A stretch of 64,000 bases of DNA, taken from positions 2,594,001 through 2,658,000 of the forward strand of contig NZ_CP133217.1 in assembly GCF_030930995.1 (NCBI RefSeq), given 5' to 3'. Positions 1-64,000 of the stretch are shown piece after piece; positions within the stretch are counted from its first letter, which is position 1, and the number at the start of each line of letters is the position of its first letter. The stretch is from Thiothrix subterranea. Its GTDB lineage: Bacteria > Pseudomonadota > Gammaproteobacteria > Thiotrichales > Thiotrichaceae. The notes under the pieces are model-generated. The model was not told where the DNA came from, did no database searches, and was given only the letters and a program-made list of their open reading frames with translations. Both the position numbers and the translations under genes were made by a program.

Positions 1-2
1 TG

Positions 3-869
3 TTGGACATGGGTTTCATCCGCGACATCCGCAAAATTCTGGCATTACTGCCAAAACGTCGCCAAACGCTGATGTTCTCCGCGACCTTTTCCGATGACAT
101 CGTTGCACTGACCAAGGGTTTATTGAATAACCCCGTGCAAATCTCGGTTAGCCCACGCAATGCGGCGGCAAATACCGTGACGCAATCGGTTTTCTTGGTG
201 GATAAAGCGCGTAAAACCGCGTTGCTGAGTCACTTAATCCGTGAAAATCAATGGGAACAAGTGTTGGTGTTCTCACGTACTAAGCACGGCGCAAACCGTT
301 TGGCTGAAAAGCTCGAACGCGATGGCGTCACCGCTGCGGCGATCCACGGCAACAAAAGCCAAGGCGCACGTACCAAAGCACTCGCTGATTTCAAGCAAGG
401 CAATATTCGCGTGCTGGTCGCGACCGACATCGCGGCGCGTGGCTTGGATATTGAGCAATTGCCACACGTTATCAACTTCGAGTTGCCGAACGTGTCGGAA
501 GATTACGTGCATCGTATCGGGCGTACTGGGCGTGCGGGCGCGACGGGTGAAGCGATTTCCTTGGTTGAGCCGGAAGAATACGGTTTCCTCAAAGGCATCG
601 AGAAGCTCATTAAGCAGCAATTGCCGCGTGAACCACTGCCAACGATCAGCGTTGCGCCTACCCGTGCGTTGACGGCTGCTGAAATTGCCAAAGATGCGGA
701 AGCGGATCGTCCGCGCCCTGCGCAACATCGCCCCGCCAACCGTCGTAGTAGCTCGCAAAAGAGTGATGTTCGCAAAGCCGCTGGTTTGCCGCCGGTGAAG
801 AAAGCGGAAGGCGCAGCGGGAAGCAAGCCGCGTCGCCGTCGTCCGAATAAGCCGAAAGCGGTCGCGTAA
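3..869 (+). CDS. rhlE: DEAD-box RNA helicase, RhlE-like, 3' part
   Basis: C-terminal part of an ATP-dependent DEAD-box RNA helicase; the 5' end lies outside the window, so the Q motif, Walker A and DEAD box cannot be seen. Visible are the SAT motif (MFSATF), motif V ([10 protein letters not shown]) and motif VI (HRIGRTGR) with its arginine finger. After the RecA2 domain comes a basic tail of about 80 residues ending in [11 protein letters not shown], as in RhlE proteins, probably an RNA-binding extension. RhlE-type helicases act in ribosome assembly and RNA turnover. The frame is open back to base 1, so the first in-frame TTG or ATG is not the true start. The family call is firm; the RhlE subfamily rests on the remaining sequence and the tail. 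Confidence 0.85.
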
Positions 870-881
870 ACACCGTATTGT

Positions 882-909
882 CAGCCGCTGCTCTTGGCAA
901 GCGCGGCTG
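882..909 (+). terminator. Hairpin downstream of the rhlE-like gene
   Basis: Inverted repeat CAGCCGC/GCGGCTG with a 14-nt loop, 13 bp after the helicase stop. No U-run follows directly, so this is at best a weak terminator or an RNA-stabilising hairpin. Confidence 0.3.
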
Positions 910-955
910 GCTGTGATTGAATGCCTGACTGATTTTTTGCTTATTCAGGCCAATC

Positions 956-2086
956 ATGCAAACGACTGTTGATTTCAAAACGCTGGCGGTAACGGGCGTG
1001 CAAGCTTTGCAACCCTATCAGCCCGGTAAACCCATCGAAGAGCTGGAGCGCGAACTGGGGATTACCAATATCCTCAAGCTGGCTTCCAACGAAAATCCCC
1101 TCGGCGCAAGCCCTAAAGCGCAAGCGGCGATGGCGGCGGCACTCCAATCGCTGGAACTCTATCCCGACGGCAGTGGCTACCAGTTGAAAGCCGCTATTGC
1201 GGACAAATTTGGTCTGCAAAGCTCACAAATCACTTTAGGTAACGGCTCTAACGATGTGTTGGACATCATTGCGCGGGTGTTTTTGGATAATAGCCGTGCC
1301 GCTGTCTTCTCAGAATACGCCTTTGCGGTTTACCCAATTGTGATTCAAGCCGTGGGCGCAGAATTGCAGCCCGCCAAAGCGAATCCGCCCACCCATGACA
1401 CTATGCCTTATGGGCATAATCTGGCGAATCTTGCCGCGAAAATCACCGATAAAACCCGCGTGGTCTTTATTGCGAACCCAAATAATCCGACAGGGACGTG
1501 GTTGGGCAAGGAAGAACTGCACCGTTTCCTCAGCCGCGTGCCGCAGGATGTGATTGTGGTGATCGACGAAGCCTACACCGAATACGTCACCGACCCGACG
1601 TTTCCGAATGCGTTGGCGTGGCTCGCGGAATTCCCGAATCTGATTGTGACGCGCACGTTTTCCAAGATTTACGGTTTGGCGGGGGTGCGCGTGGGGTATG
1701 CAGCCTCTAGCCCCGCAGTGGCGGATATGTTGAATCGGGTGCGTCAGCCGTTTAATGTGAATTCGCTGGCGTTGGCAGCCGCGCAAGCTGCACTAGACGA
1801 TGATGAGTTTCTGCAACAAAGCGTGGCCACAAATGCGGCAGGTTTGCAGCAATGGTTTGCTGCGTGTGCGGAGAATGGTTGGGAATACATGCCGACGGTG
1901 GGCAATTTTATTACCCTTAATATGCAACGTCCGGCTGCACCTTTGTATGATGCGTTGTTGCGTGAGGGCGTGATTGTGCGCCCGATTGGTGGGTATGGTT
2001 TGCCGCAACACTTGAGGATTACGGTCGGTACAGAGGCAAAGAATGCGCGTTGTATCAAGGCTTTGCAGAAGGTTCTTACAGCGTGA
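956..2086 (+). CDS. hisC: Histidinol-phosphate / aromatic aminotransferase
   Basis: PLP-dependent class I/II aminotransferase of the HisC family, 376 residues, normal length. It converts imidazole-acetol phosphate to histidinol phosphate. In clusters next to tyrA, the HisC2-type enzyme often also transaminates phenylpyruvate or hydroxyphenylpyruvate. Visible are LKLASNENPLGASP near the N terminus, NPNNPTGTW in the substrate and cofactor region, and the Schiff-base lysine in TRTFSKIYGLAGVRVGY (about K237). The stop overlaps the likely tyrA start by 4 bases, so translation is probably coupled. In many gammaproteobacteria the order is serC-pheA-hisC-tyrA-aroA; here a helicase gene lies upstream instead of pheA. 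Confidence 0.93.
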   Translation: MQTTVDFKTLAVTGVQALQPYQPGKPIEELERELGITNILKLASNENPLGASPKAQAAMAAALQSLELYPDGSGYQLKAAIADKFGLQSSQITLGNGSNDVLDIIARVFLDNSRAAVFSEYAFAVYPIVIQAVGAELQPAKANPPTHDTMPYGHNLANLAAKITDKTRVVFIANPNNPTGTWLGKEELHRFLSRVPQDVIVVIDEAYTEYVTDPTFPNALAWLAEFPNLIVTRTFSKIYGLAGVRVGYAASSPAVADMLNRVRQPFNVNSLALAAAQAALDDDEFLQQSVATNAAGLQQWFAACAENGWEYMPTVGNFITLNMQRPAAPLYDALLREGVIVRPIGGYGLPQHLRITVGTEAKNARCIKALQKVLTA

Positions 2087-2946
2087 TCAACAAACTTGTT
2101 ATCTTTGGTGTGGGGCTGATCGGCGGATCGTTGGCGCTGGCATTGCGTGAGGCTCATTTCTGCAAAACGGTGGTGGGGTGCAGTCGCAATGCGGTGCACT
2201 TGCAAAAAGCGGTGGATTTGGGCGTGATCGACAGCTTCAGCCTTGATCCAGCGGAGGCAGTGCGCGATGCCGATATGGTCTTGCTGGCTGTGCCGATGGG
2301 GGCGATGCGGCACTTGTTGCAACAGATCAAACCTGTATTGCCTGCGGATGCGATTCTCACCGATGCGGGCAGCACCAAGGGTAGCATTGTGGCGGAAGTC
2401 GCGCAGGTTTTCGGTGCAGATTTCACCCGTTTTGTGCCGGGGCATCCGATTGCAGGGCGTGAAAAGAGCGGGGTGGAAGCGGCAATTTCTGATTTGTACG
2501 TCAACCGCCGCGTGATTTTGACCCCGCAGGCGCACACGGATGCGGATGCGATTGCCAAAGTGGAAGCAATGTGGCGCGTTACGGGGGCATTGCTGGAACA
2601 AATGCCGGTGGAATTGCATGATCAGGTCTTGGCAGCGACTAGCCATTTGCCGCATGTGCTGGCGTTTTCGTTGGTGGATACGCTGCTAAATATGCCGCAA
2701 CGCGAAGATATTTTGCGTTATGCGGCGGGTGGATTTCGCGATTTTACCCGGATTGCGTCGAGTGATCCGGTGATGTGGCGGGATATTTGCCTGACCAACA
2801 AGGCGGCGATTCTGGCGGTGATTGCGGCTTTCCAACACAATCTGGGCGAATTTGCCGCGCTGATTGAAGCGCAAGATGGCGAATCGCTGCACAATCGCAT
2901 GGCAAATGCCAAACAAGCCCGTGACAATTATGTTGCTTCACTTTGA
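2083..2946 (+). CDS. tyrA: Prephenate dehydrogenase
   Basis: NAD(P)-dependent prephenate (or arogenate) dehydrogenase of tyrosine synthesis, 287 residues. The N-terminal Rossmann motif is FGVGLIGGSLALAL. TDAGSTKG and the catalytic region GHPIAGREKSGVEAA follow, then the helical dimerisation domain. I place the start at GTG 2083, which overlaps the hisC stop as GTGA and has AGAAGG about 10 nt upstream; an open frame with an earlier ATG at 2050 adds 11 non-conserved residues. In pseudomonads tyrA is fused to aroA. Here aroA is 12.8 kb downstream, beyond a hydrolase gene and a defence operon. Confidence 0.92.
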   Translation: MINKLVIFGVGLIGGSLALALREAHFCKTVVGCSRNAVHLQKAVDLGVIDSFSLDPAEAVRDADMVLLAVPMGAMRHLLQQIKPVLPADAILTDAGSTKGSIVAEVAQVFGADFTRFVPGHPIAGREKSGVEAAISDLYVNRRVILTPQAHTDADAIAKVEAMWRVTGALLEQMPVELHDQVLAATSHLPHVLAFSLVDTLLNMPQREDILRYAAGGFRDFTRIASSDPVMWRDICLTNKAAILAVIAAFQHNLGEFAALIEAQDGESLHNRMANAKQARDNYVASL

Positions 2947-2969
2947 AGTTAGGAATCCATTCAAGGTTA

Positions 2970-3908
2970 TCAGTGCATCCACTCCACCATGTCGGCGATC
3001 ACTTCGTCACCGTTTAAATCCCGTCCCAGCATGTGCCAGCCTTGCGGGTAACGGATAAACCGCGTTTTGCCAGATTTTGGTAGGCGTTGCCACAAGCGTT
3101 CAATCGGCTTTTTCGGAATAATCTGGTCTTTATCGCCATACAGTAGCAACACCGGCAAGCTAAGGCTGTCCGCTGCGCTATACGCTTTGTCCATTAAATC
3201 CACGACGCCATTGAGCGTGTCGATGCGTGTGCCTTTGATCATCCACGGGCTTTTCCAGATACGGCGCAACATGACTGTGTTGTCAGTAGGGCGAATTGCG
3301 AGGCTTTCACCCGTTGGTTTCCAGCCCGGTGTCAGGCGCAACGCGGCTTGGTGCGCCCAACGTTGGTAAAACGGTTGAGTAGCGCGTGTCCATACCGCAG
3401 GAGCGGCAAGGATAATACCGTCAGCATCCAATTTTCCCTGTGCGGCAGCTAACAATGTCACTGCTCCGCCCATTGAAAAACCCAGTACGTAAAGTGGTCT
3501 GTCTGGGTACGTTTGACGCAATTGGCTGGCAGCTTCGCGGGCATCGTGCGCCATGCGTTCCGCACTTGACCATAAGCCGCGATACGGTGAACGCCCAAAG
3601 CCGCGCTGATCGTATGCCCACACCTCAACGCCGTGTTGAGCGAGCGTTTCACACATTTCGTCAAACGCTCCGGCGTATTCGTTGAGGCCGTGGATCAGCA
3701 ATAACGTCGCTTTGGGTGTGCTATGTGCTTGCCAGTGGGTCATGACCAACTCCGTGCCATCGCTGGTGCGTAGCAGTGGCTGTTGCACCAGTGCGGGCGG
3801 TGCTTGCGTGGTTTTGAGCGGAATACTGGCGGGTGTGCAGGCACTCAACCCGCTGATTACAACAATCAACAGCAGTATTGCACCGCTGGAGAGCAATAAA
3901 TTTACCAT
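2970..3908 (-). CDS. Lipoprotein alpha/beta hydrolase (monoacylglycerol lipase-like)
   Basis: Serine hydrolase of 312 residues, similar to lysophospholipase/monoacylglycerol lipase (Hydrolase_4). The N terminus is a lipoprotein signal: a hydrophobic stretch, then lipobox LSAC, so the mature protein is probably anchored in a membrane by lipidated Cys. The nucleophile elbow is GFSMGGA; the oxyanion region IHGLNEYAG and the C-terminal Asp (YGDKDQII) and His (GWHMLGRD) complete the triad. It is transcribed convergently to tyrA (23-bp gap) and divergently from the defence helicase. It may belong to the inserted segment or to the old chromosome; the sequence does not decide. The substrate is unknown. 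Confidence 0.8.
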   Translation of the reverse strand: MVNLLLSSGAILLLIVVISGLSACTPASIPLKTTQAPPALVQQPLLRTSDGTELVMTHWQAHSTPKATLLLIHGLNEYAGAFDEMCETLAQHGVEVWAYDQRGFGRSPYRGLWSSAERMAHDAREAASQLRQTYPDRPLYVLGFSMGGAVTLLAAAQGKLDADGIILAAPAVWTRATQPFYQRWAHQAALRLTPGWKPTGESLAIRPTDNTVMLRRIWKSPWMIKGTRIDTLNGVVDLMDKAYSAADSLSLPVLLLYGDKDQIIPKKPIERLWQRLPKSGKTRFIRYPQGWHMLGRDLNGDEVIADMVEWMH

Positions 3909-4022
3909 TTAACTGGGTGTCCAGCCGTTAAAAAACGCGATTATGCCATACCTTAAAATGAAGATTGCTTGCAAATAGTCGCTTACAATTTAACACTCAC
4001 TTTTTTTGGAATGGTTTACTTC

Positions 4023-7000
4023 ATGCTAAAGCTCGAAGACATCAAAAGGGATGCTCAAATCAGCGGCATTCAAACCCATGCGATTGTGCGTATTGTACAG
4101 GTTGAGCCTGTCGGCGAATCCGCTATCACGGTGTACTACAAAGATAATCAAGGGCGTTTAGGCGAACAAATGTTGTTTCGTTCAGACGAGGCACGCTTGT
4201 CTTTGGCACAAGTGGGGCGCTCATGGGCATTTGATGCGGAAGGCGCGGATTTTAAGTTAGGGTTGGAAGCCTACCGGATTTCCCAAGCATCACTATTTGA
4301 CCCGATGATGGCGGTGCATACGTCCAATGTCGAGCCATTGCCTCACCAGATTTCTGCCGTTTACGAATACATGCTCCCTAAGCAACCTTTACGTTTTGTG
4401 TTGGCGGATGACCCCGGTGCGGGCAAAACCATTATGGCGGGATTGCTGATTCGTGAGCTATTAATGCGGGCTGATGCCAAGCGCATTCTGATTGTGTCAC
4501 CCGGTTCGCTTACTGAGCAATGGCAAGACGAATTGCTGGAAAAGTTTGGCGTGTCGTTTGATATTTTCAGCCGCGAAAAACAGGAGCAATGCACCTCTGG
4601 CAATTACTTTGATGAAGCCAATCAGTTGATTTGCCGTCTTGACCAATTGTCGCGCAGTGAAGAGTTTCAGGAAAAGTTGGCGTTAACCGAGTGGGATTTG
4701 ATCATCGTCGATGAGGCGCACAAGCTATCCGCTAACTACTTCGGCAACAAGGTCAATAAAACCAAACGCTTTGTGTTGGGTGAATTGCTGGGTTCGATTA
4801 CCCGGCATTTTTTGCTGATGACCGCGACGCCGCACAATGGCAAAGAAGCGGATTTCCAGATTTGGTTGTCGTTGCTGGATAGCGACCGCTTTTACGGTAA
4901 ATTCCGCGAAGGAGCACATAAGGTTGATGTCTCCGATATGATGCGCCGCATGGTGAAAGAAGAGTTGCTCAAGTTTGACGGTAAACCCTTGTTTCCTGAG
5001 CGCCGCGCTTACACAGCCAATTACCAGCTTTCCCCGCAGGAAGAAGCCTTGTATGAGCGGGTGACGGCGTATGTGCGTGAGGAAATGAACCGTGCCGATA
5101 AACTCAATGGCAAGAAAAAGAACACGGTCGGTTTTGCCTTAACCCAATTGCAACGCCGTTTGGCTTCTAGCCCGGAAGCGATTTACCAATCACTCAAACG
5201 CCGTCGCAAACGTTTGGAACAGCGGCTGGAAGACACCAAGCTTGAAGCTCGCGGCAAGTCTGCCTTGCGGGATCATGTCGCGGAAACACTGGAAGAATAC
5301 AGCGTCAAAAAGTCGGTGAAACTGGATTTGCCCGACAATCTCGATGAGTTAGAGGAAGAACTCAGTGCTGAAGAGTACGAGTTGTATACCGAGCAAGTGG
5401 TGGATCAAGCCACGGCTTCTGAAACCATTCAAGAATTGGAAGCGGAAATTTTCAGCCTGCAAGCACTGGAATCACAAGCCTTAGCGGTGGTGCGTTCGGG
5501 CAGTGATAAAAAATGGGAACAGCTTTCTTATTTGTTGCAAGACCGCCCTGAGATGTATACCGCAGCGGGTAGTCGGCGCAAGTTGATCATTTTTACCGAA
5601 CACAAAGATACCCTGAACTACCTGCTGACTCGCATTACCGATTTGCTAGGCAAGCCGGAGGCAGTACGGATTATCTACGGTGGCACGAACCGCGATGAGC
5701 GCCGCAAAATTCAGGAAGAATTCCGCAATGACCCTGATGTACTGGTGTTGATTGCCACCGATGCGGCAGGCGAGGGCGTGAACCTGCAAAACGCCAACCT
5801 GATGGTGAATTACGACTTGCCGTGGAACCCCAACCGTTTGGAACAACGCTTTGGGCGCATTCACCGCATTGGGCAAACCGAAGTGTGCCACTTGTGGAAT
5901 ATCGTGGCTAACCAGACCCGCGAGGGTGAGGTATTCCAGAAGCTGTTCGACAAGATCGAAACCGAACGTGCTGCCTTGGGCGGTAAAGTCTTCGATGTGC
6001 TGGGTGAGGCGTTTGATAATGTCTCGCTGAAAGACTTATTGCTGGAAGCCATTCGTTACGGTGAAGACCCCGCCACCAAAGCTAAAATGGATCAAGTGAT
6101 TCACGATGCGTTGGATGCGGATCATCTGAAGGAAATCTTGCGCCGCAATGCCTTGGTTGAGCAGCACATGAGCTTAGATGAATTGTTTGCAGTGAAAGAA
6201 GAGATGGAAAAAGCCGAAGCACGCAAACTTCAGCCGTATTTTATCCGCGCTTTTTTCAGTGAAGCCTTTCAAACTTTGGGCGGCGAATTGCGCCAACGTG
6301 AAACCGGGCGTTATGAAGTGCGCCATGTACCGGCGGCGATTCGTGAACGTGACCGAATTATTGGCGAAACCCGCACACCTGTGTTGCGCAAGTACGAGCG
6401 CATTTGTTTTGAAAAGCAGCAAGTGCGCCAAACGGGTAAACCAATGGCGGATTTACTGCACCCTGCCCACCCGCTTATGCACGCAACTACTGATCTGGTG
6501 CTGGAAGCGCACCGTGCCAAGCTCAAACAAGGCGCGGTCTTGCTTGACCCTAATGACGACAGCATTACCCCCAAAGTATTGTTCATGATTGAACATGCGG
6601 TGCGCGAAGCGGGTAGTGATGCGCTGGTGGTGTCACGGCGTTTGCAATTTGTGATGCTGGATGAGCAAGGCACGGCTACCCACGCAGGCTATGCGCCACA
6701 TTTGGATTTACAACCGTTGGCGGCGAATGATCATCAGCTGATAGGCGACATCCTGCACGGTGCATGGTTGAATCAGCCGCTGGATGGCGTGGCACTGGAT
6801 TACGCTGCGCAACAACTCGTGCCGGAACATTACGAGGAAGTCAAAACGCGCCGTATCCGTCAAGCGGATAAAATTCATGCGGCGGTGCGCGAACGTTTGG
6901 TCAAAGAAATCAGTTACCAACAAGACCGTTACCTCAAGTTGCAGGCGGATGTGGAAGCCGGTAAACAACCGCGCATGGTGCCGGAACAATTCCGCCGTAA

Positions 7001-7550
7001 AGCCGAAGAACTCAGCGCCCGTTTGCAACAACGCGAAACCGAGTTGGAGGCGATGAAAAATGTGGTGTCCAGCACGCCAGTGGTGATTGGGGGCGCATTG
7101 CTGATTCCGCAAGGCTTACTAGCCTACCGTAAGGGCGAAAGCCAATTTGCGGTGGATGCGCAAGCACGGGCGCGGGTTGAGCGGATTGCCATGAATGCGG
7201 TGATTGCCACGGAACAGGCGTTAGGTTACAGCGTTAAGGATGTCTCGGCGGAAAAGTGCGGCTGGGATATTACTTCTCGACCCCCGGTGAAGGCGGATGG
7301 CTCTATCCTGCCCGACCGCCATATCGAAGTGAAGGGGCGTTCCCAAGGGCAAACGACAATCACCGTGAGCCGCAATGAAATTGTCTACGCGCTCAATCAA
7401 GCGGATAAATTCTGGTTGGCGGTAGTGATTGTCGACGGTGAGACGCACCAAGCCCCGGTTTATATTCCCAATCCCTTTCGGGTTGAGCCTGATTTTGGGG
7501 TTGCCAGCGTCAACTATGAGTTGAGTGAGCTACTCGCTAAGGCGGTATAA
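4023..7550 (+). CDS. SNF2-family helicase with C-terminal DUF3883
   Basis: First gene of the putative defence operon; 1175 residues from ATG 4023 (an alternative ATG is at 4011, and the open frame starts at TTG 3969). Domains: N-terminal beta-rich region (1-110); SF2 RecA1 with Walker A DDPGAGKT (about 129-136) and DEAH box VDEAHKLS (about 230); charged helical insert (about 370-490); RecA2 with [14 protein letters not shown] and the [11 protein letters not shown] arginine-finger motif (about 577-620); long helical region; DUF3883 near the C terminus (about 1095-1160, IEVKGRSQG...). DUF3883 has a PD-(D/E)xK-like fold and recurs in restriction and defence proteins. SNF2-type ATPases with this architecture translocate on dsDNA. 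By context it is the motor of a methylation-linked defence system, which is inference. No SF2 motif looks damaged. Confidence 0.88.
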
Positions 7551-7617
7551 TAATTATCGTGAGTATTTTGCAGGTTTCATGCAAAATATCCTGATTGTTT
7601 TCATCTGAGGCGCGGTT

Positions 7618-8826
7618 ATGTTAATTCAGTTCACGGTGGGTAATTACCTTTCGATCCGGGAAGAGCAAACGCTGTCGATGGTGGCGGGTAATGATGATGC
7701 ATTGCCTGAAAACCTCATTCCTGTTGTCAGCCTCAAATGGCCTTTGTTGAGGCAGGTTGCCATTTATGGCCCGAATGCCGCAGGCAAAAGCAACTTGCTG
7801 CGAGCGATTGAAGCCTTACGGGTAATGGTCGAAGAGTCAGCGGGCTTGCAAGAAGGCCAACCCTTGTCATGGTTACAGCCGCATCGCCTTGATAAGGTCA
7901 CAGAACAGCAACCCGTCACGTTCACCCTGATTTTTCAATTGGATGGCGTGCGTCATCAGTATGACGTTGAGGCGACAACTCAGCGTATCGTGCATGAAGA
8001 GCTTACCGTGTGGCCTCAAGGTCGTCCGCAACGTTGGTTTAGCCGTACTGTTGATGCCGATAGCCAGCAGGAAAAATGGAGTTTCGGGTCACATTTCAAA
8101 GGTGATCGTCACCAGCGCAATCTCTGGCAAACGGCTACCCGCAGCAATGCCTTGTTTCTTTCAACAGCGGTACAGTTGAATAACGACCAACTGAAATCCC
8201 TGTTCCATTGGATAACAGAAAAGCTCATTGTGGTCTCACCGGGTACTGTCTTGAATACTCGGCAATGGAAAAACTTGAGCATTAGCCTTGATCGGTTGGA
8301 ATCAACCGAGGGGCATGAGCGCATGATGTCTGTTTTACGAGCCGCCGATGTAGGCATTGATCGTTTATTTTTGAAGGAAAATAAGGTTGGTACAGTACAT
8401 AAACAGGCAGATGGCAGTGAAGTCCAGTTTGATTTTGCGGATGAGTCCGATGGTACGCGCAAGTTGTTTGAATTTGCCGGTGTATGGCTATTGGCTTTGG
8501 AGACGGGGGCTACTCTGCTAGTCGATGAAATTGACCGTAGCCTGCATCCCCTATTAGCACGGATGCTGGTAAAGTTGTTCCGCCACTACAATAACCCAAA
8601 CAATGCCCAACTGGTTTTCACCACCCATGACACTACCTTGCTGGATACCGACCTGTTACGCCGTGACCAAATCTGGTTTGTAGAGAAAGATAAACGCGGC
8701 GCAACGCAATTGTTTTCCCTGCTGGAGTTCAGCCCTCGCAAGAATGAAGCGGTGGAGCGTGGTTATCTGGTCGGGCGTTACGGTGCTGTTCCTTTGGTGC
8801 GTGAGCCACGGTGGCAGGATGCCTAA
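7618..8826 (+). CDS. AAA15/OLD-like ATPase (RloA/AbiLi type)
   Basis: ABC/SMC-like ATPase of 402 residues. Walker A is YGPNAAGKSNLL (about 56-67), the signature-like segment is ESDGTRKL, Walker B is TLLVDEIDRSLHP, and the switch histidine is in FTTHDTTLL. This is the AAA_15/AAA_21 class found in OLD nucleases, Gabija GajA and the RloA/AbiLi half of two-gene abortive-infection modules. It lacks a C-terminal TOPRIM domain of its own, but the next gene encodes an RloB-type TOPRIM-like protein and overlaps it by 8 bases, so the two probably form one complex. GTTATG marks the start, with an upstream GAGG. Role: likely ATP-gated sensor/regulator of the RloB effector, by analogy with OLD-family pairs. 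Confidence 0.85.
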   Translation: MLIQFTVGNYLSIREEQTLSMVAGNDDALPENLIPVVSLKWPLLRQVAIYGPNAAGKSNLLRAIEALRVMVEESAGLQEGQPLSWLQPHRLDKVTEQQPVTFTLIFQLDGVRHQYDVEATTQRIVHEELTVWPQGRPQRWFSRTVDADSQQEKWSFGSHFKGDRHQRNLWQTATRSNALFLSTAVQLNNDQLKSLFHWITEKLIVVSPGTVLNTRQWKNLSISLDRLESTEGHERMMSVLRAADVGIDRLFLKENKVGTVHKQADGSEVQFDFADESDGTRKLFEFAGVWLLALETGATLLVDEIDRSLHPLLARMLVKLFRHYNNPNNAQLVFTTHDTTLLDTDLLRRDQIWFVEKDKRGATQLFSLLEFSPRKNEAVERGYLVGRYGAVPLVREPRWQDA

Positions 8827-9406
8827 GCCGTCCCGTTTAAAGCGTAAAGACAGGCAACGAACCGCCCGAACGTCCATCCTAATTATTGGGGAGGGCAAAA
8901 CGGAAGAGTCCTATTTCAATGCCATCAAGCAACAGCGATACCTCCAGTCGTCAGCGTTGAATGTGGAGATTGAGCCGACCACAACCAAATCTGATCCGGT
9001 CAATCTCGTTAAGAAAGCAGAATCACGCAAAAGAACCGGCGTTTATGATTATGTTTTTTGCGTCTTTGATGGCGATAAAGCCGAAGAAGCCAGAAAAGCA
9101 CGGCAACAGCTTGCTCGGCATAAGGATGACTTACGGGGATTCATTTCTGTACCTTGTTTTGAGGTGTGGCTGACCTTGCATTTCGAGCGATCAGATGCAG
9201 CCATGCCCGATTGCCAGCAAGCCGAAACCCGTCTGAAACGGCATTGGTCTGCTTATATCAAAGGTTGCGGCTGTGACAGCCTGATGCCCCGCCTAGATAT
9301 GGCTTGCGACAATGCCCGTTGGCTGGAACAGCAGCAACATATAAACCCTTGCACTGACCTGCATTACCTCATCGAGGTGCTGGAAACAGCACTGAAGGAA
9401 ACCTGA
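8819..9406 (+). CDS. RloB-like TOPRIM-type effector
   Basis: 195-residue RloB family protein. The start is ATG 8819, inside the end of the ATPase gene, after GGCAGG; the open frame begins earlier at 8744, but the extra residues are a shadow of the ATPase gene. Two acidic clusters resemble a TOPRIM centre: [10 protein letters not shown] near residue 25 and [10 protein letters not shown] near residue 82. A third conserved segment is [12 protein letters not shown]. RloB proteins occur beside AAA15 ATPases inside restriction loci, and I recall the pair as resembling lactococcal AbiL. Predicted metal-dependent nuclease or nucleotide-acting toxin controlled by the ATPase; activity is inferred, not shown. 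The stop overlaps the methyltransferase start (TGATG). Confidence 0.8.
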
Positions 9407-12400
9407 TGACCCCCATCTTCTCCCCCAAAAAACTCATCGAAGTCGCCCTGCCGCTGGATGACATCAACGTGGCGGCTGCCCGTGAGAAATCCATCCGGCA
9501 TGGGCATCCGTCCACCTTGCATTTGTGGTGGGCGCGTCGCCCCTTGGCGGCGGCGCGGGCGGTGTTGTTTGCGCAAATGGTCAATGACCCAGGGTTTCAG
9601 CAGGGTGAAGGGTTTAAATACGGGGTGAACAAGCGCGAGGCCGAAGCCAAGCGGGAAACCTTGTTCCAGATCATCCGTGAGTTGGTGCTGTGGGAAAACA
9701 CCAATAATGAGGAAGTGTTGGGGCGGGCGCGGGCGGCGATTTGGGAAAGCTGGCGCGAGACTTGCCAGTTGAACCGTAAGCATCCTGATGCTGCCGAGTT
9801 GTTTAACCCGGAAAAATTGCCAGCGTTTCACGATCCGTTTGCGGGTGGGGGCGCGATTCCACTAGAAGCGCAGCGGCTGGGGTTGGAGGCGTATGCGTCG
9901 GATTTGAATCCGGTGGCGGTGATGATCAATAAGGCGATGATCGAGATTCCGCCGAAGTTTGCGGGGCGTGTGCCGATTGGGCCGGTTCCGGCGGATGAAA
10001 AGCAGACGAAGATGGCGGAGGATTGGAGCGGGGCGCGGGGCTTGGCGGAAGATGTGCGCCGTTATGGGCATTGGATGCGGGAACAGGCGTTTGAGCGCAT
10101 TGGGCATTTGTATCCGCAGGTGGAAGTGACGGCGGCGATGGCGCAAGATCGTGCTGATCTCAAGCCTTATGTGGGTGACAAGCTCACGGTGATTGCGTGG
10201 TTGTGGGCGCGTACCGTGAAAAGCCCGAATCCGGCGTTTTCGCACGTTGATGTACCGTTGGTGTCGAGCTTTGTGTTGTCGAGTAAGGCGGGGAAGGAGG
10301 CTTGGGTGGAGCCGGTGATTTCCCCCCTCCCCGGCCCTCCCCCCGCTGGGGGGAGGGAGGAAGAGGTTTATCGGTTTGTGGTGCGTGTCGGTAAACCACC
10401 CGCTGCCGCCAAAGACGGCAACAAGTTGGGGCGTGGGGCTAACTTCAATTGCTTGCTGTCCAATACGCCGATTCAGCCGAAACACATTTATTCCGAAGCC
10501 AAAGCGGGACGCATGGGGCAGCGGTTAATGGCAGTGGTGGCGGAAGGTAAAAATGGGCGGGTTTATCTTGACCCTATGGCTGAGATGGAAACCGTTGCCA
10601 ATTCAGCGAAACCGACATGGAAACCGGATGTGTTAATGCCGGAAAATCCGCGTTGGTTTTCACCGCCAGCTTACGGGATGGATTCTTACGGCGACCTCTT
10701 CACCCCGCGCCAACTCGTTGCCCTCACCACGTTTTCGGATTTGGTGCAGGAAGCTAGAACCAAGGTCATTGCCGACTACAAACAAGCCCACAACCCTTCT
10801 CCTTCTTCCTCCCTCCACCCAGCGGGGGGAGGGTCGGGGAGGGGGGAATCTTGGCAACCCACCCCAGTCCCCACTCATTTGCTAGAAGCCGCCCGCCAGC
10901 TACGCAAGACCATGACCAATGCCGAACAATTGCTGTGGGAGTGCCTACGCAAAAAGCAACTGGATGGCTACCGCTTCCGCAAGCAGCACCCGATTGGCGC
11001 GTATGTGCTGGACTTTTTCTGTGCTTCCGAGAAATTAGCGATTGAATTGGATGGAGCGCAGCATGGGACAGCGGAGGGGCTGGCAAAGGATGCTCAGCGT
11101 ACTGCTTGGCTAGAGGAGCAGGGGATTCGCGTGCTGCGGTTTTGGAATGCTGAAGTGATGGAAGATATTGATGGGGTGTTGGGGAGGGTTTGGGAGGCGT
11201 TGGATTCCCCCCTCCCCAGCCCTCCCCCCGCTGGGTGGAGGGAGCAAGAGGAAGAGGACGCGCGTGGGATTGATGCAGGTGGAATGGGAGCAACTGCTTA
11301 CGGCGATGCAATCGCCACGTATTTGGCATTTGCGTTAGATAAAGTTGTTGATAGAGGTTCGTCATTAACGCGATGGGATCCAACACCAACACAAAGTGGA
11401 ATAATAAATACCTTTAGTAGACAGGCTCTGCCAATGTCTTGGGATTTTTCCGAGTCGAACCCATTAGGGGGGGCATCTGGTAATTTCGTTAGTAGTACAA
11501 TTCTAGTCGCAAAAGTAATTGATAAATTCCCATGCGGGAATCATGGTGGCGTTGGGCAAAATGATGCGGCGACACAAGACATTAGTATGAACAAAGTAGT
11601 TTCAACTGATCCACCGTATTACGACAATATCGGTTACGCGGATTTATCCGACTTCTTTTATGTCTGGTTGCGCCGTTCATTACGCCCGATTTACCCGAAT
11701 CTGTTTGCGACAATGGCAGTCCCCAAAGCCGAAGAACTGGTTGCTACGCCTTATCGTCACGGTAGCAAAGAAAAAGCCGAAACTTTCTTCCTGCAAGGCA
11801 TGACCAAAGCCATTGGCAATCTGGCAGAACAAGCACATCCCGCGTTTCCGGTTTCCATCTATTACGCTTTCAAACAAGCCGAAACCAAAGACGACAGCAC
11901 CAGCAGCACCGGCTGGGAAACCTTCCTTGAAGCCGTGATTAAAGCCGGATTTTCGATTGATGGCACATGGCCAATGCGCACCGAACTCGGTAATCGGATG
12001 ATCAGTTCTGGCACAAATGCCTTAGCATCAAGCATTGTGCTGGTCTGTCGCAAACGCAAAATAGCCGCAGAAACCATTTCACGGCGGGAGTTTCAGCGTG
12101 AACTACGAAACACCATGCCCGAAGCCCTAGAAACCATGACCGGCATTACCCCCTCCACCCAGCGGGGGGAGGGTTGGGGAGGGGGGTACTCCCCCATCGC
12201 CCCAGTCGACCTTGCCCAAGCCGCCATCGGCCCCGGCATGGCAATCTTCTCCCAATACGCAGCAGTGCTAAACCAAGACGGCAGCACCATGAGCGTCCAC
12301 GACGCGCTCATCATGATCAACCGCGAAATCACCGACTACCTCAGCCCCGACAGCGGCAACTTCGACGCCGACACCCTGTTCTGCTCAAGCTGGTTCGACC

Positions 12401-12837
12401 AATACGGCTGGGCAGCAGGCGACTTCGGGCAAGCCGACACCCTCGCCCGCGCCAAAGGCACATCCGTCGCCGGAGTCCACAGCGCAGGTGTGATCGAATC
12501 CGGCAGCGGCAAAGTCCGCCTGTTCAAATGGGCAGAATACCCCGGCGACTGGAACCCCGAAACCGACAACCGAATGCCCATCTGGGAAGCCACCCACCAC
12601 CTGATCCGCGCCCTCAACCAACAAGGCGAAACCGCCGCCGGAAACCTATTGGCACGAATGCCCACACGCGGCGAAGCCATCCGCCAACTCGCCTACCACC
12701 TCTACACCCTGTGCGAACGCAAAAAATGGGCAGACGATGCCCGCGCCTACAACGAACTCATCAGCGCCTGGAGCGCGATAGTCGCGGCATCGCTCGAAAG
12801 CGGGCATATTGATGAACAGATGGGAATGGGGTTTTGA
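9406..12837 (+). CDS. DUF1156 adenine-specific DNA methyltransferase with inserted DUF559 nuclease domain
   Basis: 1143-residue DUF1156 (COG1743-type) N6-adenine methyltransferase. The N-terminal DUF1156 signature reads [12 protein letters not shown] and [15 protein letters not shown]. The SAM-binding motif is [15 protein letters not shown] (about 141-155) and the catalytic motif is DPPYYDNI (about 735). The C-terminal half is the usual DUF1156 tail. Four copies of a 40-bp GC-rich repeat are translated in frame, at about residues 306-319, 468-481, 600-613 and 915-928. The two middle copies bracket a complete DUF559 nuclease-like domain (about 488-599), with [16 protein letters not shown] and VLRFWNAEV. 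Without the insert, the flanking text [13 protein letters not shown]...[13 protein letters not shown] matches ordinary family spacing. The frame is intact, so methylation may persist, now with a nuclease domain attached. Base composition changes sharply along the gene. Confidence 0.88.
10321..10360 (+). repeat. GC-rich repeat copy R1 inside the DUF1156 gene
   Basis: Forward copy of the 40-bp element with core CCCTCCCCCCGCTGGG, translated as [13 protein letters not shown]-like text. Its right half differs from R3 in a few bases (CTGGGGGGAGGG for CTGGGTGGAGGG), which makes it self-complementary around CCCTCCCCCCGCTGGGGGGAGGG (two overlapping runs). Confidence 0.9.
10809..10848 (-). repeat. GC-rich repeat copy R2, left inverted repeat of the DUF559 cassette
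   Basis: Reverse-oriented copy. Its reverse complement matches R3 at 38 of 40 bases, the only difference being GA versus AG at positions 14-15. It lies just before the DUF559 segment. Confidence 0.92.
11205..11244 (+). repeat. GC-rich repeat copy R3, right inverted repeat of the DUF559 cassette
   Basis: Forward copy following the DUF559 segment, translated as [15 protein letters not shown]-like text. It pairs with R2 at 38/40 positions. Confidence 0.92.
12149..12188 (-). repeat. GC-rich repeat copy R4 inside the DUF1156 gene
   Basis: Reverse-oriented copy, about 36-37 of 40 identical to R3 in reverse complement, translated as [14 protein letters not shown]-like text. Downstream of it the gene switches to strongly C-ending codons. 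Confidence 0.9.
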
Positions 12838-12927
12838 TGAAGACCACGCGGGTTTTTGTCATTAGTAAATTCTTGCGTAAACTTGTATCATCAAAAATTA
12901 ACCCGTCATGAATGTAAGGAATGCCGC

Positions 12928-15735
12928 ATGAGCCTGAAACCTTGGCGTGAAATCGCCCGCCCGCACAAAGACGTACTCGAAGGCACGTTCAAGCAAGCCG
13001 AATTTGCGGCGGATATTTCCCAAGTTGCCGCAGGCAAGGCAACCCCCGAATATCAGGATGCCGAGAAGTTCTTTTCCCGCACCTTCATCACCGAAGGGAT
13101 GCGCCTATTGCTGATTTCGGTGGCGCAACGCTTGGCGGGGCAGGGTGGCGACCCAGTGATTCAGTTACAAACTGCCTTCGGGGGCGGCAAAACCCACACC
13201 ATGTTGGCGGTTTACCATCTGGCTTCCCGCACCGACAGCACCGACAAACTCGAAGGCATTCCGCCGTTATTGGATGCCGCCAAGATTCATGATTTGCCCC
13301 GCGCCAACGTTGCCGTGATTGACGGTATCAAAGTCTCCCCCAGCCATCCCCAGCAGCATGGCACGATTGCCGCGAATACCTTATGGGGCGAACTCGCTTG
13401 GCAATTACTGGGTGAAAAAGGCTATGCAATGGTGGCGGCGAGTGATGCCAGTGGTGTATCTCCCGGTAAAGAGGTACTGCGCCAATTGCTGGAACGTGCC
13501 GCACCGTGCGTGATTTTAATGGATGAGCTGGTGGCATTCCTGCGGCAACTGGAAGTGGGCAGGGAATTCAGCGCAGGCACATTCGACAGCAATATTTCCT
13601 TTATCCAAGCCCTGACCGAAGCCCTCAAATCCGTGCCGAATGCGATGTTGCTCGCATCATTGCCAGAGTCGAATCTGGAAATCGGCGGCGATATGGGGCA
13701 ACGCGCCCTCAATTCCTTGGAAAAATACTTCGCCCGTGTCGAATCGGTCTGGAAACCGGTTGCCAGCACCGAAGCGTTTGAAATCGTGCGCCGCCGCTTG
13801 TTTGCCCATGCCGGAGAACGTGCCGAAGTGGAAGGCATCAGCCGCCAATTCCACGATTTTTACCGAGCCAACAGCAATAAATTCCCGCTGGAAACCCAAT
13901 CCAATGTGTATTTTGAGCGGCTGTGCCAGTCTTACCCCATCCACCCGGAAATCTTCGACCGTCTCTATGAAGATTGGTCAACGTTGGACAAATTTCAGCG
14001 TACCCGTGGTGTATTGCAATACATGGCACTGGTGATCCACCGTTTGTGGAACGACAACAATCAGGATGCGCTGATTATGCCTGGTTCGTTGCCACTGGAT
14101 GACAGCACGGTTCGCAACAAAAGCATTCATTACCTCCCGCAAGGCTGGGAAGCGGTGCTGGAAAAAGAAGTCGATGGAGCGCGTTCCGATCCGGCACGTT
14201 TCGACGGCACAGAAACCCGTTTTGGCAGTGTACAAGCTGCTCGGCGTGCCATGCGCACCATTTTCTTGGGCAGTGCGCCAGCGGTGAGTAATCAAGCAGT
14301 GCGTGGTGTCTCGCTCGAACACATTTTACTGGGTTGCGCCCAACCGGGACAAACTGTCGGTATTTTTGAGGATGTCTTGAAATACTTACGGGATCGTTTG
14401 CATTACTTGTATGCCGAACGCCACATTGATCAAGACCGTTTCTGGCTGGATACCCGCCCCAACTTACGCCGCGAAATGGAAAGCCGCACCCAGAACATCA
14501 ACGAGCGTGAAGCGCTAGAGCCATTGCTAAAAACGCAAGTGGGCAATTTGTTTGGGCGGCAACACAGTTTCGCCGGTATCCATGTGTTCACCCCCTCACT
14601 GGATGTGCCGGATGAATACGGTGCAGGGGTGCGGCTGGTCGTGTTGCCCCCGCAGGCCGCTTATGCCAAAAGTGACACCAAAGCGGCGTTTGCTGCTGCC
14701 GAGGAGATACTCACCAAACGTGGCGAGCAGCCGCGCCAAAAACAGAATCGCCTGTTGTTTATCGCCGGTGATTATGAGGTGATGCGCCTCTTAAAAGAGC
14801 AAGGGCGCACGTATTTGGCGTGGAAAAGCATCATCAGTGACATCGACAACGGCAAGCTCAATCTGGATTTGTTCCAAGTGCAATTGGCGCGTAAAAATGC
14901 GGATGCGGCGGCGCAAAGCCTGAAGCAACTGGCACGGGAAACCTACAAATGGTTGTTATGCCCGACACAGGATATTAGCAAGGGCAAGCCAACCGTGCAG
15001 TGGGAGGTCTTATCCCTTTCCGCCAATACGCAAAGTTTGGTCGCGGATATTGAGCAAAAATTGCGTGAAGAAGAATGGTTGATCACGCAATGGAGTCCGG
15101 TACATTTGCGTACCCTGTTGAACCAATGGTATTTCAAAGACGGTGTGCAACAAATCAGTGCTTTAAAAGTGTGGCAAGATTGCTGCCATTACCTGTATTT
15201 ACCGCGCATTGCCAGCGACAAGGTGTTTATCGACGCACTGAACAAAGGCTTGGAGAGTGAGGATTACTTTGGGTTTGCCGCTGGTCAAGACGGGGATAAG
15301 TACCTTGGGTTTACCTTTGGCAAGCCTGCGCTGGTGGTATTGGATGCGGCATCGTTATTGATTCAGCGCGAGGCTGCGGTCGCTTATCGTGAGTCGATCA
15401 AGCCGCCACCTCCAACCGATCTCGATTCGACACCTGACCCTATTGACCCAAAACCACCGATTATTTTGCCGCCTGTACCGCCACCGCCAACTACGGTGAC
15501 TAAAACGCGCTTTTACGGTTCGGTGACGATTGACCCGTTGACGGCGAAAATGAAGTTCGCGCAAATCATGGATGAAGTGGTGGAACAGTTCACGACCCGT
15601 ACTGGGGTGAAAGTGGCGATTTCCATCGAAATTGTAGCTACGAGTAACACGGGTTTCGATGAAGCATTGCAACGGGCTATCAAGGAAAACTGTAATGTCT
15701 TAAAATTTGATAGCGAAGAGTTTGATGAAAAATGA
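12928..15735 (+). CDS. DUF499 AAA+ family ATPase
   Basis: 935-residue DUF499 (COG1483-type) ATPase, the regular partner of DUF1156 methyltransferases in defence islands. The start at ATG 12928 has AAGGA 7 nt upstream and gives the family N terminus [19 protein letters not shown]. The longer open frame from 12856 adds 24 unconserved residues. Walker A is FGGGKTHT (about 84-91) and Walker B is [10 protein letters not shown] (about 194-203). The middle is a large helical region. Near the C terminus a proline-rich linker (about 835-860) precedes a compact conserved domain ([16 protein letters not shown]). The stop is 43 bp before the aroA start. Biochemical role unknown; likely an ATP-driven partner or loader for the methyltransferase and helicase. 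Confidence 0.87.
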
Positions 15736-15778
15736 AGATTTTTTTACGCATAACGACACACGATACAGGAAAACCCGC

Positions 15779-17101
15779 GTGAGCCATTCCAGCACCAACC
15801 TACAATTCAACGTCCAACCCGGTGGCAGCTTGCAAGGCAAGGTGCGCGTTCCCGGCGACAAATCCATTTCGCACCGTTCCATCATGCTGGGTTCGCTGGC
15901 AGAAGGCACAACCCACGTCAGCGGTTTTTTGCAAGGCGAAGATTGCCTGTGCACCCTGAATGCGTTTCGCAGCATGGGCGTGAGCATCGAAGGCCCCACC
16001 GATGATGGCAAAGTAACCATCCACGGGGTAGGGCTGCATGGCTTGCAAGCGCCTGCGCACGACCTAGACATGGGCAATTCCGGCACATCCATGCGCCTAA
16101 TGTCCGGCTTGATGAGCGGGCAAGCGTTTGATGTGCGCATGACGGGTGATGCGTCCTTGTCCAAACGCCCGATGAAGCGTGTGACCGTGCCGTTAGCCAG
16201 TATGGGCGCGAACATTGATGCGACCGCAACCGGCACGCCGCCATTATTGGTACACGGCGGCAGCCCGTTGCACGGCATCCATTACGACATGCCGATGGCA
16301 AGCGCACAGGTGAAATCCTCGCTATTGCTGGCGGGTTTGTATGCACAAGGCGAAACCTCGGTGACTGAACCCGCGCCAACCCGTGACCATACCGAACGCA
16401 TGTTGCGCGGCTTTGGTTATGCGGTGAAAACCGACGGCAACCGCATCAGCCTGCAAGGTGGTGGCAAGCTGACCGCAACGGATATTGATGTACCTTCCGA
16501 CATTTCCTCGGCCGCTTTCTTCATGGTGGGCGCAAGCATTGCCCCCGGTTCTGATCTGACCATCGAACACGTCGGCATGAATCCGACCCGTATCGGCGTG
16601 ATCGACATTTTGCGCTTGATGGGGGCAAACCTCGACGTGCTGAATGAGCGCGAAGTCGGCGGTGAACCGGTCGCGGATATTCGGGTACGTTCGGCGCAAT
16701 TGCACGGCATTCAGATTCCTGAAGCCTTAGTGCCGCTGGCAATTGACGAATTCCCGTCATTGTTTATTGCGGCAGCGTTTGCGAAAGGGCAGACCGTGCT
16801 GACGGGAGCGGAAGAATTGCGCGTCAAAGAAAGCGATCGGATTCAGGTGATGGCGGATGGCTTGCTTGCGTGTGGCGTGGATGCGCAACCCACGCCGGAC
16901 GGCATTATCATCAACCCCGGCAACTTCAGCGGCGGCACGATTGACAGCCACGGTGATCACCGCATTGCGATGTCGTTTGCGATGGCAGCCTTACGCGCCA
17001 CGCAACCGATTACAATCAATGACTGCGCGAATGTAAACACCTCGTTTCCCGGCTTTGTGGAGTTGGCGGCAAACGCGGGCGTGAGGATTACAACGCTATG
17101 A
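15779..17101 (+). CDS. aroA: 3-phosphoshikimate 1-carboxyvinyltransferase (EPSP synthase)
   Basis: Joins shikimate-3-phosphate and PEP in the chorismate pathway. 440 residues from GTG 15779, which has AGGA 8 nt upstream; an ATG at 15725 inside the DUF499 gene is in frame but adds non-conserved residues. The substrate-binding motifs are VPGDKSISHRSIMLGSLAEG near the N terminus, LDMGNSGTSMRLM, and the C-terminal ESDRIQ and DHRIAMSF segments. The first glycine loop reads GNSGTSMR rather than the GNAGTAMR of class I enzymes, suggesting a class II-like enzyme. The stop overlaps the cmk start (ATGA). aroA has no obvious promoter of its own, so it may now depend on transcription through the defence operon. 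Confidence 0.94.
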   Translation: MSHSSTNLQFNVQPGGSLQGKVRVPGDKSISHRSIMLGSLAEGTTHVSGFLQGEDCLCTLNAFRSMGVSIEGPTDDGKVTIHGVGLHGLQAPAHDLDMGNSGTSMRLMSGLMSGQAFDVRMTGDASLSKRPMKRVTVPLASMGANIDATATGTPPLLVHGGSPLHGIHYDMPMASAQVKSSLLLAGLYAQGETSVTEPAPTRDHTERMLRGFGYAVKTDGNRISLQGGGKLTATDIDVPSDISSAAFFMVGASIAPGSDLTIEHVGMNPTRIGVIDILRLMGANLDVLNEREVGGEPVADIRVRSAQLHGIQIPEALVPLAIDEFPSLFIAAAFAKGQTVLTGAEELRVKESDRIQVMADGLLACGVDAQPTPDGIIINPGNFSGGTIDSHGDHRIAMSFAMAALRATQPITINDCANVNTSFPGFVELAANAGVRITTL

Positions 17102-17751
17102 ATACGCCCATTCCTGTGATCACGATTGATGGCCCGGCTGGAGCTGGCAAAGGCACGATTGCGTGTATGCTGGCGGATAAACTCGGCTGGCACATGCTTG
17201 ATAGTGGTGCGATTTACCGGGTGGCGGCAGTGGCGGCTTTGCGTCGCAACCTGAATCTGCAAGATGAAACCGCATTGGCAGCGATGATTCTCACCCTGAA
17301 TATCGCGTTCAAAAATGGCGAAGCATGGCTAGACGGCGACATTATTACCAGCGAAATTCGCAATGAAACCTGTGCCAGTGCGACGTCGCAAATCGCGGCA
17401 TTGCCTGCGGTACGGGCAGCATTATTGGAATTGCAACGCCAGTTTTGCCAGCTTCCCGGTTTGGTTGCCGATGGGCGCGATATGGGTACGGTGGTGTTTC
17501 CTAGGGCTACCCACAAGTTTTATCTCACCGCCAGTGCTGAAATTCGTGCAGAACGTCGCCTGAAACAGTTGAGCCAACAAGGACTTAGTGCTAAACTCTG
17601 TGACCTAATTCAAGAGATCAATGCTCGCGACGAACGCGATACCAACCGCCCGGTAGCTCCCTTAAAACCTGCCGCTGATGCGTTGGTCATCGACACCAGT
17701 TCGTTGGATCAAGCCGAAGTGTTTGCCACCGTGTTGCACTACGTCGTTTAA
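17098..17751 (+). CDS. cmk: Cytidylate kinase
   Basis: Phosphorylates CMP and dCMP with ATP; 217 residues, usual length. The P-loop is IDGPAGAGKGT (most relatives have GPSGAGKGT) and the substrate region is DGRDMGTVVFP. RDERDTNRPVAPLKPA is the typical C-terminal Arg-rich lid and substrate motif. It overlaps aroA by 4 bases, as in the conserved aroA-cmk-rpsA order. A hairpin with U-run follows the stop. Confidence 0.95.
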   Translation: MNTPIPVITIDGPAGAGKGTIACMLADKLGWHMLDSGAIYRVAAVAALRRNLNLQDETALAAMILTLNIAFKNGEAWLDGDIITSEIRNETCASATSQIAALPAVRAALLELQRQFCQLPGLVADGRDMGTVVFPRATHKFYLTASAEIRAERRLKQLSQQGLSAKLCDLIQEINARDERDTNRPVAPLKPAADALVIDTSSLDQAEVFATVLHYVV

Positions 17752-17781
17752 GCATTGCATTGAATCCCGTATTTTCTAGGG

Positions 17782-17808
17782 AGCCCTGACAGGAAGTCTG
17801 GGCTTTTT
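17782..17808 (+). terminator. Terminator or attenuator between cmk and rpsA
   Basis: AGCCC-TGAC/GTCTGGGCT stem with one mismatch, followed by TTTTT. It lies 30 bp after the cmk stop and 68 bp before rpsA, so rpsA probably has its own promoter between 17809 and 17875. Confidence 0.65.
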
Positions 17809-17875
17809 GCGTTTTAACCCGTCAATGCAGGATGCGAGTGACGATAACTCATTTTATTAACAGGTATTTTTATTC

Positions 17876-19543
17876 ATGACTGAAAGTTTTGCTGAACTGT
17901 TTGAAGAGAGCCTCTCTTACACCCAAATGCAACCTGGCGCTCTGCTGAATGCAACAGTTCTCGAAGTCCGCTCCGATTTCATTATCGTGAGCGCTGGCTT
18001 GAAATCCGAAGGTGTTATTCCTGCTGAGCAGTTCAGAAATGAACGCGGCGAAATCAACGTTAAAGTCGGCGATTTGGTTGAAGTAGCACTGGATACCGTC
18101 GAAGACGGTTTCGGTGAGACGCGCCTTTCCCGTGAAAAAGCCCGTCGCCTGCGTGCTTGGGAAATTCTGGAAGAAGCCTTCACCAACGAAGAAATCATCA
18201 CCGGTATCATTACCGGCAAAGTTAAGGGTGGTTTCGTGGTTGAGTTGGGTGATATTCGTGCATTCTTGCCGGGTTCACTGGTTGATGTACGTCCAGTCCG
18301 CGATACTTCCTACTTGGAAAACAAGGAACTGGAATTCAAGCTCATCAAGCTGGATCAGAAGCGCAATAACGTCGTGGTTTCACGCCGTGCAGTCGTTGAA
18401 GAAGAATACAGTGCAGAACGCGACGCGCTGATGGAAAACCTGCAAGAAGGTCAAGTCATCAAAGGCGTGGTCAAGAACCTCACCGATTACGGTGCGTTCC
18501 TCGACCTCGGCGGCATCGACGGTCTGTTGCACATTACCGATATGGCTTGGAAGCGCGTTAAGCATCCTTCTGAAGTGGTTAATATCGGTGACGAAATTGA
18601 CGTTAAAGTCCTCAAGTTCGACCGCGATAAGAACCGCGTTTCACTGGGTCTGAAGCAATTGGGTGAAGATCCATGGCAAGATCTGGTTCGTCGTTACCCG
18701 GCTGGCACGCGCATCTTTGGTAAGGTCAGCAACCTGACCGACTACGGCTGCTTCGTGGAAATCGAAGACGGTGTTGAAGGTTTGGTACACGTTTCTGAAA
18801 TGGATTGGACCAACAAAAACGTCAACCCTGCCAAAGTAGTGGCACTGGGTGACGAAACTGAAGTCATGATTCTCGACATCGACGCAGAACGCCGCCGCAT
18901 TTCACTGGGCATGAAGCAATGCCAAGCGAACCCTTGGGATGAATTTGCGGGTACTCGCAACAAGGGCGACCGCGTTTCCGGTAAGATCAAGTCGATCACT
19001 GACTTCGGTATCTTCATCGGTTTGGACGGTGGCATCGACGGTCTGGTGCACTTGTCTGACATTTCTTGGAACGTTCCCGGCGAAGAAGCTGTGCGCAGCT
19101 ACAAGAAAGGCGACGAAGTGGAAGCGGTTGTATTGGCTGTTGATCCAGAGCGTGAGCGCATTTCCCTTGGCATCAAGCAGATGGAACAAGACCCGTTCTC
19201 CAACTTCGTGGCAGCCCATTCTAAAGGCAGTGTTGTGAAAGGCACTGTGGTTGAAGTGACGCCTAAAGCCGCGAAAATCGACTTGGGCGAAGGCATCGAA
19301 GGCATTTTGCGTGCGTCCGAACTGTCACGCGACCGCGTTGAAGATGCTCGCACGCTGCTGAAAGAAGGCGACACCGTTGAAGCCAAATTCATGGGTGTTG
19401 ATCGCAAGACTCGCGCCATCAACCTGTCTATTAAGGCGAAGGATGATGAAGATGAATCACGTTTGATGCGTGAATACACCGGACGTTCTACCAGCACGGG
19501 TACGTCATTGGGTGACATCTTCAAGGAACAGATGGGCGAATAA
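17876..19543 (+). CDS. rpsA: 30S ribosomal protein S1
   Basis: Six-domain S1 RNA-binding protein that brings mRNA to the 30S subunit; 555 residues against 557 in E. coli. Repeated S1/OB folds are visible from about residue 18 to 525, each with a variant of [12 protein letters not shown] or [12 protein letters not shown] followed by GL(L/V)H. The leader lacks a strong Shine-Dalgarno (only AGG about 11 nt before ATG), which is usual for rpsA and fits its autoregulation. It lies between cmk and ihfB, as in most gammaproteobacteria, and a clear terminator follows. Confidence 0.97.
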
Positions 19544-19592
19544 TCTTCCCTATCAGGATGACACGCAGGTCAGGGACGACCTATAGTTCAGG

Positions 19593-19621
19593 CAGTGCAG
19601 ATGTTCTATCTGCACTGTTTT
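19593..19621 (+). terminator. Rho-independent terminator after rpsA
   Basis: Perfect 10-bp stem CAGTGCAGAT/ATCTGCACTG with a 5-nt loop, followed by TTTT. It sits 50 bp after the rpsA stop. Confidence 0.85.
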
Positions 19622-19683
19622 CCGAGACTGGAAAGCTGCAACAACGATTATGATAACCCGTCGTTTGTTCAGGAGTGGAATGG

Positions 19684-19989
19684 ATGACCAAATCTGAAAT
19701 CATTGATATTCTGTCACGTAAGCAAAGCCATCTTAGCACCCGCGATGTGGAATCGTCGGTTAAGCTGTTGCTCGATAAAATGAGTGAATCACTGTCGAGT
19801 GGCGGGCGCATTGAAGTCCGAGGCTTTGGCAGTTTTTCCCTGCACCATCGTGCAGCGCGTAAAGGTCGCAACCCTAAAACGGGCGATCAGGTGGCGTTAC
19901 CGCCGAAATACGTGCCTCATTTTAAGCCGGGCAAGGAATTGCGTGAGCGCGTGAATGAATCGCGTGTTAGTTACCCGGTTCAGGACTAA
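19684..19989 (+). CDS. ihfB: Integration host factor beta subunit
   Basis: DNA-bending nucleoid protein of the HU/IHF family, 101 residues from ATG 19684. The start is set by AGGAG 8 nt upstream; a GTG at 19675 overlaps that site. The conserved arm motif is [16 protein letters not shown], then [12 protein letters not shown] with the intercalating proline. IHF acts as a heterodimer with IhfA in recombination, replication and transcription. A terminator follows 25 bp downstream. Confidence 0.95.
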
Positions 19990-20013
19990 GCGGCCTGTTA
20001 CGTGGTAATAGAA

Positions 20014-20040
20014 AGGGGAGGCACACAAGCCTCCTTTTTT
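20014..20040 (+). terminator. Rho-independent terminator after ihfB
   Basis: GGAGGC/GCCTCC stem with a 6-nt loop and six Ts. Flanking AAAGG extends the potential stem. Confidence 0.85.
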
Positions 20041-20054
20041 ACATCTAAGGCATT

Positions 20055-21206
20055 ATGCAAGAAATTCTATTTTTACTCCTGCCCATCGCGTTTTATTCCG
20101 GTTGGCACGCGGCGCGTAAGCGTTACAAAGAACATCAAGAACAACAGCGTCAGGATGTTCCACAACGTTTTGTGCAAGGCATTAATTACCTATTGAGCGA
20201 AGAGCCCGATAAAGCGTTGGACGTGTTCCTTAATTACGCTGAAGTTGATGAACACACTGCCAATACGTTTTTATTGCTGGGCAATTTGTTCCGCAATCGC
20301 GGTGAAATTAATCGGGCATTACGCATTCACCAAAATTTAGTGGCACGTTCCGATTTGAGCAAAGCGCAACGCACGGCAGCAATGCTGGCCTTGGGCGAAG
20401 ACTTTTTTGCGGCGGGCTTGCTGGATCGTGCCGAAAGCGTGTTCAGTGAATTGCTTAAGGATGACCCGAAACACGCCGATGCGTGTGAGCCATTGCGCAA
20501 TATTTACGAACAATTGCACGAGTGGAACAAGGCGATTGAGATTGCCCAATTAGCGCAGCAGCGCAGCAAAGTTGATCACAGCCGCTTGATTGCGCATTAT
20601 TATTGCGAACTGGCGGTACAGGAATTGCAGAAGCAAAACTTGTTCCGTGCGGAAGAAACCATTAAGAAAGCCGCGAAAAGTTATCCCGCTGCCTCCAGAG
20701 TGCTGGTGCTCAACGCTGATCTGGCTTATGCCCGCAATCAGCGCGAGGAAGCCTTGAATTTTTACCGTCAAGCAATTGAAAAAGACACGCGCTTGATTGG
20801 GATGTTATTCAATCAATTGGTCAATAAGTTTAATCAGAAAGACGAATTGGAAAGCTTGTATCAGTTTATTCAACAGACTTTTGCGAAAACCCAAGACGCG
20901 AAGCTGTTTGGTTATTTGCTGCAATTGGCGCACAAACTGGGGAAATTGTCCGATATGCGCGTGCAAGTCGGGGAGTATTTAACCAAAGGCAAACCCAGCC
21001 TCAATACTTTGGCGCACGCTACCGATGTGTTGTCGGCGTTGTGGCAAGAAGAAAAAGTGTGCGATATTGCTCAATTACAAACGGCTTTGCAGCGTTTGTC
21101 TGCCAGCCAACCGGATTTCCAGTGCGCCCAGTGTGGGTATAAAATGCACGGTTACTTATGGCGCTGTCCCGCGTGTCACCATTGGGATACTGTTAGCAAC
21201 GTTTAA
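20055..21206 (+). CDS. lapB: Lipopolysaccharide assembly protein LapB
   Basis: Inner-membrane-anchored TPR protein (YciM), 383 residues. One N-terminal hydrophobic helix (about 2-17) is followed by TPR repeats through the middle. A rubredoxin-like metal site ends the protein: [18 protein letters not shown]. LapB with FtsH controls turnover of LpxC and so the LPS level. In many gammaproteobacteria lapA lies between ihfB and lapB. Here only 65 bp separate ihfB and lapB, with a terminator between, so lapA is absent at this place. pyrF follows after 17 bp. Confidence 0.93.
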
Positions 21207-21223
21207 TTTGTCAGGATGATTGC

Positions 21224-21916
21224 ATGTCTAGCCGTTTGATTATTGCCCTCGATTTTGCCACAGCGGAACAAGCATTGGCGTTTGTTGCGCCACTTACCCC
21301 GTCACAATGCAAGCTTAAAGTCGGTTTTGAGTTATTTGTCGCCGCAGGCCCTGCGTTTGTGCGTCAATTAACCGCGCGTGGCTTTGACGTGTTTCTGGAT
21401 CTAAAATTTCACGACATTCCCAACACGGTAGCGTCGGCGTGTAAAGCGGCGGCGGGTTTGGGGGTGTGGATGCTTAATGTTCATGCATCCGGTGGTACTA
21501 AGATGATGCAAGCGGCGCGTGAAGCGTTGCAGGGGTTTGCTAACCCACCCAAGTTGATTGCCGTGACGGTGTTAACGTCGATGGATAAGGCGCAATTGTC
21601 CGGCACGGGTATCACCGTCGAACCTGCCAAACAGGTGCAACATTTGGCGCAATTGACGGCGGACAGCGGTTTGGATGGCGTGGTGTGTTCTGCACAGGAA
21701 TCGGCAATGTTACGCCAACGCTTAGGAAACGATTTCTTGCTGGTAACGCCCGGTATTCGCCCGACGGGGAGTGATCAGGGTGATCAATCCCGCGTCATGA
21801 CACCCGCTCAGGCGCGGGAAGCGGGCGTCAGTTACGTGGTGGTAGGGCGACCGATTACCCAAGCACCTGACCCACAGGCGGTGATTGCAGCGATTAATCT
21901 TGAACTGGGGTCTTAG
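21224..21916 (+). CDS. pyrF: Orotidine 5'-phosphate decarboxylase
   Basis: Last step of UMP synthesis, 230 residues, TIM barrel. IIALDF at the N terminus and the catalytic [11 protein letters not shown] motif are present, as is the phosphate-binding VVVGRPITQ near the end. A Shine-Dalgarno-like AGGATG lies before ATG. The final 29 bases belong to an exact 83-bp tandem duplication that also contains the end of hflD; the protein itself is intact. Confidence 0.95.
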
Positions 21917-22061
21917 TTCAAAAACCGCTGCGCCTCTTTTTGCATCGCGCCCCGCGAGAAGATGAGTTTCCAGCGATTAATCTTGAACTGGGGTCTTAGT
22001 TCAAAAACCGCTGCGCCTCTTTTTGCATCGCGCCCCGCGAGAAGATGAGTTTCCAGCGATT
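21888..22061. repeat. Exact 83-bp tandem duplication across the pyrF/hflD convergent ends
   Basis: 21888-21970 and 21971-22053 are identical over 83 bp, followed by eight bases of a third copy (CAGCGATT). The unit holds the pyrF stop (TAG) and the hflD stop (TTA on + strand), which overlap as TTAG. Before duplication the two genes would have overlapped by two bases; each now keeps a complete end. Confidence 0.97.
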
Positions 22062-22628
22062 GCCCCCCGCCTGCCGCCACAATAAGGCGGCACGGATGCC
22101 TGCCAGTAATAAGGCGCGAATTTTTGCCGCATTTTCGGGGTTGGCAAGGTGGTTTTGGTCGCCTTTAATCATAATGCGCGGCCCCAATTTGCTCACCGTA
22201 GTGCTGTAGATTTCAGCGAGTCGCGCAATCATATTGGGGTGAGTCATGGCGAAAAAATCCAGTTGTTGCTGAGCGTTTTCGATATTTTTGAGCAGGGACT
22301 GGAACATATCCGGGTCGTTGGCGAGTTTCTTTTCCAGATACAGCAAATTAACCGCGTAACGGGTGGCTTCGATGTCTTTGGGTTTGCCATCAGGATTCAG
22401 ATTGCTCGCACCGAGTTGATACATCAGCACCCGAAAGCCGGTGCGGAGCTTGTCGGTGCCACCGTAGAGCGCTTCGGGGGTGGCGTCGTCTTCTGTCAAG
22501 ATGCTGTTGATGCAGGCTTCAAACAGTTCGCTATCGACATTGCCGCGTGCGGCAATTTGCGTGACACCTTCGACACACTGGAACAGCGCAGCGAGGGCAA
22601 GGGTTCGGTTACGGTTATTGGCTTCCAC
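21996..22628 (-). CDS. hflD: High-frequency lysogenization protein HflD homologue
   Basis: HflD family, 210 residues. In E. coli HflD is a peripheral membrane protein that affects lambda CII and lysogeny. RTLALAALFQCVEGVTQIA near the N terminus and the central LGASNLNPDG-like region match the family. The start is GTG 22628 with no clear Shine-Dalgarno. It lies 72 bp downstream of mnmA, as in the conserved nudJ-mnmA-hflD order. The 3' end is duplicated in tandem without changing the protein. Confidence 0.88.
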   Translation of the reverse strand: MEANNRNRTLALAALFQCVEGVTQIAARGNVDSELFEACINSILTEDDATPEALYGGTDKLRTGFRVLMYQLGASNLNPDGKPKDIEATRYAVNLLYLEKKLANDPDMFQSLLKNIENAQQQLDFFAMTHPNMIARLAEIYSTTVSKLGPRIMIKGDQNHLANPENAAKIRALLLAGIRAALLWRQAGGNRWKLIFSRGAMQKEAQRFLN

Positions 22629-22700
22629 AGGTTTTTGTTAAATCCGATTTGACTATGTGTGGTGAGAATAAGGGTTTATGCAGATAATTCAAGTTAGCCC

Positions 22701-24264
<1,564 letters not shown>

Positions 24265-24322
24265 AGTGGGCATCCTTCGGGGCGAAAATGCGTATTCTAC
24301 ACATAACTACCCTGCATTGGTC

Positions 24323-24328
24323 TATAAT
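24323..24328 (+). promoter_or_regulatory. Possible -10 element for sucA
   Basis: TATAAT 38 bp before the sucA ATG in the divergent nudJ/sucA gap. No good -35 is seen at 16-18 bp, so confidence is low; an activator-dependent promoter would fit. Confidence 0.35.
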
Positions 24329-24365
24329 GCACCCGTTAAAATAAACCGATAATCAGGGTACGGGT

Positions 24366-27128
24366 ATGATGGATGAATCTTTCCTCGACGGCGAACACGC
24401 GCTTTTTCTCGAACAATTGTATGAGCGCTATCAGCAAGACCCCCACAGCATAGACCCGCAATGGCAAGCCTATTTTCAGCGCTTGGATGCCGAGCCTGTT
24501 ACCAGCAGCTTTGCGCCTAATGCGAACCATGGCAACGGCAAAGCCTTGGCACAACGCAGCGAACAATTGCACGTATCGCGCATGATTAATGCCTACCGTT
24601 ACTTGGGGCATCTGGAAGCCAACACCAACCCCTTGGGTGACTACGCTTACAAAGTGGGCGTGCCGCAATTGATGCTGGAACACCACGGGCTGGAAAATGT
24701 TAACCCTGATACGGTATTCGACCCCGGCACTTTTAATCTCACCGCGAAACCGACGCTCGGCAATATCGTCCACGCACTACGCGAAACGTATTTGCGCACC
24801 ATCGGTTTTGAATACATGCATATTTTGGATGTGCAAGAAAAACGCTGGCTGCAACAACGCATTGAACCGAACATGGGGCGTGGCAAACTGACCCACCCCG
24901 AACGCCGCAAAATCCTCGAACAACTCACCGCAGCGGAAGGTTTTGAACAATATTTGCACCGCCGTTACGTTGGGCAAAAGCGCTTCGGTCTGGAAGGCGG
25001 CGAAAGCTTGATTCCGCTCTTGCAAACCCTGATCCACGAAGGTGGCAAGCAAGGTTTGCAGGAAATCGTCATCGGCATGGCGCACCGGGGGCGTTTAAAC
25101 GTGCTCACTAATGTGCTGTGCAAGCCTGCGGGCGATTTGTTTGGCGAATTTGAGGGCAAGGTTGAGGAAACATACACCGGCGACGTCAAATACCACAAAG
25201 GTTTTTCTGGCAACGTCAGCACCGAAGGCGGCCCGATGCACTTGGTGTTAGCGTTCAACCCCTCGCATCTGGAAATTGTCAGCCCGGTAATGGAAGGTTC
25301 GGTACGCGCCCGCCAAGACCGGCGCGAAGACAAAGACGGCGACCAGGTATTGGGCATTTCGATCCACGGTGATGCCGCGTTTGCAGGGCAGGGCGTGGTG
25401 ATGGAAACCTTTAACATGGCGCAAACCCGTGGCTACCGTACTCGCGGCACGATTCACATTGTGATCAATAACCAGATTGGTTTCACCACCAGCACGGTGT
25501 CGGATAGCCGTTCGACGTATTACCCGACCGACGTGGCGAAAATGATCAATGCACCGATTTTCCACGTCAATGGCGATGACCCCGAAGCCGTGGTCTATGT
25601 CACGCAAGTGGCGCTCGAATACCGCCAGTTGTTCCAGAAAGACGTGGTAATCGACTTGGTGTGTTACCGCCGCTTGGGGCATAACGAAGCCGATGAACCG
25701 AACATGACCCAGCCGGTGATGTACAGCACGATTCGTAGCTTACCGACAACCCGTGCCAAATACGCGATGCGCCTTGCGGAAGCGGGTGTCGTGAGTGAAA
25801 GCGGGGCGAAAGGCTTGATCGACGCTTACCGCACGAAACTGTCGAATGGTGGGGTTACGTGCTGCAATAGCCAAACACGCACCGGTTTGCCAGCGGAATT
25901 GCAAACGCATTGGAAAGCCTTCGTTGGGCAACCTTGGCGGCAGCACATTGATACGACGTGTTCCGCAGAACGCATTCAAAGCATTAGCGCGGGTTGGATC
26001 AGCAATATTCCGGCTGATTTTGTGGTGCATCCGCGTGTGTTCAAAGTGCTGGAAGCGCGGGCGGCAATGGGGCGTGGTGAACAACTGGCCGACTGGGGTT
26101 TTGGCGAAAATTTAGCGTATGCGACCTTGGTGGAAGAAGGCTTTGACGTGCGTTTGTCGGGGCAGGATTGCGGGCGCGGCACGTTTTCACACCGGCACGC
26201 GGTATTGCACCACCAGCAGCGCCGCGAACAGTGGATTCCGGTGCAACACACCACGGATTTCCAAGCCAAATTTACGGTGATCGACTCGGTGCTCTCCGAA
26301 GAGGCGGTGTTGGCATTTGAATACGGTTATGCCACGGCGGAACCGGATACGCTGGTGATTTGGGAGGCGCAATTCGGCGACTTCGTGAACGGGGCGCAGG
26401 TGGTAATTGACCAGTTCATCAGTTCCGGTGAGCAGAAATGGCAGCGTTTGTGTGGGCTGGTGATGTTCTTGCCACACGGTTTGGAAGGGCAGGGGCCGGA
26501 ACATTCCTCAGCGCGTCTGGAACGCTTTGTGCAGTTGGCGGCGCAGGAAAATATGCACATTTGCATTCCATCCAACCCCGCGCAGGTATTCCACATGCTG
26601 CGGCGGCAAATGATGCGCAAATACCGCAAGCCCTTGATTGTGTTTACCCCGAAAAGTTTATTGCGCCACCCGCTGGCGGTTAGCCCGTTGGAAGATTTCA
26701 CCTTGGGGCAGTTTGAAGTGGTGTTGGATGATGTGGACATCACCGATGTGGACGCGAAAGAGCAGGTTAAGCGGGTGATTTTGTGCAGCGGCAAGGTGTT
26801 TTACGACTTGCTGGAAGAGCGCCGTAAACATGCCATGGTGGATACTGCCATCATTCGCTTGGAACAGCTTTACCCGTTCCCTGCGCAAGAATTGGTGGAT
26901 GTGATGGAATATTACCCGAACGTCAAAACCGTGATTTGGTGTCAGGAAGAACCGGTCAATCAAGGCGCGTGGAACGGCATTAAACACCGTTTCGAGGCGT
27001 ATGATTATACCGAAGTGGTGTGCGTGAGCCGCCCGGCGATGGCTGCGCCTGCGGTGGGGTCATTGTATATGCACCAGCGGCAGCAGCAGGCGTTGGTGCG
27101 GGAAGCGTTGGGGTTGAATGGGGATTAG
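24366..27128 (+). CDS. sucA: 2-oxoglutarate dehydrogenase E1 component
   Basis: Thiamine-diphosphate-dependent E1 of the 2-oxoglutarate dehydrogenase complex, 920 residues. Markers are the N-terminal segment LYERYQQDPHSIDPQWQAYF, GMAHRGRLNVL, SIHGDAAFAGQGVV for cofactor and metal, and GQDCGRGTFSHRHAV. The C terminus is normal (EALGLNGD). sucB and lpd normally follow, but here a minus-strand helicase gene begins its 3' end 10 bp after the sucA stop. E2 and E3 must therefore be encoded elsewhere if the complex works. Confidence 0.95.
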   Translation: MMDESFLDGEHALFLEQLYERYQQDPHSIDPQWQAYFQRLDAEPVTSSFAPNANHGNGKALAQRSEQLHVSRMINAYRYLGHLEANTNPLGDYAYKVGVPQLMLEHHGLENVNPDTVFDPGTFNLTAKPTLGNIVHALRETYLRTIGFEYMHILDVQEKRWLQQRIEPNMGRGKLTHPERRKILEQLTAAEGFEQYLHRRYVGQKRFGLEGGESLIPLLQTLIHEGGKQGLQEIVIGMAHRGRLNVLTNVLCKPAGDLFGEFEGKVEETYTGDVKYHKGFSGNVSTEGGPMHLVLAFNPSHLEIVSPVMEGSVRARQDRREDKDGDQVLGISIHGDAAFAGQGVVMETFNMAQTRGYRTRGTIHIVINNQIGFTTSTVSDSRSTYYPTDVAKMINAPIFHVNGDDPEAVVYVTQVALEYRQLFQKDVVIDLVCYRRLGHNEADEPNMTQPVMYSTIRSLPTTRAKYAMRLAEAGVVSESGAKGLIDAYRTKLSNGGVTCCNSQTRTGLPAELQTHWKAFVGQPWRQHIDTTCSAERIQSISAGWISNIPADFVVHPRVFKVLEARAAMGRGEQLADWGFGENLAYATLVEEGFDVRLSGQDCGRGTFSHRHAVLHHQQRREQWIPVQHTTDFQAKFTVIDSVLSEEAVLAFEYGYATAEPDTLVIWEAQFGDFVNGAQVVIDQFISSGEQKWQRLCGLVMFLPHGLEGQGPEHSSARLERFVQLAAQENMHICIPSNPAQVFHMLRRQMMRKYRKPLIVFTPKSLLRHPLAVSPLEDFTLGQFEVVLDDVDITDVDAKEQVKRVILCSGKVFYDLLEERRKHAMVDTAIIRLEQLYPFPAQELVDVMEYYPNVKTVIWCQEEPVNQGAWNGIKHRFEAYDYTEVVCVSRPAMAAPAVGSLYMHQRQQQALVREALGLNGD

Positions 27129-27138
27129 GTTCAGTATT

Positions 27139-30100
27139 TCAGAAACTTAACTCCGCCTGCACAATAGGTGTTTTTTGTTTTGTAGTAGTGTTGCGATTCG
27201 CTGCTGCTTGTTTTTGCTGTTGTTCAGCGGCTCGTTCAAGTTCCCACTCTCGGCGGATGGCATCTGCTGTTCGCCGAATATCTTGAATGATTGCATCGTT
27301 ATCAAGATTCGTTGCTGACGTTGTTGTATCTTCCACGCCTAACTTTTCGATGCCTAGCTCATTTAGCCTAGCAAAAACAGCTTGCATGGCTTTTTCAGGC
27401 GTTCGGTAATACTGGCTACCGCGAATACGTACAAATGTCCAACCTAAACGTTCCAGTATGGCTTGGCGTTCTATGTCTTGCTGTAGGTTGTCAGGCGTAT
27501 GGTATTTTTCACCATCGCACTCAATTGCTAATCGACGAGCTTTGCCTTCTACTACCATATCAATGCGGTACGCGCCAACCTGCCACTGCGTCTTGACTCG
27601 ATAACCAGCATTTACTAAATCCGTTAGAACTGACTTTTCAAATGGGGAATCAGTACGTTGCCCTTCTACTTCAATTTCACGCATTAGTGCTTGTGGATTG
27701 CGAACGTGTTGAATGAGTCGCTGCCTAATGTCGCCTGATTTCAAATGACTTTCTGGGTCTATGGAATGCACTAACCATAACTGGTTACGCGCTCGACTTA
27801 CCGCAACATTGTAGCGTTTTTTATACATGTCATTTTTGCCAAATCCCATCATATTGAGGACACCGTTCTCTGGTGGGCTATCAACCATAGACAGAAAAAT
27901 CACATCGCGTTCATCGCCTTGAAACTGAGCTGGATTTCCACATAAGATTTTGTGTTTGTTGTACAAAGTCGGGTCAAGACGCTTTCGCAAAAGAGTGTCG
28001 ATGTATTCGCTTTGCTCACTGCCTAACAGAGTAATGACACCAAAGGTGGTGGTTTGCCCAGTATCATTACGCGCATAGACGGGATGGTCGATAGCGGCAA
28101 TGATCATTGAAACAATGGCGTCTGCTTCGACTGGGTTGATTTTGCCGTTTTCACTGCGTTTACCATCCACCCTTTGTGATATGAGTGCTGGATGTATGGG
28201 CGATGATAAGGGTTCACGCAATGGTTTGATTTTGTTGTGGTAGGACAGGTGATTGCTGAACTGAATAATCTCCGGTACACAGCGAAAGTGTTCTTTTAGC
28301 GATATAACTCCACCGAATGCTGTTTCAGCAAGATCGTAAATTGAGGTTTGCCCGTCATATAGGTGATTTAGGGGAATACCTTGCAAATCTGTGGCGATCA
28401 AACTATTTATGCTGGTGATTTGCTGTCCAATAGCATCTGGAGTGACTTGCTCTTTGTCCCCAACTATCACATGTTCCTTTCCCATGTAAAGTGCTGCAAG
28501 TGCCATCATATCGCTTTGACTGGACTCATCAATGATGACTACATCAAACTGAGTATTGCGTGGATCGAAGTTTTCGTAAACTCGGTGAAGTGGCATGATC
28601 CAAACAGGTACAGCTTTGCGAGCGGCAAATAGAAGGTCACGCGCATTTTTCAGGAGCGCAGGAGCATTTTTGCCTTTGCCTTTGCCGATTTTTCTTATGG
28701 TTTGCACAAATCCCATTAGTGCTTGTTGTGTGGTTAATTGAGTACGGTCGCGTTGTGCAGCCCATGTTTCTTTTTCAATGATTTGTGCAGCTAATCGAGC
28801 TATTTCACGTTCGTCTTTATCAAGTTGTTGTTGCAATTCAGGTATAGATAAGGCTGCACGTTTTTCCAAAATTTGCTGAAGTTGCAGCCAAAGCCAAGCA
28901 GTTGATGCACTACCCGGCGGAGTTGCTGAATCATGGGGAGAAGATCGTAGTATGATGGATTTTGCCCAGTCGGGGGCGACGGGTTTTAATCTTGCCAAAA
29001 GTGAATGGCGTTGTTGATAGATACCCTGTAAACCTTCAAGTTGTGCTAATCGCTTCCACAAAGTTTCGTAACTGTCAGCATCCCATGCTTGTTGTGCTTT
29101 GGTCAGGTCAATGGCTATTTCACTTTGCGGAAATTGGCTGAGATAAGTTGCTTGTATTTCAACGTGTTTGGATAATTCAGTTTGCAACAATAACGCAGCT
29201 TTGGCGGTAAATAAGCTGGCAAGTTGTGGGGTGGTTGCCAGTTTGATGCGTTCCAGTTCACCGTATTGAGTATGTACGATAGGGCAGGATTCTAACCATT
29301 TATCCCATTTAAAACCTGTCGCTTGAATATCTTGTTGTAGCGAATTCCAGACATGGCTGCGCCAGTTGAGGTGTTTGCGGATGAGTTCAAGGTAGTTAGG
29401 TGCAGTGCGTTCTGGACGATCACCTAATGTTTCAAATTCTACACCTCCGGCTGTAGATATTGTGTGTTTCCAGTATTTTGCCAATGTGTTGTATTGCTGT
29501 TGGAGCTGCGTTTTTGCGCGTAACGCATGGAACTCTTCGATAGTCTGCGGTTGCCGTTGGTTGGTTTTACACTGTTCAATCAACTTGAACCAAGATGATT
29601 TCCCCATTTTGGCGAAAAGCCCGGTGAGTTTTTTACCCTGTTCCAAATGAGCAATAATGGCATCCAAGGTGATAATGTCGCAGTTATCAGGAATTTCTGG
29701 GGCGTGTTCAATCAATAGCAAGTGTACTTTTTTGGCTTGTGCTTCCAGTTCCTCTATCGCTTGCAGCAGTTTTTCCCATGTCTCTTGCAGACCAGCACCA
29801 GACCAACCCGCAAACAGTACTTCTTGTAACCAGCTTTCACGAGTATTCAGTATGGCAACACTTTCACTGATTTGTAGCTGGATTTGCTGTAGTTGAATGC
29901 GGGAGGCAGTCTTCGTGTTGTCCCATAGTTCAGGGACATGTTGCGCTAATTGTTGCTTGATCTGAAAGCGTTCATTTGTCAGGGTGCGAAAGTCTGCGGA
30001 CGACACTAACTTGGCATGTTCTGGCTGCTTGACGGAAAGTTGCTGCTCTTCTTGCAACGACAATTGGTGATTAGTCGCGTAAAGGGTTGCCATTTCGGTA

Positions 30101-31734
30101 TCAGAGAGTGGGCAAAGCTGATTTTCTTGAATAGTGCCGGGAATCCAGCCATCACGTCCTGAATTTTCTTTGACAAGTTGGGCTGCCTTAATCGGTGTGT
30201 AGCCATTGCCAGCAACGACAACTTCTTCTATTTCACTGTAGCGAGCATCACGTATTTGCTGTTGCAAGTGTTGTTGCTTGAGCAATAATTCCTGTCGTCT
30301 GTTGCGTAGTTGGGTCGCATCCTGACGTAAGGCTGAAGCATCCAGTCCCGATAGGCGGTCGGCAATTTCCTGTGCGGCTTGACTGAGTTGGGCTTGGCTT
30401 TCCGCATCACTGTCTAAAACGCTCAGACATAATGACTGGATAGCGGGGTCGAGCTTATCGCGTAAAACCCGTAATGCTTTGCTGGTATGAGAACAGACCA
30501 GAACAGTTTTTCCTTGTGATAACAGGTAGCCTACTAAATTGGCAATCGTGTGTGTTTTGCCCGTTCCGGGCGGGCCTTGCACTAGAACAGAATGTGTTCG
30601 TTTCAGCCTGTCTGCAATGGCGTATTGTTCCGCATTCGCTGGTTTGCTGAATAGAATATCGTTGGCCAGCTTTGGCGAAGTATGGGATAGCCTGTCAGAT
30701 TCTTTGATGTCTGGGGAAACGTGAACGGTTTCCTCAATCCCAATAATACGTTTTAGCCCAGTGGACGGTGTGGCATTGGGATCTTGCAGGTCTTCCAGAA
30801 TATTGTCGAGTATCTGGCTCAGACCTTGGTTGCGTTTGCGTAAGAATAAACAGGGAGCAGGGTACACAACCGGATTTTGTGGATTAACAGGACGTTGTGT
30901 ATGGAACTCACCTTTGATGAATAAACCTTGAGCAAGTCGTTGTAAAAAACCTTCCGTAGCAGGAATTTCACCTAATGGCTCTATGGGATAGTTTTCAAGT
31001 TCTTGCGATAGATCAGCAATAGTTTTTCCTTCAATATCAGGAATGTCGCGCAATAGTGCTTTGTACAATTCAGCTTTATCAATCCCCGAATGGAAGGTGA
31101 ATTCTGATTTGGAAGTGTCGAACTTGAGTTCAAGCCGTTGTAGCAGTACTGGATGATGAATATTCAGATCAGGAACAAGTAGCATTCCCGAACCCAGCAT
31201 CAATTCAATTTGATCTCCTTCTTTTTGCAGTCGTGACCATATTCCGTGAACTCGCTCGAAGAGATGGTAGGCATCAACTACGGGTTGTTCTGCCGTTACC
31301 CAGTCTGCGTGTTGTTTGCTCCATCTTGAGAAGGCTTCGGGGCGGTTAGGATCGTCATCGAATTGAATCGTGATGGTGCTTTTATCCGCTCGCTGTTCGT
31401 TGCGGCTGGGTAATGTTTCAGGTGTGCTTCTAATGGAATCCCAACCCGGCTGCAACCAATCTTTGAGAATGGCTGGTGGAGGAGGGCATGGCGTTAACTT
31501 GGGACGTTGGACGCTAATCAGTGCATCAGCATCGTCATTTCCTTGATGAATCGAGATGGTGGGGTGTCTAGGCCAAGAAGATAATAGCTGAAAGCCATCC
31601 TGATACTCTGTAATGTTTTTAGGATATTGGTTCTTTAATTCATTGTAATTTTTCAGAAAACCAAAGAGTTGCACGAGCTGGCTGTTTGCTTCATTCATAG
31701 TATCGACTTGTGTGTTGATGGCTTGGTTGAACAC
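27139..31734 (-). CDS. Large SF1 helicase with C-terminal MTES_1575-type nuclease domain
   Basis: 1531 residues, GTG start at 31734 behind a plausible promoter; an in-frame ATG at 31698 is the alternative. N-terminal region unassigned. Walker A GPPGTGKTHTIANLV lies near residue 385, followed by a long coiled-coil-rich insert (about 430-1030). The DExx motif is VVIIDESSQSDM (about 1066) and the SF1 motifs NVAVSRARNQLWLV lie near 1310. A restriction-like domain (about 1365-1450) contains SPFEKSVLTDLVNAGY, YRIDMVV and LAIECDGEKYH, a PD-(D/E)xK-type fold related to DUF559/Vsr. Upf1/Dna2-like helicases with such a tail are common as single-gene defence proteins (Hhe-like designs). The defence role is inferred from architecture and from its place between housekeeping genes. 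Confidence 0.85.
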   Translation of the reverse strand: MFNQAINTQVDTMNEANSQLVQLFGFLKNYNELKNQYPKNITEYQDGFQLLSSWPRHPTISIHQGNDDADALISVQRPKLTPCPPPPAILKDWLQPGWDSIRSTPETLPSRNEQRADKSTITIQFDDDPNRPEAFSRWSKQHADWVTAEQPVVDAYHLFERVHGIWSRLQKEGDQIELMLGSGMLLVPDLNIHHPVLLQRLELKFDTSKSEFTFHSGIDKAELYKALLRDIPDIEGKTIADLSQELENYPIEPLGEIPATEGFLQRLAQGLFIKGEFHTQRPVNPQNPVVYPAPCLFLRKRNQGLSQILDNILEDLQDPNATPSTGLKRIIGIEETVHVSPDIKESDRLSHTSPKLANDILFSKPANAEQYAIADRLKRTHSVLVQGPPGTGKTHTIANLVGYLLSQGKTVLVCSHTSKALRVLRDKLDPAIQSLCLSVLDSDAESQAQLSQAAQEIADRLSGLDASALRQDATQLRNRRQELLLKQQHLQQQIRDARYSEIEEVVVAGNGYTPIKAAQLVKENSGRDGWIPGTIQENQLCPLSDTEMATLYATNHQLSLQEEQQLSVKQPEHAKLVSSADFRTLTNERFQIKQQLAQHVPELWDNTKTASRIQLQQIQLQISESVAILNTRESWLQEVLFAGWSGAGLQETWEKLLQAIEELEAQAKKVHLLLIEHAPEIPDNCDIITLDAIIAHLEQGKKLTGLFAKMGKSSWFKLIEQCKTNQRQPQTIEEFHALRAKTQLQQQYNTLAKYWKHTISTAGGVEFETLGDRPERTAPNYLELIRKHLNWRSHVWNSLQQDIQATGFKWDKWLESCPIVHTQYGELERIKLATTPQLASLFTAKAALLLQTELSKHVEIQATYLSQFPQSEIAIDLTKAQQAWDADSYETLWKRLAQLEGLQGIYQQRHSLLARLKPVAPDWAKSIILRSSPHDSATPPGSASTAWLWLQLQQILEKRAALSIPELQQQLDKDEREIARLAAQIIEKETWAAQRDRTQLTTQQALMGFVQTIRKIGKGKGKNAPALLKNARDLLFAARKAVPVWIMPLHRVYENFDPRNTQFDVVIIDESSQSDMMALAALYMGKEHVIVGDKEQVTPDAIGQQITSINSLIATDLQGIPLNHLYDGQTSIYDLAETAFGGVISLKEHFRCVPEIIQFSNHLSYHNKIKPLREPLSSPIHPALISQRVDGKRSENGKINPVEADAIVSMIIAAIDHPVYARNDTGQTTTFGVITLLGSEQSEYIDTLLRKRLDPTLYNKHKILCGNPAQFQGDERDVIFLSMVDSPPENGVLNMMGFGKNDMYKKRYNVAVSRARNQLWLVHSIDPESHLKSGDIRQRLIQHVRNPQALMREIEVEGQRTDSPFEKSVLTDLVNAGYRVKTQWQVGAYRIDMVVEGKARRLAIECDGEKYHTPDNLQQDIERQAILERLGWTFVRIRGSQYYRTPEKAMQAVFARLNELGIEKLGVEDTTTSATNLDNDAIIQDIRRTADAIRREWELERAAEQQQKQAAANRNTTTKQKTPIVQAELSF

Positions 31735-31763
31735 GGACTCAGTATTATTCTTTACTGCATCGC

Positions 31764-31792
31764 ACTATAATTCTGCTGTGAACAGTAAGTAA
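31764..31792 (-). promoter_or_regulatory. Predicted sigma-70 promoter for the helicase-nuclease gene
   Basis: On the minus strand, TTACTT (31792-31787), a 17-bp spacer and TATAGT (31769-31764). Transcription would start about 20 nt before the GTG at 31734. Confidence 0.4.
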
Positions 31793-31835
31793 CATGATGA
31801 AGTTTGCATTTATTGGCAAAATAATTCCGTGATAG

Positions 31836-31982
31836 ACAACACAGAATTCAGATGATTTGCTACATTTTTGTGATTTTTCAGACTTGCTGGAATATGCCGT
31901 ATCAGGTGCGGTAAGTGAAATTTTCCCGTGGGATTACGAGCAATTGATGGCTGATGATTTCTGGTCTGAACTCGATTCATAA
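31836..31982 (+). pseudogene. Possible C-terminal gene remnant
   Basis: An open stretch without ATG, encoding about 48 residues that end FPWDYEQLMADDFWSELDS before TAA. Two stops lie just upstream. The acidic, protein-like composition suggests a cut gene end left at the edge of the helicase insertion. It overlaps the 3' end of dusB on the other strand. I do not recognise the family. Confidence 0.25.
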
Positions 31983-32965
31983 TTCAACCGTTCATCCCGC
32001 GCCAACAACGCCTGAAAATACGCTTCCACCGCCCGTGCCTGCCCCGCCGTACTATCCTGCGCATACATCGCCTGCCGAAACGCATTGCTGTCATGCAACC
32101 CATTGGTATACCAAGCAATATGCTTACGGGCGATGCGACACCCCGAATATTCCCCGTAAAACTGATACAGATCATCCAAATGCCCTAGCAATACCGCGTG
32201 GATTTCGGCAACGCTCGGCGGCGGCAATAACTTGCCCGTTTGCAAATAATGTGCGATTTCGCGGAAAATCCACGGTCGCCCCTGCGCCGCCCGTCCGATC
32301 ATAATGGCATCTGCCCCAGTCGCTTCCAGCACCGCTTTGGCTTTTTGCGGGCTATCAATATCGCCGTTGGCAATAATGGGAATCGAGGCATGGCGTTTCA
32401 CTTCGCGGATCAGCTCATAACGCGCCACGCCCGTGTACATTTGTTCGCGAGTGCGCCCATGAATCGCCAGTGCTGCAATGCCTGCCTGTTGCGCCATGTC
32501 CGCAACCCGCAGAATATTTTCCTCACCATTGACGTACCCCAGACGGGTTTTCAAGGTCACGGGTACATCCACAGCGGACACCACCGCCTCCAGAATCCGC
32601 TTGACCAAATCCTCATCTTGCAACAATGCCGAACCTGCCAGCTTGCGGCAAACCTTGCGGGCAGGGCAGCCCATATTGATGTCTACAATTTGCGCCCCAT
32701 TCGCCACCTGATAACGCGCCGCTTCCGCCAACATTTCCGGTTCAGACCCCGCAATCTGTGCTGAAATTGGTGCAAGTTCCCCGTCGAAATCGGCGCGGTA
32801 CAAGGATTTTTTCTGGGCATACAAGGTCGCATCCACCGACATCATTTCGCTGACGGCATGACCTGCGCCAAAATGTTTGCACAAAGTACGGAACGGGCGA
32901 TCGGTTACGCCAGCCATCGGCGCAACAATCAGGTTGTTATCAAGTGTGTAAGAGCCAATCTTCAT
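31934..32965 (-). CDS. dusB: tRNA-dihydrouridine synthase B
   Basis: FMN-dependent reduction of U17 in tRNA; 343 residues. APMAGVTDRPFR near the N terminus, NMGCPARKVCRKLAGSALL with the catalytic cysteine, HGRTREQMY, IANGDIDSP and IGRAAQGRPWIFREI identify DusB. The last dozen or so residues (after ERLNYE) look unlike the family and may be run-on sequence. In enterics fis follows dusB in the same operon; it is not here, and an unrelated fragment and the helicase lie downstream instead. Confidence 0.92.
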   Translation of the reverse strand: MKIGSYTLDNNLIVAPMAGVTDRPFRTLCKHFGAGHAVSEMMSVDATLYAQKKSLYRADFDGELAPISAQIAGSEPEMLAEAARYQVANGAQIVDINMGCPARKVCRKLAGSALLQDEDLVKRILEAVVSAVDVPVTLKTRLGYVNGEENILRVADMAQQAGIAALAIHGRTREQMYTGVARYELIREVKRHASIPIIANGDIDSPQKAKAVLEATGADAIMIGRAAQGRPWIFREIAHYLQTGKLLPPPSVAEIHAVLLGHLDDLYQFYGEYSGCRIARKHIAWYTNGLHDSNAFRQAMYAQDSTAGQARAVEAYFQALLARDERLNYESSSDQKSSAINCS

Positions 32966-33068
32966 TGTGTTCAGAAACGTATCGCGGGCGTGCAGTTTAG
33001 CACGGCAAAACAGTCCGGTTGTGGTAAAGTATCCGCCCTATAAGAAACCACCTGTACGGAGATTGAGT

Positions 33069-33917
33069 GTGCGTTTAACCGTAGAAGAATACCGCCAATG
33101 GGAACACAAAAAAGTCACGCTGTTGGGCATGTCTGGTGTTGGTAAAACCCATATTTCCAGTATGTTACGTGAGCATGACTGGTTTCATTATTCCGGTGAC
33201 TACCGCATTGGTACGTGCTATCTGGATGAAGATATTCTCGATTTGATCAAAGAGCAGGCGATGAAAGTGCCGTTTTTGCGCGAATTATTGCGCAATGATT
33301 GGATCTACATTCGCAACAATATTCGCGTGAATGATCTGGGCCCGGTGCTGTCATTCGTCGGCAAATTAGGCAACCCGGAACTCGGTGGCGTGCCGCTGGA
33401 TGCGTTCATTCAACGCCAAGCACAATACCGCGAAGCCGAAATTGCTGCCATGCGTGATGTGCCGGAATTTATTCGCAAAGCCCAAACGATTTACGGCTAT
33501 TCGCATTTCGTCAATGACGCAGGCGGCAGTTTGTGCGAGTTGGAAGAACCGGGTGTGTTTGATTTGTTGGCAGAAAATACCCTGATTCTCTACATCAAAG
33601 TCACCACGAAAGATGAAGAGCAAAAGCTCATCGACCGCGCACGTAGTGACCCGAAGCCGTTGTATTACCGCCCGAATTTTCTGCGCGAACATTTGGCGGT
33701 GTACCTGCAAGAACAAGGGCTGCAATACGCTGCTGAAATGATCCCCGACGATTTCACCCGCTGGGTATTTCCGCGCTTGTTCCATTCGCGTTTGCCGCGT
33801 TACGAGGCGATTGCGCACGACTACGGCTACACGGTTACGTCGGAAGAAGCCGCGCAAGTGCGTGATGAAGCCGATTTCAATGCCTTGATTGAAATGGCGA
33901 TTGCGCGTCATGCTTGA
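33069..33917 (+). CDS. P-loop NTPase of unknown function
   Basis: 282 residues from GTG 33069, with GGAG 7 nt upstream; the open frame from 32967 adds 34 low-complexity basic residues. One clear P-loop, LLGMSGVGKTHISSML (about 18-33), is near the N terminus. A FHYSGDYRIGTCYLDEDI segment follows, as in small kinases that act on a bound substrate. No transmembrane segment. It lies 27 bp upstream of metA on the same strand and may share its promoter. I recognise it only as a conserved single-domain ATPase or kinase-like protein. Confidence 0.75.
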   Translation: MRLTVEEYRQWEHKKVTLLGMSGVGKTHISSMLREHDWFHYSGDYRIGTCYLDEDILDLIKEQAMKVPFLRELLRNDWIYIRNNIRVNDLGPVLSFVGKLGNPELGGVPLDAFIQRQAQYREAEIAAMRDVPEFIRKAQTIYGYSHFVNDAGGSLCELEEPGVFDLLAENTLILYIKVTTKDEEQKLIDRARSDPKPLYYRPNFLREHLAVYLQEQGLQYAAEMIPDDFTRWVFPRLFHSRLPRYEAIAHDYGYTVTSEEAAQVRDEADFNALIEMAIARHA

Positions 33918-33944
33918 GGTTGTTAGGTACGGGGAGGGATTCCT

Positions 33945-35030
33945 ATGCCATTAGTTGCACATACCGCATTACCGACCTTCGAGCGCCTGCGCCAAGAAGG
34001 TCAAACAGTCCTGAGCGAAGATTACGCTTTCAATCAGGATATTCGCGAGCTGCATATCGGTTTCCTTAATATGATGCCGGATGCAGCGTTGGCAGCGACC
34101 GAACGCCAGTTTTTCCGGCTGGTGGGCGAATCCAATCTGATTGCGCAATTTCACATTCACCCGTTTACGCTGGAGAGTTTGCCGCGCAGTGCCAAAGCGC
34201 AAGCCTACCTCGACCAATATTACGAAAAGTTTGCCGATTTGCGTGAACAAGGCTTGGATGCGCTGATCATTACCGGCGCAAACCCTGCCGCGCAACATTT
34301 GGAAGACGAACCGTTTTGGGATGGTTTGTGCGAGGTAGTGGCTTGGGCGCAGGAAAATGTCACCTCTACCTTGTGTTCGTGTTTGGCGAGTCACGCGCTG
34401 GTGCAACATTTGTGGGGAATCCGCCGCCGCCCGCTGGGATTCAAGCGTTGGGGCGTGTACAGCCATGCCGTGACCATGCCGGAACACCCGCTGGTGAATG
34501 ATTTGAATACGCGCTTTGACGTGCCGCACTCGCGTTTCAATCAGATTGATCGGGCGGAACTGGAAGCTGTGGGCGTACAAATATTGGTGGAAAGTCAGGA
34601 GGCGGGCGTACACATGGCGGTCAGCCCTGATCTGTTCCGCATGATTTTTTTGCAAGCGCACCCCGAATACGATCAGGTGAGTTTGCTGAAAGAATACCGC
34701 CGCGAAACCCTGCGTTGGTTTGACGGGGCGCGGGACGATTACCCGCCATTCCCCGAAAATTATTTGCGCCCCAAAGCCAAAGCGATTCTCACCGAATACC
34801 GCTTAGCTCAGGAAATAGCCAAACGCCAAGGCAAACCCTTGCCGGATTTTCCCGAAACCTTGTTGCTGCCGATGTTGCACAATACTTGGCGTGATACCGC
34901 CAAAGTGTTTTACAGCAATTGGATCGGCAAGGTTTACCAAATCACCAATAACGACCGCCGTAAGCCATTTATGGAAGGTGTCGACCCAAATGACCCCTTA
35001 GGTTTACGTCAAACGCTGGGAATGCGCTAG
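33945..35030 (+). CDS. metA: Homoserine O-acyltransferase (MetA family)
   Basis: First committed step of methionine synthesis; 361 residues, longer than the E. coli enzyme by a C-terminal extension. LHIGFLNMMPDAALAATERQF is the MetA N-terminal signature (the first 14 residues are enough to name it). The catalytic cysteine is probably C146 in STLCSCLASHA, with H239 and E241 in AHPEYD. GGGGAGGG lies before ATG. Whether the acyl donor is succinyl- or acetyl-CoA cannot be told from sequence alone, since both occur in this family. Confidence 0.9.
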   Translation: MPLVAHTALPTFERLRQEGQTVLSEDYAFNQDIRELHIGFLNMMPDAALAATERQFFRLVGESNLIAQFHIHPFTLESLPRSAKAQAYLDQYYEKFADLREQGLDALIITGANPAAQHLEDEPFWDGLCEVVAWAQENVTSTLCSCLASHALVQHLWGIRRRPLGFKRWGVYSHAVTMPEHPLVNDLNTRFDVPHSRFNQIDRAELEAVGVQILVESQEAGVHMAVSPDLFRMIFLQAHPEYDQVSLLKEYRRETLRWFDGARDDYPPFPENYLRPKAKAILTEYRLAQEIAKRQGKPLPDFPETLLLPMLHNTWRDTAKVFYSNWIGKVYQITNNDRRKPFMEGVDPNDPLGLRQTLGMR

Positions 35031-35039
35031 ACTAAGATA

Positions 35040-36059
35040 ATGAAAATTTGGAATTTTACCGTTTTATTGGTGTCATTAGTGCTATTAGTCGGCAGTTTGA
35101 AGGCATTGCTGGATTATTGGCAATACGACGAAATGGCGGCAGACGTGGCGCAATTGATGTTGCACCAAGTCAGCGCGGAAGACGTGCGCCAGCAGGTGCA
35201 AGAAGCCATTGCCAATAATAATCCCGCTGATGCGCGAATGTACCTAAGCCTTGCCCACACTTTTGGTTACGCGGTTGATCCCGCTGAGTTTGAGGCGGAA
35301 TTGCAGCGTTTGGAATCACCACTCAATACCGCTCGTCGTACCGTTAATGATTTTGCCAGTGGTTTTGTCGAGGGTGAAGCCAGCAGTGGTGCAGGCGTGG
35401 CGGGTGCAATCACCGCCGATTTTACTGTGGTTGGGGATGCTCGCGATTTATGGGCGCAATATCAATTGTATGCCAAGGGTGAGCCGGTCAATGAACTGAT
35501 TGTCACCTTGGCAGGGGTCGGGGTTGGCTTGACCGCCGCGACGGTGGCGAGTGCGGGGGCGGCTTCCCCCGCGAAAGGTGGTATTTCTACCACAAAATTG
35601 GCAGCACGCGCGGGTAAGCTGACACCGGGATTTCAGCGTTTTCTGCTCAGGCAGGGTTCAGACGTGTTCGACTATAAAGGGTTTCTATTGGCGGCGCGTG
35701 CCGAAAAAAATATGGATGGCATCAGTAAAGCCGCATTAAAAGCTTATAACCCGCAAGCAACGCGGGCGCTTCAACAAACGGCAGAACAGGTGAATACGAT
35801 TCGCAAGGCCAGTTCTACCGCTGATGTCGTGCATGTATTGAAATACGTGGAAAATGGTGAAGATTTAATCCGTTTGGAAAAAATAAGCCTAAAATACGGC
35901 ACAAACACCAAGGGTATCATGAAGTTTCTGGGGAAAAGTGCGTTGGGTACAGTGCGAGTGCTGCGTAAAACGGCTGAACTATTCATCAGTGCTTTTGCAT
36001 CACTAGTATCGCTTATCGCTTTTTTCGTTTCGCTTAGCGGCATAAAGCTTGCAAAATAA
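35040..36059 (+). CDS. Membrane protein of unknown function
   Basis: 339 residues. An N-terminal hydrophobic helix (about 5-24) could be a signal anchor. A Gly/Ala-rich hydrophobic stretch (about 155-180) and a C-terminal hydrophobic helix (about 312-335) suggest further membrane contacts. The region between is helical with charged residues. It starts 9 bp after metA and may be translated with it, although no strong Shine-Dalgarno is seen. I do not recognise a domain. Confidence 0.65.
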   Translation: MKIWNFTVLLVSLVLLVGSLKALLDYWQYDEMAADVAQLMLHQVSAEDVRQQVQEAIANNNPADARMYLSLAHTFGYAVDPAEFEAELQRLESPLNTARRTVNDFASGFVEGEASSGAGVAGAITADFTVVGDARDLWAQYQLYAKGEPVNELIVTLAGVGVGLTAATVASAGAASPAKGGISTTKLAARAGKLTPGFQRFLLRQGSDVFDYKGFLLAARAEKNMDGISKAALKAYNPQATRALQQTAEQVNTIRKASSTADVVHVLKYVENGEDLIRLEKISLKYGTNTKGIMKFLGKSALGTVRVLRKTAELFISAFASLVSLIAFFVSLSGIKLAK

Positions 36060-36149
36060 TCTTATTAATCTGCCGTTAAGATTAAAATTTGGTCTAAACT
36101 TAGCACTCAGTTACGTTACTATTAATATTATTTCTAGCGCAGTAAGGTT

Positions 36150-37439
36150 ATGGGATTACTTGCTTTTAAAGATGCAGCACATCTGGTATCACGCACTGGC
36201 TTAGGCGCAGAATGGGATGCTATCAAACACTTGGAAGGGCGTTCCACACAAGATGCAGTCGAATGGGTATTGCACCCCAAACCTGAGGCATTGAAACCTG
36301 CTCCAGCGATGACGCCATGGCTGAAGTTAGAACCCATGCGTTTGACCGACATGAAAAGTCGTAATTCCGCGTGGGCTATCTCCCAACGTGAAGGCAAAAA
36401 CTTGCAGGCGTGGTGGGTAGAGCAGATGTTAACCACAAAAACGCCATTTCTCGAACGCATGACCTTGTTTTGGCACAATCATTTCACCTCTTCCATTCAA
36501 AAAACCTTGCAGCCCAGTCTGTTGCACCAACAAAATTTATTGTTTCGCCGTTATGCATTGGGGAGTTTTGCGGAATTGTTGCAAGCGATTGCGCGTGATC
36601 CTGCCATGCTGATGTATTTGGATGGGCATCAAAATAACAAAAATCAGCCCAATGAAAATTTTGCCCGCGAATTGTTAGAATTATTTACCATTGGGCGCGG
36701 GCATTACCGTGAAACCGATGTGAAAGCGGCAACGCAAGCGTTTACGGGCTGGCGTGTTGATCATCAAACCGGCAAGTTTGTGATTCGCACTGACGAACAC
36801 ACCGAGGGGGCAGTGACCTTTTTGGGCAAAACCGGGCATTTCAAAGGCGATGATATTGTTAAGTTGTTGCTGGCACACCCCCGCACGGCGGAACGCTTGA
36901 CGGAAAAATTCTGGTTGGCGTTTGTCAGCAATCGCCCCGACCCAGCGCTGATTGGTACTTGGGCGCAACAATTACGGCAATCGAATTACGACATCAAAGG
37001 CTTAATGCGCACGGTATTGAACAGCGAAGCATTTTGGGCAAGCGCAAACCGTGGCACTTTGGTGAAATCGCCGGTGGAATTGGTGCTTGGCACGGTACGC
37101 ATGTTGCCTTACCCGCGCGAATCCACTCAAGAAATGCTGAATCTGTGCCGCCTGTTGGGGCAGGAGCTGTTCGACCCGCCCAACGTTAAAGGCTGGGCGG
37201 GGGGGGAACATTGGATCAGTACCCAAACCTTACTGGTACGCAATGCTTACCTTTCCAAATTGTCACGCGGTAATTTAAACGAAAAAGTCGCCAATGGGGT
37301 AAAACTCCCCGATGTACCCGCCGAGCAATTGGTCGAATGGTTATTACCCGTTAAACCCTTGAAACCGCTACCGCAAGCGCCGGGAGCGCTGCGCTTAGTG
37401 CGTGCGTTGCTGCTTGATCCAGCGTTTCAAGTGTCCTGA
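36150..37439 (+). CDS. DUF1800 family protein
   Basis: 429 residues, DUF1800. Typical features are AAHLVSRTGLGAEWDAI at the N terminus, LFWHNHFTSSIQKT, NENFARELLELFTIG and the GWRVD and FLGKTG segments. DUF1800 genes nearly always pair with a DUF1501 gene, as here. The products are thought to be exported or cell-surface proteins, function unproven. AAGG is close to ATG (2 nt), which is unusually tight. The DUF1501 gene follows after 25 bp. Confidence 0.88.
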   Translation: MGLLAFKDAAHLVSRTGLGAEWDAIKHLEGRSTQDAVEWVLHPKPEALKPAPAMTPWLKLEPMRLTDMKSRNSAWAISQREGKNLQAWWVEQMLTTKTPFLERMTLFWHNHFTSSIQKTLQPSLLHQQNLLFRRYALGSFAELLQAIARDPAMLMYLDGHQNNKNQPNENFARELLELFTIGRGHYRETDVKAATQAFTGWRVDHQTGKFVIRTDEHTEGAVTFLGKTGHFKGDDIVKLLLAHPRTAERLTEKFWLAFVSNRPDPALIGTWAQQLRQSNYDIKGLMRTVLNSEAFWASANRGTLVKSPVELVLGTVRMLPYPRESTQEMLNLCRLLGQELFDPPNVKGWAGGEHWISTQTLLVRNAYLSKLSRGNLNEKVANGVKLPDVPAEQLVEWLLPVKPLKPLPQAPGALRLVRALLLDPAFQVS

Positions 37440-37464
37440 TACTCTTTATGCGGATGTTGATTAC

Positions 37465-38607
37465 ATGAACCGTCGCGAATTTATGGGAATGGCTGCCTTG
37501 CTGCCTTGGTTGACTGCTTTGCCTGCGGAAGTATTGGCAGTGCCTGCCCGCCCACAACAACGGGTTGTGGTGTTAGTCAAACTGGCTGGGGGCAATGATG
37601 GGTTGAATACCCTGATTCCTCACAATGACCCGCTGTATTATCAACATCGCCCCACGATTGCAGTACCTAAGCATCAACTCATCGACATTGGTGAAGCACA
37701 GAGCTTGAACCCTTACCTGAAAGCACTCAAACCCTGGTGGGATAAAGGCAATATGGCGTGGGTACAAGGGGTGGGTTATCCACACAGCACCTTATCGCAT
37801 TTTCGTTCCAGCGATATTTGGGAAACAGCGGTGGATGCCAGTCAATACGCTGAGACGGGTTGGTTAGGCTCATTATTACCCGGTTGTAAGCCCGGTTTAC
37901 ACGGTATTGCGATCGGTGACAGCAGCGGGCCGATGAACGGAAAAAACTGCAATACCATTGCGATGCAAAGCCCGCAGTCTTTCCTGAGTCAAATCAACCT
38001 GCTGGAAGACATTCAGCCGGTGCATACCAATTCGGTGCTGGCGCATATCACCAATGTGCATCACCAACTGTATGCAGCGGGTGAACAGTTAAGCACTAAA
38101 TTGCAACGCCCGATGGCCTTAGGTGTCAATTTTTCTACCGGCAAATTAGGGCGGGAATTGGAAGCGGTTGCCAAGATGATTTTGACCGGCGTCGATGCAG
38201 CCGTATACATGGTCACGCTGGACGGTTTTGATACCCACAGCAACCAAATGGCGGTACAGAGTAATTTACTGCATCAACTTGCCGGGGCGCTGGATTCGTT
38301 TGCGCAAGCCATGCAACGTGGCGGGCGCTGGAACGATGTCATGCTGATGACGTATTCCGAATTCGGGCGGCGTGTGCAAGAAAACCACGGCAAAGGCACT
38401 GACCACGGCACGGCGTCGGTACAATTGGTCATGGGCGGCAAGGTGCGCGGCGGCATTTACGGCGACGCACCCGATCTTAGCCGTTTGGATGGTGATGGCA
38501 ATGTGCAACATACGGTCGATTTCCGCGCCGTCTATGGCACGGTATCCCAACGTTGGTTGGGGCAAGCCAGCCCGTGGGCTAAGTTTGGTACGCTGCCGTT
38601 TGTTTAA
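37465..38607 (+). CDS. DUF1501 family exported protein
   Basis: 380 residues from ATG 37465. The N terminus MNRREFMGMAALLPWLTALPAEVLA is a Tat-like signal (short RR motif, then a hydrophobic stretch and AxA cleavage site; the motif proper is NRREFMGMAA). The DUF1501 core, a sulfatase/alkaline phosphatase-like fold, shows VKLAGGNDGLNTLIPHND and later YSEFGRRVQEN and GTDHG metal-site motifs. It pairs with the upstream DUF1800 protein. The Shine-Dalgarno is poor, so coupling with DUF1800 translation is likely. Confidence 0.88.
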   Translation: MNRREFMGMAALLPWLTALPAEVLAVPARPQQRVVVLVKLAGGNDGLNTLIPHNDPLYYQHRPTIAVPKHQLIDIGEAQSLNPYLKALKPWWDKGNMAWVQGVGYPHSTLSHFRSSDIWETAVDASQYAETGWLGSLLPGCKPGLHGIAIGDSSGPMNGKNCNTIAMQSPQSFLSQINLLEDIQPVHTNSVLAHITNVHHQLYAAGEQLSTKLQRPMALGVNFSTGKLGRELEAVAKMILTGVDAAVYMVTLDGFDTHSNQMAVQSNLLHQLAGALDSFAQAMQRGGRWNDVMLMTYSEFGRRVQENHGKGTDHGTASVQLVMGGKVRGGIYGDAPDLSRLDGDGNVQHTVDFRAVYGTVSQRWLGQASPWAKFGTLPFV

Positions 38608-38666
38608 GTCTGAAGCGCTTTCCGGCATAATCGCGCCTTTCTCATTAGCATAGAAAGGCAATTGCC

Positions 38667-39587
38667 ATGTGGTTCAAGAATCTGTACCTGCTGCGTTTGA
38701 GCAGTGACTTCGATCTCACGCCCGAAGCGCTGCACGAAGCCCTTGAAAGCAAACCCTTTTTGGGCTGCGGCAATGAATTGCGCGAAGCCAGCGGTTGGGT
38801 ATCACCGTTTGGGCGCAACAATGAGCAATTGGTATTGGCGACTAACGGTTGTATGTTACTGACCTTGGCGCATCAAGAAAAGCTGCTTCCGGCTTCGGTG
38901 GTGCGTGAAGAACTCGATACCTTGGTTGCTGACATCGAAGAAAAAGAAGCCCGCAAAATCGGTAAGCGCGAAAAACAAGATTTGCGCGATGAGATCGAAT
39001 TTGAATTGCTGCCCAAAGCCTTCACCCGCACCAAAAAAATGGATGCTTGGCTGGATTTACCCAATGGCTGGATGATTATTAACAGCTCGTCCAATACGCC
39101 AGCGGAACGCTTAACCCATTTGTTGCGCAATACCTTGGGCAGCTTGCCCGTTGCTCCCCCGAAAACCGATATGAGTCCGGCAGTGCTAATGACGCAATGG
39201 TTGGCGGATGATCACACCTTGCCTGCACCATTTACCTTGGGCGAAGCGTGCGAATTAAAAGGGCAGGGCGAAGCAAAAAGTGTGGCAACGTTTAAGCGCC
39301 ACGAGCTAATGGCAGAAGAAGTGCAAGCGAATTTGGCAGCGGGTAAAACGGTATCCAAACTCGCTTTAATCTGGGCAGACAAGATCAGTTTCGTCTTGAC
39401 CGAAGATTTAGGGGTGCGTCAGGTGCGCTTCTTGGATGTGCTGGCCGACAATCTTAAGGATGCCGACCCGCAATCACGTGCTGAAAAGCTGGACATCGAA
39501 TTCACCCTGATGACGGGTGAAGTGACGCTGATGTTAGCCGATTTGATGCAATGTTTTACGGCAGAACCTGAACCAGAGCCTGCTTAA
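38667..39587 (+). CDS. rdgC: Recombination-associated protein RdgC
   Basis: 306 residues, MWFKNLYLLRL at the start and the full ring-forming domain architecture. RdgC is a nucleoid-associated dsDNA-binding ring that limits RecA filament formation. AAAGG is 8 nt before ATG. Its 3' end overlaps the end of the DUF349 gene on the opposite strand by 32 bases. Confidence 0.94.
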   Translation: MWFKNLYLLRLSSDFDLTPEALHEALESKPFLGCGNELREASGWVSPFGRNNEQLVLATNGCMLLTLAHQEKLLPASVVREELDTLVADIEEKEARKIGKREKQDLRDEIEFELLPKAFTRTKKMDAWLDLPNGWMIINSSSNTPAERLTHLLRNTLGSLPVAPPKTDMSPAVLMTQWLADDHTLPAPFTLGEACELKGQGEAKSVATFKRHELMAEEVQANLAAGKTVSKLALIWADKISFVLTEDLGVRQVRFLDVLADNLKDADPQSRAEKLDIEFTLMTGEVTLMLADLMQCFTAEPEPEPA

Positions 39588-40888
39588 TTTTCTCAATCCG
39601 CGCTGTCTGGCTGGCAAGGGCAGTCGCGGGCATTCCCCCCAAAGCATACCACTGTTTTAAAACAGGTAACGCATGAGCACTGGGTTGCGCGGTTTCTTTG
39701 CGACTGCGCATGGTTTCTGAGAGTTGCGCGACTTGGTATTTGAGGCGCGTGGCTTGGAATTCGGCAGGGCTTTCGAGTGCTAACAGAATTTCCAGTTGCA
39801 AGCACAATAATTCACCCGTATTGCGGTTTTCAATTTGCGCATCAGCGCTGATGTCCGCTTGTTTGTGTTGCGCGGATTGGGTAGCAAGTGCTTCTAAATC
39901 GGCGCGTTGTTGTTGCTGGCGTGCCAGTTCGCGTTGACGCTGTTCTTCAGACTGACGGGTGGTTTCTGCTAATTGCGCATCGCGTTCTTGCTGTTGTTGC
40001 TGGCGTTCTTCACGCGCACGCGCAAACAGGGTGTCGATCGGTTCACGGAATTGTTTCCACAAACGTTGTTCGTCGGAAGGGCGCGAACTGAGGCTAATTT
40101 GCCATTGGGTTTGCAGCATTTTGGCTTGCTCAATGGCTTGTGCGGTGTTGGGGGAATCCAGCAGGGCTTTGGCTTGTTCGACCAGTTGGCTGCGTTCCTG
40201 CCAGTTGCGGGCGCGTTCGGCTTTAAAGTGGGTTTCTAGCGCATCCATCGCCGCATTGAAGCGGTCATTGACGTTTTTCCAGTCTTTGTGGCTGACAGTT
40301 CCAGCGGCTTTCCAATGTTTGCGGGAATCGTTGAGGGCGATTTGTAGCGCCCGCCAATCGGGAGTTTCCCAGTTGGTCTCTGCATGTAAGGCTTCGAGTT
40401 GGGCGCAAATGGTGTTGCGTTGTTCGAGGTGCGTGGCGCGTTGTTGCGCTTGCTCGGCAAAATATTGTTTGCTGGGTTCGTAAGCGGCGGTGGCGTTGCT
40501 GTCAAAGGCTTTCCACAGCGTGTGTTGTTGCCCCGGTTCGAGCTGGGACAGTTTGCGCCATTCTTCCCGTAAGGAATGGATTTTCTTGGCACGTTCTTGG
40601 GGGTCAAGTTCCGCATCGGTGCGCAGGTGTTCTGCTGTTTCGATCAGTTGTTTGCGTACTTGATCCGTACCCCAACGCCGCCAGTCTTGAATTTCCCGCA
40701 GGAAGGGAGCGAGTGCTTGCAGACGGCGTTGGAAAAAGGCTTGGTCTTTGCCGGGGATGTGCGTGGCCTGTTTGAGATTTTCTCTGAGGGTTTTATGCAC
40801 TTCAACGGCTTCGCCGTATTGTTCGGCTTCTAAATAAGCTTCCAGCGTTTTCAAGCTGTGGTGTAAGTCGGCTAGGGTTTGCTCTTGT
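39556..40888 (-). pseudogene. DUF349 protein gene, 3' exon
   Basis: C-terminal part of a DUF349 protein, cut by a group II intron inserted at 40888/42815. Joining the two parts at that point restores one frame of 753 residues (junction ...QQQQAQQEQTLADL...). DUF349 repeats are visible: conserved Trp-Lys helices such as HWKAAGTVSHKDWKNVNDRF and QWQISLSSRPSDEQRLWKQF. From the intron border a stop lies upstream in this frame, and a TTG at 40854 is the only nearby start. The gene is probably inactive or makes only a C-terminal piece. Confidence 0.85.
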
Positions 40889-42814
40889 GTACGCCCGACA
40901 TGGGCATGAACTCATGGGGTGCAAGTCCCCTGTAGGAGAACCCACCGTTCTGGCTTTCAGAGCGGCATAACTACTAGCCGACGGCAACTGCCACCCCGCG
41001 AGGGCTGGTGGGAAGGAAGCCGAAGCGCAAAACTGCGAGCCTACGGACAGAAACGTCATACAAGGCTGAGTCTCAGGGATGAGTGGGCACAAGGTCACGA
41101 AATCCAGTGGTTCGCGAGATACAGTAAATGACGGGGTTGTGCAGTGACAGTTCATGTTCTTATTCGGGGAGATCTGCTTAACCAGCGGTCGTCGTGAACC
41201 CGTACAGGCGCGGGTATAGAAAAGGTCTGGGCGTTCTGGCATGTCATCCGCCAGCAGCGAGCGAACCGGATGACAAACGGCAGCGCGGCGGGAGCAATCT
41301 TCACCGTGATTAAGCAGAAGTCAGCAGACGGCATAGTAGCCCAACGCCCGGCGTAATGGCGGGGACACGGTGAAGGCCGGAACATCAGGGGAGGAGCAGC
41401 CCACCTGACCTTGGCGGCAGCGATGCCAAAGGCGGTCAACGTGGCAGCGAGCCTCCCACAACATCCATTGAGCAACCATGAACATGGAACAAACCTTACT
41501 GAATGACATTTTGTTGCCCACCAACCTGCACCCGGCATGGAAACATGTGCGGCAGAACAAGGGCAGCGCAGGCATCGACGGCATCACGCTGGACGCCTAC
41601 CCGGACTGGGCGAAAGCCCACTGGGCAAACATCCGGCGCGGGTTGCTGGCGGGTTATTATTGCCCGCAGCCAGTCAGACGGGTAGAGATTCCCAAACCGA
41701 ACGGCGGTGTCCGTTTGCTGGGTATTCCCACCGTCAACGACCGGCTGATCCAGCAAGCCATCGTACAACGCCTGCAACCGTTGGTTGACCCCAGCTTCTC
41801 GGAACACAGCTACGGCTTCCGTCCGCACCGTTCAGCCCACCACGCCATCAGGGCGGTACAAGGCTTCATCCGGCGCGGCGACCGTTACGCCGTGGACATC
41901 GACCTGTCGAAATTCTTCGACAACGTAGACCACGACCTGCTGATGCACCGGCTGGGCAAACGGGTCAACGACCCGCATGTTCTTACCCTGATCGGCAAAT
42001 ACCTGCGGGCAGGTGTCAGCCACCACGGCAACATCGAAGCCACCCACGGGGTGTCCCCCAAGGTGGTCCACTGTCGCCACTGTTGGCAAACATCCTGCTC
42101 GACGACCTTGACCGGTTTCTGGAACGTAAAGGCTACCGGTTCGCCCGTTACGCCGACGACTTCGTGATTGGCGCAAAAACCCTTGCAGAAGGGCAGCGCA
42201 TCAAAACTGAAGTCGAAACCTTTCTGCAAACCCTCAAGTTGCCGGTCAACGCCGACAAAAGCAGCGTCCTGCCGATGAACGAACTCTGCTTCCTCGGCTA
42301 CCAGTTCCGGGGACTCCACCTTATCTGGAGTCCTGCGAGTCTGGCAGCCTTCAAGCACCGTATTCGCCAACTGACCAACCGCTCGTGGGGCGTCAGTTGG
42401 GAATACCGCTACCGGAAGCTGAAGGAATACCTCACCGGCTGGATGAACTACTTTGCTCTGGTCATCTTTGACCCGGTGGAACGGCTGGACTACTGGATAC
42501 GGCGCAGAATCCGCATGTGCTACCTCAAGCAATGGCGGAAACCGCGCACCCGCATCCGCAACCTGATCAAGCTGGGCGTCCCGGAACGGTTGGCGGTCAG
42601 CATCGGGTTGAGTTCCAAAGGCTACTACCGGCTGGCAAAGACCAAGGCCATGCAAATGGGGCTGTCGAATCGCTGGCTGAAGGAACAAGGGTTAGTGTCG
42701 CTCAAGGATCAATGGGTCAAGTGCCGTTATCCCAACGGCTGATGAACCGCCCTGTGCGGAGCCGCACGCAGGGTGGTGTGGGGGCTGGGGGTTAGAAACC
42801 TCCGGCTACCCGAT
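40889..42814 (+). mobile_element. Group II intron, inserted antisense to the DUF349 gene
   Basis: 1926 bp (642 x 3). The 5' end GTACGCCCGACATGGGC resembles the bacterial consensus GTGYGCCCGGCATGGGC, with A at the third base. The RNA domains run from 40889 to about 41477, the reverse transcriptase frame from 41478 to 42742, domain V is at about 42744-42777 (CGCCCTGTGCGGAGCCGCAC..AGGGTGG) and domain VI with a candidate branch A follows to CTACCCGAT. The intron reads on the + strand while the host gene reads on the minus strand, so it cannot be spliced from host mRNA. Confidence 0.88.
41478..42742 (+). pseudogene. ltrA: Group II intron reverse transcriptase/maturase, frameshifted
   Basis: Two frames, 41478-42167 and 42083-42742, together give the expected protein: RT fingers with KGSAGIDGITLD and FRPHRSAHHAI, then palm motif YADDFV in the second frame, and a maturase X domain (RIRMCYLKQWRKPRTRIRNL onward). 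No HNH endonuclease domain is seen. The break is at a C run (42055-42059), where the conserved GV(S)PQGGPLSPLLANI segment changes frame; one base missing or two extra would explain it. Probably an inactive maturase unless slippage on the C run restores it. Confidence 0.85.
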
Positions 42815-43743
42815 TGAGCTTGTTGTTGCTGGCGGTTTTTGCGGGCGGCGGCTTCGCGTTGCTGTTCTTGTTCGAGGCGCTCTTGTTGGGCTTGTGCGGC
42901 GGCCTCGGCTTGCTGTTGGGCTTCGGCAGCTAAACGCGCTTGTTCAGCGGCTTGTTGGGCTTGCAATTGTTGTTGCTGGGTGTGTTCGGTTTCCCAGGTT
43001 TGCAGGCGTTGTTGAAAGTCGGTCAGCGCTTGTTGGAAGCGTTGTTGTTGGGTTTGATTGGCGGTTTTGCTGATTTTTTGCCAACGTTGTTCCAGTACTT
43101 TGACGCGGGTTTTTTCTTGCGCCCAGCGTTGGGTGTTGCCGAGAGTTTCGGCTTCGGCACAGAGTGCGTCGATGTCGGCTTGTTGTTTGTGCTGATGTTG
43201 CACAATGTCTTCGCGTTCTTTAAGCAATTGACGCAGGCGTTTATTATTTTTGCCGTGCAGCTTTTCCAATGCTTGAAGTTGCGCCAAGTCATGAATCTGA
43301 GCAGCAGCGCTGTATTGAATCTCTTTGGAGGTGTCGTTACTGGCAATGGAGAACAATAATTCTTGGTCGTCCAGCTTGGCGATGGCTTGGTGACGCAATT
43401 TAACGCCCCGCATCGAATCACGCGCAATGCTGCGGAGGAGAGCGGGATTCTGTAGCCAAGCAAAGACTTCTGTCAGTAAATGGTCGTGGCGGTGATCAGT
43501 CGCCGCCAAACCAATGACACGTTGGCGGGCGCGTTCACCAATCGAACCCGCCGTGTGACCCATTTGCACCAAGGTCGGAATGTGGTGCAAACGGGTAATG
43601 GCTTCCATGCGTACATCACTGTCAGGATCGCTTTGAGCAATCTTGATCAATTCCATGCTGTCACCAGCGAGGCTCGCCAGTGATTTTACGCGGACACTGG
43701 CATCAGCGTGTTGCCATTTTGGTTTAAAGAACTTCCCTAACAT
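42815..43743 (-). pseudogene. DUF349 protein gene, 5' exon
   Basis: N-terminal part of the gene above. It starts at ATG 43743, 25 bp after the metG stop and thus in the metG unit. MLGKFFKPKWQHADASVRVKSL opens a HEAT-like region (about 1-160); a glutamine-rich coiled coil follows up to the intron border at residue 309. Reading on into the intron adds foreign residues and a stop at 42727. In relatives the intact gene encodes a DUF349 protein of unknown role. Confidence 0.82.
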
Positions 43744-43768
43744 ACTATTTTTCGTCTTATTGTTGGCG

Positions 43769-45826
43769 TTACTTTACGCGCATTCCGGGTTCTGCACCCT
43801 TGTCAGGTGTCAGGATGAATAAATCTTTACCGCCGGGGCCTGCTGCCAACACCATGCCTTCGGATACGCCAAAGCGCATTTTACGGGGGGAAAGGTTGGC
43901 GACCATCACGGTGTAACGACCTTCCAGATCGGCGGGGTCGTAAGCGGATTTTATCCCGGCAAACACGTTGCGGGTTTCACCGCCCAGATCAAGGGTCAAT
44001 TGTACCAGCTTATCAGCGCCTTTGACGTGTTCCGCTTTAACGATTTTAGCAATGCGCAAGTCGATTTTGGCGAAATCGTCGTAGTCAATCGTGGGGCTGA
44101 TAGGGTCGTCGGTCAGGTATTGAGTACTGTTCCCTTCGACTTCGCTCAGGGAGCGGTTATCTGTTTGGTTGCTGAGCATAGCCGAAGCATTGTCTGCGAG
44201 CATGGCTTCGACCATTGCCGGTTCAACACGGGTCATCAGGGCTTTGAACGTGGCAATTTCGCTGCCAAGCAGTGGTGTCGCAACGCTTGCCCAAGTCAGT
44301 TCACCGGCATTGAGGAAGCTTTCTGCGTCCACCGCCAATTGTGGGAGAACCGGCTTGAGGTAGCTCACAATCGCGCGGAACATATTAATGCCTTGGGTGC
44401 AAACGCTTTGTACGTCGGCAAGGCGTTCGGAGTCTTTGGCGAGTACCCACGGCTTTTGTTCGTCAACGTATTGGTTGGCCTTGTCAGCCAAACCCATGAT
44501 TTCGCGCATGGCCTGACCGTAGCGGCGAGTTTCGTAAAGTTCGGCGATACGCTCAGAGGCATCGCTAAATTCCTGATATAACGCGCTATCAGGCAGCATA
44601 TCAGCCAATTTATTGTCAAAACGCTTATTGATGAAACCGGCGCACCGCGAGGCAATATTAACCACTTTGCCGACTAAATCGCTGTTGACCCGTGCTACGA
44701 AGTCTTCGAGGTTGAGGTCGATGTCATCCACGCCATTGCTGAGTTTGCTGGCGAAATAATAGCGTAACCATTCCGGGTTCAAATGCTTGAGGTAGCTTTC
44801 GGCTTGGATGAATGTACCGCGTGATTTGGACATTTTTGCGCCATTCACGGTCAGAAAGCCGTGGCAATGTACCGCGCTGGGGGTACGGAAACCCGCGCCA
44901 TGCAATAAGGCAGGCCAAAACAATGTGTGGAAATAGGCAATGTCTTTACCGATGAAGTGGTATACCTCGGCGGTGGAATCGGCTTTCCAGAAGCTATCGA
45001 AATCCAGCCCGGTGCGCTCACACAGGTTTTTGAAGCTGGCTAAATAACCAATTGGCGCATCCAGCCACACGTAAAAATATTTGTCGTCAGTGTCGGGAAT
45101 TTTAAAGCCCCAGTAAGGCGCGTCGCGGGAAACATCCCAATCACTCAAGCCTTGATCTGATTCAAACCATTCCATTTGCTTATTGGCTATTTCTTTTTGT
45201 ACCGCGCCGCTGGCAAGGAATTCGCGCAGGAAGGTTTCAAAATGCCCCAGCTTGAAGAAATAGTGGTCGGTTTCTTTTTCAATCGGAGTCGTGCCGGAAA
45301 TCGCCGATACCGCATTTTTCAAATCAGTGGGGGAGTAAGTCGCACCGCAGGCTTCGCAGTTATCGCCGTATTGATCCGCCGCGCCACAACGTGGGCATTC
45401 GCCTTTAATGAAGCGATCGGGCAGGAACATTTTCGCTTGCGCGTCGTAAGCTTGGCGAATCGTGCGTTTTTCGATATGCCCGTTGTCACGCGCCGCTTTG
45501 TAGATGAATTCGGCGAAGTGCCGGTTTTCGTCGGAGTGCGTGGTGTAGTAATTGTCGAAACCGACCCTAAATCCCGCAAAATCACGCTGATGTTCCGCGC
45601 CTATGCGGGCAATCAGTTGTTCTGGGGTAATGCCTTCTTGTTGCGCCCGCAGCATGATCGGTGTGCCGTGCGTGTCATCTGCGCACACGTAATAACATTC
45701 ATTGCCGCGCAAACGCTGAAAACGCGCCCAAATATCCGTCTGGATGTATTCGACCATGTGACCAATATGAATCGGGCCATTGGCATAAGGTAGGGCACTG
45801 GTGATGAGGATTTTTCTTGGCTGCAT
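43769..45826 (-). CDS. metG: Methionyl-tRNA synthetase
   Basis: Class I synthetase, 685 residues. The HIGH motif is [15 protein letters not shown], the zinc knuckle is [23 protein letters not shown] is intact ([11 protein letters not shown]), and a C-terminal EMAPII/OB tRNA-binding domain (about 580-685) is present. Between the anticodon-binding domain and the OB domain is a linker holding [13 protein letters not shown] (about 553-566), encoded by a short palindromic repeat. Start ATG 45826. The DUF349 gene follows downstream. Confidence 0.96.
44130..44156. repeat. Short palindromic repeat in the metG linker
   Basis: CCCTTCGACTTCGCTCAGGG core with CCCT/AGGG arms, read in frame on the minus strand as SLSEVEG. 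The same short element and its peptide are familiar from interspersed repeats in various bacteria, usually between genes. Here it sits inside an essential gene at a tolerant linker. Confidence 0.6.
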
Positions 45827-45950
45827 GGCTGTCTTTAAAGGCTTCTGATAGGGACGCGATAAAGTAGCAGGTTGTGGCGGTTTGTGCCACTGGTTGGCAT
45901 CGAAACACTACCATTAGTAAATTCAATGAATATTTTAGTGATAGTTGCCA

Positions 45951-45956
45951 TATAAT
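45951..45956 (+). promoter_or_regulatory. Possible -10 element for the DUF1566 lipoprotein
   Basis: TATAAT 50 bp before the ATG, in an AT-rich gap of 179 bp with metG divergent. No convincing -35. Confidence 0.35.
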
Positions 45957-46005
45957 ATTTGATTGAAACCATAAACCCCAATTAACCACTTATAGGTAAT
46001 AAATC

Positions 46006-47532
46006 ATGAATATGAACAGTGTCAGCGTTCATACGTTCAATAAAACCTCCGTATCGAAACACGGACAATTACTCCTAGCTAGTATTGTAATGTCATCGTT
46101 GTTAACTGCTTGTGGCGGAAACAGCGGACCATCTGCGGAAGAAACGGCTGCCCGTGCAGCAGTAACTACTGCGCAATCAGCCGCAGCAGTAGCGGCGGTT
46201 GCGGCACAAGTAGCGGAAAAAGCAGCACAGGAGGAGGATAGTACCGCTGCTGCCAAGGCGGCGGCTGACGCTGCTGCTGCGGCAAAAACAGCAGCACAAG
46301 CATCGATATTGGCAGCGGAAAAAGCTGCTATTGATAAATCTGCTACCGATGAAGCAGATCAGGCAAAATTAGCCGCATCAGCCGCACAAGCATCAGCAGA
46401 CAAAGCGGCTGCCTCATCTGCTGCGGCGACACAAGCGGTGGCAGATAAAGCTGTTACTATTTCGATAAAACGCGAAGAGATTAATACGATTGCGGTTAAT
46501 ATTAGTAAAGAAGTGCAAGCTGCACAGTCAGCACGTACGAGTGCTGATAATGTATTACTACAGGCTGAACAACAAGCTAAAAATTATCCAGAAGTTGCAG
46601 AATCTCTTCGGCAAACTCAAACCTATGCTGCACAATCTGTGACAGAAGCCGAGAAAGCAGTGGCGGAAAAAACGCGGGTTGAAACCATCCAGACGGATGC
46701 CGCTAGTACAGAAACCGTAGCTGCTATTCAAGCATTGTTAACTCAGGCAAAAGCAGCAGAACAGGCGGCTAAGATTGCCCGTGAAGCTGCTGAAAAAGCG
46801 CTGCAATCTGCCCGTTCCGCTGCCAGCCAAGTGACGTCGGAAGTGGCGGCGGCAAAGGCAGCACGTCGTTACACAAAAATTGATCCGTTTGGCAATGAAT
46901 TACCACGAACTGCAAATTCATGGTCTTGTTTGAAAGATACGGAGACAGGTTTGATTTGGGAAATGAAAACCGACGATGGTGGCTTCAGAGATAAGGATTG
47001 GCGCTACAAACACATGCACAATTCTGGTGGTTACGCAGGCGTGACTGATCTGAATGGCAAGCTACTGTGCAATGGCATATTTTCTTGTGATCCATACAGT
47101 TACATTGATATGGTAAATCAGCAAGTAGGTTTATGTGGTAAAAGTAACTGGCGTCTACCTAAAATGGAAGAACTGGGTTCTATTGCCCAAATTAATGCAG
47201 ATGAGCGTCCTCCTCACATTGAGAGAAGTGTTTTTAAAGACCTTCCTGATGCTAAAGCGGCTTATTGTTCTGAAAACATGATTACCGATCCCAATCAATG
47301 TGGATATGGACCCGGTAGCAGTGTGACATACAATAGTGATGGACGTATTGAGTGCAACTACAAAGGTGTGGATTTTGGTAATGAATTTTTACCAAATTTG
47401 CCACATGATAAAGCGCACCTTGATCTCAGCATTGCTGTGGCATTGCGCCACTACGGTGAAGTGGGTGATGGAAAAGATTATCCTTATGGCACGGCTAATT
47501 GGCTTTGTAGCACTCGGTTAGTAACTAAGTAA
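46006..47532 (+). CDS. Alanine-rich lipoprotein with DUF1566 domain
   Basis: 508 residues. The lipoprotein signal ends in lipobox LTAC (cysteine about residue 36). An Ala/Glu/Lys/Gln-rich region (about 45-285) of heptad character predicts a long helical stalk or coiled coil. The C-terminal DUF1566 domain (about 300-505) has LKDTETGLIWEMKT, NWRLPKMEELGSI and a cysteine-rich stretch; it is related to C-type-lectin-like folds of surface proteins. Predicted outer-membrane-anchored stalk presenting a head domain. TAGGT lies 8 nt before ATG and a strong terminator follows. It converges on the giant adhesin gene. Confidence 0.82.
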   Translation: MNMNSVSVHTFNKTSVSKHGQLLLASIVMSSLLTACGGNSGPSAEETAARAAVTTAQSAAAVAAVAAQVAEKAAQEEDSTAAAKAAADAAAAAKTAAQASILAAEKAAIDKSATDEADQAKLAASAAQASADKAAASSAAATQAVADKAVTISIKREEINTIAVNISKEVQAAQSARTSADNVLLQAEQQAKNYPEVAESLRQTQTYAAQSVTEAEKAVAEKTRVETIQTDAASTETVAAIQALLTQAKAAEQAAKIAREAAEKALQSARSAASQVTSEVAAAKAARRYTKIDPFGNELPRTANSWSCLKDTETGLIWEMKTDDGGFRDKDWRYKHMHNSGGYAGVTDLNGKLLCNGIFSCDPYSYIDMVNQQVGLCGKSNWRLPKMEELGSIAQINADERPPHIERSVFKDLPDAKAAYCSENMITDPNQCGYGPGSSVTYNSDGRIECNYKGVDFGNEFLPNLPHDKAHLDLSIAVALRHYGEVGDGKDYPYGTANWLCSTRLVTK

Positions 47533-47551
47533 ATCTTATATTGTTGTTTCG

Positions 47552-47587
47552 AGGGCGTCCTGTTTTGCACAGGACGCCCTTTTTTAT
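47552..47587 (+). terminator. Strong terminator after the DUF1566 lipoprotein gene
   Basis: AGGGCGTCCTGT/ACAGGACGCCCT stem with a short loop and a run of seven Ts. It lies between two convergent genes; the minus-strand side lacks a T-run, so it mainly serves the + strand. Confidence 0.9.
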
Positions 47588-47597
47588 GGCGTATGGT

Positions 47598-50500
47598 TTA
47601 TTGCAACCCACCTTTCACAATGTAGTTTGCCGCGAAACCATTATTGAGCGGATGCAGCAGGATATTACCCACCAACAGCGTGGTGTCATTGCCCGGCCCA
47701 GTAAACAACGTTTTGCCATCAAAGTTGATGTCGGTGTTGATGTAGCCCGTTAGGATATGGTTGGTATTGCTTTGCGTATTATCGCCAGCAGTAATCACGC
47801 GCCCTAGCAGGCTGGTAACATCATTGTTTGGACCATTAGCGCTTAAGGTGTTGCTTACATTAATATCACCAGCCCACATTAGTGCTACCATGCCAGTAAT
47901 AATGCGGGTTTCATCGCCACTGACCACCATTGAACTTGAAGCGAAATTGAGCGCTTTCGCGGTGCTACTCAAGCTGATAGGGCTGGCACTTACCATGCCT
48001 AGGTGATTGCGGTGACGCACACTCACGTAGTAATTGCCTGCTTTAACCTTCGCAAAGTGCAACAGGTTAGAGCTGGTTTGCGAATCCACGACATCGCCAT
48101 CCCGTTGCAGAATCAGCGCTCGGCTGGCTACCACGGTATCAAGACCAGTACGCAATTCAACCAGTATCCAATCGACGACTGCATCGTTGCCCGCCATTTC
48201 TTGAACCATCGTGCTGAGTGTTTCAGTGCCAGCGTATTTAAACGGATCCGCCTGATACGGTTGTGTATTGGGCAATAAGCCTAAGGTATTCAAGGTGTCT
48301 ACCATCAATGCCGTTTTGCTGTCATAAGCACCTTGTAACATGGCACGCACGCTTACCGTCACACCATCATCGGCGGTGTTGTTGACGACACTCACTTTGA
48401 ACAGTTTACTGCTGCTTAAACCGCCGGTATCGGTAACGGCAATCTCCACTTCGTAAACGTTATCGCGGTTAGCATCCATCGGCGCGTCATAATCAGGCAT
48501 GACGCGGAAACGCAATAAGCCGGTGCTGGAGTCTATTTCAAAATTGGTACCGTCTGCGCCGCCGTTGATACGGTAGCTCAATTTGTCATTGGCATCGGAA
48601 TCTTGCGCTGCTACCGTCAATACCGTTTTACTGGTGTCTTCGGTGACGCTCAGGCTGGTGGTTGAGGTGATCGCGGGCGCTTCATTGGTATTCATTACCC
48701 GCACGCTGACATCGCGCACGTATTTTGCACCATCCACGGTGGTCGCCGTGATTTCCAAGTCATAGACGTTATCTTTATCGCTATCCATCGGTGATTCGTA
48801 ATTGCCCGGTGGCAAGGTCAGACTCGGTGGCGGCGCGGCGCGGGTATCAATTTCCGTACCATCAGCATCAGCCGATTTGGTAATGATGACGCTATTAACA
48901 ATAAATTTAACCGTTGCACAGTCTAAGGTCGCGCCGGGGGTCGGGTTGGTAATCGTGAAGAAGTTACCGTCGCTACCACCACTGATGACATAAGTAATGG
49001 GGTTGCCATTGGAATCTTTGGCTTCCAATAATTTGATCACCGTCGTTACATTGGTTTCATCAATGACCATATTGGTGCCGCTGGTCGTGTCATCAATCAG
49101 GCTGTCACAGACTTGGATGGTAATGCCATCTTTTATGCCGGAAAACTCCGACGTAGAACCATACGTGCTGGCGTCGATTTTCTGTGTCAGCGTAACGCTG
49201 ATGTAAGCACCTTGCGCCACGGTTATTGTGCTGTTGAGTGTGCCTTTGAAATTCAAGCTGCCAGTGCCGGGGTGACTGAGGTCTTTGCTGCCAATCAAGG
49301 TTTGGCCTTCACCATTGCCGGATGTGTCTTTGGCGGCGCTGGTAAAGAATTCAATACGGTAATCACCTGCCGCTACATCCAAGTTGAAGTCATACGTCAC
49401 AACCTTGGTGCCATTCGCGCCGAAAGAGTTAACTTTGACGTCTGGGTAATTGAGCAGATTATTGGGGCCAGAATCCGCATCACCGGCGTCATTAGCCGTT
49501 ACCCCGAAACCGTTCTCGTCGCCACCGACCAAATCAATACCCAACCCGGTATTGGCGTAAATGCTGTTACCGAGGAAGCTGTTATTGGTGGTTGCACCCT
49601 GTACATTGATGCCATCACCACTGAAATTGGTAATAGCGAGATTGAGGACTTGACTACCTGTGCTGCCAGTAACCAACGTTAAGCCATTGCCCGCACCACC
49701 GTTGCCATTCAATTGAATGACAGGAGCGGCGCTCGTGCTATTGAAAGTCGCTTGTTTGCTGCCATCCAACACCAGAGGTTTGTTGATGTCAGGCAATGCG
49801 CTGTTTAGGGTGATTTTCCAAACACCCGCGTTGTAATTCGGGTCGCTGGTGGACAGTTCTAAAATGGCGTTTTCTTTGCCAGCGGTGCGCCCAACTTGTG
49901 CCAGTGTCGCATCACCATCCAACAGGTTGGCGTTCAATAAGAATTGACGGAGTGAACCCGCGCCGCTGTCATTGGTGTTGGTCACGGTGTCGAAGTTGAA
50001 GCCGAAGTTGACATTGCTGAGATTGGCATTGCTCAACGTAATGGCTTGGCTGAATGCCGTGCTCGCGGTATTCACGCTGTTCACGCCGTCAGTACGGTAG
50101 GTGATAACCCCACGTTCTGAACCGTTGGAGCCGGGGCGGGTCGAGTGCACGCTGGTATTTACCGCTTGCACACTGTATGTACCTACGGGGATGTCGGTGA
50201 AAATGTAGCTACCATCGGCTGCTGTGGTGGCGGTGGCGAGTACGTTATTGCTGGCATCGCGTAGCTCGACGCTGGCACCACTGATACCCGTCATGCCAGC
50301 CGTTGCCGCATTGAACGCACGCCCATTGCCGCCACCGTAATTCACGTCTTCGTAGATTTTACCGGCAACATCGTACACTTCCAACAGCAGAACAGTGGGG
50401 GAGAATTCCGAAGTGCCGGAATTGCTGAGTGTGGCGGTGGCGGTCATGCTGTCACCCGTTACAAACCCTGCCGGAGTTGGAATGGTGACAGTGAAGGCGT

Positions 50501-53500
50501 TCATTCCGGTGTGGTTGTTGCCATCCGCGTCGGTGGCAATGGCGCACGTTGCGGTGTCGGTATCGCTGGCGCTGCCTTCCTCAAAGCTGGCAAGGTAGGT
50601 TTGGCCTTCACCGTAGTCTTTGGATTTGCCGAATTTGTTATCGCCCGGCGTGGCTTTGCCACCAGCGCTAACGTCGGCCTCAAACAGTTCTACGGTTGTT
50701 GCGCCCGCTATTCCTGCGGGTGCACAGCCTTTGATAATCAAGTTGCCACCACTTTCAGTGATATTAGCGAGTATGGGGAAGTTGAGCAGGTCGTTAGTGC
50801 CGGTGTCTGCATCATTGGCATCGTTCACGGTAATACCGTTACCACCGAGGTCAATGCCTAATTTGCCGTTGGCGTAGATTTTGTTGCCTAACATGCTGGT
50901 CGCTTTAGTGCCATCTGTGCCGCCGACTGTTATGCCATCCCCGCTATTGTAGGCAATCAGATTGCCTGCGCTACCGCTACCGCCGATTAAGTTTGGCCCT
51001 AAGGGGCTAATAACGGTGATGCCGCTATCGCCATTGCCACGGTTGATAGCGCCGGTTGGATCAGTACCGATGTAGTTTGAAGCAATCAGGTTGTTTTGAG
51101 ATTGCACCACTTGAATACCCGCCATTTTAAAGCGGTTGATCGCGAAGTATTTCACCGTGCTGCCATTAGTCGCGCCATTTAATGCAAGACCATTGGTGTA
51201 GTCTCCGGCGTTGCTGCCATTTAATTCAATGACAGGGCGGTTGGCGAAGGTGAATGCGGGAGCAGTCGTTCGCGCCGGTTGGGTAGAGGCATCGAGGATA
51301 ATGTCATTGCCCAGCGCGGGCAGGGCGCTTTGTACCGCGATGCTCCAATATTGGTTGGCGGCATTGTAGTTAAGGTCGCTGGTGGACAATTCCAAAATGG
51401 CATTGTCTTTGCCAGCGGTGCGCCCGGTTTGTGCCAGTGTGCTGTCGTTACCCAACAAGTTGGCGTTGAGGATGAACTGACGTAATGAACCTTGTCCGCT
51501 GTCATTGGTGTTGACGACGGTATTGAAGTTAAAGCCGAAGCTGGGTTCTTTAACTGGGTTGAATACCGGCCCTTTAAAGATGGGATCATCTTCGTCAATG
51601 CTGGCACTTTTAACCACACCACTTAAAATCGTGATCGGCTGTACCGACTGTGCTTGCGCCCCGCCAGAAAGCAGGAACGTGTTGGTATTCAGTGTTTGGT
51701 TCGTGGTATTTGCGGGTGCATCCGCACTGCTTGGTTTACGCCCACCAATTTCGTTGACGACATCGGTTGTGCCATCGGTACGGAAGGTTTGAATGCCACG
51801 TTCTGCACCACTAGAACCAGTACGGGTGGATTTGACCGTATCGTTGACGGCTCGCACGTAATACGCCCCATCGGTAACGCCAGTAAAGGTATAAATACCG
51901 CCAGTATCGGTGGTGGCGCTGTTTACAAAATTACCAGAAGCGTTATACAGCTCGACTCGTGAGCCCGCGATACCCACTGTGCCGGTTGTGCCAAATGGAC
52001 GACCTGCACCACCGCCGTAGTTCACGTCTTCAAAGATTTTACCCGTAAAGTCGCCGACTTCCTGTAACGTCAGGGTGGGTGAAAACTCAGACGTGCCAGA
52101 TGCAGCGAGGGTAGCCGTTGCCGTCAAGGTATCGCCGGTCACAAAACCTGCTGGCGTCGGGATGGTGACGCTGAAAGCTTTCATGCCGGTTTGGTTGTTG
52201 CCGTCAGCATCGGTTGCCAGTGCGCAGTTGGCAGCATCTGTATCGGCTGCACTGCCTTCGACAAAGCTGGCAAGATAGGTTTGGCCTTCACCGTAGTCTT
52301 TGCTCTTGCCAACTTTGTTGTCGCCCGGTATGGCTTTGCCGCCGGTGCTGACGTCGGCTTCAAACAGTTCCACACTTGCGCCAGCGGGGGCGCAGCCTTT
52401 CACGGTCAGGTTGCCGCTGGCAATACTGAGATCAGACATGAGCGGGAAATTGAGCAGGTTGTTTGCACCGGTATCAGCGTCGTTGGCATCGTTGACGGTA
52501 ACGCCGTTGTTGCCGAGGTCGATACCCAGATTACCATTGTTGTAAATGCTATTGCCGCTAATGACGTTGTTAATGTTGGTAGCGTTCGCCGCCAGTTTGA
52601 TGCCACCGCCGGTATTGTTGGCAATGGTGTTGGCTTGACCGGCTGCTGTACCACCGATCTGGTGATTGCTGGAGCCGCCATAGCTCATGATGCCGGGGCC
52701 GGTATTGCCAATGGCTTCGCCATTGATGCCTACTCCGATGCGATTGCCTCGGATGGTGTAACCACTGGTGAGGATAGAACCATTGGTAAAGCCGATTTGG
52801 ATGCCATCGCCTGCGTTGCCTGCAATGACGTTATCCAGCACCATACTGTCGTTAGCACTTTCTAGGTCAAGACCACCGGCTTGATTGCCCAGCGCAGCAG
52901 TACCGGTGACATTTGTGCCGATGAAGTTGTTTTGAATCGTGCCAGCGGTTGCGCCGGTATCGTAGGCGATACCCCAGCGCAAATTGCCGGAAATGATATT
53001 GCGTTTTGCAGGTGTCGTACCGCCGATAATGCTGGTAGCGGTATCGGCGTATTCCAGCATGATGCCCTGACCGTTGGCATCGGCAGTACCATCCGGTTTT
53101 ACCCCAACATAGTTGGATTCCACCACGGTACGCGCCGCTGCCACATTGATGGCACGGTTCATATTGCTGGTGCGGAAGCCGGTGATGGATAGGCCGCGTA
53201 CCGTGCTGTCCGGTGCGTTGTAGGCAATCGAAACCCCAAGGGCATCCAGTCCGGTAACGGGCGAGATGCGGATACGCGGGATGCCCGGCGTGCCTGCGGT
53301 GTAACCGGGTTGGGTTGTACCGTCAATAATTAAAGGAGCGGTAATGTCGGGCAGTTTGCTATTAACCGTAATGTTACAGGTTTTACCGCCACAAATATCC
53401 GCCCGTCCTTGCGGGTCGCCACTGGCTGGGATGTTGAAGACCAACACTTCCTTGCTCAAGGCCGTATTCACACCGTAATTGCTGTCCGGTTGCGCCATGC

Positions 53501-56500
53501 CGGTATTCGCTAACAGATTGGCATTGAAGATACCTTGGCGCAATGAACCTTGTCCGCTGTCATTGGTATTGACGACAGTGCTGAAGTTGAAGCCAAAGTT
53601 CGCGCCGGTAATGTCACTGCTTGCCATCGTTATCGGTTGCACGGATTGTGCCTGACCACCACCGGAGAGGGTGAAGGTAGCAGTGTTTAGTGTCTGGTTA
53701 GTGGTATTCGCGGCGGCATCAACCAGCGTAGGTTTACGGCCGCCGACTTCATTGTTTACGTCGGCTATACCATCGCTGCGGTGAGTTTGAATGGCGCGTT
53801 CTGCCGCTGTAGAGCCTGCACGGGTAGAGCGAACGGTGTCATTGACGACACGCACGTAATAATTACCAGCGGCAACATTTGTAAAGCTGTACGGGCCACC
53901 ATCAACGGTGGTCGTGCTGGTAACAAATGCGCCGGTTGAATCGTAGAGTTCTACGCGAACGCCAAGAATGCCAGCAATACCGGTGGTATTGAGCGGACGA
54001 CCAGTGCCACCACCGTAGTTCTTGTCTTCAAATACTTTGCCACTAATGTTCTTTGATGCGGAAGACGGATCACTTAAATTACAGATAGCTTGACGATTGG
54101 TCAGCGCACCCGTGGCAGCGGTGTATCCCCAGAACGGGGTATTTGTCCCCAGTTTATTGACCAGATCAACCACGGTGCTGGTACGTTGTACCCCATCAAA
54201 ATAGGTAGTCAGTGTTTTACTGGTGGGATTCCATGTAACGCGCAAGTCATGGTAAGCGTTGTTTTCAATATTACCCAAATCAACGGGGGCAGCCAGCTTG
54301 TTGGTGTTAGCGCTGTGGCGTCCATCGCCGTTAAGGTAAACAGCTAAATGGTCATTGCTTAGATCATTCCATCCAGCATCTATGTTGTGGTAGGTATCGA
54401 GTTCCACCACTAGCGAGGGGGAAATACCGTAATAATCCGTTGTACCTACGCCTGACCAAGTATCCGCAGAGCCAAGCCCGCGACCGTTTTGTCCAATGGC
54501 AGAGGCTCCGGTATTTTGCAGGGTAAAGGTCATGCCGTCAGCCCCGGCATCATCTGCGCCTACATAGACTCTGGCTTGCAGATCAAACGGCGCTGTAAGA
54601 TTAACGCGATTATTTCCCCAGAATGCGCCTTTTTGATTCGTTGTCGCATGGGTGAATTCAATTTCATTAGTGGGAAGAACGCTGGCATTGCCGACTGCTG
54701 CACCTGCTATTGGTAAACAAGCTTGCGTAGGCGTAGAACTAAATCCAAAGTCTAAACTGTGGTTGTTCTGTCCAGTATTACCAGCCGTAAAGCTAATAAC
54801 CGCGTTATTACCATTAATGACGGCATCCGAATCCCGAATATCCGTTTGGCTGTTGTTATCCGTTTTGCTGTCAGCATTTTGCGTGGTTAGGGTGTAAGTA
54901 TTGAGGCTGGTTTGCGTAGTGTTGACGCTCAAGCTACAGCTTTCACCGCTGCCCATGAAAGTGGCATTGCCGCCTGCTTTATTCGAGAAGTAGTATTCGC
55001 CTTGTGCATTGGTCGTAGCCGTGGCGTTATCCGCGCCGCAAGCCAGTGTGATGGTGACATTGGCGATGCCTGCTTCGTTTGCATCTTGCAGGCCGTCTTT
55101 GTCCGTATCCAGCCACACCCGGTTGCCCACCTCAACGGGGGAGGGATCACACAGCACTTCCAATTCACCCATGCCAGTACTTTTGCCGAGCGTTGACCAC
55201 GACACGTGGTAGCTATTGTCTTTAGCACCCGTGCGATTGTTTAACCACACCACGCCATTAGAACCCCAGCTATTTGCGTCATAAGCGGAAGCCAACACAT
55301 GTTCCTTACCCGGTGCAAGTGCTAAACCACCGGCGGCGATTTCATTCATGCCCTCCCAAGCATTATTGGATGGACCTAAATCGCCCCAGTAATATTCGTC
55401 GGTGGTTTTGCTGTTGGTGGCAATGGCGGTGCTACAACCCGGTTCAGAATCACTTAAATAGCCAGTATCGGTTTTGCACAAACGCAATACGTCCCCCATT
55501 GTGTCGACGTAATCAATCGTTGGATCACCACACGCGGGTTCGTCATACGAATTCGTGCCTTTTTGCAGACCCGCACGGTCAATAATCCCCACAATGATCG
55601 AGCCATCGGTATCAAATTCGAGGTTGCCCACGATGGGGGAATGGAATTGCGGGCGCACGTTGACAGCATCCGCTTGCGGCAACCAACCTGACCATTCGCC
55701 AATATTGGTATACCCAAAGCCACTGCGCGGTTGGTTAATGGCAAAATCTTTCACATGACTGAAACCAGCCGCTGTATTCGCGGGGTTAAAGCGCAATACA
55801 TAGCCTCGGACTTTACTTAAATTGTAAGGGTCAGTTGCAGCATCACACACACCGCCCACATACACATAACCTCGGTGGTATTTCACTGCCCAAGGGCGGA
55901 ATGTCCCGGAAGTACACGTGTAAGGCGAAGGCAGGTTGACCGTATAGCCACCCAGCACATTCGCTGCGGTGGGCGCGGTGCTAGGGCTGACATTGCCAAT
56001 CCCATAAAGCTTGCGGTCATTCAAATTGATTAGCCACAAACGGTTGTTGGGTTCGTCGTAGTCGATGTCACCCACCCCAACTTTGCCGACCTTATCCCAC
56101 GCGGCAACGTCGTGTGATGGCGACCAAGCACCCGTGGCAAGATTATTACAACTGTCAGTAGCCACGCGCACATCATTGCCGGTGTCGATACCAATCGCCC
56201 GCAAGTCAACGTAAGTGGATGCGCCGGTATAAGCCGCGTTAGGGTCAGTCATATCAACCTTGTAAATACCACCCGTACCTAATGTACCGAAACCACTGAA
56301 GCGCCGCATCGCCGCCGATGCATACAACGTCTTGGTGGTTTTCTGGTAAGCCAGCCCCCACAGTGCACCCGTTTGGCTGGTATTGGCTTTGGTAATCGCG
56401 GGTGGCGTTTGGTCATAAGCACCCCCTGTCGCATCGTAAGGGAACGTGAACAGGCTGGCATAGTTACCAATATCGGCAATGCTAGGGTTGCCGTTAACGA

Positions 56501-59500
56501 AGTTGAATGCCGCAACCGGCGGGATTGCTTGGCAATATTCGATCGGGTCACTGATGCCTAAGTTTGCCGCGCAACTGCCACTCGCGGTAACAAAACGCAC
56601 GGTACTCGCGGTATCCGTGCCTGCTGCACCGGGGTAAAGCCCGCTGGGTAAATTGGTGTATTCCAGCCGGTATTGTGTGCCATTCGTCAACCCGCTCAAG
56701 GTATACCAGCCGCGTGCATCCGTGGTAGCGGTAGCGGCTACCGCATTCGCACCGTTGTAAGCGGTAACAGTAATAGCCGCAATCCCTTCTTCCTGAGGTT
56801 CGCGTATCCCGTTTTGGTTGTAGTCGCGGAAGGCAATACCGCCAAACTGACCGGCACTGGCATTACAACCTAAATCAAACCCAAAATTCTGATTAGTCAG
56901 CGTGCTGCCTGCGCTAACAGTCACGTCAGCTAATGGATTGGTCGTACCAATCATGGCACTAGCCGGTAAATCAGCATCACGGGTATCCACTTCAAGCCGA
57001 TAACGTGGCGAGGGGCTGATATTGGCAAAACTGTAAGTGCCATTCGCGGCAGTACTGGTGGTCGCAACTTGGCTGTCATCGTTGGCATTCGCGGTCGTGC
57101 CATTATTGTCATACAGCATGAGCGAGACATTAGCCAAACCATTTTCTGTGCCAACATCGAAGGCATTATTGGCATTGGTATCGGCATACACCGTGCCGGA
57201 AATACTGCTATTGGGGCAGGCAGAAGCGGCGGCTACTGCCACATCATCAATGATTAGCTCGTTACCTTTGCGCTCATTTGGGAAGCCACTAACCGTACAC
57301 CAAGGCCCGGAAATCACGGAGTTGGGGTCACAGTAGCCACCATCCGTACCAATATGCCCGTAATTCACAAAGCGAATGGTGGAGGATGTACTGATGGCGG
57401 TAAATTCGATGCGGTATTTTTGAATACCTTCGCCTTCTCCCGGTGCTTTGAAATGCACCGAGCCGCTGGGCGTGTCTACCCGCATTATTCCCGCGTCCCA
57501 ATCCCCGCCTTCTGGCAGCGCAGAGAAGTACAAGCGATAACGTTGCCCAACGGTTGAGGCAAAAGTACGTGACAGGGTAACGGGTTCAGGCCCCCAGTCG
57601 GATTCATGGATATTCACGCCGGGGCTGACATCATCAGCGTTATCTCGCAGCTCTACCGCATCCGGTGGGCTGAGCATTCTACCGTTGCCATCAAATGCCA
57701 ATACGCCACCGGTATCGGGGTAAAATCGGCGCATCATGCCATTACCAAAGTAAATCGAGCGCCCTTGCGTTGCTGCAAACGGGGAAACTTCCACGGTACG
57801 CGCATAGGTATCGTTGCCGCCACCGGTGGCTGTCCAGTTGCGGATCACAAACGGTGTGGCAGACGTATTCGCGCCGAAATATTGTTCGCTGGCTAAATCA
57901 TCGAAGTTATCGGTAAAAATGGTGCTGCTACACGCTTGATTTTCACCCCGCACGATAGTTACATCGGGGCTATCCGGCGGCACATCAATGGCAACCGCAA
58001 TCGGATAGTCTTCCACTTCACCATTGCTGGCGTTGTTTGCGGGTGTGCTGGTGGTTACTGCGGCATCCGTGGTTAGGCGTAAACGTATGAAGGTAGTACC
58101 CAGTTTAATGTCGGTTGGGATACTGTTCCAAGTGAGCGTGACATTACCATTGGTGTTGTTAGGCACATTGACCGAAGCGGCTTCATCGGGGTTAAACACG
58201 CCATTGCCGTCAAAATCTATCCAGCCATACAATTTACCAGCATTGCCGGTGGTATTGGTGGTTCTGACATCGACACTGTAACTGGTCGCGGTCATTTTTA
58301 AGATCGGGAACAGCGCAATGTAAGGATTATTGTACTGGTTGGGTGAGCCGTCTTCATCCACCCCATCACCGATGGCGTTGTAACTGTATTGGCTGGCGGT
58401 TTCAGCATCCGGGCGGTTTTCACCTAAAAACAAGCTGTTCAGCGTCGTATGGCGAGCATCGCCGTAAGTGGCAGGCGCATCCCCAAAATCGTAGAAAGGT
58501 CCAGCGGAAATGGTTAGTTTGTGATCTTCAACTTCGCCGCTGGTCGCAGCACCGACAGATGTTTCCGCTTCTGCTCTGGTTTGGCTTAAACGTAAGCGTG
58601 CATAGGTTGTGCCCGCCGTTGTGCCAGCAGGAACGGTGAAGTTTGACAGCATGTAGCCGTTCCAATACACGTGTTGAGTATCCGCGCGTTCGCCTGCATC
58701 AAGGAAATCACCGTCACGGTTAAAGTCGATATAAGCGGTGAGGTAGGCCGTTGAACCGGTCTCATTTTTGACGTAAGTCGTTAGGGTGTAAGTTTGCCCC
58801 GTCGTGGTGGAAATGATGGCGGGGTTTTGCAAGCCATCTTCATCATCGGGACTGCCGCTGTTGTCATCGGCGTCGGCATTGGTGTTTTGCAACGTACCGC
58901 TATCGCCATCAATAGTGTTACCGATAGAAAGACTGGGGATTATGGTATGGCTTGCCCCACCATCTGACGCTAGGGTTTTGTAGTTACCCGCGCCTGTGTT
59001 AGCGGCAGTATCAGGCGCATCGCCATAGTCGGTGTTGCTGCTGGTAACGCAAGCCGATTCCAAAGCAACGACGACGTTATCAATCATGGGTTCGCTGGTT
59101 TTCGGTGTCGTGCTTAAGCCATCAATTGTACACCATGCTGTTGTCAGGGGATCACACCAGTTGTCGTCAATCGCCAAGCGGCTGTAGTTGACAAAGCTGA
59201 TGGTTGAGGTCGCTGCATTGGCAGTGAAATCCACTTGATAGAGGTAAGGACTGCCAGTGCCTGCGGGGGTTTGCAAGTGTACGGAACCGCTGGGCGTATC
59301 GACCCGCAGCATCCCGTTACGCCAGCCATTGCCATCATTTTCTGGCAATAATTCGAAATACAACCGATAGCGCTGCCCCACTGTCGTGTTGAGGGTGCGC
59401 GAGAGGCTGGGTGGGAATGGGCCCCAGTGTGAATCACCACTGGTTGTGTTGGGTGTTAAGTCATCGGCAATGTCGCGCAATTCAAGCGCTGTTGGGGGGG

Positions 59501-61883
59501 CAGTAATCACGCCGTTACTGTCGACACTGGGCGTATCGGATATGGCTGGAAAAATACGCCGAATGGCTCCGCTATCCATGTAAATAGACGTGCCATGAGT
59601 GGCGTTGTGCATGTTATCGGTACGATTGCGGGTGTCTGCCCCACCGCCACTGGCTACCCAGTTACGTATCGGGGTAGCGCCCGGACGGTTTTCTGCAAAA
59701 TACTGTCCGCCGGTCAAATCATTAAAGTTGTCGCTAAAGACGGTGGTGGTGCATGAGGTCGGTGTTGTACCTTTGGTAACACTGACGCTGGGGCTATTGG
59801 GGGGCAGGTTTAATGCAATCGCAATGGGGAAATCTTCCACTTCACCATTGCTGGCACTGCCGGTTGGGGTGCTGGTTGTTACCGCCGTATCCGTGGTCAG
59901 GCGCAGGCGGATAAAGCTTGTACCGGGTTTAATATCCGCAGGGATGCTGCTCCAGTTGAGGGTAACGCTGCTGTTGTTAGCGCCGGTGGGAACATTGACC
60001 GAAGTTGCCTCATCCGCTTCGAACGTGCCATTTTTATCGAAGTCGATCCAACCGTAGAGTTTACCTGCGGTTCCCGTGGTATTGGTGACGGAAAACGTGC
60101 TGCTGTAGCTGGTATCGTTTTGTTTTAGCAACGGAAAGCGTGTGATGCTGCTATTGGATGGCGCTTTGGGTGCGCCATCTTCATCAGCGCCATCACCACT
60201 GGCGTTGTGAGTGGGTTGACTGGCACTTTCTGAATCGGGCGCATTCGTGCCTAATTTAATTCCGGTGACAAGGCTATGGCTGGCATTGCCGTAAGTGGCG
60301 GGCGCATCCCCAAAGTCGCTACTGGTTGGTGTGTTAATACAGACCTGTGAATAGGCAACCCCGTCTACCCAGAACAAACTGGCTACCCGTAAAAACCTGA
60401 CATAACGAACGCCGCCAGCGGGTACAGTGACGGTTATCCGTGCAAGTTTATCCAGAGTAGCAGAACTTCCCAATGTACCGCTTGCGCCATAAGTACCCAC
60501 TGAGGTAAAGGTGGTGTTGTCCGCTGAAAATAGGATACTGACTTTGCTGGTCGACGTATCCTGGGCGAGTGAAAGTATTAGGCTGGAATTGGCAGGAATC
60601 GTTTGACCTAAATCCAGCGTAATGTGTGCGCCGTTTGTGCTTGGTATTTTCGCCGAGTTTGTCGTGGTGGATGCTGTGGTATTGGCGGCCGTCAGTGCGC
60701 CAGTCGCTAAGTTGGGTGAAGTGATCGTGCCGCTGCTGCTTTTTACGGTTGCCGCATTGCCGGATACGTCGCTGACGGATTGACCGGGGATTGGACACAA
60801 AGGTGCTGCAAAATTTTTGTAACTGGTCGAGCAAGCAGACGGCGCGTCTAACACGATTGGGCGAGCAAATGCGATGCGCTCAATATTGGTTGGTAGCGGC
60901 GATTGAACGTCAAAAAATTGCGAACCCGTTTGGGTTTCATCATAAAAATTGATTTTGTCGCTGGCGCTGTTGCCGGTAAAAGCACCTTGATTGCGGGTGT
61001 CCCCCGAAAAAATCATCGCGCCGCCACCGGTAAAGGTGCTGTTATTGAAAAAGTCTTTACCTGCAATTTTGGCACTGGAACCGTTGTGGAATGGCTGGTT
61101 ATTTTGCCATACGCCAGTGGGTGTGCCGGTTGCGGTAGTGATGAGAATAGTGCCCAGATTGTCCATCAGCGGGCTGTTGTTGTTGAATCCACCGTTAGAA
61201 ACCAAGGCGCAATAGTTACTGACATCCGAATTCGCGTTAATATTCATGAACGCCGTCGCATACACGCGCCCGTAGTTATCGAACTTACCATCGGGGTTGA
61301 AGTTACCGTTGACTTCCATGCGGTAATTATTCGTTAACGTTGTACCGTTTTGGGTATTAAAGTCTTGCGATGTGGTGAGCAAACCGTCGTTAATAAACGT
61401 AGAGTTATTGCCCAGTTGAAAACTGTTTGCCATCGTCATGGTGGCATTGGCGCGGTTGCGGAATGTCGTTGCGCCGTTGGTATTCAGGCCGCCAGTAAAA
61501 CTGAGCGTGCCGTAGTTGTCGATAACCGTGCCGCTGTTATAGGAAAATGTCTGTAAATTGGCAGTACCGTAGTTGGTTAAGGTGCCTGCCACATTGTTGA
61601 GATTGCCGGGCGTGAACGTCGCCCCTGTTTCCACGCAAATGCTGGCACCGCTGCCGAATTCTACCGTGCCGGTATACGTACCGCTGGCGATTTTGAGTGA
61701 TTGCCCCGACGTTAGGGTGTAATTGCTGCTGCCGCCCGTACTGGTTTGCGTGTATGTCGCCGTGCAGTTGGCAGCAAATGCTTGCCCTGTCAGCACAGTC
61801 AGTAACAATAATGCGAACAAGATTTGTAAGGAAAAACCAAGCGATCCATTGGCATAGCGACGTTTAGGCATTGAAATGTTCAT
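47598..61883 (-). CDS. Giant secreted modular adhesin (GEVED, SdrD-type, lectin, beta-helix, cadherin-like)
   Basis: 4761 residues in one frame. The signal peptide ends AFA near residue 37. Order from the N terminus: a repeat-rich beta-helical region (to about 515); three GEVED domains near 518-690, 948-1124 and 1131-1299, each ending GEVED(F/Y/H), alternating with two copies of a jelly-roll-like domain (SDNFNDLTGGQYF and TDNFDDLASEQYF); SdrD_B-type domains (about 1560-1775); a propeller-like region (about 1780-2245); SdrD_B (about 2250-2375); an L-type-lectin-like domain (about 2388-2605); three long units, each with an SdrD/Cna-B module (GKxxEDxNYGGG) and a NTNDSGQGSLRQ beta-helix; a cadherin-like domain (about 4400-4510); and a conserved C-terminal module. 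Probably exported for adhesion or sheath/biofilm structure. No membrane anchor is seen; the secretion route is unknown. Confidence 0.88.
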   Translation of the reverse strand: MNISMPKRRYANGSLGFSLQILFALLLLTVLTGQAFAANCTATYTQTSTGGSSNYTLTSGQSLKIASGTYTGTVEFGSGASICVETGATFTPGNLNNVAGTLTNYGTANLQTFSYNSGTVIDNYGTLSFTGGLNTNGATTFRNRANATMTMANSFQLGNNSTFINDGLLTTSQDFNTQNGTTLTNNYRMEVNGNFNPDGKFDNYGRVYATAFMNINANSDVSNYCALVSNGGFNNNSPLMDNLGTILITTATGTPTGVWQNNQPFHNGSSAKIAGKDFFNNSTFTGGGAMIFSGDTRNQGAFTGNSASDKINFYDETQTGSQFFDVQSPLPTNIERIAFARPIVLDAPSACSTSYKNFAAPLCPIPGQSVSDVSGNAATVKSSSGTITSPNLATGALTAANTTASTTTNSAKIPSTNGAHITLDLGQTIPANSSLILSLAQDTSTSKVSILFSADNTTFTSVGTYGASGTLGSSATLDKLARITVTVPAGGVRYVRFLRVASLFWVDGVAYSQVCINTPTSSDFGDAPATYGNASHSLVTGIKLGTNAPDSESASQPTHNASGDGADEDGAPKAPSNSSITRFPLLKQNDTSYSSTFSVTNTTGTAGKLYGWIDFDKNGTFEADEATSVNVPTGANNSSVTLNWSSIPADIKPGTSFIRLRLTTDTAVTTSTPTGSASNGEVEDFPIAIALNLPPNSPSVSVTKGTTPTSCTTTVFSDNFNDLTGGQYFAENRPGATPIRNWVASGGGADTRNRTDNMHNATHGTSIYMDSGAIRRIFPAISDTPSVDSNGVITAPPTALELRDIADDLTPNTTSGDSHWGPFPPSLSRTLNTTVGQRYRLYFELLPENDGNGWRNGMLRVDTPSGSVHLQTPAGTGSPYLYQVDFTANAATSTISFVNYSRLAIDDNWCDPLTTAWCTIDGLSTTPKTSEPMIDNVVVALESACVTSSNTDYGDAPDTAANTGAGNYKTLASDGGASHTIIPSLSIGNTIDGDSGTLQNTNADADDNSGSPDDEDGLQNPAIISTTTGQTYTLTTYVKNETGSTAYLTAYIDFNRDGDFLDAGERADTQHVYWNGYMLSNFTVPAGTTAGTTYARLRLSQTRAEAETSVGAATSGEVEDHKLTISAGPFYDFGDAPATYGDARHTTLNSLFLGENRPDAETASQYSYNAIGDGVDEDGSPNQYNNPYIALFPILKMTATSYSVDVRTTNTTGNAGKLYGWIDFDGNGVFNPDEAASVNVPNNTNGNVTLTWNSIPTDIKLGTTFIRLRLTTDAAVTTSTPANNASNGEVEDYPIAVAIDVPPDSPDVTIVRGENQACSSTIFTDNFDDLASEQYFGANTSATPFVIRNWTATGGGNDTYARTVEVSPFAATQGRSIYFGNGMMRRFYPDTGGVLAFDGNGRMLSPPDAVELRDNADDVSPGVNIHESDWGPEPVTLSRTFASTVGQRYRLYFSALPEGGDWDAGIMRVDTPSGSVHFKAPGEGEGIQKYRIEFTAISTSSTIRFVNYGHIGTDGGYCDPNSVISGPWCTVSGFPNERKGNELIIDDVAVAAASACPNSSISGTVYADTNANNAFDVGTENGLANVSLMLYDNNGTTANANDDSQVATTSTAANGTYSFANISPSPRYRLEVDTRDADLPASAMIGTTNPLADVTVSAGSTLTNQNFGFDLGCNASAGQFGGIAFRDYNQNGIREPQEEGIAAITVTAYNGANAVAATATTDARGWYTLSGLTNGTQYRLEYTNLPSGLYPGAAGTDTASTVRFVTASGSCAANLGISDPIEYCQAIPPVAAFNFVNGNPSIADIGNYASLFTFPYDATGGAYDQTPPAITKANTSQTGALWGLAYQKTTKTLYASAAMRRFSGFGTLGTGGIYKVDMTDPNAAYTGASTYVDLRAIGIDTGNDVRVATDSCNNLATGAWSPSHDVAAWDKVGKVGVGDIDYDEPNNRLWLINLNDRKLYGIGNVSPSTAPTAANVLGGYTVNLPSPYTCTSGTFRPWAVKYHRGYVYVGGVCDAATDPYNLSKVRGYVLRFNPANTAAGFSHVKDFAINQPRSGFGYTNIGEWSGWLPQADAVNVRPQFHSPIVGNLEFDTDGSIIVGIIDRAGLQKGTNSYDEPACGDPTIDYVDTMGDVLRLCKTDTGYLSDSEPGCSTAIATNSKTTDEYYWGDLGPSNNAWEGMNEIAAGGLALAPGKEHVLASAYDANSWGSNGVVWLNNRTGAKDNSYHVSWSTLGKSTGMGELEVLCDPSPVEVGNRVWLDTDKDGLQDANEAGIANVTITLACGADNATATTNAQGEYYFSNKAGGNATFMGSGESCSLSVNTTQTSLNTYTLTTQNADSKTDNNSQTDIRDSDAVINGNNAVISFTAGNTGQNNHSLDFGFSSTPTQACLPIAGAAVGNASVLPTNEIEFTHATTNQKGAFWGNNRVNLTAPFDLQARVYVGADDAGADGMTFTLQNTGASAIGQNGRGLGSADTWSGVGTTDYYGISPSLVVELDTYHNIDAGWNDLSNDHLAVYLNGDGRHSANTNKLAAPVDLGNIENNAYHDLRVTWNPTSKTLTTYFDGVQRTSTVVDLVNKLGTNTPFWGYTAATGALTNRQAICNLSDPSSASKNISGKVFEDKNYGGGTGRPLNTTGIAGILGVRVELYDSTGAFVTSTTTVDGGPYSFTNVAAGNYYVRVVNDTVRSTRAGSTAAERAIQTHRSDGIADVNNEVGGRKPTLVDAAANTTNQTLNTATFTLSGGGQAQSVQPITMASSDITGANFGFNFSTVVNTNDSGQGSLRQGIFNANLLANTGMAQPDSNYGVNTALSKEVLVFNIPASGDPQGRADICGGKTCNITVNSKLPDITAPLIIDGTTQPGYTAGTPGIPRIRISPVTGLDALGVSIAYNAPDSTVRGLSITGFRTSNMNRAINVAAARTVVESNYVGVKPDGTADANGQGIMLEYADTATSIIGGTTPAKRNIISGNLRWGIAYDTGATAGTIQNNFIGTNVTGTAALGNQAGGLDLESANDSMVLDNVIAGNAGDGIQIGFTNGSILTSGYTIRGNRIGVGINGEAIGNTGPGIMSYGGSSNHQIGGTAAGQANTIANNTGGGIKLAANATNINNVISGNSIYNNGNLGIDLGNNGVTVNDANDADTGANNLLNFPLMSDLSIASGNLTVKGCAPAGASVELFEADVSTGGKAIPGDNKVGKSKDYGEGQTYLASFVEGSAADTDAANCALATDADGNNQTGMKAFSVTIPTPAGFVTGDTLTATATLAASGTSEFSPTLTLQEVGDFTGKIFEDVNYGGGAGRPFGTTGTVGIAGSRVELYNASGNFVNSATTDTGGIYTFTGVTDGAYYVRAVNDTVKSTRTGSSGAERGIQTFRTDGTTDVVNEIGGRKPSSADAPANTTNQTLNTNTFLLSGGAQAQSVQPITILSGVVKSASIDEDDPIFKGPVFNPVKEPSFGFNFNTVVNTNDSGQGSLRQFILNANLLGNDSTLAQTGRTAGKDNAILELSTSDLNYNAANQYWSIAVQSALPALGNDIILDASTQPARTTAPAFTFANRPVIELNGSNAGDYTNGLALNGATNGSTVKYFAINRFKMAGIQVVQSQNNLIASNYIGTDPTGAINRGNGDSGITVISPLGPNLIGGSGSAGNLIAYNSGDGITVGGTDGTKATSMLGNKIYANGKLGIDLGGNGITVNDANDADTGTNDLLNFPILANITESGGNLIIKGCAPAGIAGATTVELFEADVSAGGKATPGDNKFGKSKDYGEGQTYLASFEEGSASDTDTATCAIATDADGNNHTGMNAFTVTIPTPAGFVTGDSMTATATLSNSGTSEFSPTVLLLEVYDVAGKIYEDVNYGGGNGRAFNAATAGMTGISGASVELRDASNNVLATATTAADGSYIFTDIPVGTYSVQAVNTSVHSTRPGSNGSERGVITYRTDGVNSVNTASTAFSQAITLSNANLSNVNFGFNFDTVTNTNDSGAGSLRQFLLNANLLDGDATLAQVGRTAGKENAILELSTSDPNYNAGVWKITLNSALPDINKPLVLDGSKQATFNSTSAAPVIQLNGNGGAGNGLTLVTGSTGSQVLNLAITNFSGDGINVQGATTNNSFLGNSIYANTGLGIDLVGGDENGFGVTANDAGDADSGPNNLLNYPDVKVNSFGANGTKVVTYDFNLDVAAGDYRIEFFTSAAKDTSGNGEGQTLIGSKDLSHPGTGSLNFKGTLNSTITVAQGAYISVTLTQKIDASTYGSTSEFSGIKDGITIQVCDSLIDDTTSGTNMVIDETNVTTVIKLLEAKDSNGNPITYVISGGSDGNFFTITNPTPGATLDCATVKFIVNSVIITKSADADGTEIDTRAAPPPSLTLPPGNYESPMDSDKDNVYDLEITATTVDGAKYVRDVSVRVMNTNEAPAITSTTSLSVTEDTSKTVLTVAAQDSDANDKLSYRINGGADGTNFEIDSSTGLLRFRVMPDYDAPMDANRDNVYEVEIAVTDTGGLSSSKLFKVSVVNNTADDGVTVSVRAMLQGAYDSKTALMVDTLNTLGLLPNTQPYQADPFKYAGTETLSTMVQEMAGNDAVVDWILVELRTGLDTVVASRALILQRDGDVVDSQTSSNLLHFAKVKAGNYYVSVRHRNHLGMVSASPISLSSTAKALNFASSSMVVSGDETRIITGMVALMWAGDINVSNTLSANGPNNDVTSLLGRVITAGDNTQSNTNHILTGYINTDINFDGKTLFTGPGNDTTLLVGNILLHPLNNGFAANYIVKGGLQ
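49090..50365 (-). repeat. Adhesin long unit 3
   Basis: Third, shorter and more diverged unit (GKIYEDVNYGGG) with NTNDSGAGSLRQFLLNANLL. It lacks the GGRKP stretch of the other two. Confidence 0.65.
50370..52045 (-). repeat. Adhesin long unit 2
   Basis: Second unit, same order as unit 1 (GKIFEDVNYGGG). The stretch GDNKFGKSKDYGEGQTYLASF is nearly the same in units 1 and 2. The shared segments 50365-50830 and 52045-52510 are roughly three-quarters identical by eye. Confidence 0.75.
52050..54045 (-). repeat. Adhesin long unit 1
   Basis: First of three related units. It begins with an SdrD/Cna-B-type module (GKVFEDKNYGGG), then GGRKPTLVDAAANTTNQTLN, NTNDSGQGSLRQ and a beta-helix with NNLLNFP, and ends with a VELFEADVS segment. 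Units 1 and 2 are clearly homologous at DNA level. Confidence 0.75.
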
Positions 61884-61961
61884 TATTCTAGTTCCGTTAT
61901 CATTATGATTTTTCGGCTTTAATTGGTTTTTCTAACATAATTTTTGTTATTACTTATATTT

Positions 61962-61989
61962 ATTGTAACACCACCATAGTTTTAATCAA
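61962..61989 (-). promoter_or_regulatory. Predicted promoter for the giant adhesin gene
   Basis: On the minus strand, TTGATT, a 16-bp spacer and TACAAT, about 80 bp before the ATG at 61883. The 5' leader is AT-rich. A small CCACCAT/ATGGTGG inverted repeat overlaps the spacer and could be an operator. Confidence 0.4.
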
Positions 61990-62100
61990 TAATGATGGTG
62001 GCATTTGATGCATCTTTAGGTCTTCCGCGTTTGTTGCATCCCCACTTGCACCCAAGCCAGCATCCCGCTAGATTGCACAGCAACTCAAAAAGGTATTTGA

Positions 62101-63049
<949 letters not shown>

Positions 63050-63053
<4 letters not shown>

Positions 63054-63532
63054 TGCGCATTGGGCATGGTTACGATGTACACGCCTTTACGACAGGCGAT
63101 CATCTGGTGTTGGGCGGTGTTAAGATCCCGCATACGCACGCTTTTAAAGCGCATTCGGATGGGGATGTGTTGTTGCACGCGATTTGTGATGCCTTATTGG
63201 GGGCGCTGGCGTTGGGTGATATTGGGCAACATTTCCCCGATACCGCCGCCGAATACGCTAACATTGATAGCCGAATTTTGTTGCGTCACGTCGTCGGACT
63301 GGTGCGCAGTCAAGGCTATGGCGTGATCAATCTTGATAGCACGATCATTGCGCAATCGCCTAAAATGGCACCGCATATTTTGACCATGCGCGAACACCTA
63401 GCGGTTGATTTGGGCTGTGAGCTGAATCAAGTCAATGTGAAAGCAACGACGACTGAAAAATTAGGTTTTACCGGGCGTAAGGAGGGCATCGCTGCCCATG
63501 CCGTGGTGTTATTAGGAGCAAACCATGATTGA
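63050..63532 (+). CDS. ispF: 2-C-methyl-D-erythritol 2,4-cyclodiphosphate synthase
   Basis: MEP pathway enzyme, 160 residues. The metal ligands are in [10 protein letters not shown] and the later conserved His in [24 protein letters not shown] and the C-terminal [17 protein letters not shown] are complete. Usually follows ispD; here it follows DUF2069 and no ispD is in the window. Confidence 0.95.
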
Positions 63533-63818
63533 AAAATTAAACGATGAAGCGCTGGCAGTTATTTTGGAAGGTTTGCCGGGTTGGGTATTGCGTGACAGCA
63601 AGTTACACCGCGTGCTGACTTTTGCCGATTTTGTCGAAGCGTTTGGTTTTATGTCGCAAGTGGCGCTAGTCGCGGAGCGCATGAACCATCACCCGGAATG
63701 GTGCAATGTGTACAAAACCTTAGCCATAAGTCTGACCACGCACGATGCTGGCGGCATTACCCACCGCGATATTGAATTGGCGCAAACCATCAATCGTTTG
63801 GCGGGTTATCCGGTGTAA
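63525..63818 (+). CDS. phhB: Pterin-4a-carbinolamine dehydratase
   Basis: 97 residues. The conserved core is [21 protein letters not shown] with the active-site His pair and HHPEW (motif quoted in part), then [14 protein letters not shown]. It dehydrates 4a-hydroxytetrahydropterin. It overlaps ispF by 8 bases at its start and the HEAT gene by 29 bases at its end. Confidence 0.9.
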
Positions 63819-63999
63819 GGGTTGCCAATGCATCAGTGGCAACGTCATGCACCTCGGCTGCCTGATCGTGCAAACAGGCTTGTAAAAACGGAATCGCATG
63901 GGCATCGCCACTTAATCCCAAGTAATGACAAGCATCCGAACGAATCGTGACATCGGGGTGTTGGCTTAATTCCCCCAGTGTCGCTACAGCGCTTTTGAG
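63790..63999 (-). CDS. HEAT-repeat protein, C-terminal fragment
   Basis: The last 69 residues of a gene cut by the window edge, ending [12 protein letters not shown]. Two HEAT-like helical repeats are visible ([20 protein letters not shown] and [20 protein letters not shown]). Such repeats form protein-binding solenoids. The upstream part, and so the full function, is not visible. Confidence 0.7.
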
Positions 64000-64000
64000 C

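What the first reader, a model, noticed from the sequence alone, without database searches (positions are those of the whole stretch)
47598..61883. 4761-residue modular surface protein with no visible anchor
A single 14.3-kb frame with GEVED, jelly-roll, SdrD-type, L-type lectin, beta-helix and cadherin-like parts. The mix of sugar-binding and Ca-binding modules suits attachment or sheath building. The C-terminal GYINTDINFDGKTLFTGPGN module may be a secretion or docking tag.
Basis: partly seen in the sequence, partly recalled or inferred. Interest (0 to 1): 0.55.

Follow-up and report, generated by a model that had tools for sequence, protein, structure and literature searches.

The report
Giant surface protein with shared docking module
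A sulfur bacterium makes a 4761-residue secreted protein whose last 256 residues are an undescribed module, shared by a whole set of its secreted proteins and probably used to hold them on the outside of the cell.

Summary
One intact frame (47598-61883, minus strand, 4761 aa) has a signal peptide and no visible anchor. I take the genome to be a Thiothrix. Four relatives lie on metagenomic viral contigs. No Pfam, NCBIfam or PDB entry describes the module: a beta-sandwich-like half, then a tandem 40-residue D-x-N-x-D-G repeat. Of 105 distinct copies examined, 100 end the protein; the other five form one clade and sit near the N-terminus, and some small proteins are little more than the module. 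So it is a position-tolerant domain, not a linear C-terminal tag: docking is favoured over secretion. Clues to a partner: an undescribed domain X occurs in 22 of 24 module genomes and 0 of 36 others, often encoded just downstream; exosortase H in 24 of 24 (and 9 of 36 others); a short module protein has a weakly cohesin-like domain. Binding was not tested and the fold was not resolved.

The parts
47598..61883 (-). whole gene, 4761-aa modular protein with signal peptide
61773..61883 (-). signal peptide, residues 1-37 (ends TVLTGQAFA; cut site by eye)
   Evidence: only strongly hydrophobic stretch of the protein
60390..60659 (-). F5/8 type C-like stretch, residues 409-498 (weak, under cut-off)
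   Evidence: Pfam E 1.6e-4
59145..59408 (-). DUF642-like jelly-roll stretch, residues 826-913 (under cut-off)
   Evidence: Pfam E 1.3e-5
57999..58232 (-). GEVED domain, best of 3 stretches, residues 1218-1295
   Evidence: Pfam E 1.8e-37 for the protein
56616..56846 (-). SdrD_B domain, best of 6 stretches, residues 1680-1756
   Evidence: Pfam E 2e-58 for the protein
55143..56516 (-). unassigned stretch, residues 1790-2247
   Evidence: no Pfam hit, no PDB sequence match at E<=1
54078..54695 (-). L-type lectin domain, residues 2397-2602
   Evidence: Pfam E 8.9e-42
52074..53576 (-). beta-helix-like repeats, about residues 2770-3270, by eye, no profile match
   Evidence: sequence
50139..50288 (-). 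CarboxypepD_reg-type stretch, best of 4, residues 3866-3915
   Evidence: Pfam E 6.1e-26 for the protein
48390..48653 (-). cadherin domain, residues 4411-4498
   Evidence: Pfam E 1.5e-10
47601..48368 (-). C-terminal module, residues 4506-4761, shared with 7 other proteins of the genome
47760..47885 (-). module repeat 1, protein residues 4667-4708
   Evidence: repeat 1 against repeat 2
47622..47747 (-). module repeat 2, protein residues 4713-4754, holds TDINFDGKTLFTGPGND
   Evidence: repeat 1 against repeat 2

Best explanation
The gene encodes a secreted, modular adhesin or matrix protein of a Thiothrix. It carries a Sec signal peptide and probably leaves the cell by the type II secretion system. 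It is held outside not by a membrane anchor of its own but by its last 256 residues, a folded module that docks on a surface or matrix partner shared by the whole set of module proteins. The module has a CarboxypepD_reg/transthyretin-like beta-sandwich half with near-invariant VDW and HRNHL motifs, and a half made of two tandem D-x-N-x-D-G repeats that resemble dockerins without meeting their profile. The genome also makes giants of related build (GEVED, SdrD_B) that end in IPTL-CTERM and would be sorted by exosortase H, so the two tails look like two ways of staying on the surface. The best candidates for the partner are domain X and the cohesin-like domain of the short module proteins. Shown: the frame, the domains, the sharing, the position tolerance, the internal duplication, the co-occurrence and gene order. 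Inferred: folding as one module, docking, the partner, Ca binding, surface location and the export route.
For: 8 proteins in the genome carry the module. 100 of 105 distinct copies end within 25 residues of the stop; the other 5 lie near the N-terminus and form one clade, support 100/96. Small proteins of a hydrophobic N-terminal stretch plus module exist. The own N-terminal copy precedes IMPa/M60-type domains; two of the five have an HExGH motif in the same frame. The neighbouring protein of that kind (TH1243) has no module and shows instead a stretch I read by eye as F5/8C-like. The internal repeat is real: hhalign 98.6%, E 6e-16 (one target); the repeat-1 model finds 68 of 68 repeat-2 segments and 0 of 68 shuffled. 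IPTL-CTERM giant L119 shares GEVED (34.5% identity over 197 aa, E 1.4e-16) and SdrD_B stretches with the window protein. Two GspD genes over the cut-off. Domain X in 22 of 24 module genomes and 0 of 36 others. A small X gene begins 228-840 bases after a module end on the same strand in 18 of 25 cases, against 1 of 12 for longer X proteins. Exosortase H in 24 of 24 and 9 of 36.
Against: No fold: AlphaFold2 gave mean pLDDT 49 for the module (the beta-rich N half largely about 60-80) and 40 for the repeat half. No Pfam dockerin or cohesin over the cut-off in the genome, and no dockerin hit in the modules. The co-occurrences follow genus lines and are not independent events; exosortase H also occurs in 9 genomes without the module. 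The window's own gene has no X gene beside it. 100 of 105 C-terminal copies is also what a secretion signal would show. G411 has module proteins but no protein of the cohesin-like kind among its two matches.
Confidence: 0.5

Rival explanations
1. The module is a secretion signal: a folded domain recognised by the type II (or another) secretion machinery, in the way C-terminal domains serve T9SS cargo.
For: 100 of 105 copies are C-terminal; many unlike proteins stand in front of it; two GspD genes over the cut-off.
Against: One clade carries it near the N-terminus. P. aeruginosa IMPa is described as T2SS cargo (PMC3953407, passages), while in a sample of 369 genomes of the class the module was found only in this family; P. 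aeruginosa itself was not searched, so that such a protease needs no module is an inference. T9SS: the tail model's one own-genome hit lies mid-protein, residues 2639-2684 of this protein, and SprA had no candidate, though its control was silent.
Confidence: 0.2
2. The module itself binds carbohydrate (sheath or substrate polysaccharide) rather than a protein partner: a CBM-like domain.
For: The neighbouring M60-like protein without the module seems to have an F5/8C-like stretch instead (by eye); on viral contigs the module ends proteins with weak, under-cut-off beta-helix or rhamnogalacturonidase hits; the window protein has a lectin domain.
Against: The tandem D-x-N-x-D-G half and the tie to domain X are left unexplained; no carbohydrate-binding family among the module's Pfam hits at E<=10.
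Confidence: 0.2
3. The module is only a stabilising cap of long extracellular proteins, without a partner.
For: It most often stands at the end, and it holds repeats of Ca-binding look.
Against: Small proteins of little more than the module, and N-terminal copies.
Confidence: 0.1

Closest known systems
Dockerin type I (PF00404) and cohesin (PF00963)
   Same: Two tandem D-x-N-x-D-G loops each followed by a leucine-rich stretch, mostly at the protein's end, on many unlike proteins; the N domain of TH425-type proteins hits Cohesin in 2 of 10 (E 0.0026 and 0.0033). Such pairs are known outside cellulosomes, e.g. discussed for ANME archaea (PMC9012536, passages).
   Different: No dockerin profile match; repeat of about 40 residues with a longer loop than the canonical one (canonical length recalled); preceded by a beta-sandwich half; the Cohesin hits are under Pfam's cut-off and the own protein gives none.
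IPTL-CTERM / exosortase H sorting
   Same: An alternative tail on giants of related build in the same genome; exosortase H in every module genome sampled.
   Different: The module has no transmembrane helix and no sorting motif.
T9SS type A C-terminal domain (TIGR04183)
   Same: A C-terminal domain on many secreted modular proteins.
   Different: 10 bits, E 0.68 on the module; also near the N-terminus; no SprA candidate in the genome (control silent).
CarboxypepD_reg / transthyretin-like folds
   Same: N half: 1 of 9 members hits PF13620 at E 0.0085; weak Foldseek matches to carboxypeptidase D and hydroxyisourate hydrolase (E 0.076 and 0.12).
   Different: Covers only half of the module; VDW and HRNHL motifs are its own; no match at E<=0.001.

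Membership tests
Dockerin type I | Pfam PF00404 profile match | tested here: not met
   own genome: one hit of 15.2 bits, under cut-off, in another gene; not among the hits of 9 modules or 5 repeat halves at E<=10
Dockerin type I | duplicated Ca-loop plus helix | tested here: inconclusive
   duplication met; loop length differs (canonical form recalled); no confident fold
Dockerin type I | binds a cohesin | not testable with these tools
   only a weak cohesin-like domain in TH425-type proteins
T9SS C-terminal sorting domain | profile match over cut-off on the module | tested here: not met
   10 bits against 23, E 0.68
T9SS C-terminal sorting domain | T9SS translocon (SprA) in the genome | tested here: inconclusive
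   no candidate, but no control genome rang either
T9SS C-terminal sorting domain | strictly C-terminal | tested here: not met
   5 of 105 copies are not C-terminal
IPTL-CTERM / PEP-CTERM | C-terminal motif with transmembrane helix | tested here: not met
   no such Pfam or NCBIfam hit at 0.01; no hydrophobic segment
Sortase-anchored SdrD-type adhesin | LPXTG anchor | tested here: not met
   no LPxTG
Type I secreted RTX adhesin | no N-terminal signal peptide; RTX repeats | tested here: not met
   signal peptide present; no RTX family on the whole protein at E 0.01; chance-level RtxA_C hits in 1 of 9 modules (E 2.8) and 1 of 5 repeat halves (E 0.091)

The most novel reading that the evidence does not exclude
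A cellulosome-like but non-cellulolytic docking system of sheathed sulfur bacteria: module-bearing adhesins and proteases dock on domain X and on cohesin-like domains, with exosortase-H-anchored X proteins (such as TH887: X, cadherin-like repeats, X, TSP3, IPTL-CTERM) as anchoring scaffolds, and with parts of it also carried by phages.
Probability: 0.15. Interest if true: 0.78.

Novelty: new variant of a known kind. Interest (0 to 1): 0.5.

Why it matters
Thiothrix filaments have a sheath and form rosettes, and my searches (one Thiothrix genome paper looked into by term) showed no work on the genes behind that. A module carried by every sampled genome of the genus would give a direct list of candidate surface proteins and a testable partner. 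It also marks two domain families, the module and X, that Pfam does not describe.

Tried and rejected
T9SS tail: its one own-genome hit is in mid-protein in this same frame (window 53832-53969), by eye an SdrD_B-like domain; rejected. Dockerin and cohesin by whole-genome profile: none over cut-off. Phage and plasmid records: no tblastn match with the window module or with L033 proteins (phages, plasmids). Solved structures by sequence: none for the module or the 458-aa stretch; for X only four chance-level hits, E 0.3-1; for the TH425 N domain none with 7 rows and one at E 0.68 with 10 rows. X against the TH425 N domain by profile: unrelated. Chance-level Pfam hits not used: Ig_J, DUF2851, RtxA_C, G-gamma on modules, Orthopox_A36R on X, Big_7, Big_9, PPE-PPW, PEGA on TH425 N domains. 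Both structure models were poor, so the dockerin likeness rests on sequence alone. Further viral scans gave the same contigs again. The class and phylum searches scored at most 7 or 6 candidates in the own genome, so copy numbers there are capped. Literature: Thiothrix with sheath and surface protein 0 papers, with genome, adhesion and rosette 0, with genome, secretion system and sheath 3, listing only, with comparative genomics and filament 24, 12 listed; IPTL-CTERM 1, listing only; exosortase, PEP-CTERM and floc 9, listing only; XrtH with exosortase 0; dockerin/cohesin listings. PMC6390638 and PMC11557425 were searched by term and gave nothing of use (two passages each). I recall, without a call, that similar modules are common in Bacteroidota proteins annotated as hemagglutinins; I had no way to sample that phylum.

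Full report
WHAT IS THERE. The frame at 47598-61883 on the minus strand is intact and 4761 aa long. It starts with a signal peptide (ending LLLLTVLTGQAFA) and has no other stretch of membrane-like hydrophobicity. Pfam confirms SdrD_B, GEVED, L-type lectin, CarboxypepD_reg and cadherin parts, with jelly-roll hits under their cut-offs. NCBIfam gave nothing at E 0.01. Downstream lies a convergent gene with an Lcl_C domain (46006-47532, plus strand) and then methionyl-tRNA synthetase (43769-45826, minus strand); upstream lie divergent genes with FMN reductase, DUF2069 and YgbB domains (62107-63532, plus strand). So the gene looks monocistronic.

WHERE IT COMES FROM. The window is C2:2594001-2658000 of a genome of 4.41 Mb in two contigs, completeness 100. 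A genome of the window's own genus (G415) has a contig of exactly that plasmid's length, 446480. I therefore take the organism to be a Thiothrix; no call names it.

THE MODULE IN THIS GENOME. Residues 4506-4761 recur in 8 proteins, the window protein included; the seven others are 44-49% identical to it, E 1.3e-58 or better. By length they are 2107, 1759, 1308, 658, 425, 1451 and 1140 aa. Seven of the eight end in the module. In the 1140-aa protein it follows the signal peptide and is followed by IMPa_N_2, IMPa_helical and M60-like_N domains. Four of the eight lie in one cluster at C2:156-175 kb, which is followed by an 887-aa protein with the same domain X but an IPTL-CTERM tail.

DISTRIBUTION. 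With a profile of nine modules (A1), at E<=1e-5: 3 of 369 genomes of the class, all of the own family; 1 of 398 of the phylum, the own genome; 24 of 60 of the family, namely 13 of 13 of the genus, 8 of 9 of a second genus, 1 of 1 of a third (25 copies) and 2 of 3 of a fourth; none in the four other genera sampled (34 genomes). In viral contigs the module appears on three contigs and one duplicate: L033 (two adjacent small proteins), L061 with its duplicate L062, and L108. A tail-protein match beside the two small proteins on L033 (PHROGs, E 1.3e-26) supports phage origin for that one; for the others PHROGs gave only matches of unknown function or none. Hosts were not established.

ANATOMY OF THE MODULE. 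Over 69 copies, D66, W67, Y113, R120, N121, H122, F142, G179, D213 and G218 (module numbering) are invariant. The last third is a tandem repeat. With 68 of the 69 copies (one degenerate viral copy dropped), hhalign of repeat 1 against repeat 2 gives 98.6% and E 6e-16; the repeat-1 model finds 68 of 68 repeat-2 segments at E<=0.01 and 0 of 68 shuffled ones, and the reverse search 67 of 68 and 0 of 68. Pfam shows no dockerin in 9 modules or 5 repeat halves at E<=10; one of the 9 hits CarboxypepD_reg at E 0.0085; the remaining hits are at chance level. AlphaFold2 with five sequences gave mean pLDDT 49.4: the N half beta-rich and mostly about 60-80, the last 113 residues under 50. A second job on the repeat half gave 39.7. 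So the fold of the repeat half is open, and its dockerin likeness is a reading of the sequence.

POSITION. In 105 distinct copies, 100 end within 25 residues of the stop. The five others (L013, L054, L083, L090, L094) start 31-56 residues into their frames and form one clade with support 100/96. The 105 are those on fetched stretches with at least 191 aligned residues, out of 156 copies reported plus L015 and the viral ones; partial copies were dropped and a broken TH425 copy of G419 is counted. A crude signal-peptide test passed 3 of these 5 (L013, L083, L090); the other two have a hydrophobic stretch by eye. Two of the five have an HExGH motif in one frame with the module; in L094 such a motif lies nearby outside the module's frame, and in L090 and L140 (G384, the genome of L054) none was seen in frame. 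Several proteins of 308-333 aa in a second genus are little more than a hydrophobic N-terminus plus module (L132, L133, L134, L136; by eye). In the tree the window's module groups with those of other giants of the genus (G424, G375, G388, T. fructosivorans), and TH425-type, TH658-type and TH1451-type modules form their own clades, so the modules have mostly stayed with their proteins.

TWO TAILS ON RELATED GIANTS. The genome has three IPTL-CTERM proteins, in frames of 2610, 6391 and 903 aa. The 2610-aa one shares GEVED (34.5% identity over 197 aa, E 1.4e-16) and SdrD_B stretches with the window protein, and the 6391-aa one SdrD_B stretches. Exosortase H (TIGR04177) is present in 24 of 24 module genomes and in 9 of 36 others.

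DOMAIN X. A domain of about 163 residues without a Pfam or PDB match above chance occurs in the cluster alone (a 210-aa frame), before the module (TH1308, TH658), and twice on the IPTL-CTERM protein TH887. It is found in 22 of 60 family genomes, all among the 24 with the module; the two exceptions are 83% and 74% complete. A small X gene (frame 195-235 aa) starts 228-840 bases after a module end on the same strand in 18 of 25 cases, in one of which (G394) the module is a fragment; seven have none. Longer X proteins (242-288 aa) do so in 1 of 12. Presence follows genera, so the Fisher values printed are not independent evidence. The window's own gene has no X gene beside it.

THE COHESIN-LIKE LEAD. 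The N domain of TH425-type proteins hits Pfam Cohesin in 2 of 10 (E 0.0026 and 0.0033, 18 bits against a cut-off of 24.1, over positions 19-129 of 139). The own protein does not hit, and the others give Ig-like or no hits. It is not related to X by profile, and no cohesin turned up among solved structures. G411, of the same genus, shows only two module proteins, in frames of 1244 and 1082 aa, so the TH425 type is not a universal partner.

READING. Position tolerance, small proteins of little more than the module, and the exchange with another surface tail favour a docking or retention domain over a linear secretion tag. Export by Sec and T2SS is inferred from the signal peptide and two GspD genes over the cut-off; P. 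aeruginosa IMPa is described as T2SS cargo (PMC3953407, passages). Dockerin and cohesin proteins outside cellulosomes, also for surface attachment, are discussed for ANME archaea (PMC9012536, passages). Thiothrix filaments have a mucous sheath and form rosettes; the main text of that genome paper has no occurrence of secretion, adhesin or cadherin (PMC8570282, term search and passages).

Noticed in passing
window 27139-31734 (-): 1531-aa protein with AAA helicase and MTES_1575-type nuclease domains, in 2-kb windows of 45% GC against 51-53% on either side; looks like an acquired defence-type gene.
   Followed up: partly
L120 (G000 C2:4015500-4035499): A 6391-residue open frame rich in SdrD_B-like stretches with an IPTL-CTERM tail.
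   Followed up: partly
L010:4469-4945, 5111-5608, 9112-10128, 11068-11556, 12748-13233: Domain X, an undescribed domain of about 163 residues tied to the module by occurrence and gene order.
   Followed up: yes
L033:4854-6705, L061:362-4717, L108:4728-7460: Module proteins on metagenomic viral contigs: two small ones side by side, and two that end in the module behind beta-helix-like parts.
   Followed up: partly
L068 (G419 C1:2078000-2084000): The TH425-type gene is split over two frames in this genome.
   Followed up: no
G000 C2:154392-155656: Reverse-transcriptase-like protein split over two frames beside the module cluster, by eye a group II intron remnant.
   Followed up: no
L015: The T. 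fructosivorans relative of this gene, which here lies on the 4.26-Mb contig, sits on a 446-kb plasmid, pTfr446.
   Followed up: no
G000 C2:463338-465733 (-): Two further, partly matching domain X frames away from the cluster, perhaps a broken copy.
   Followed up: no
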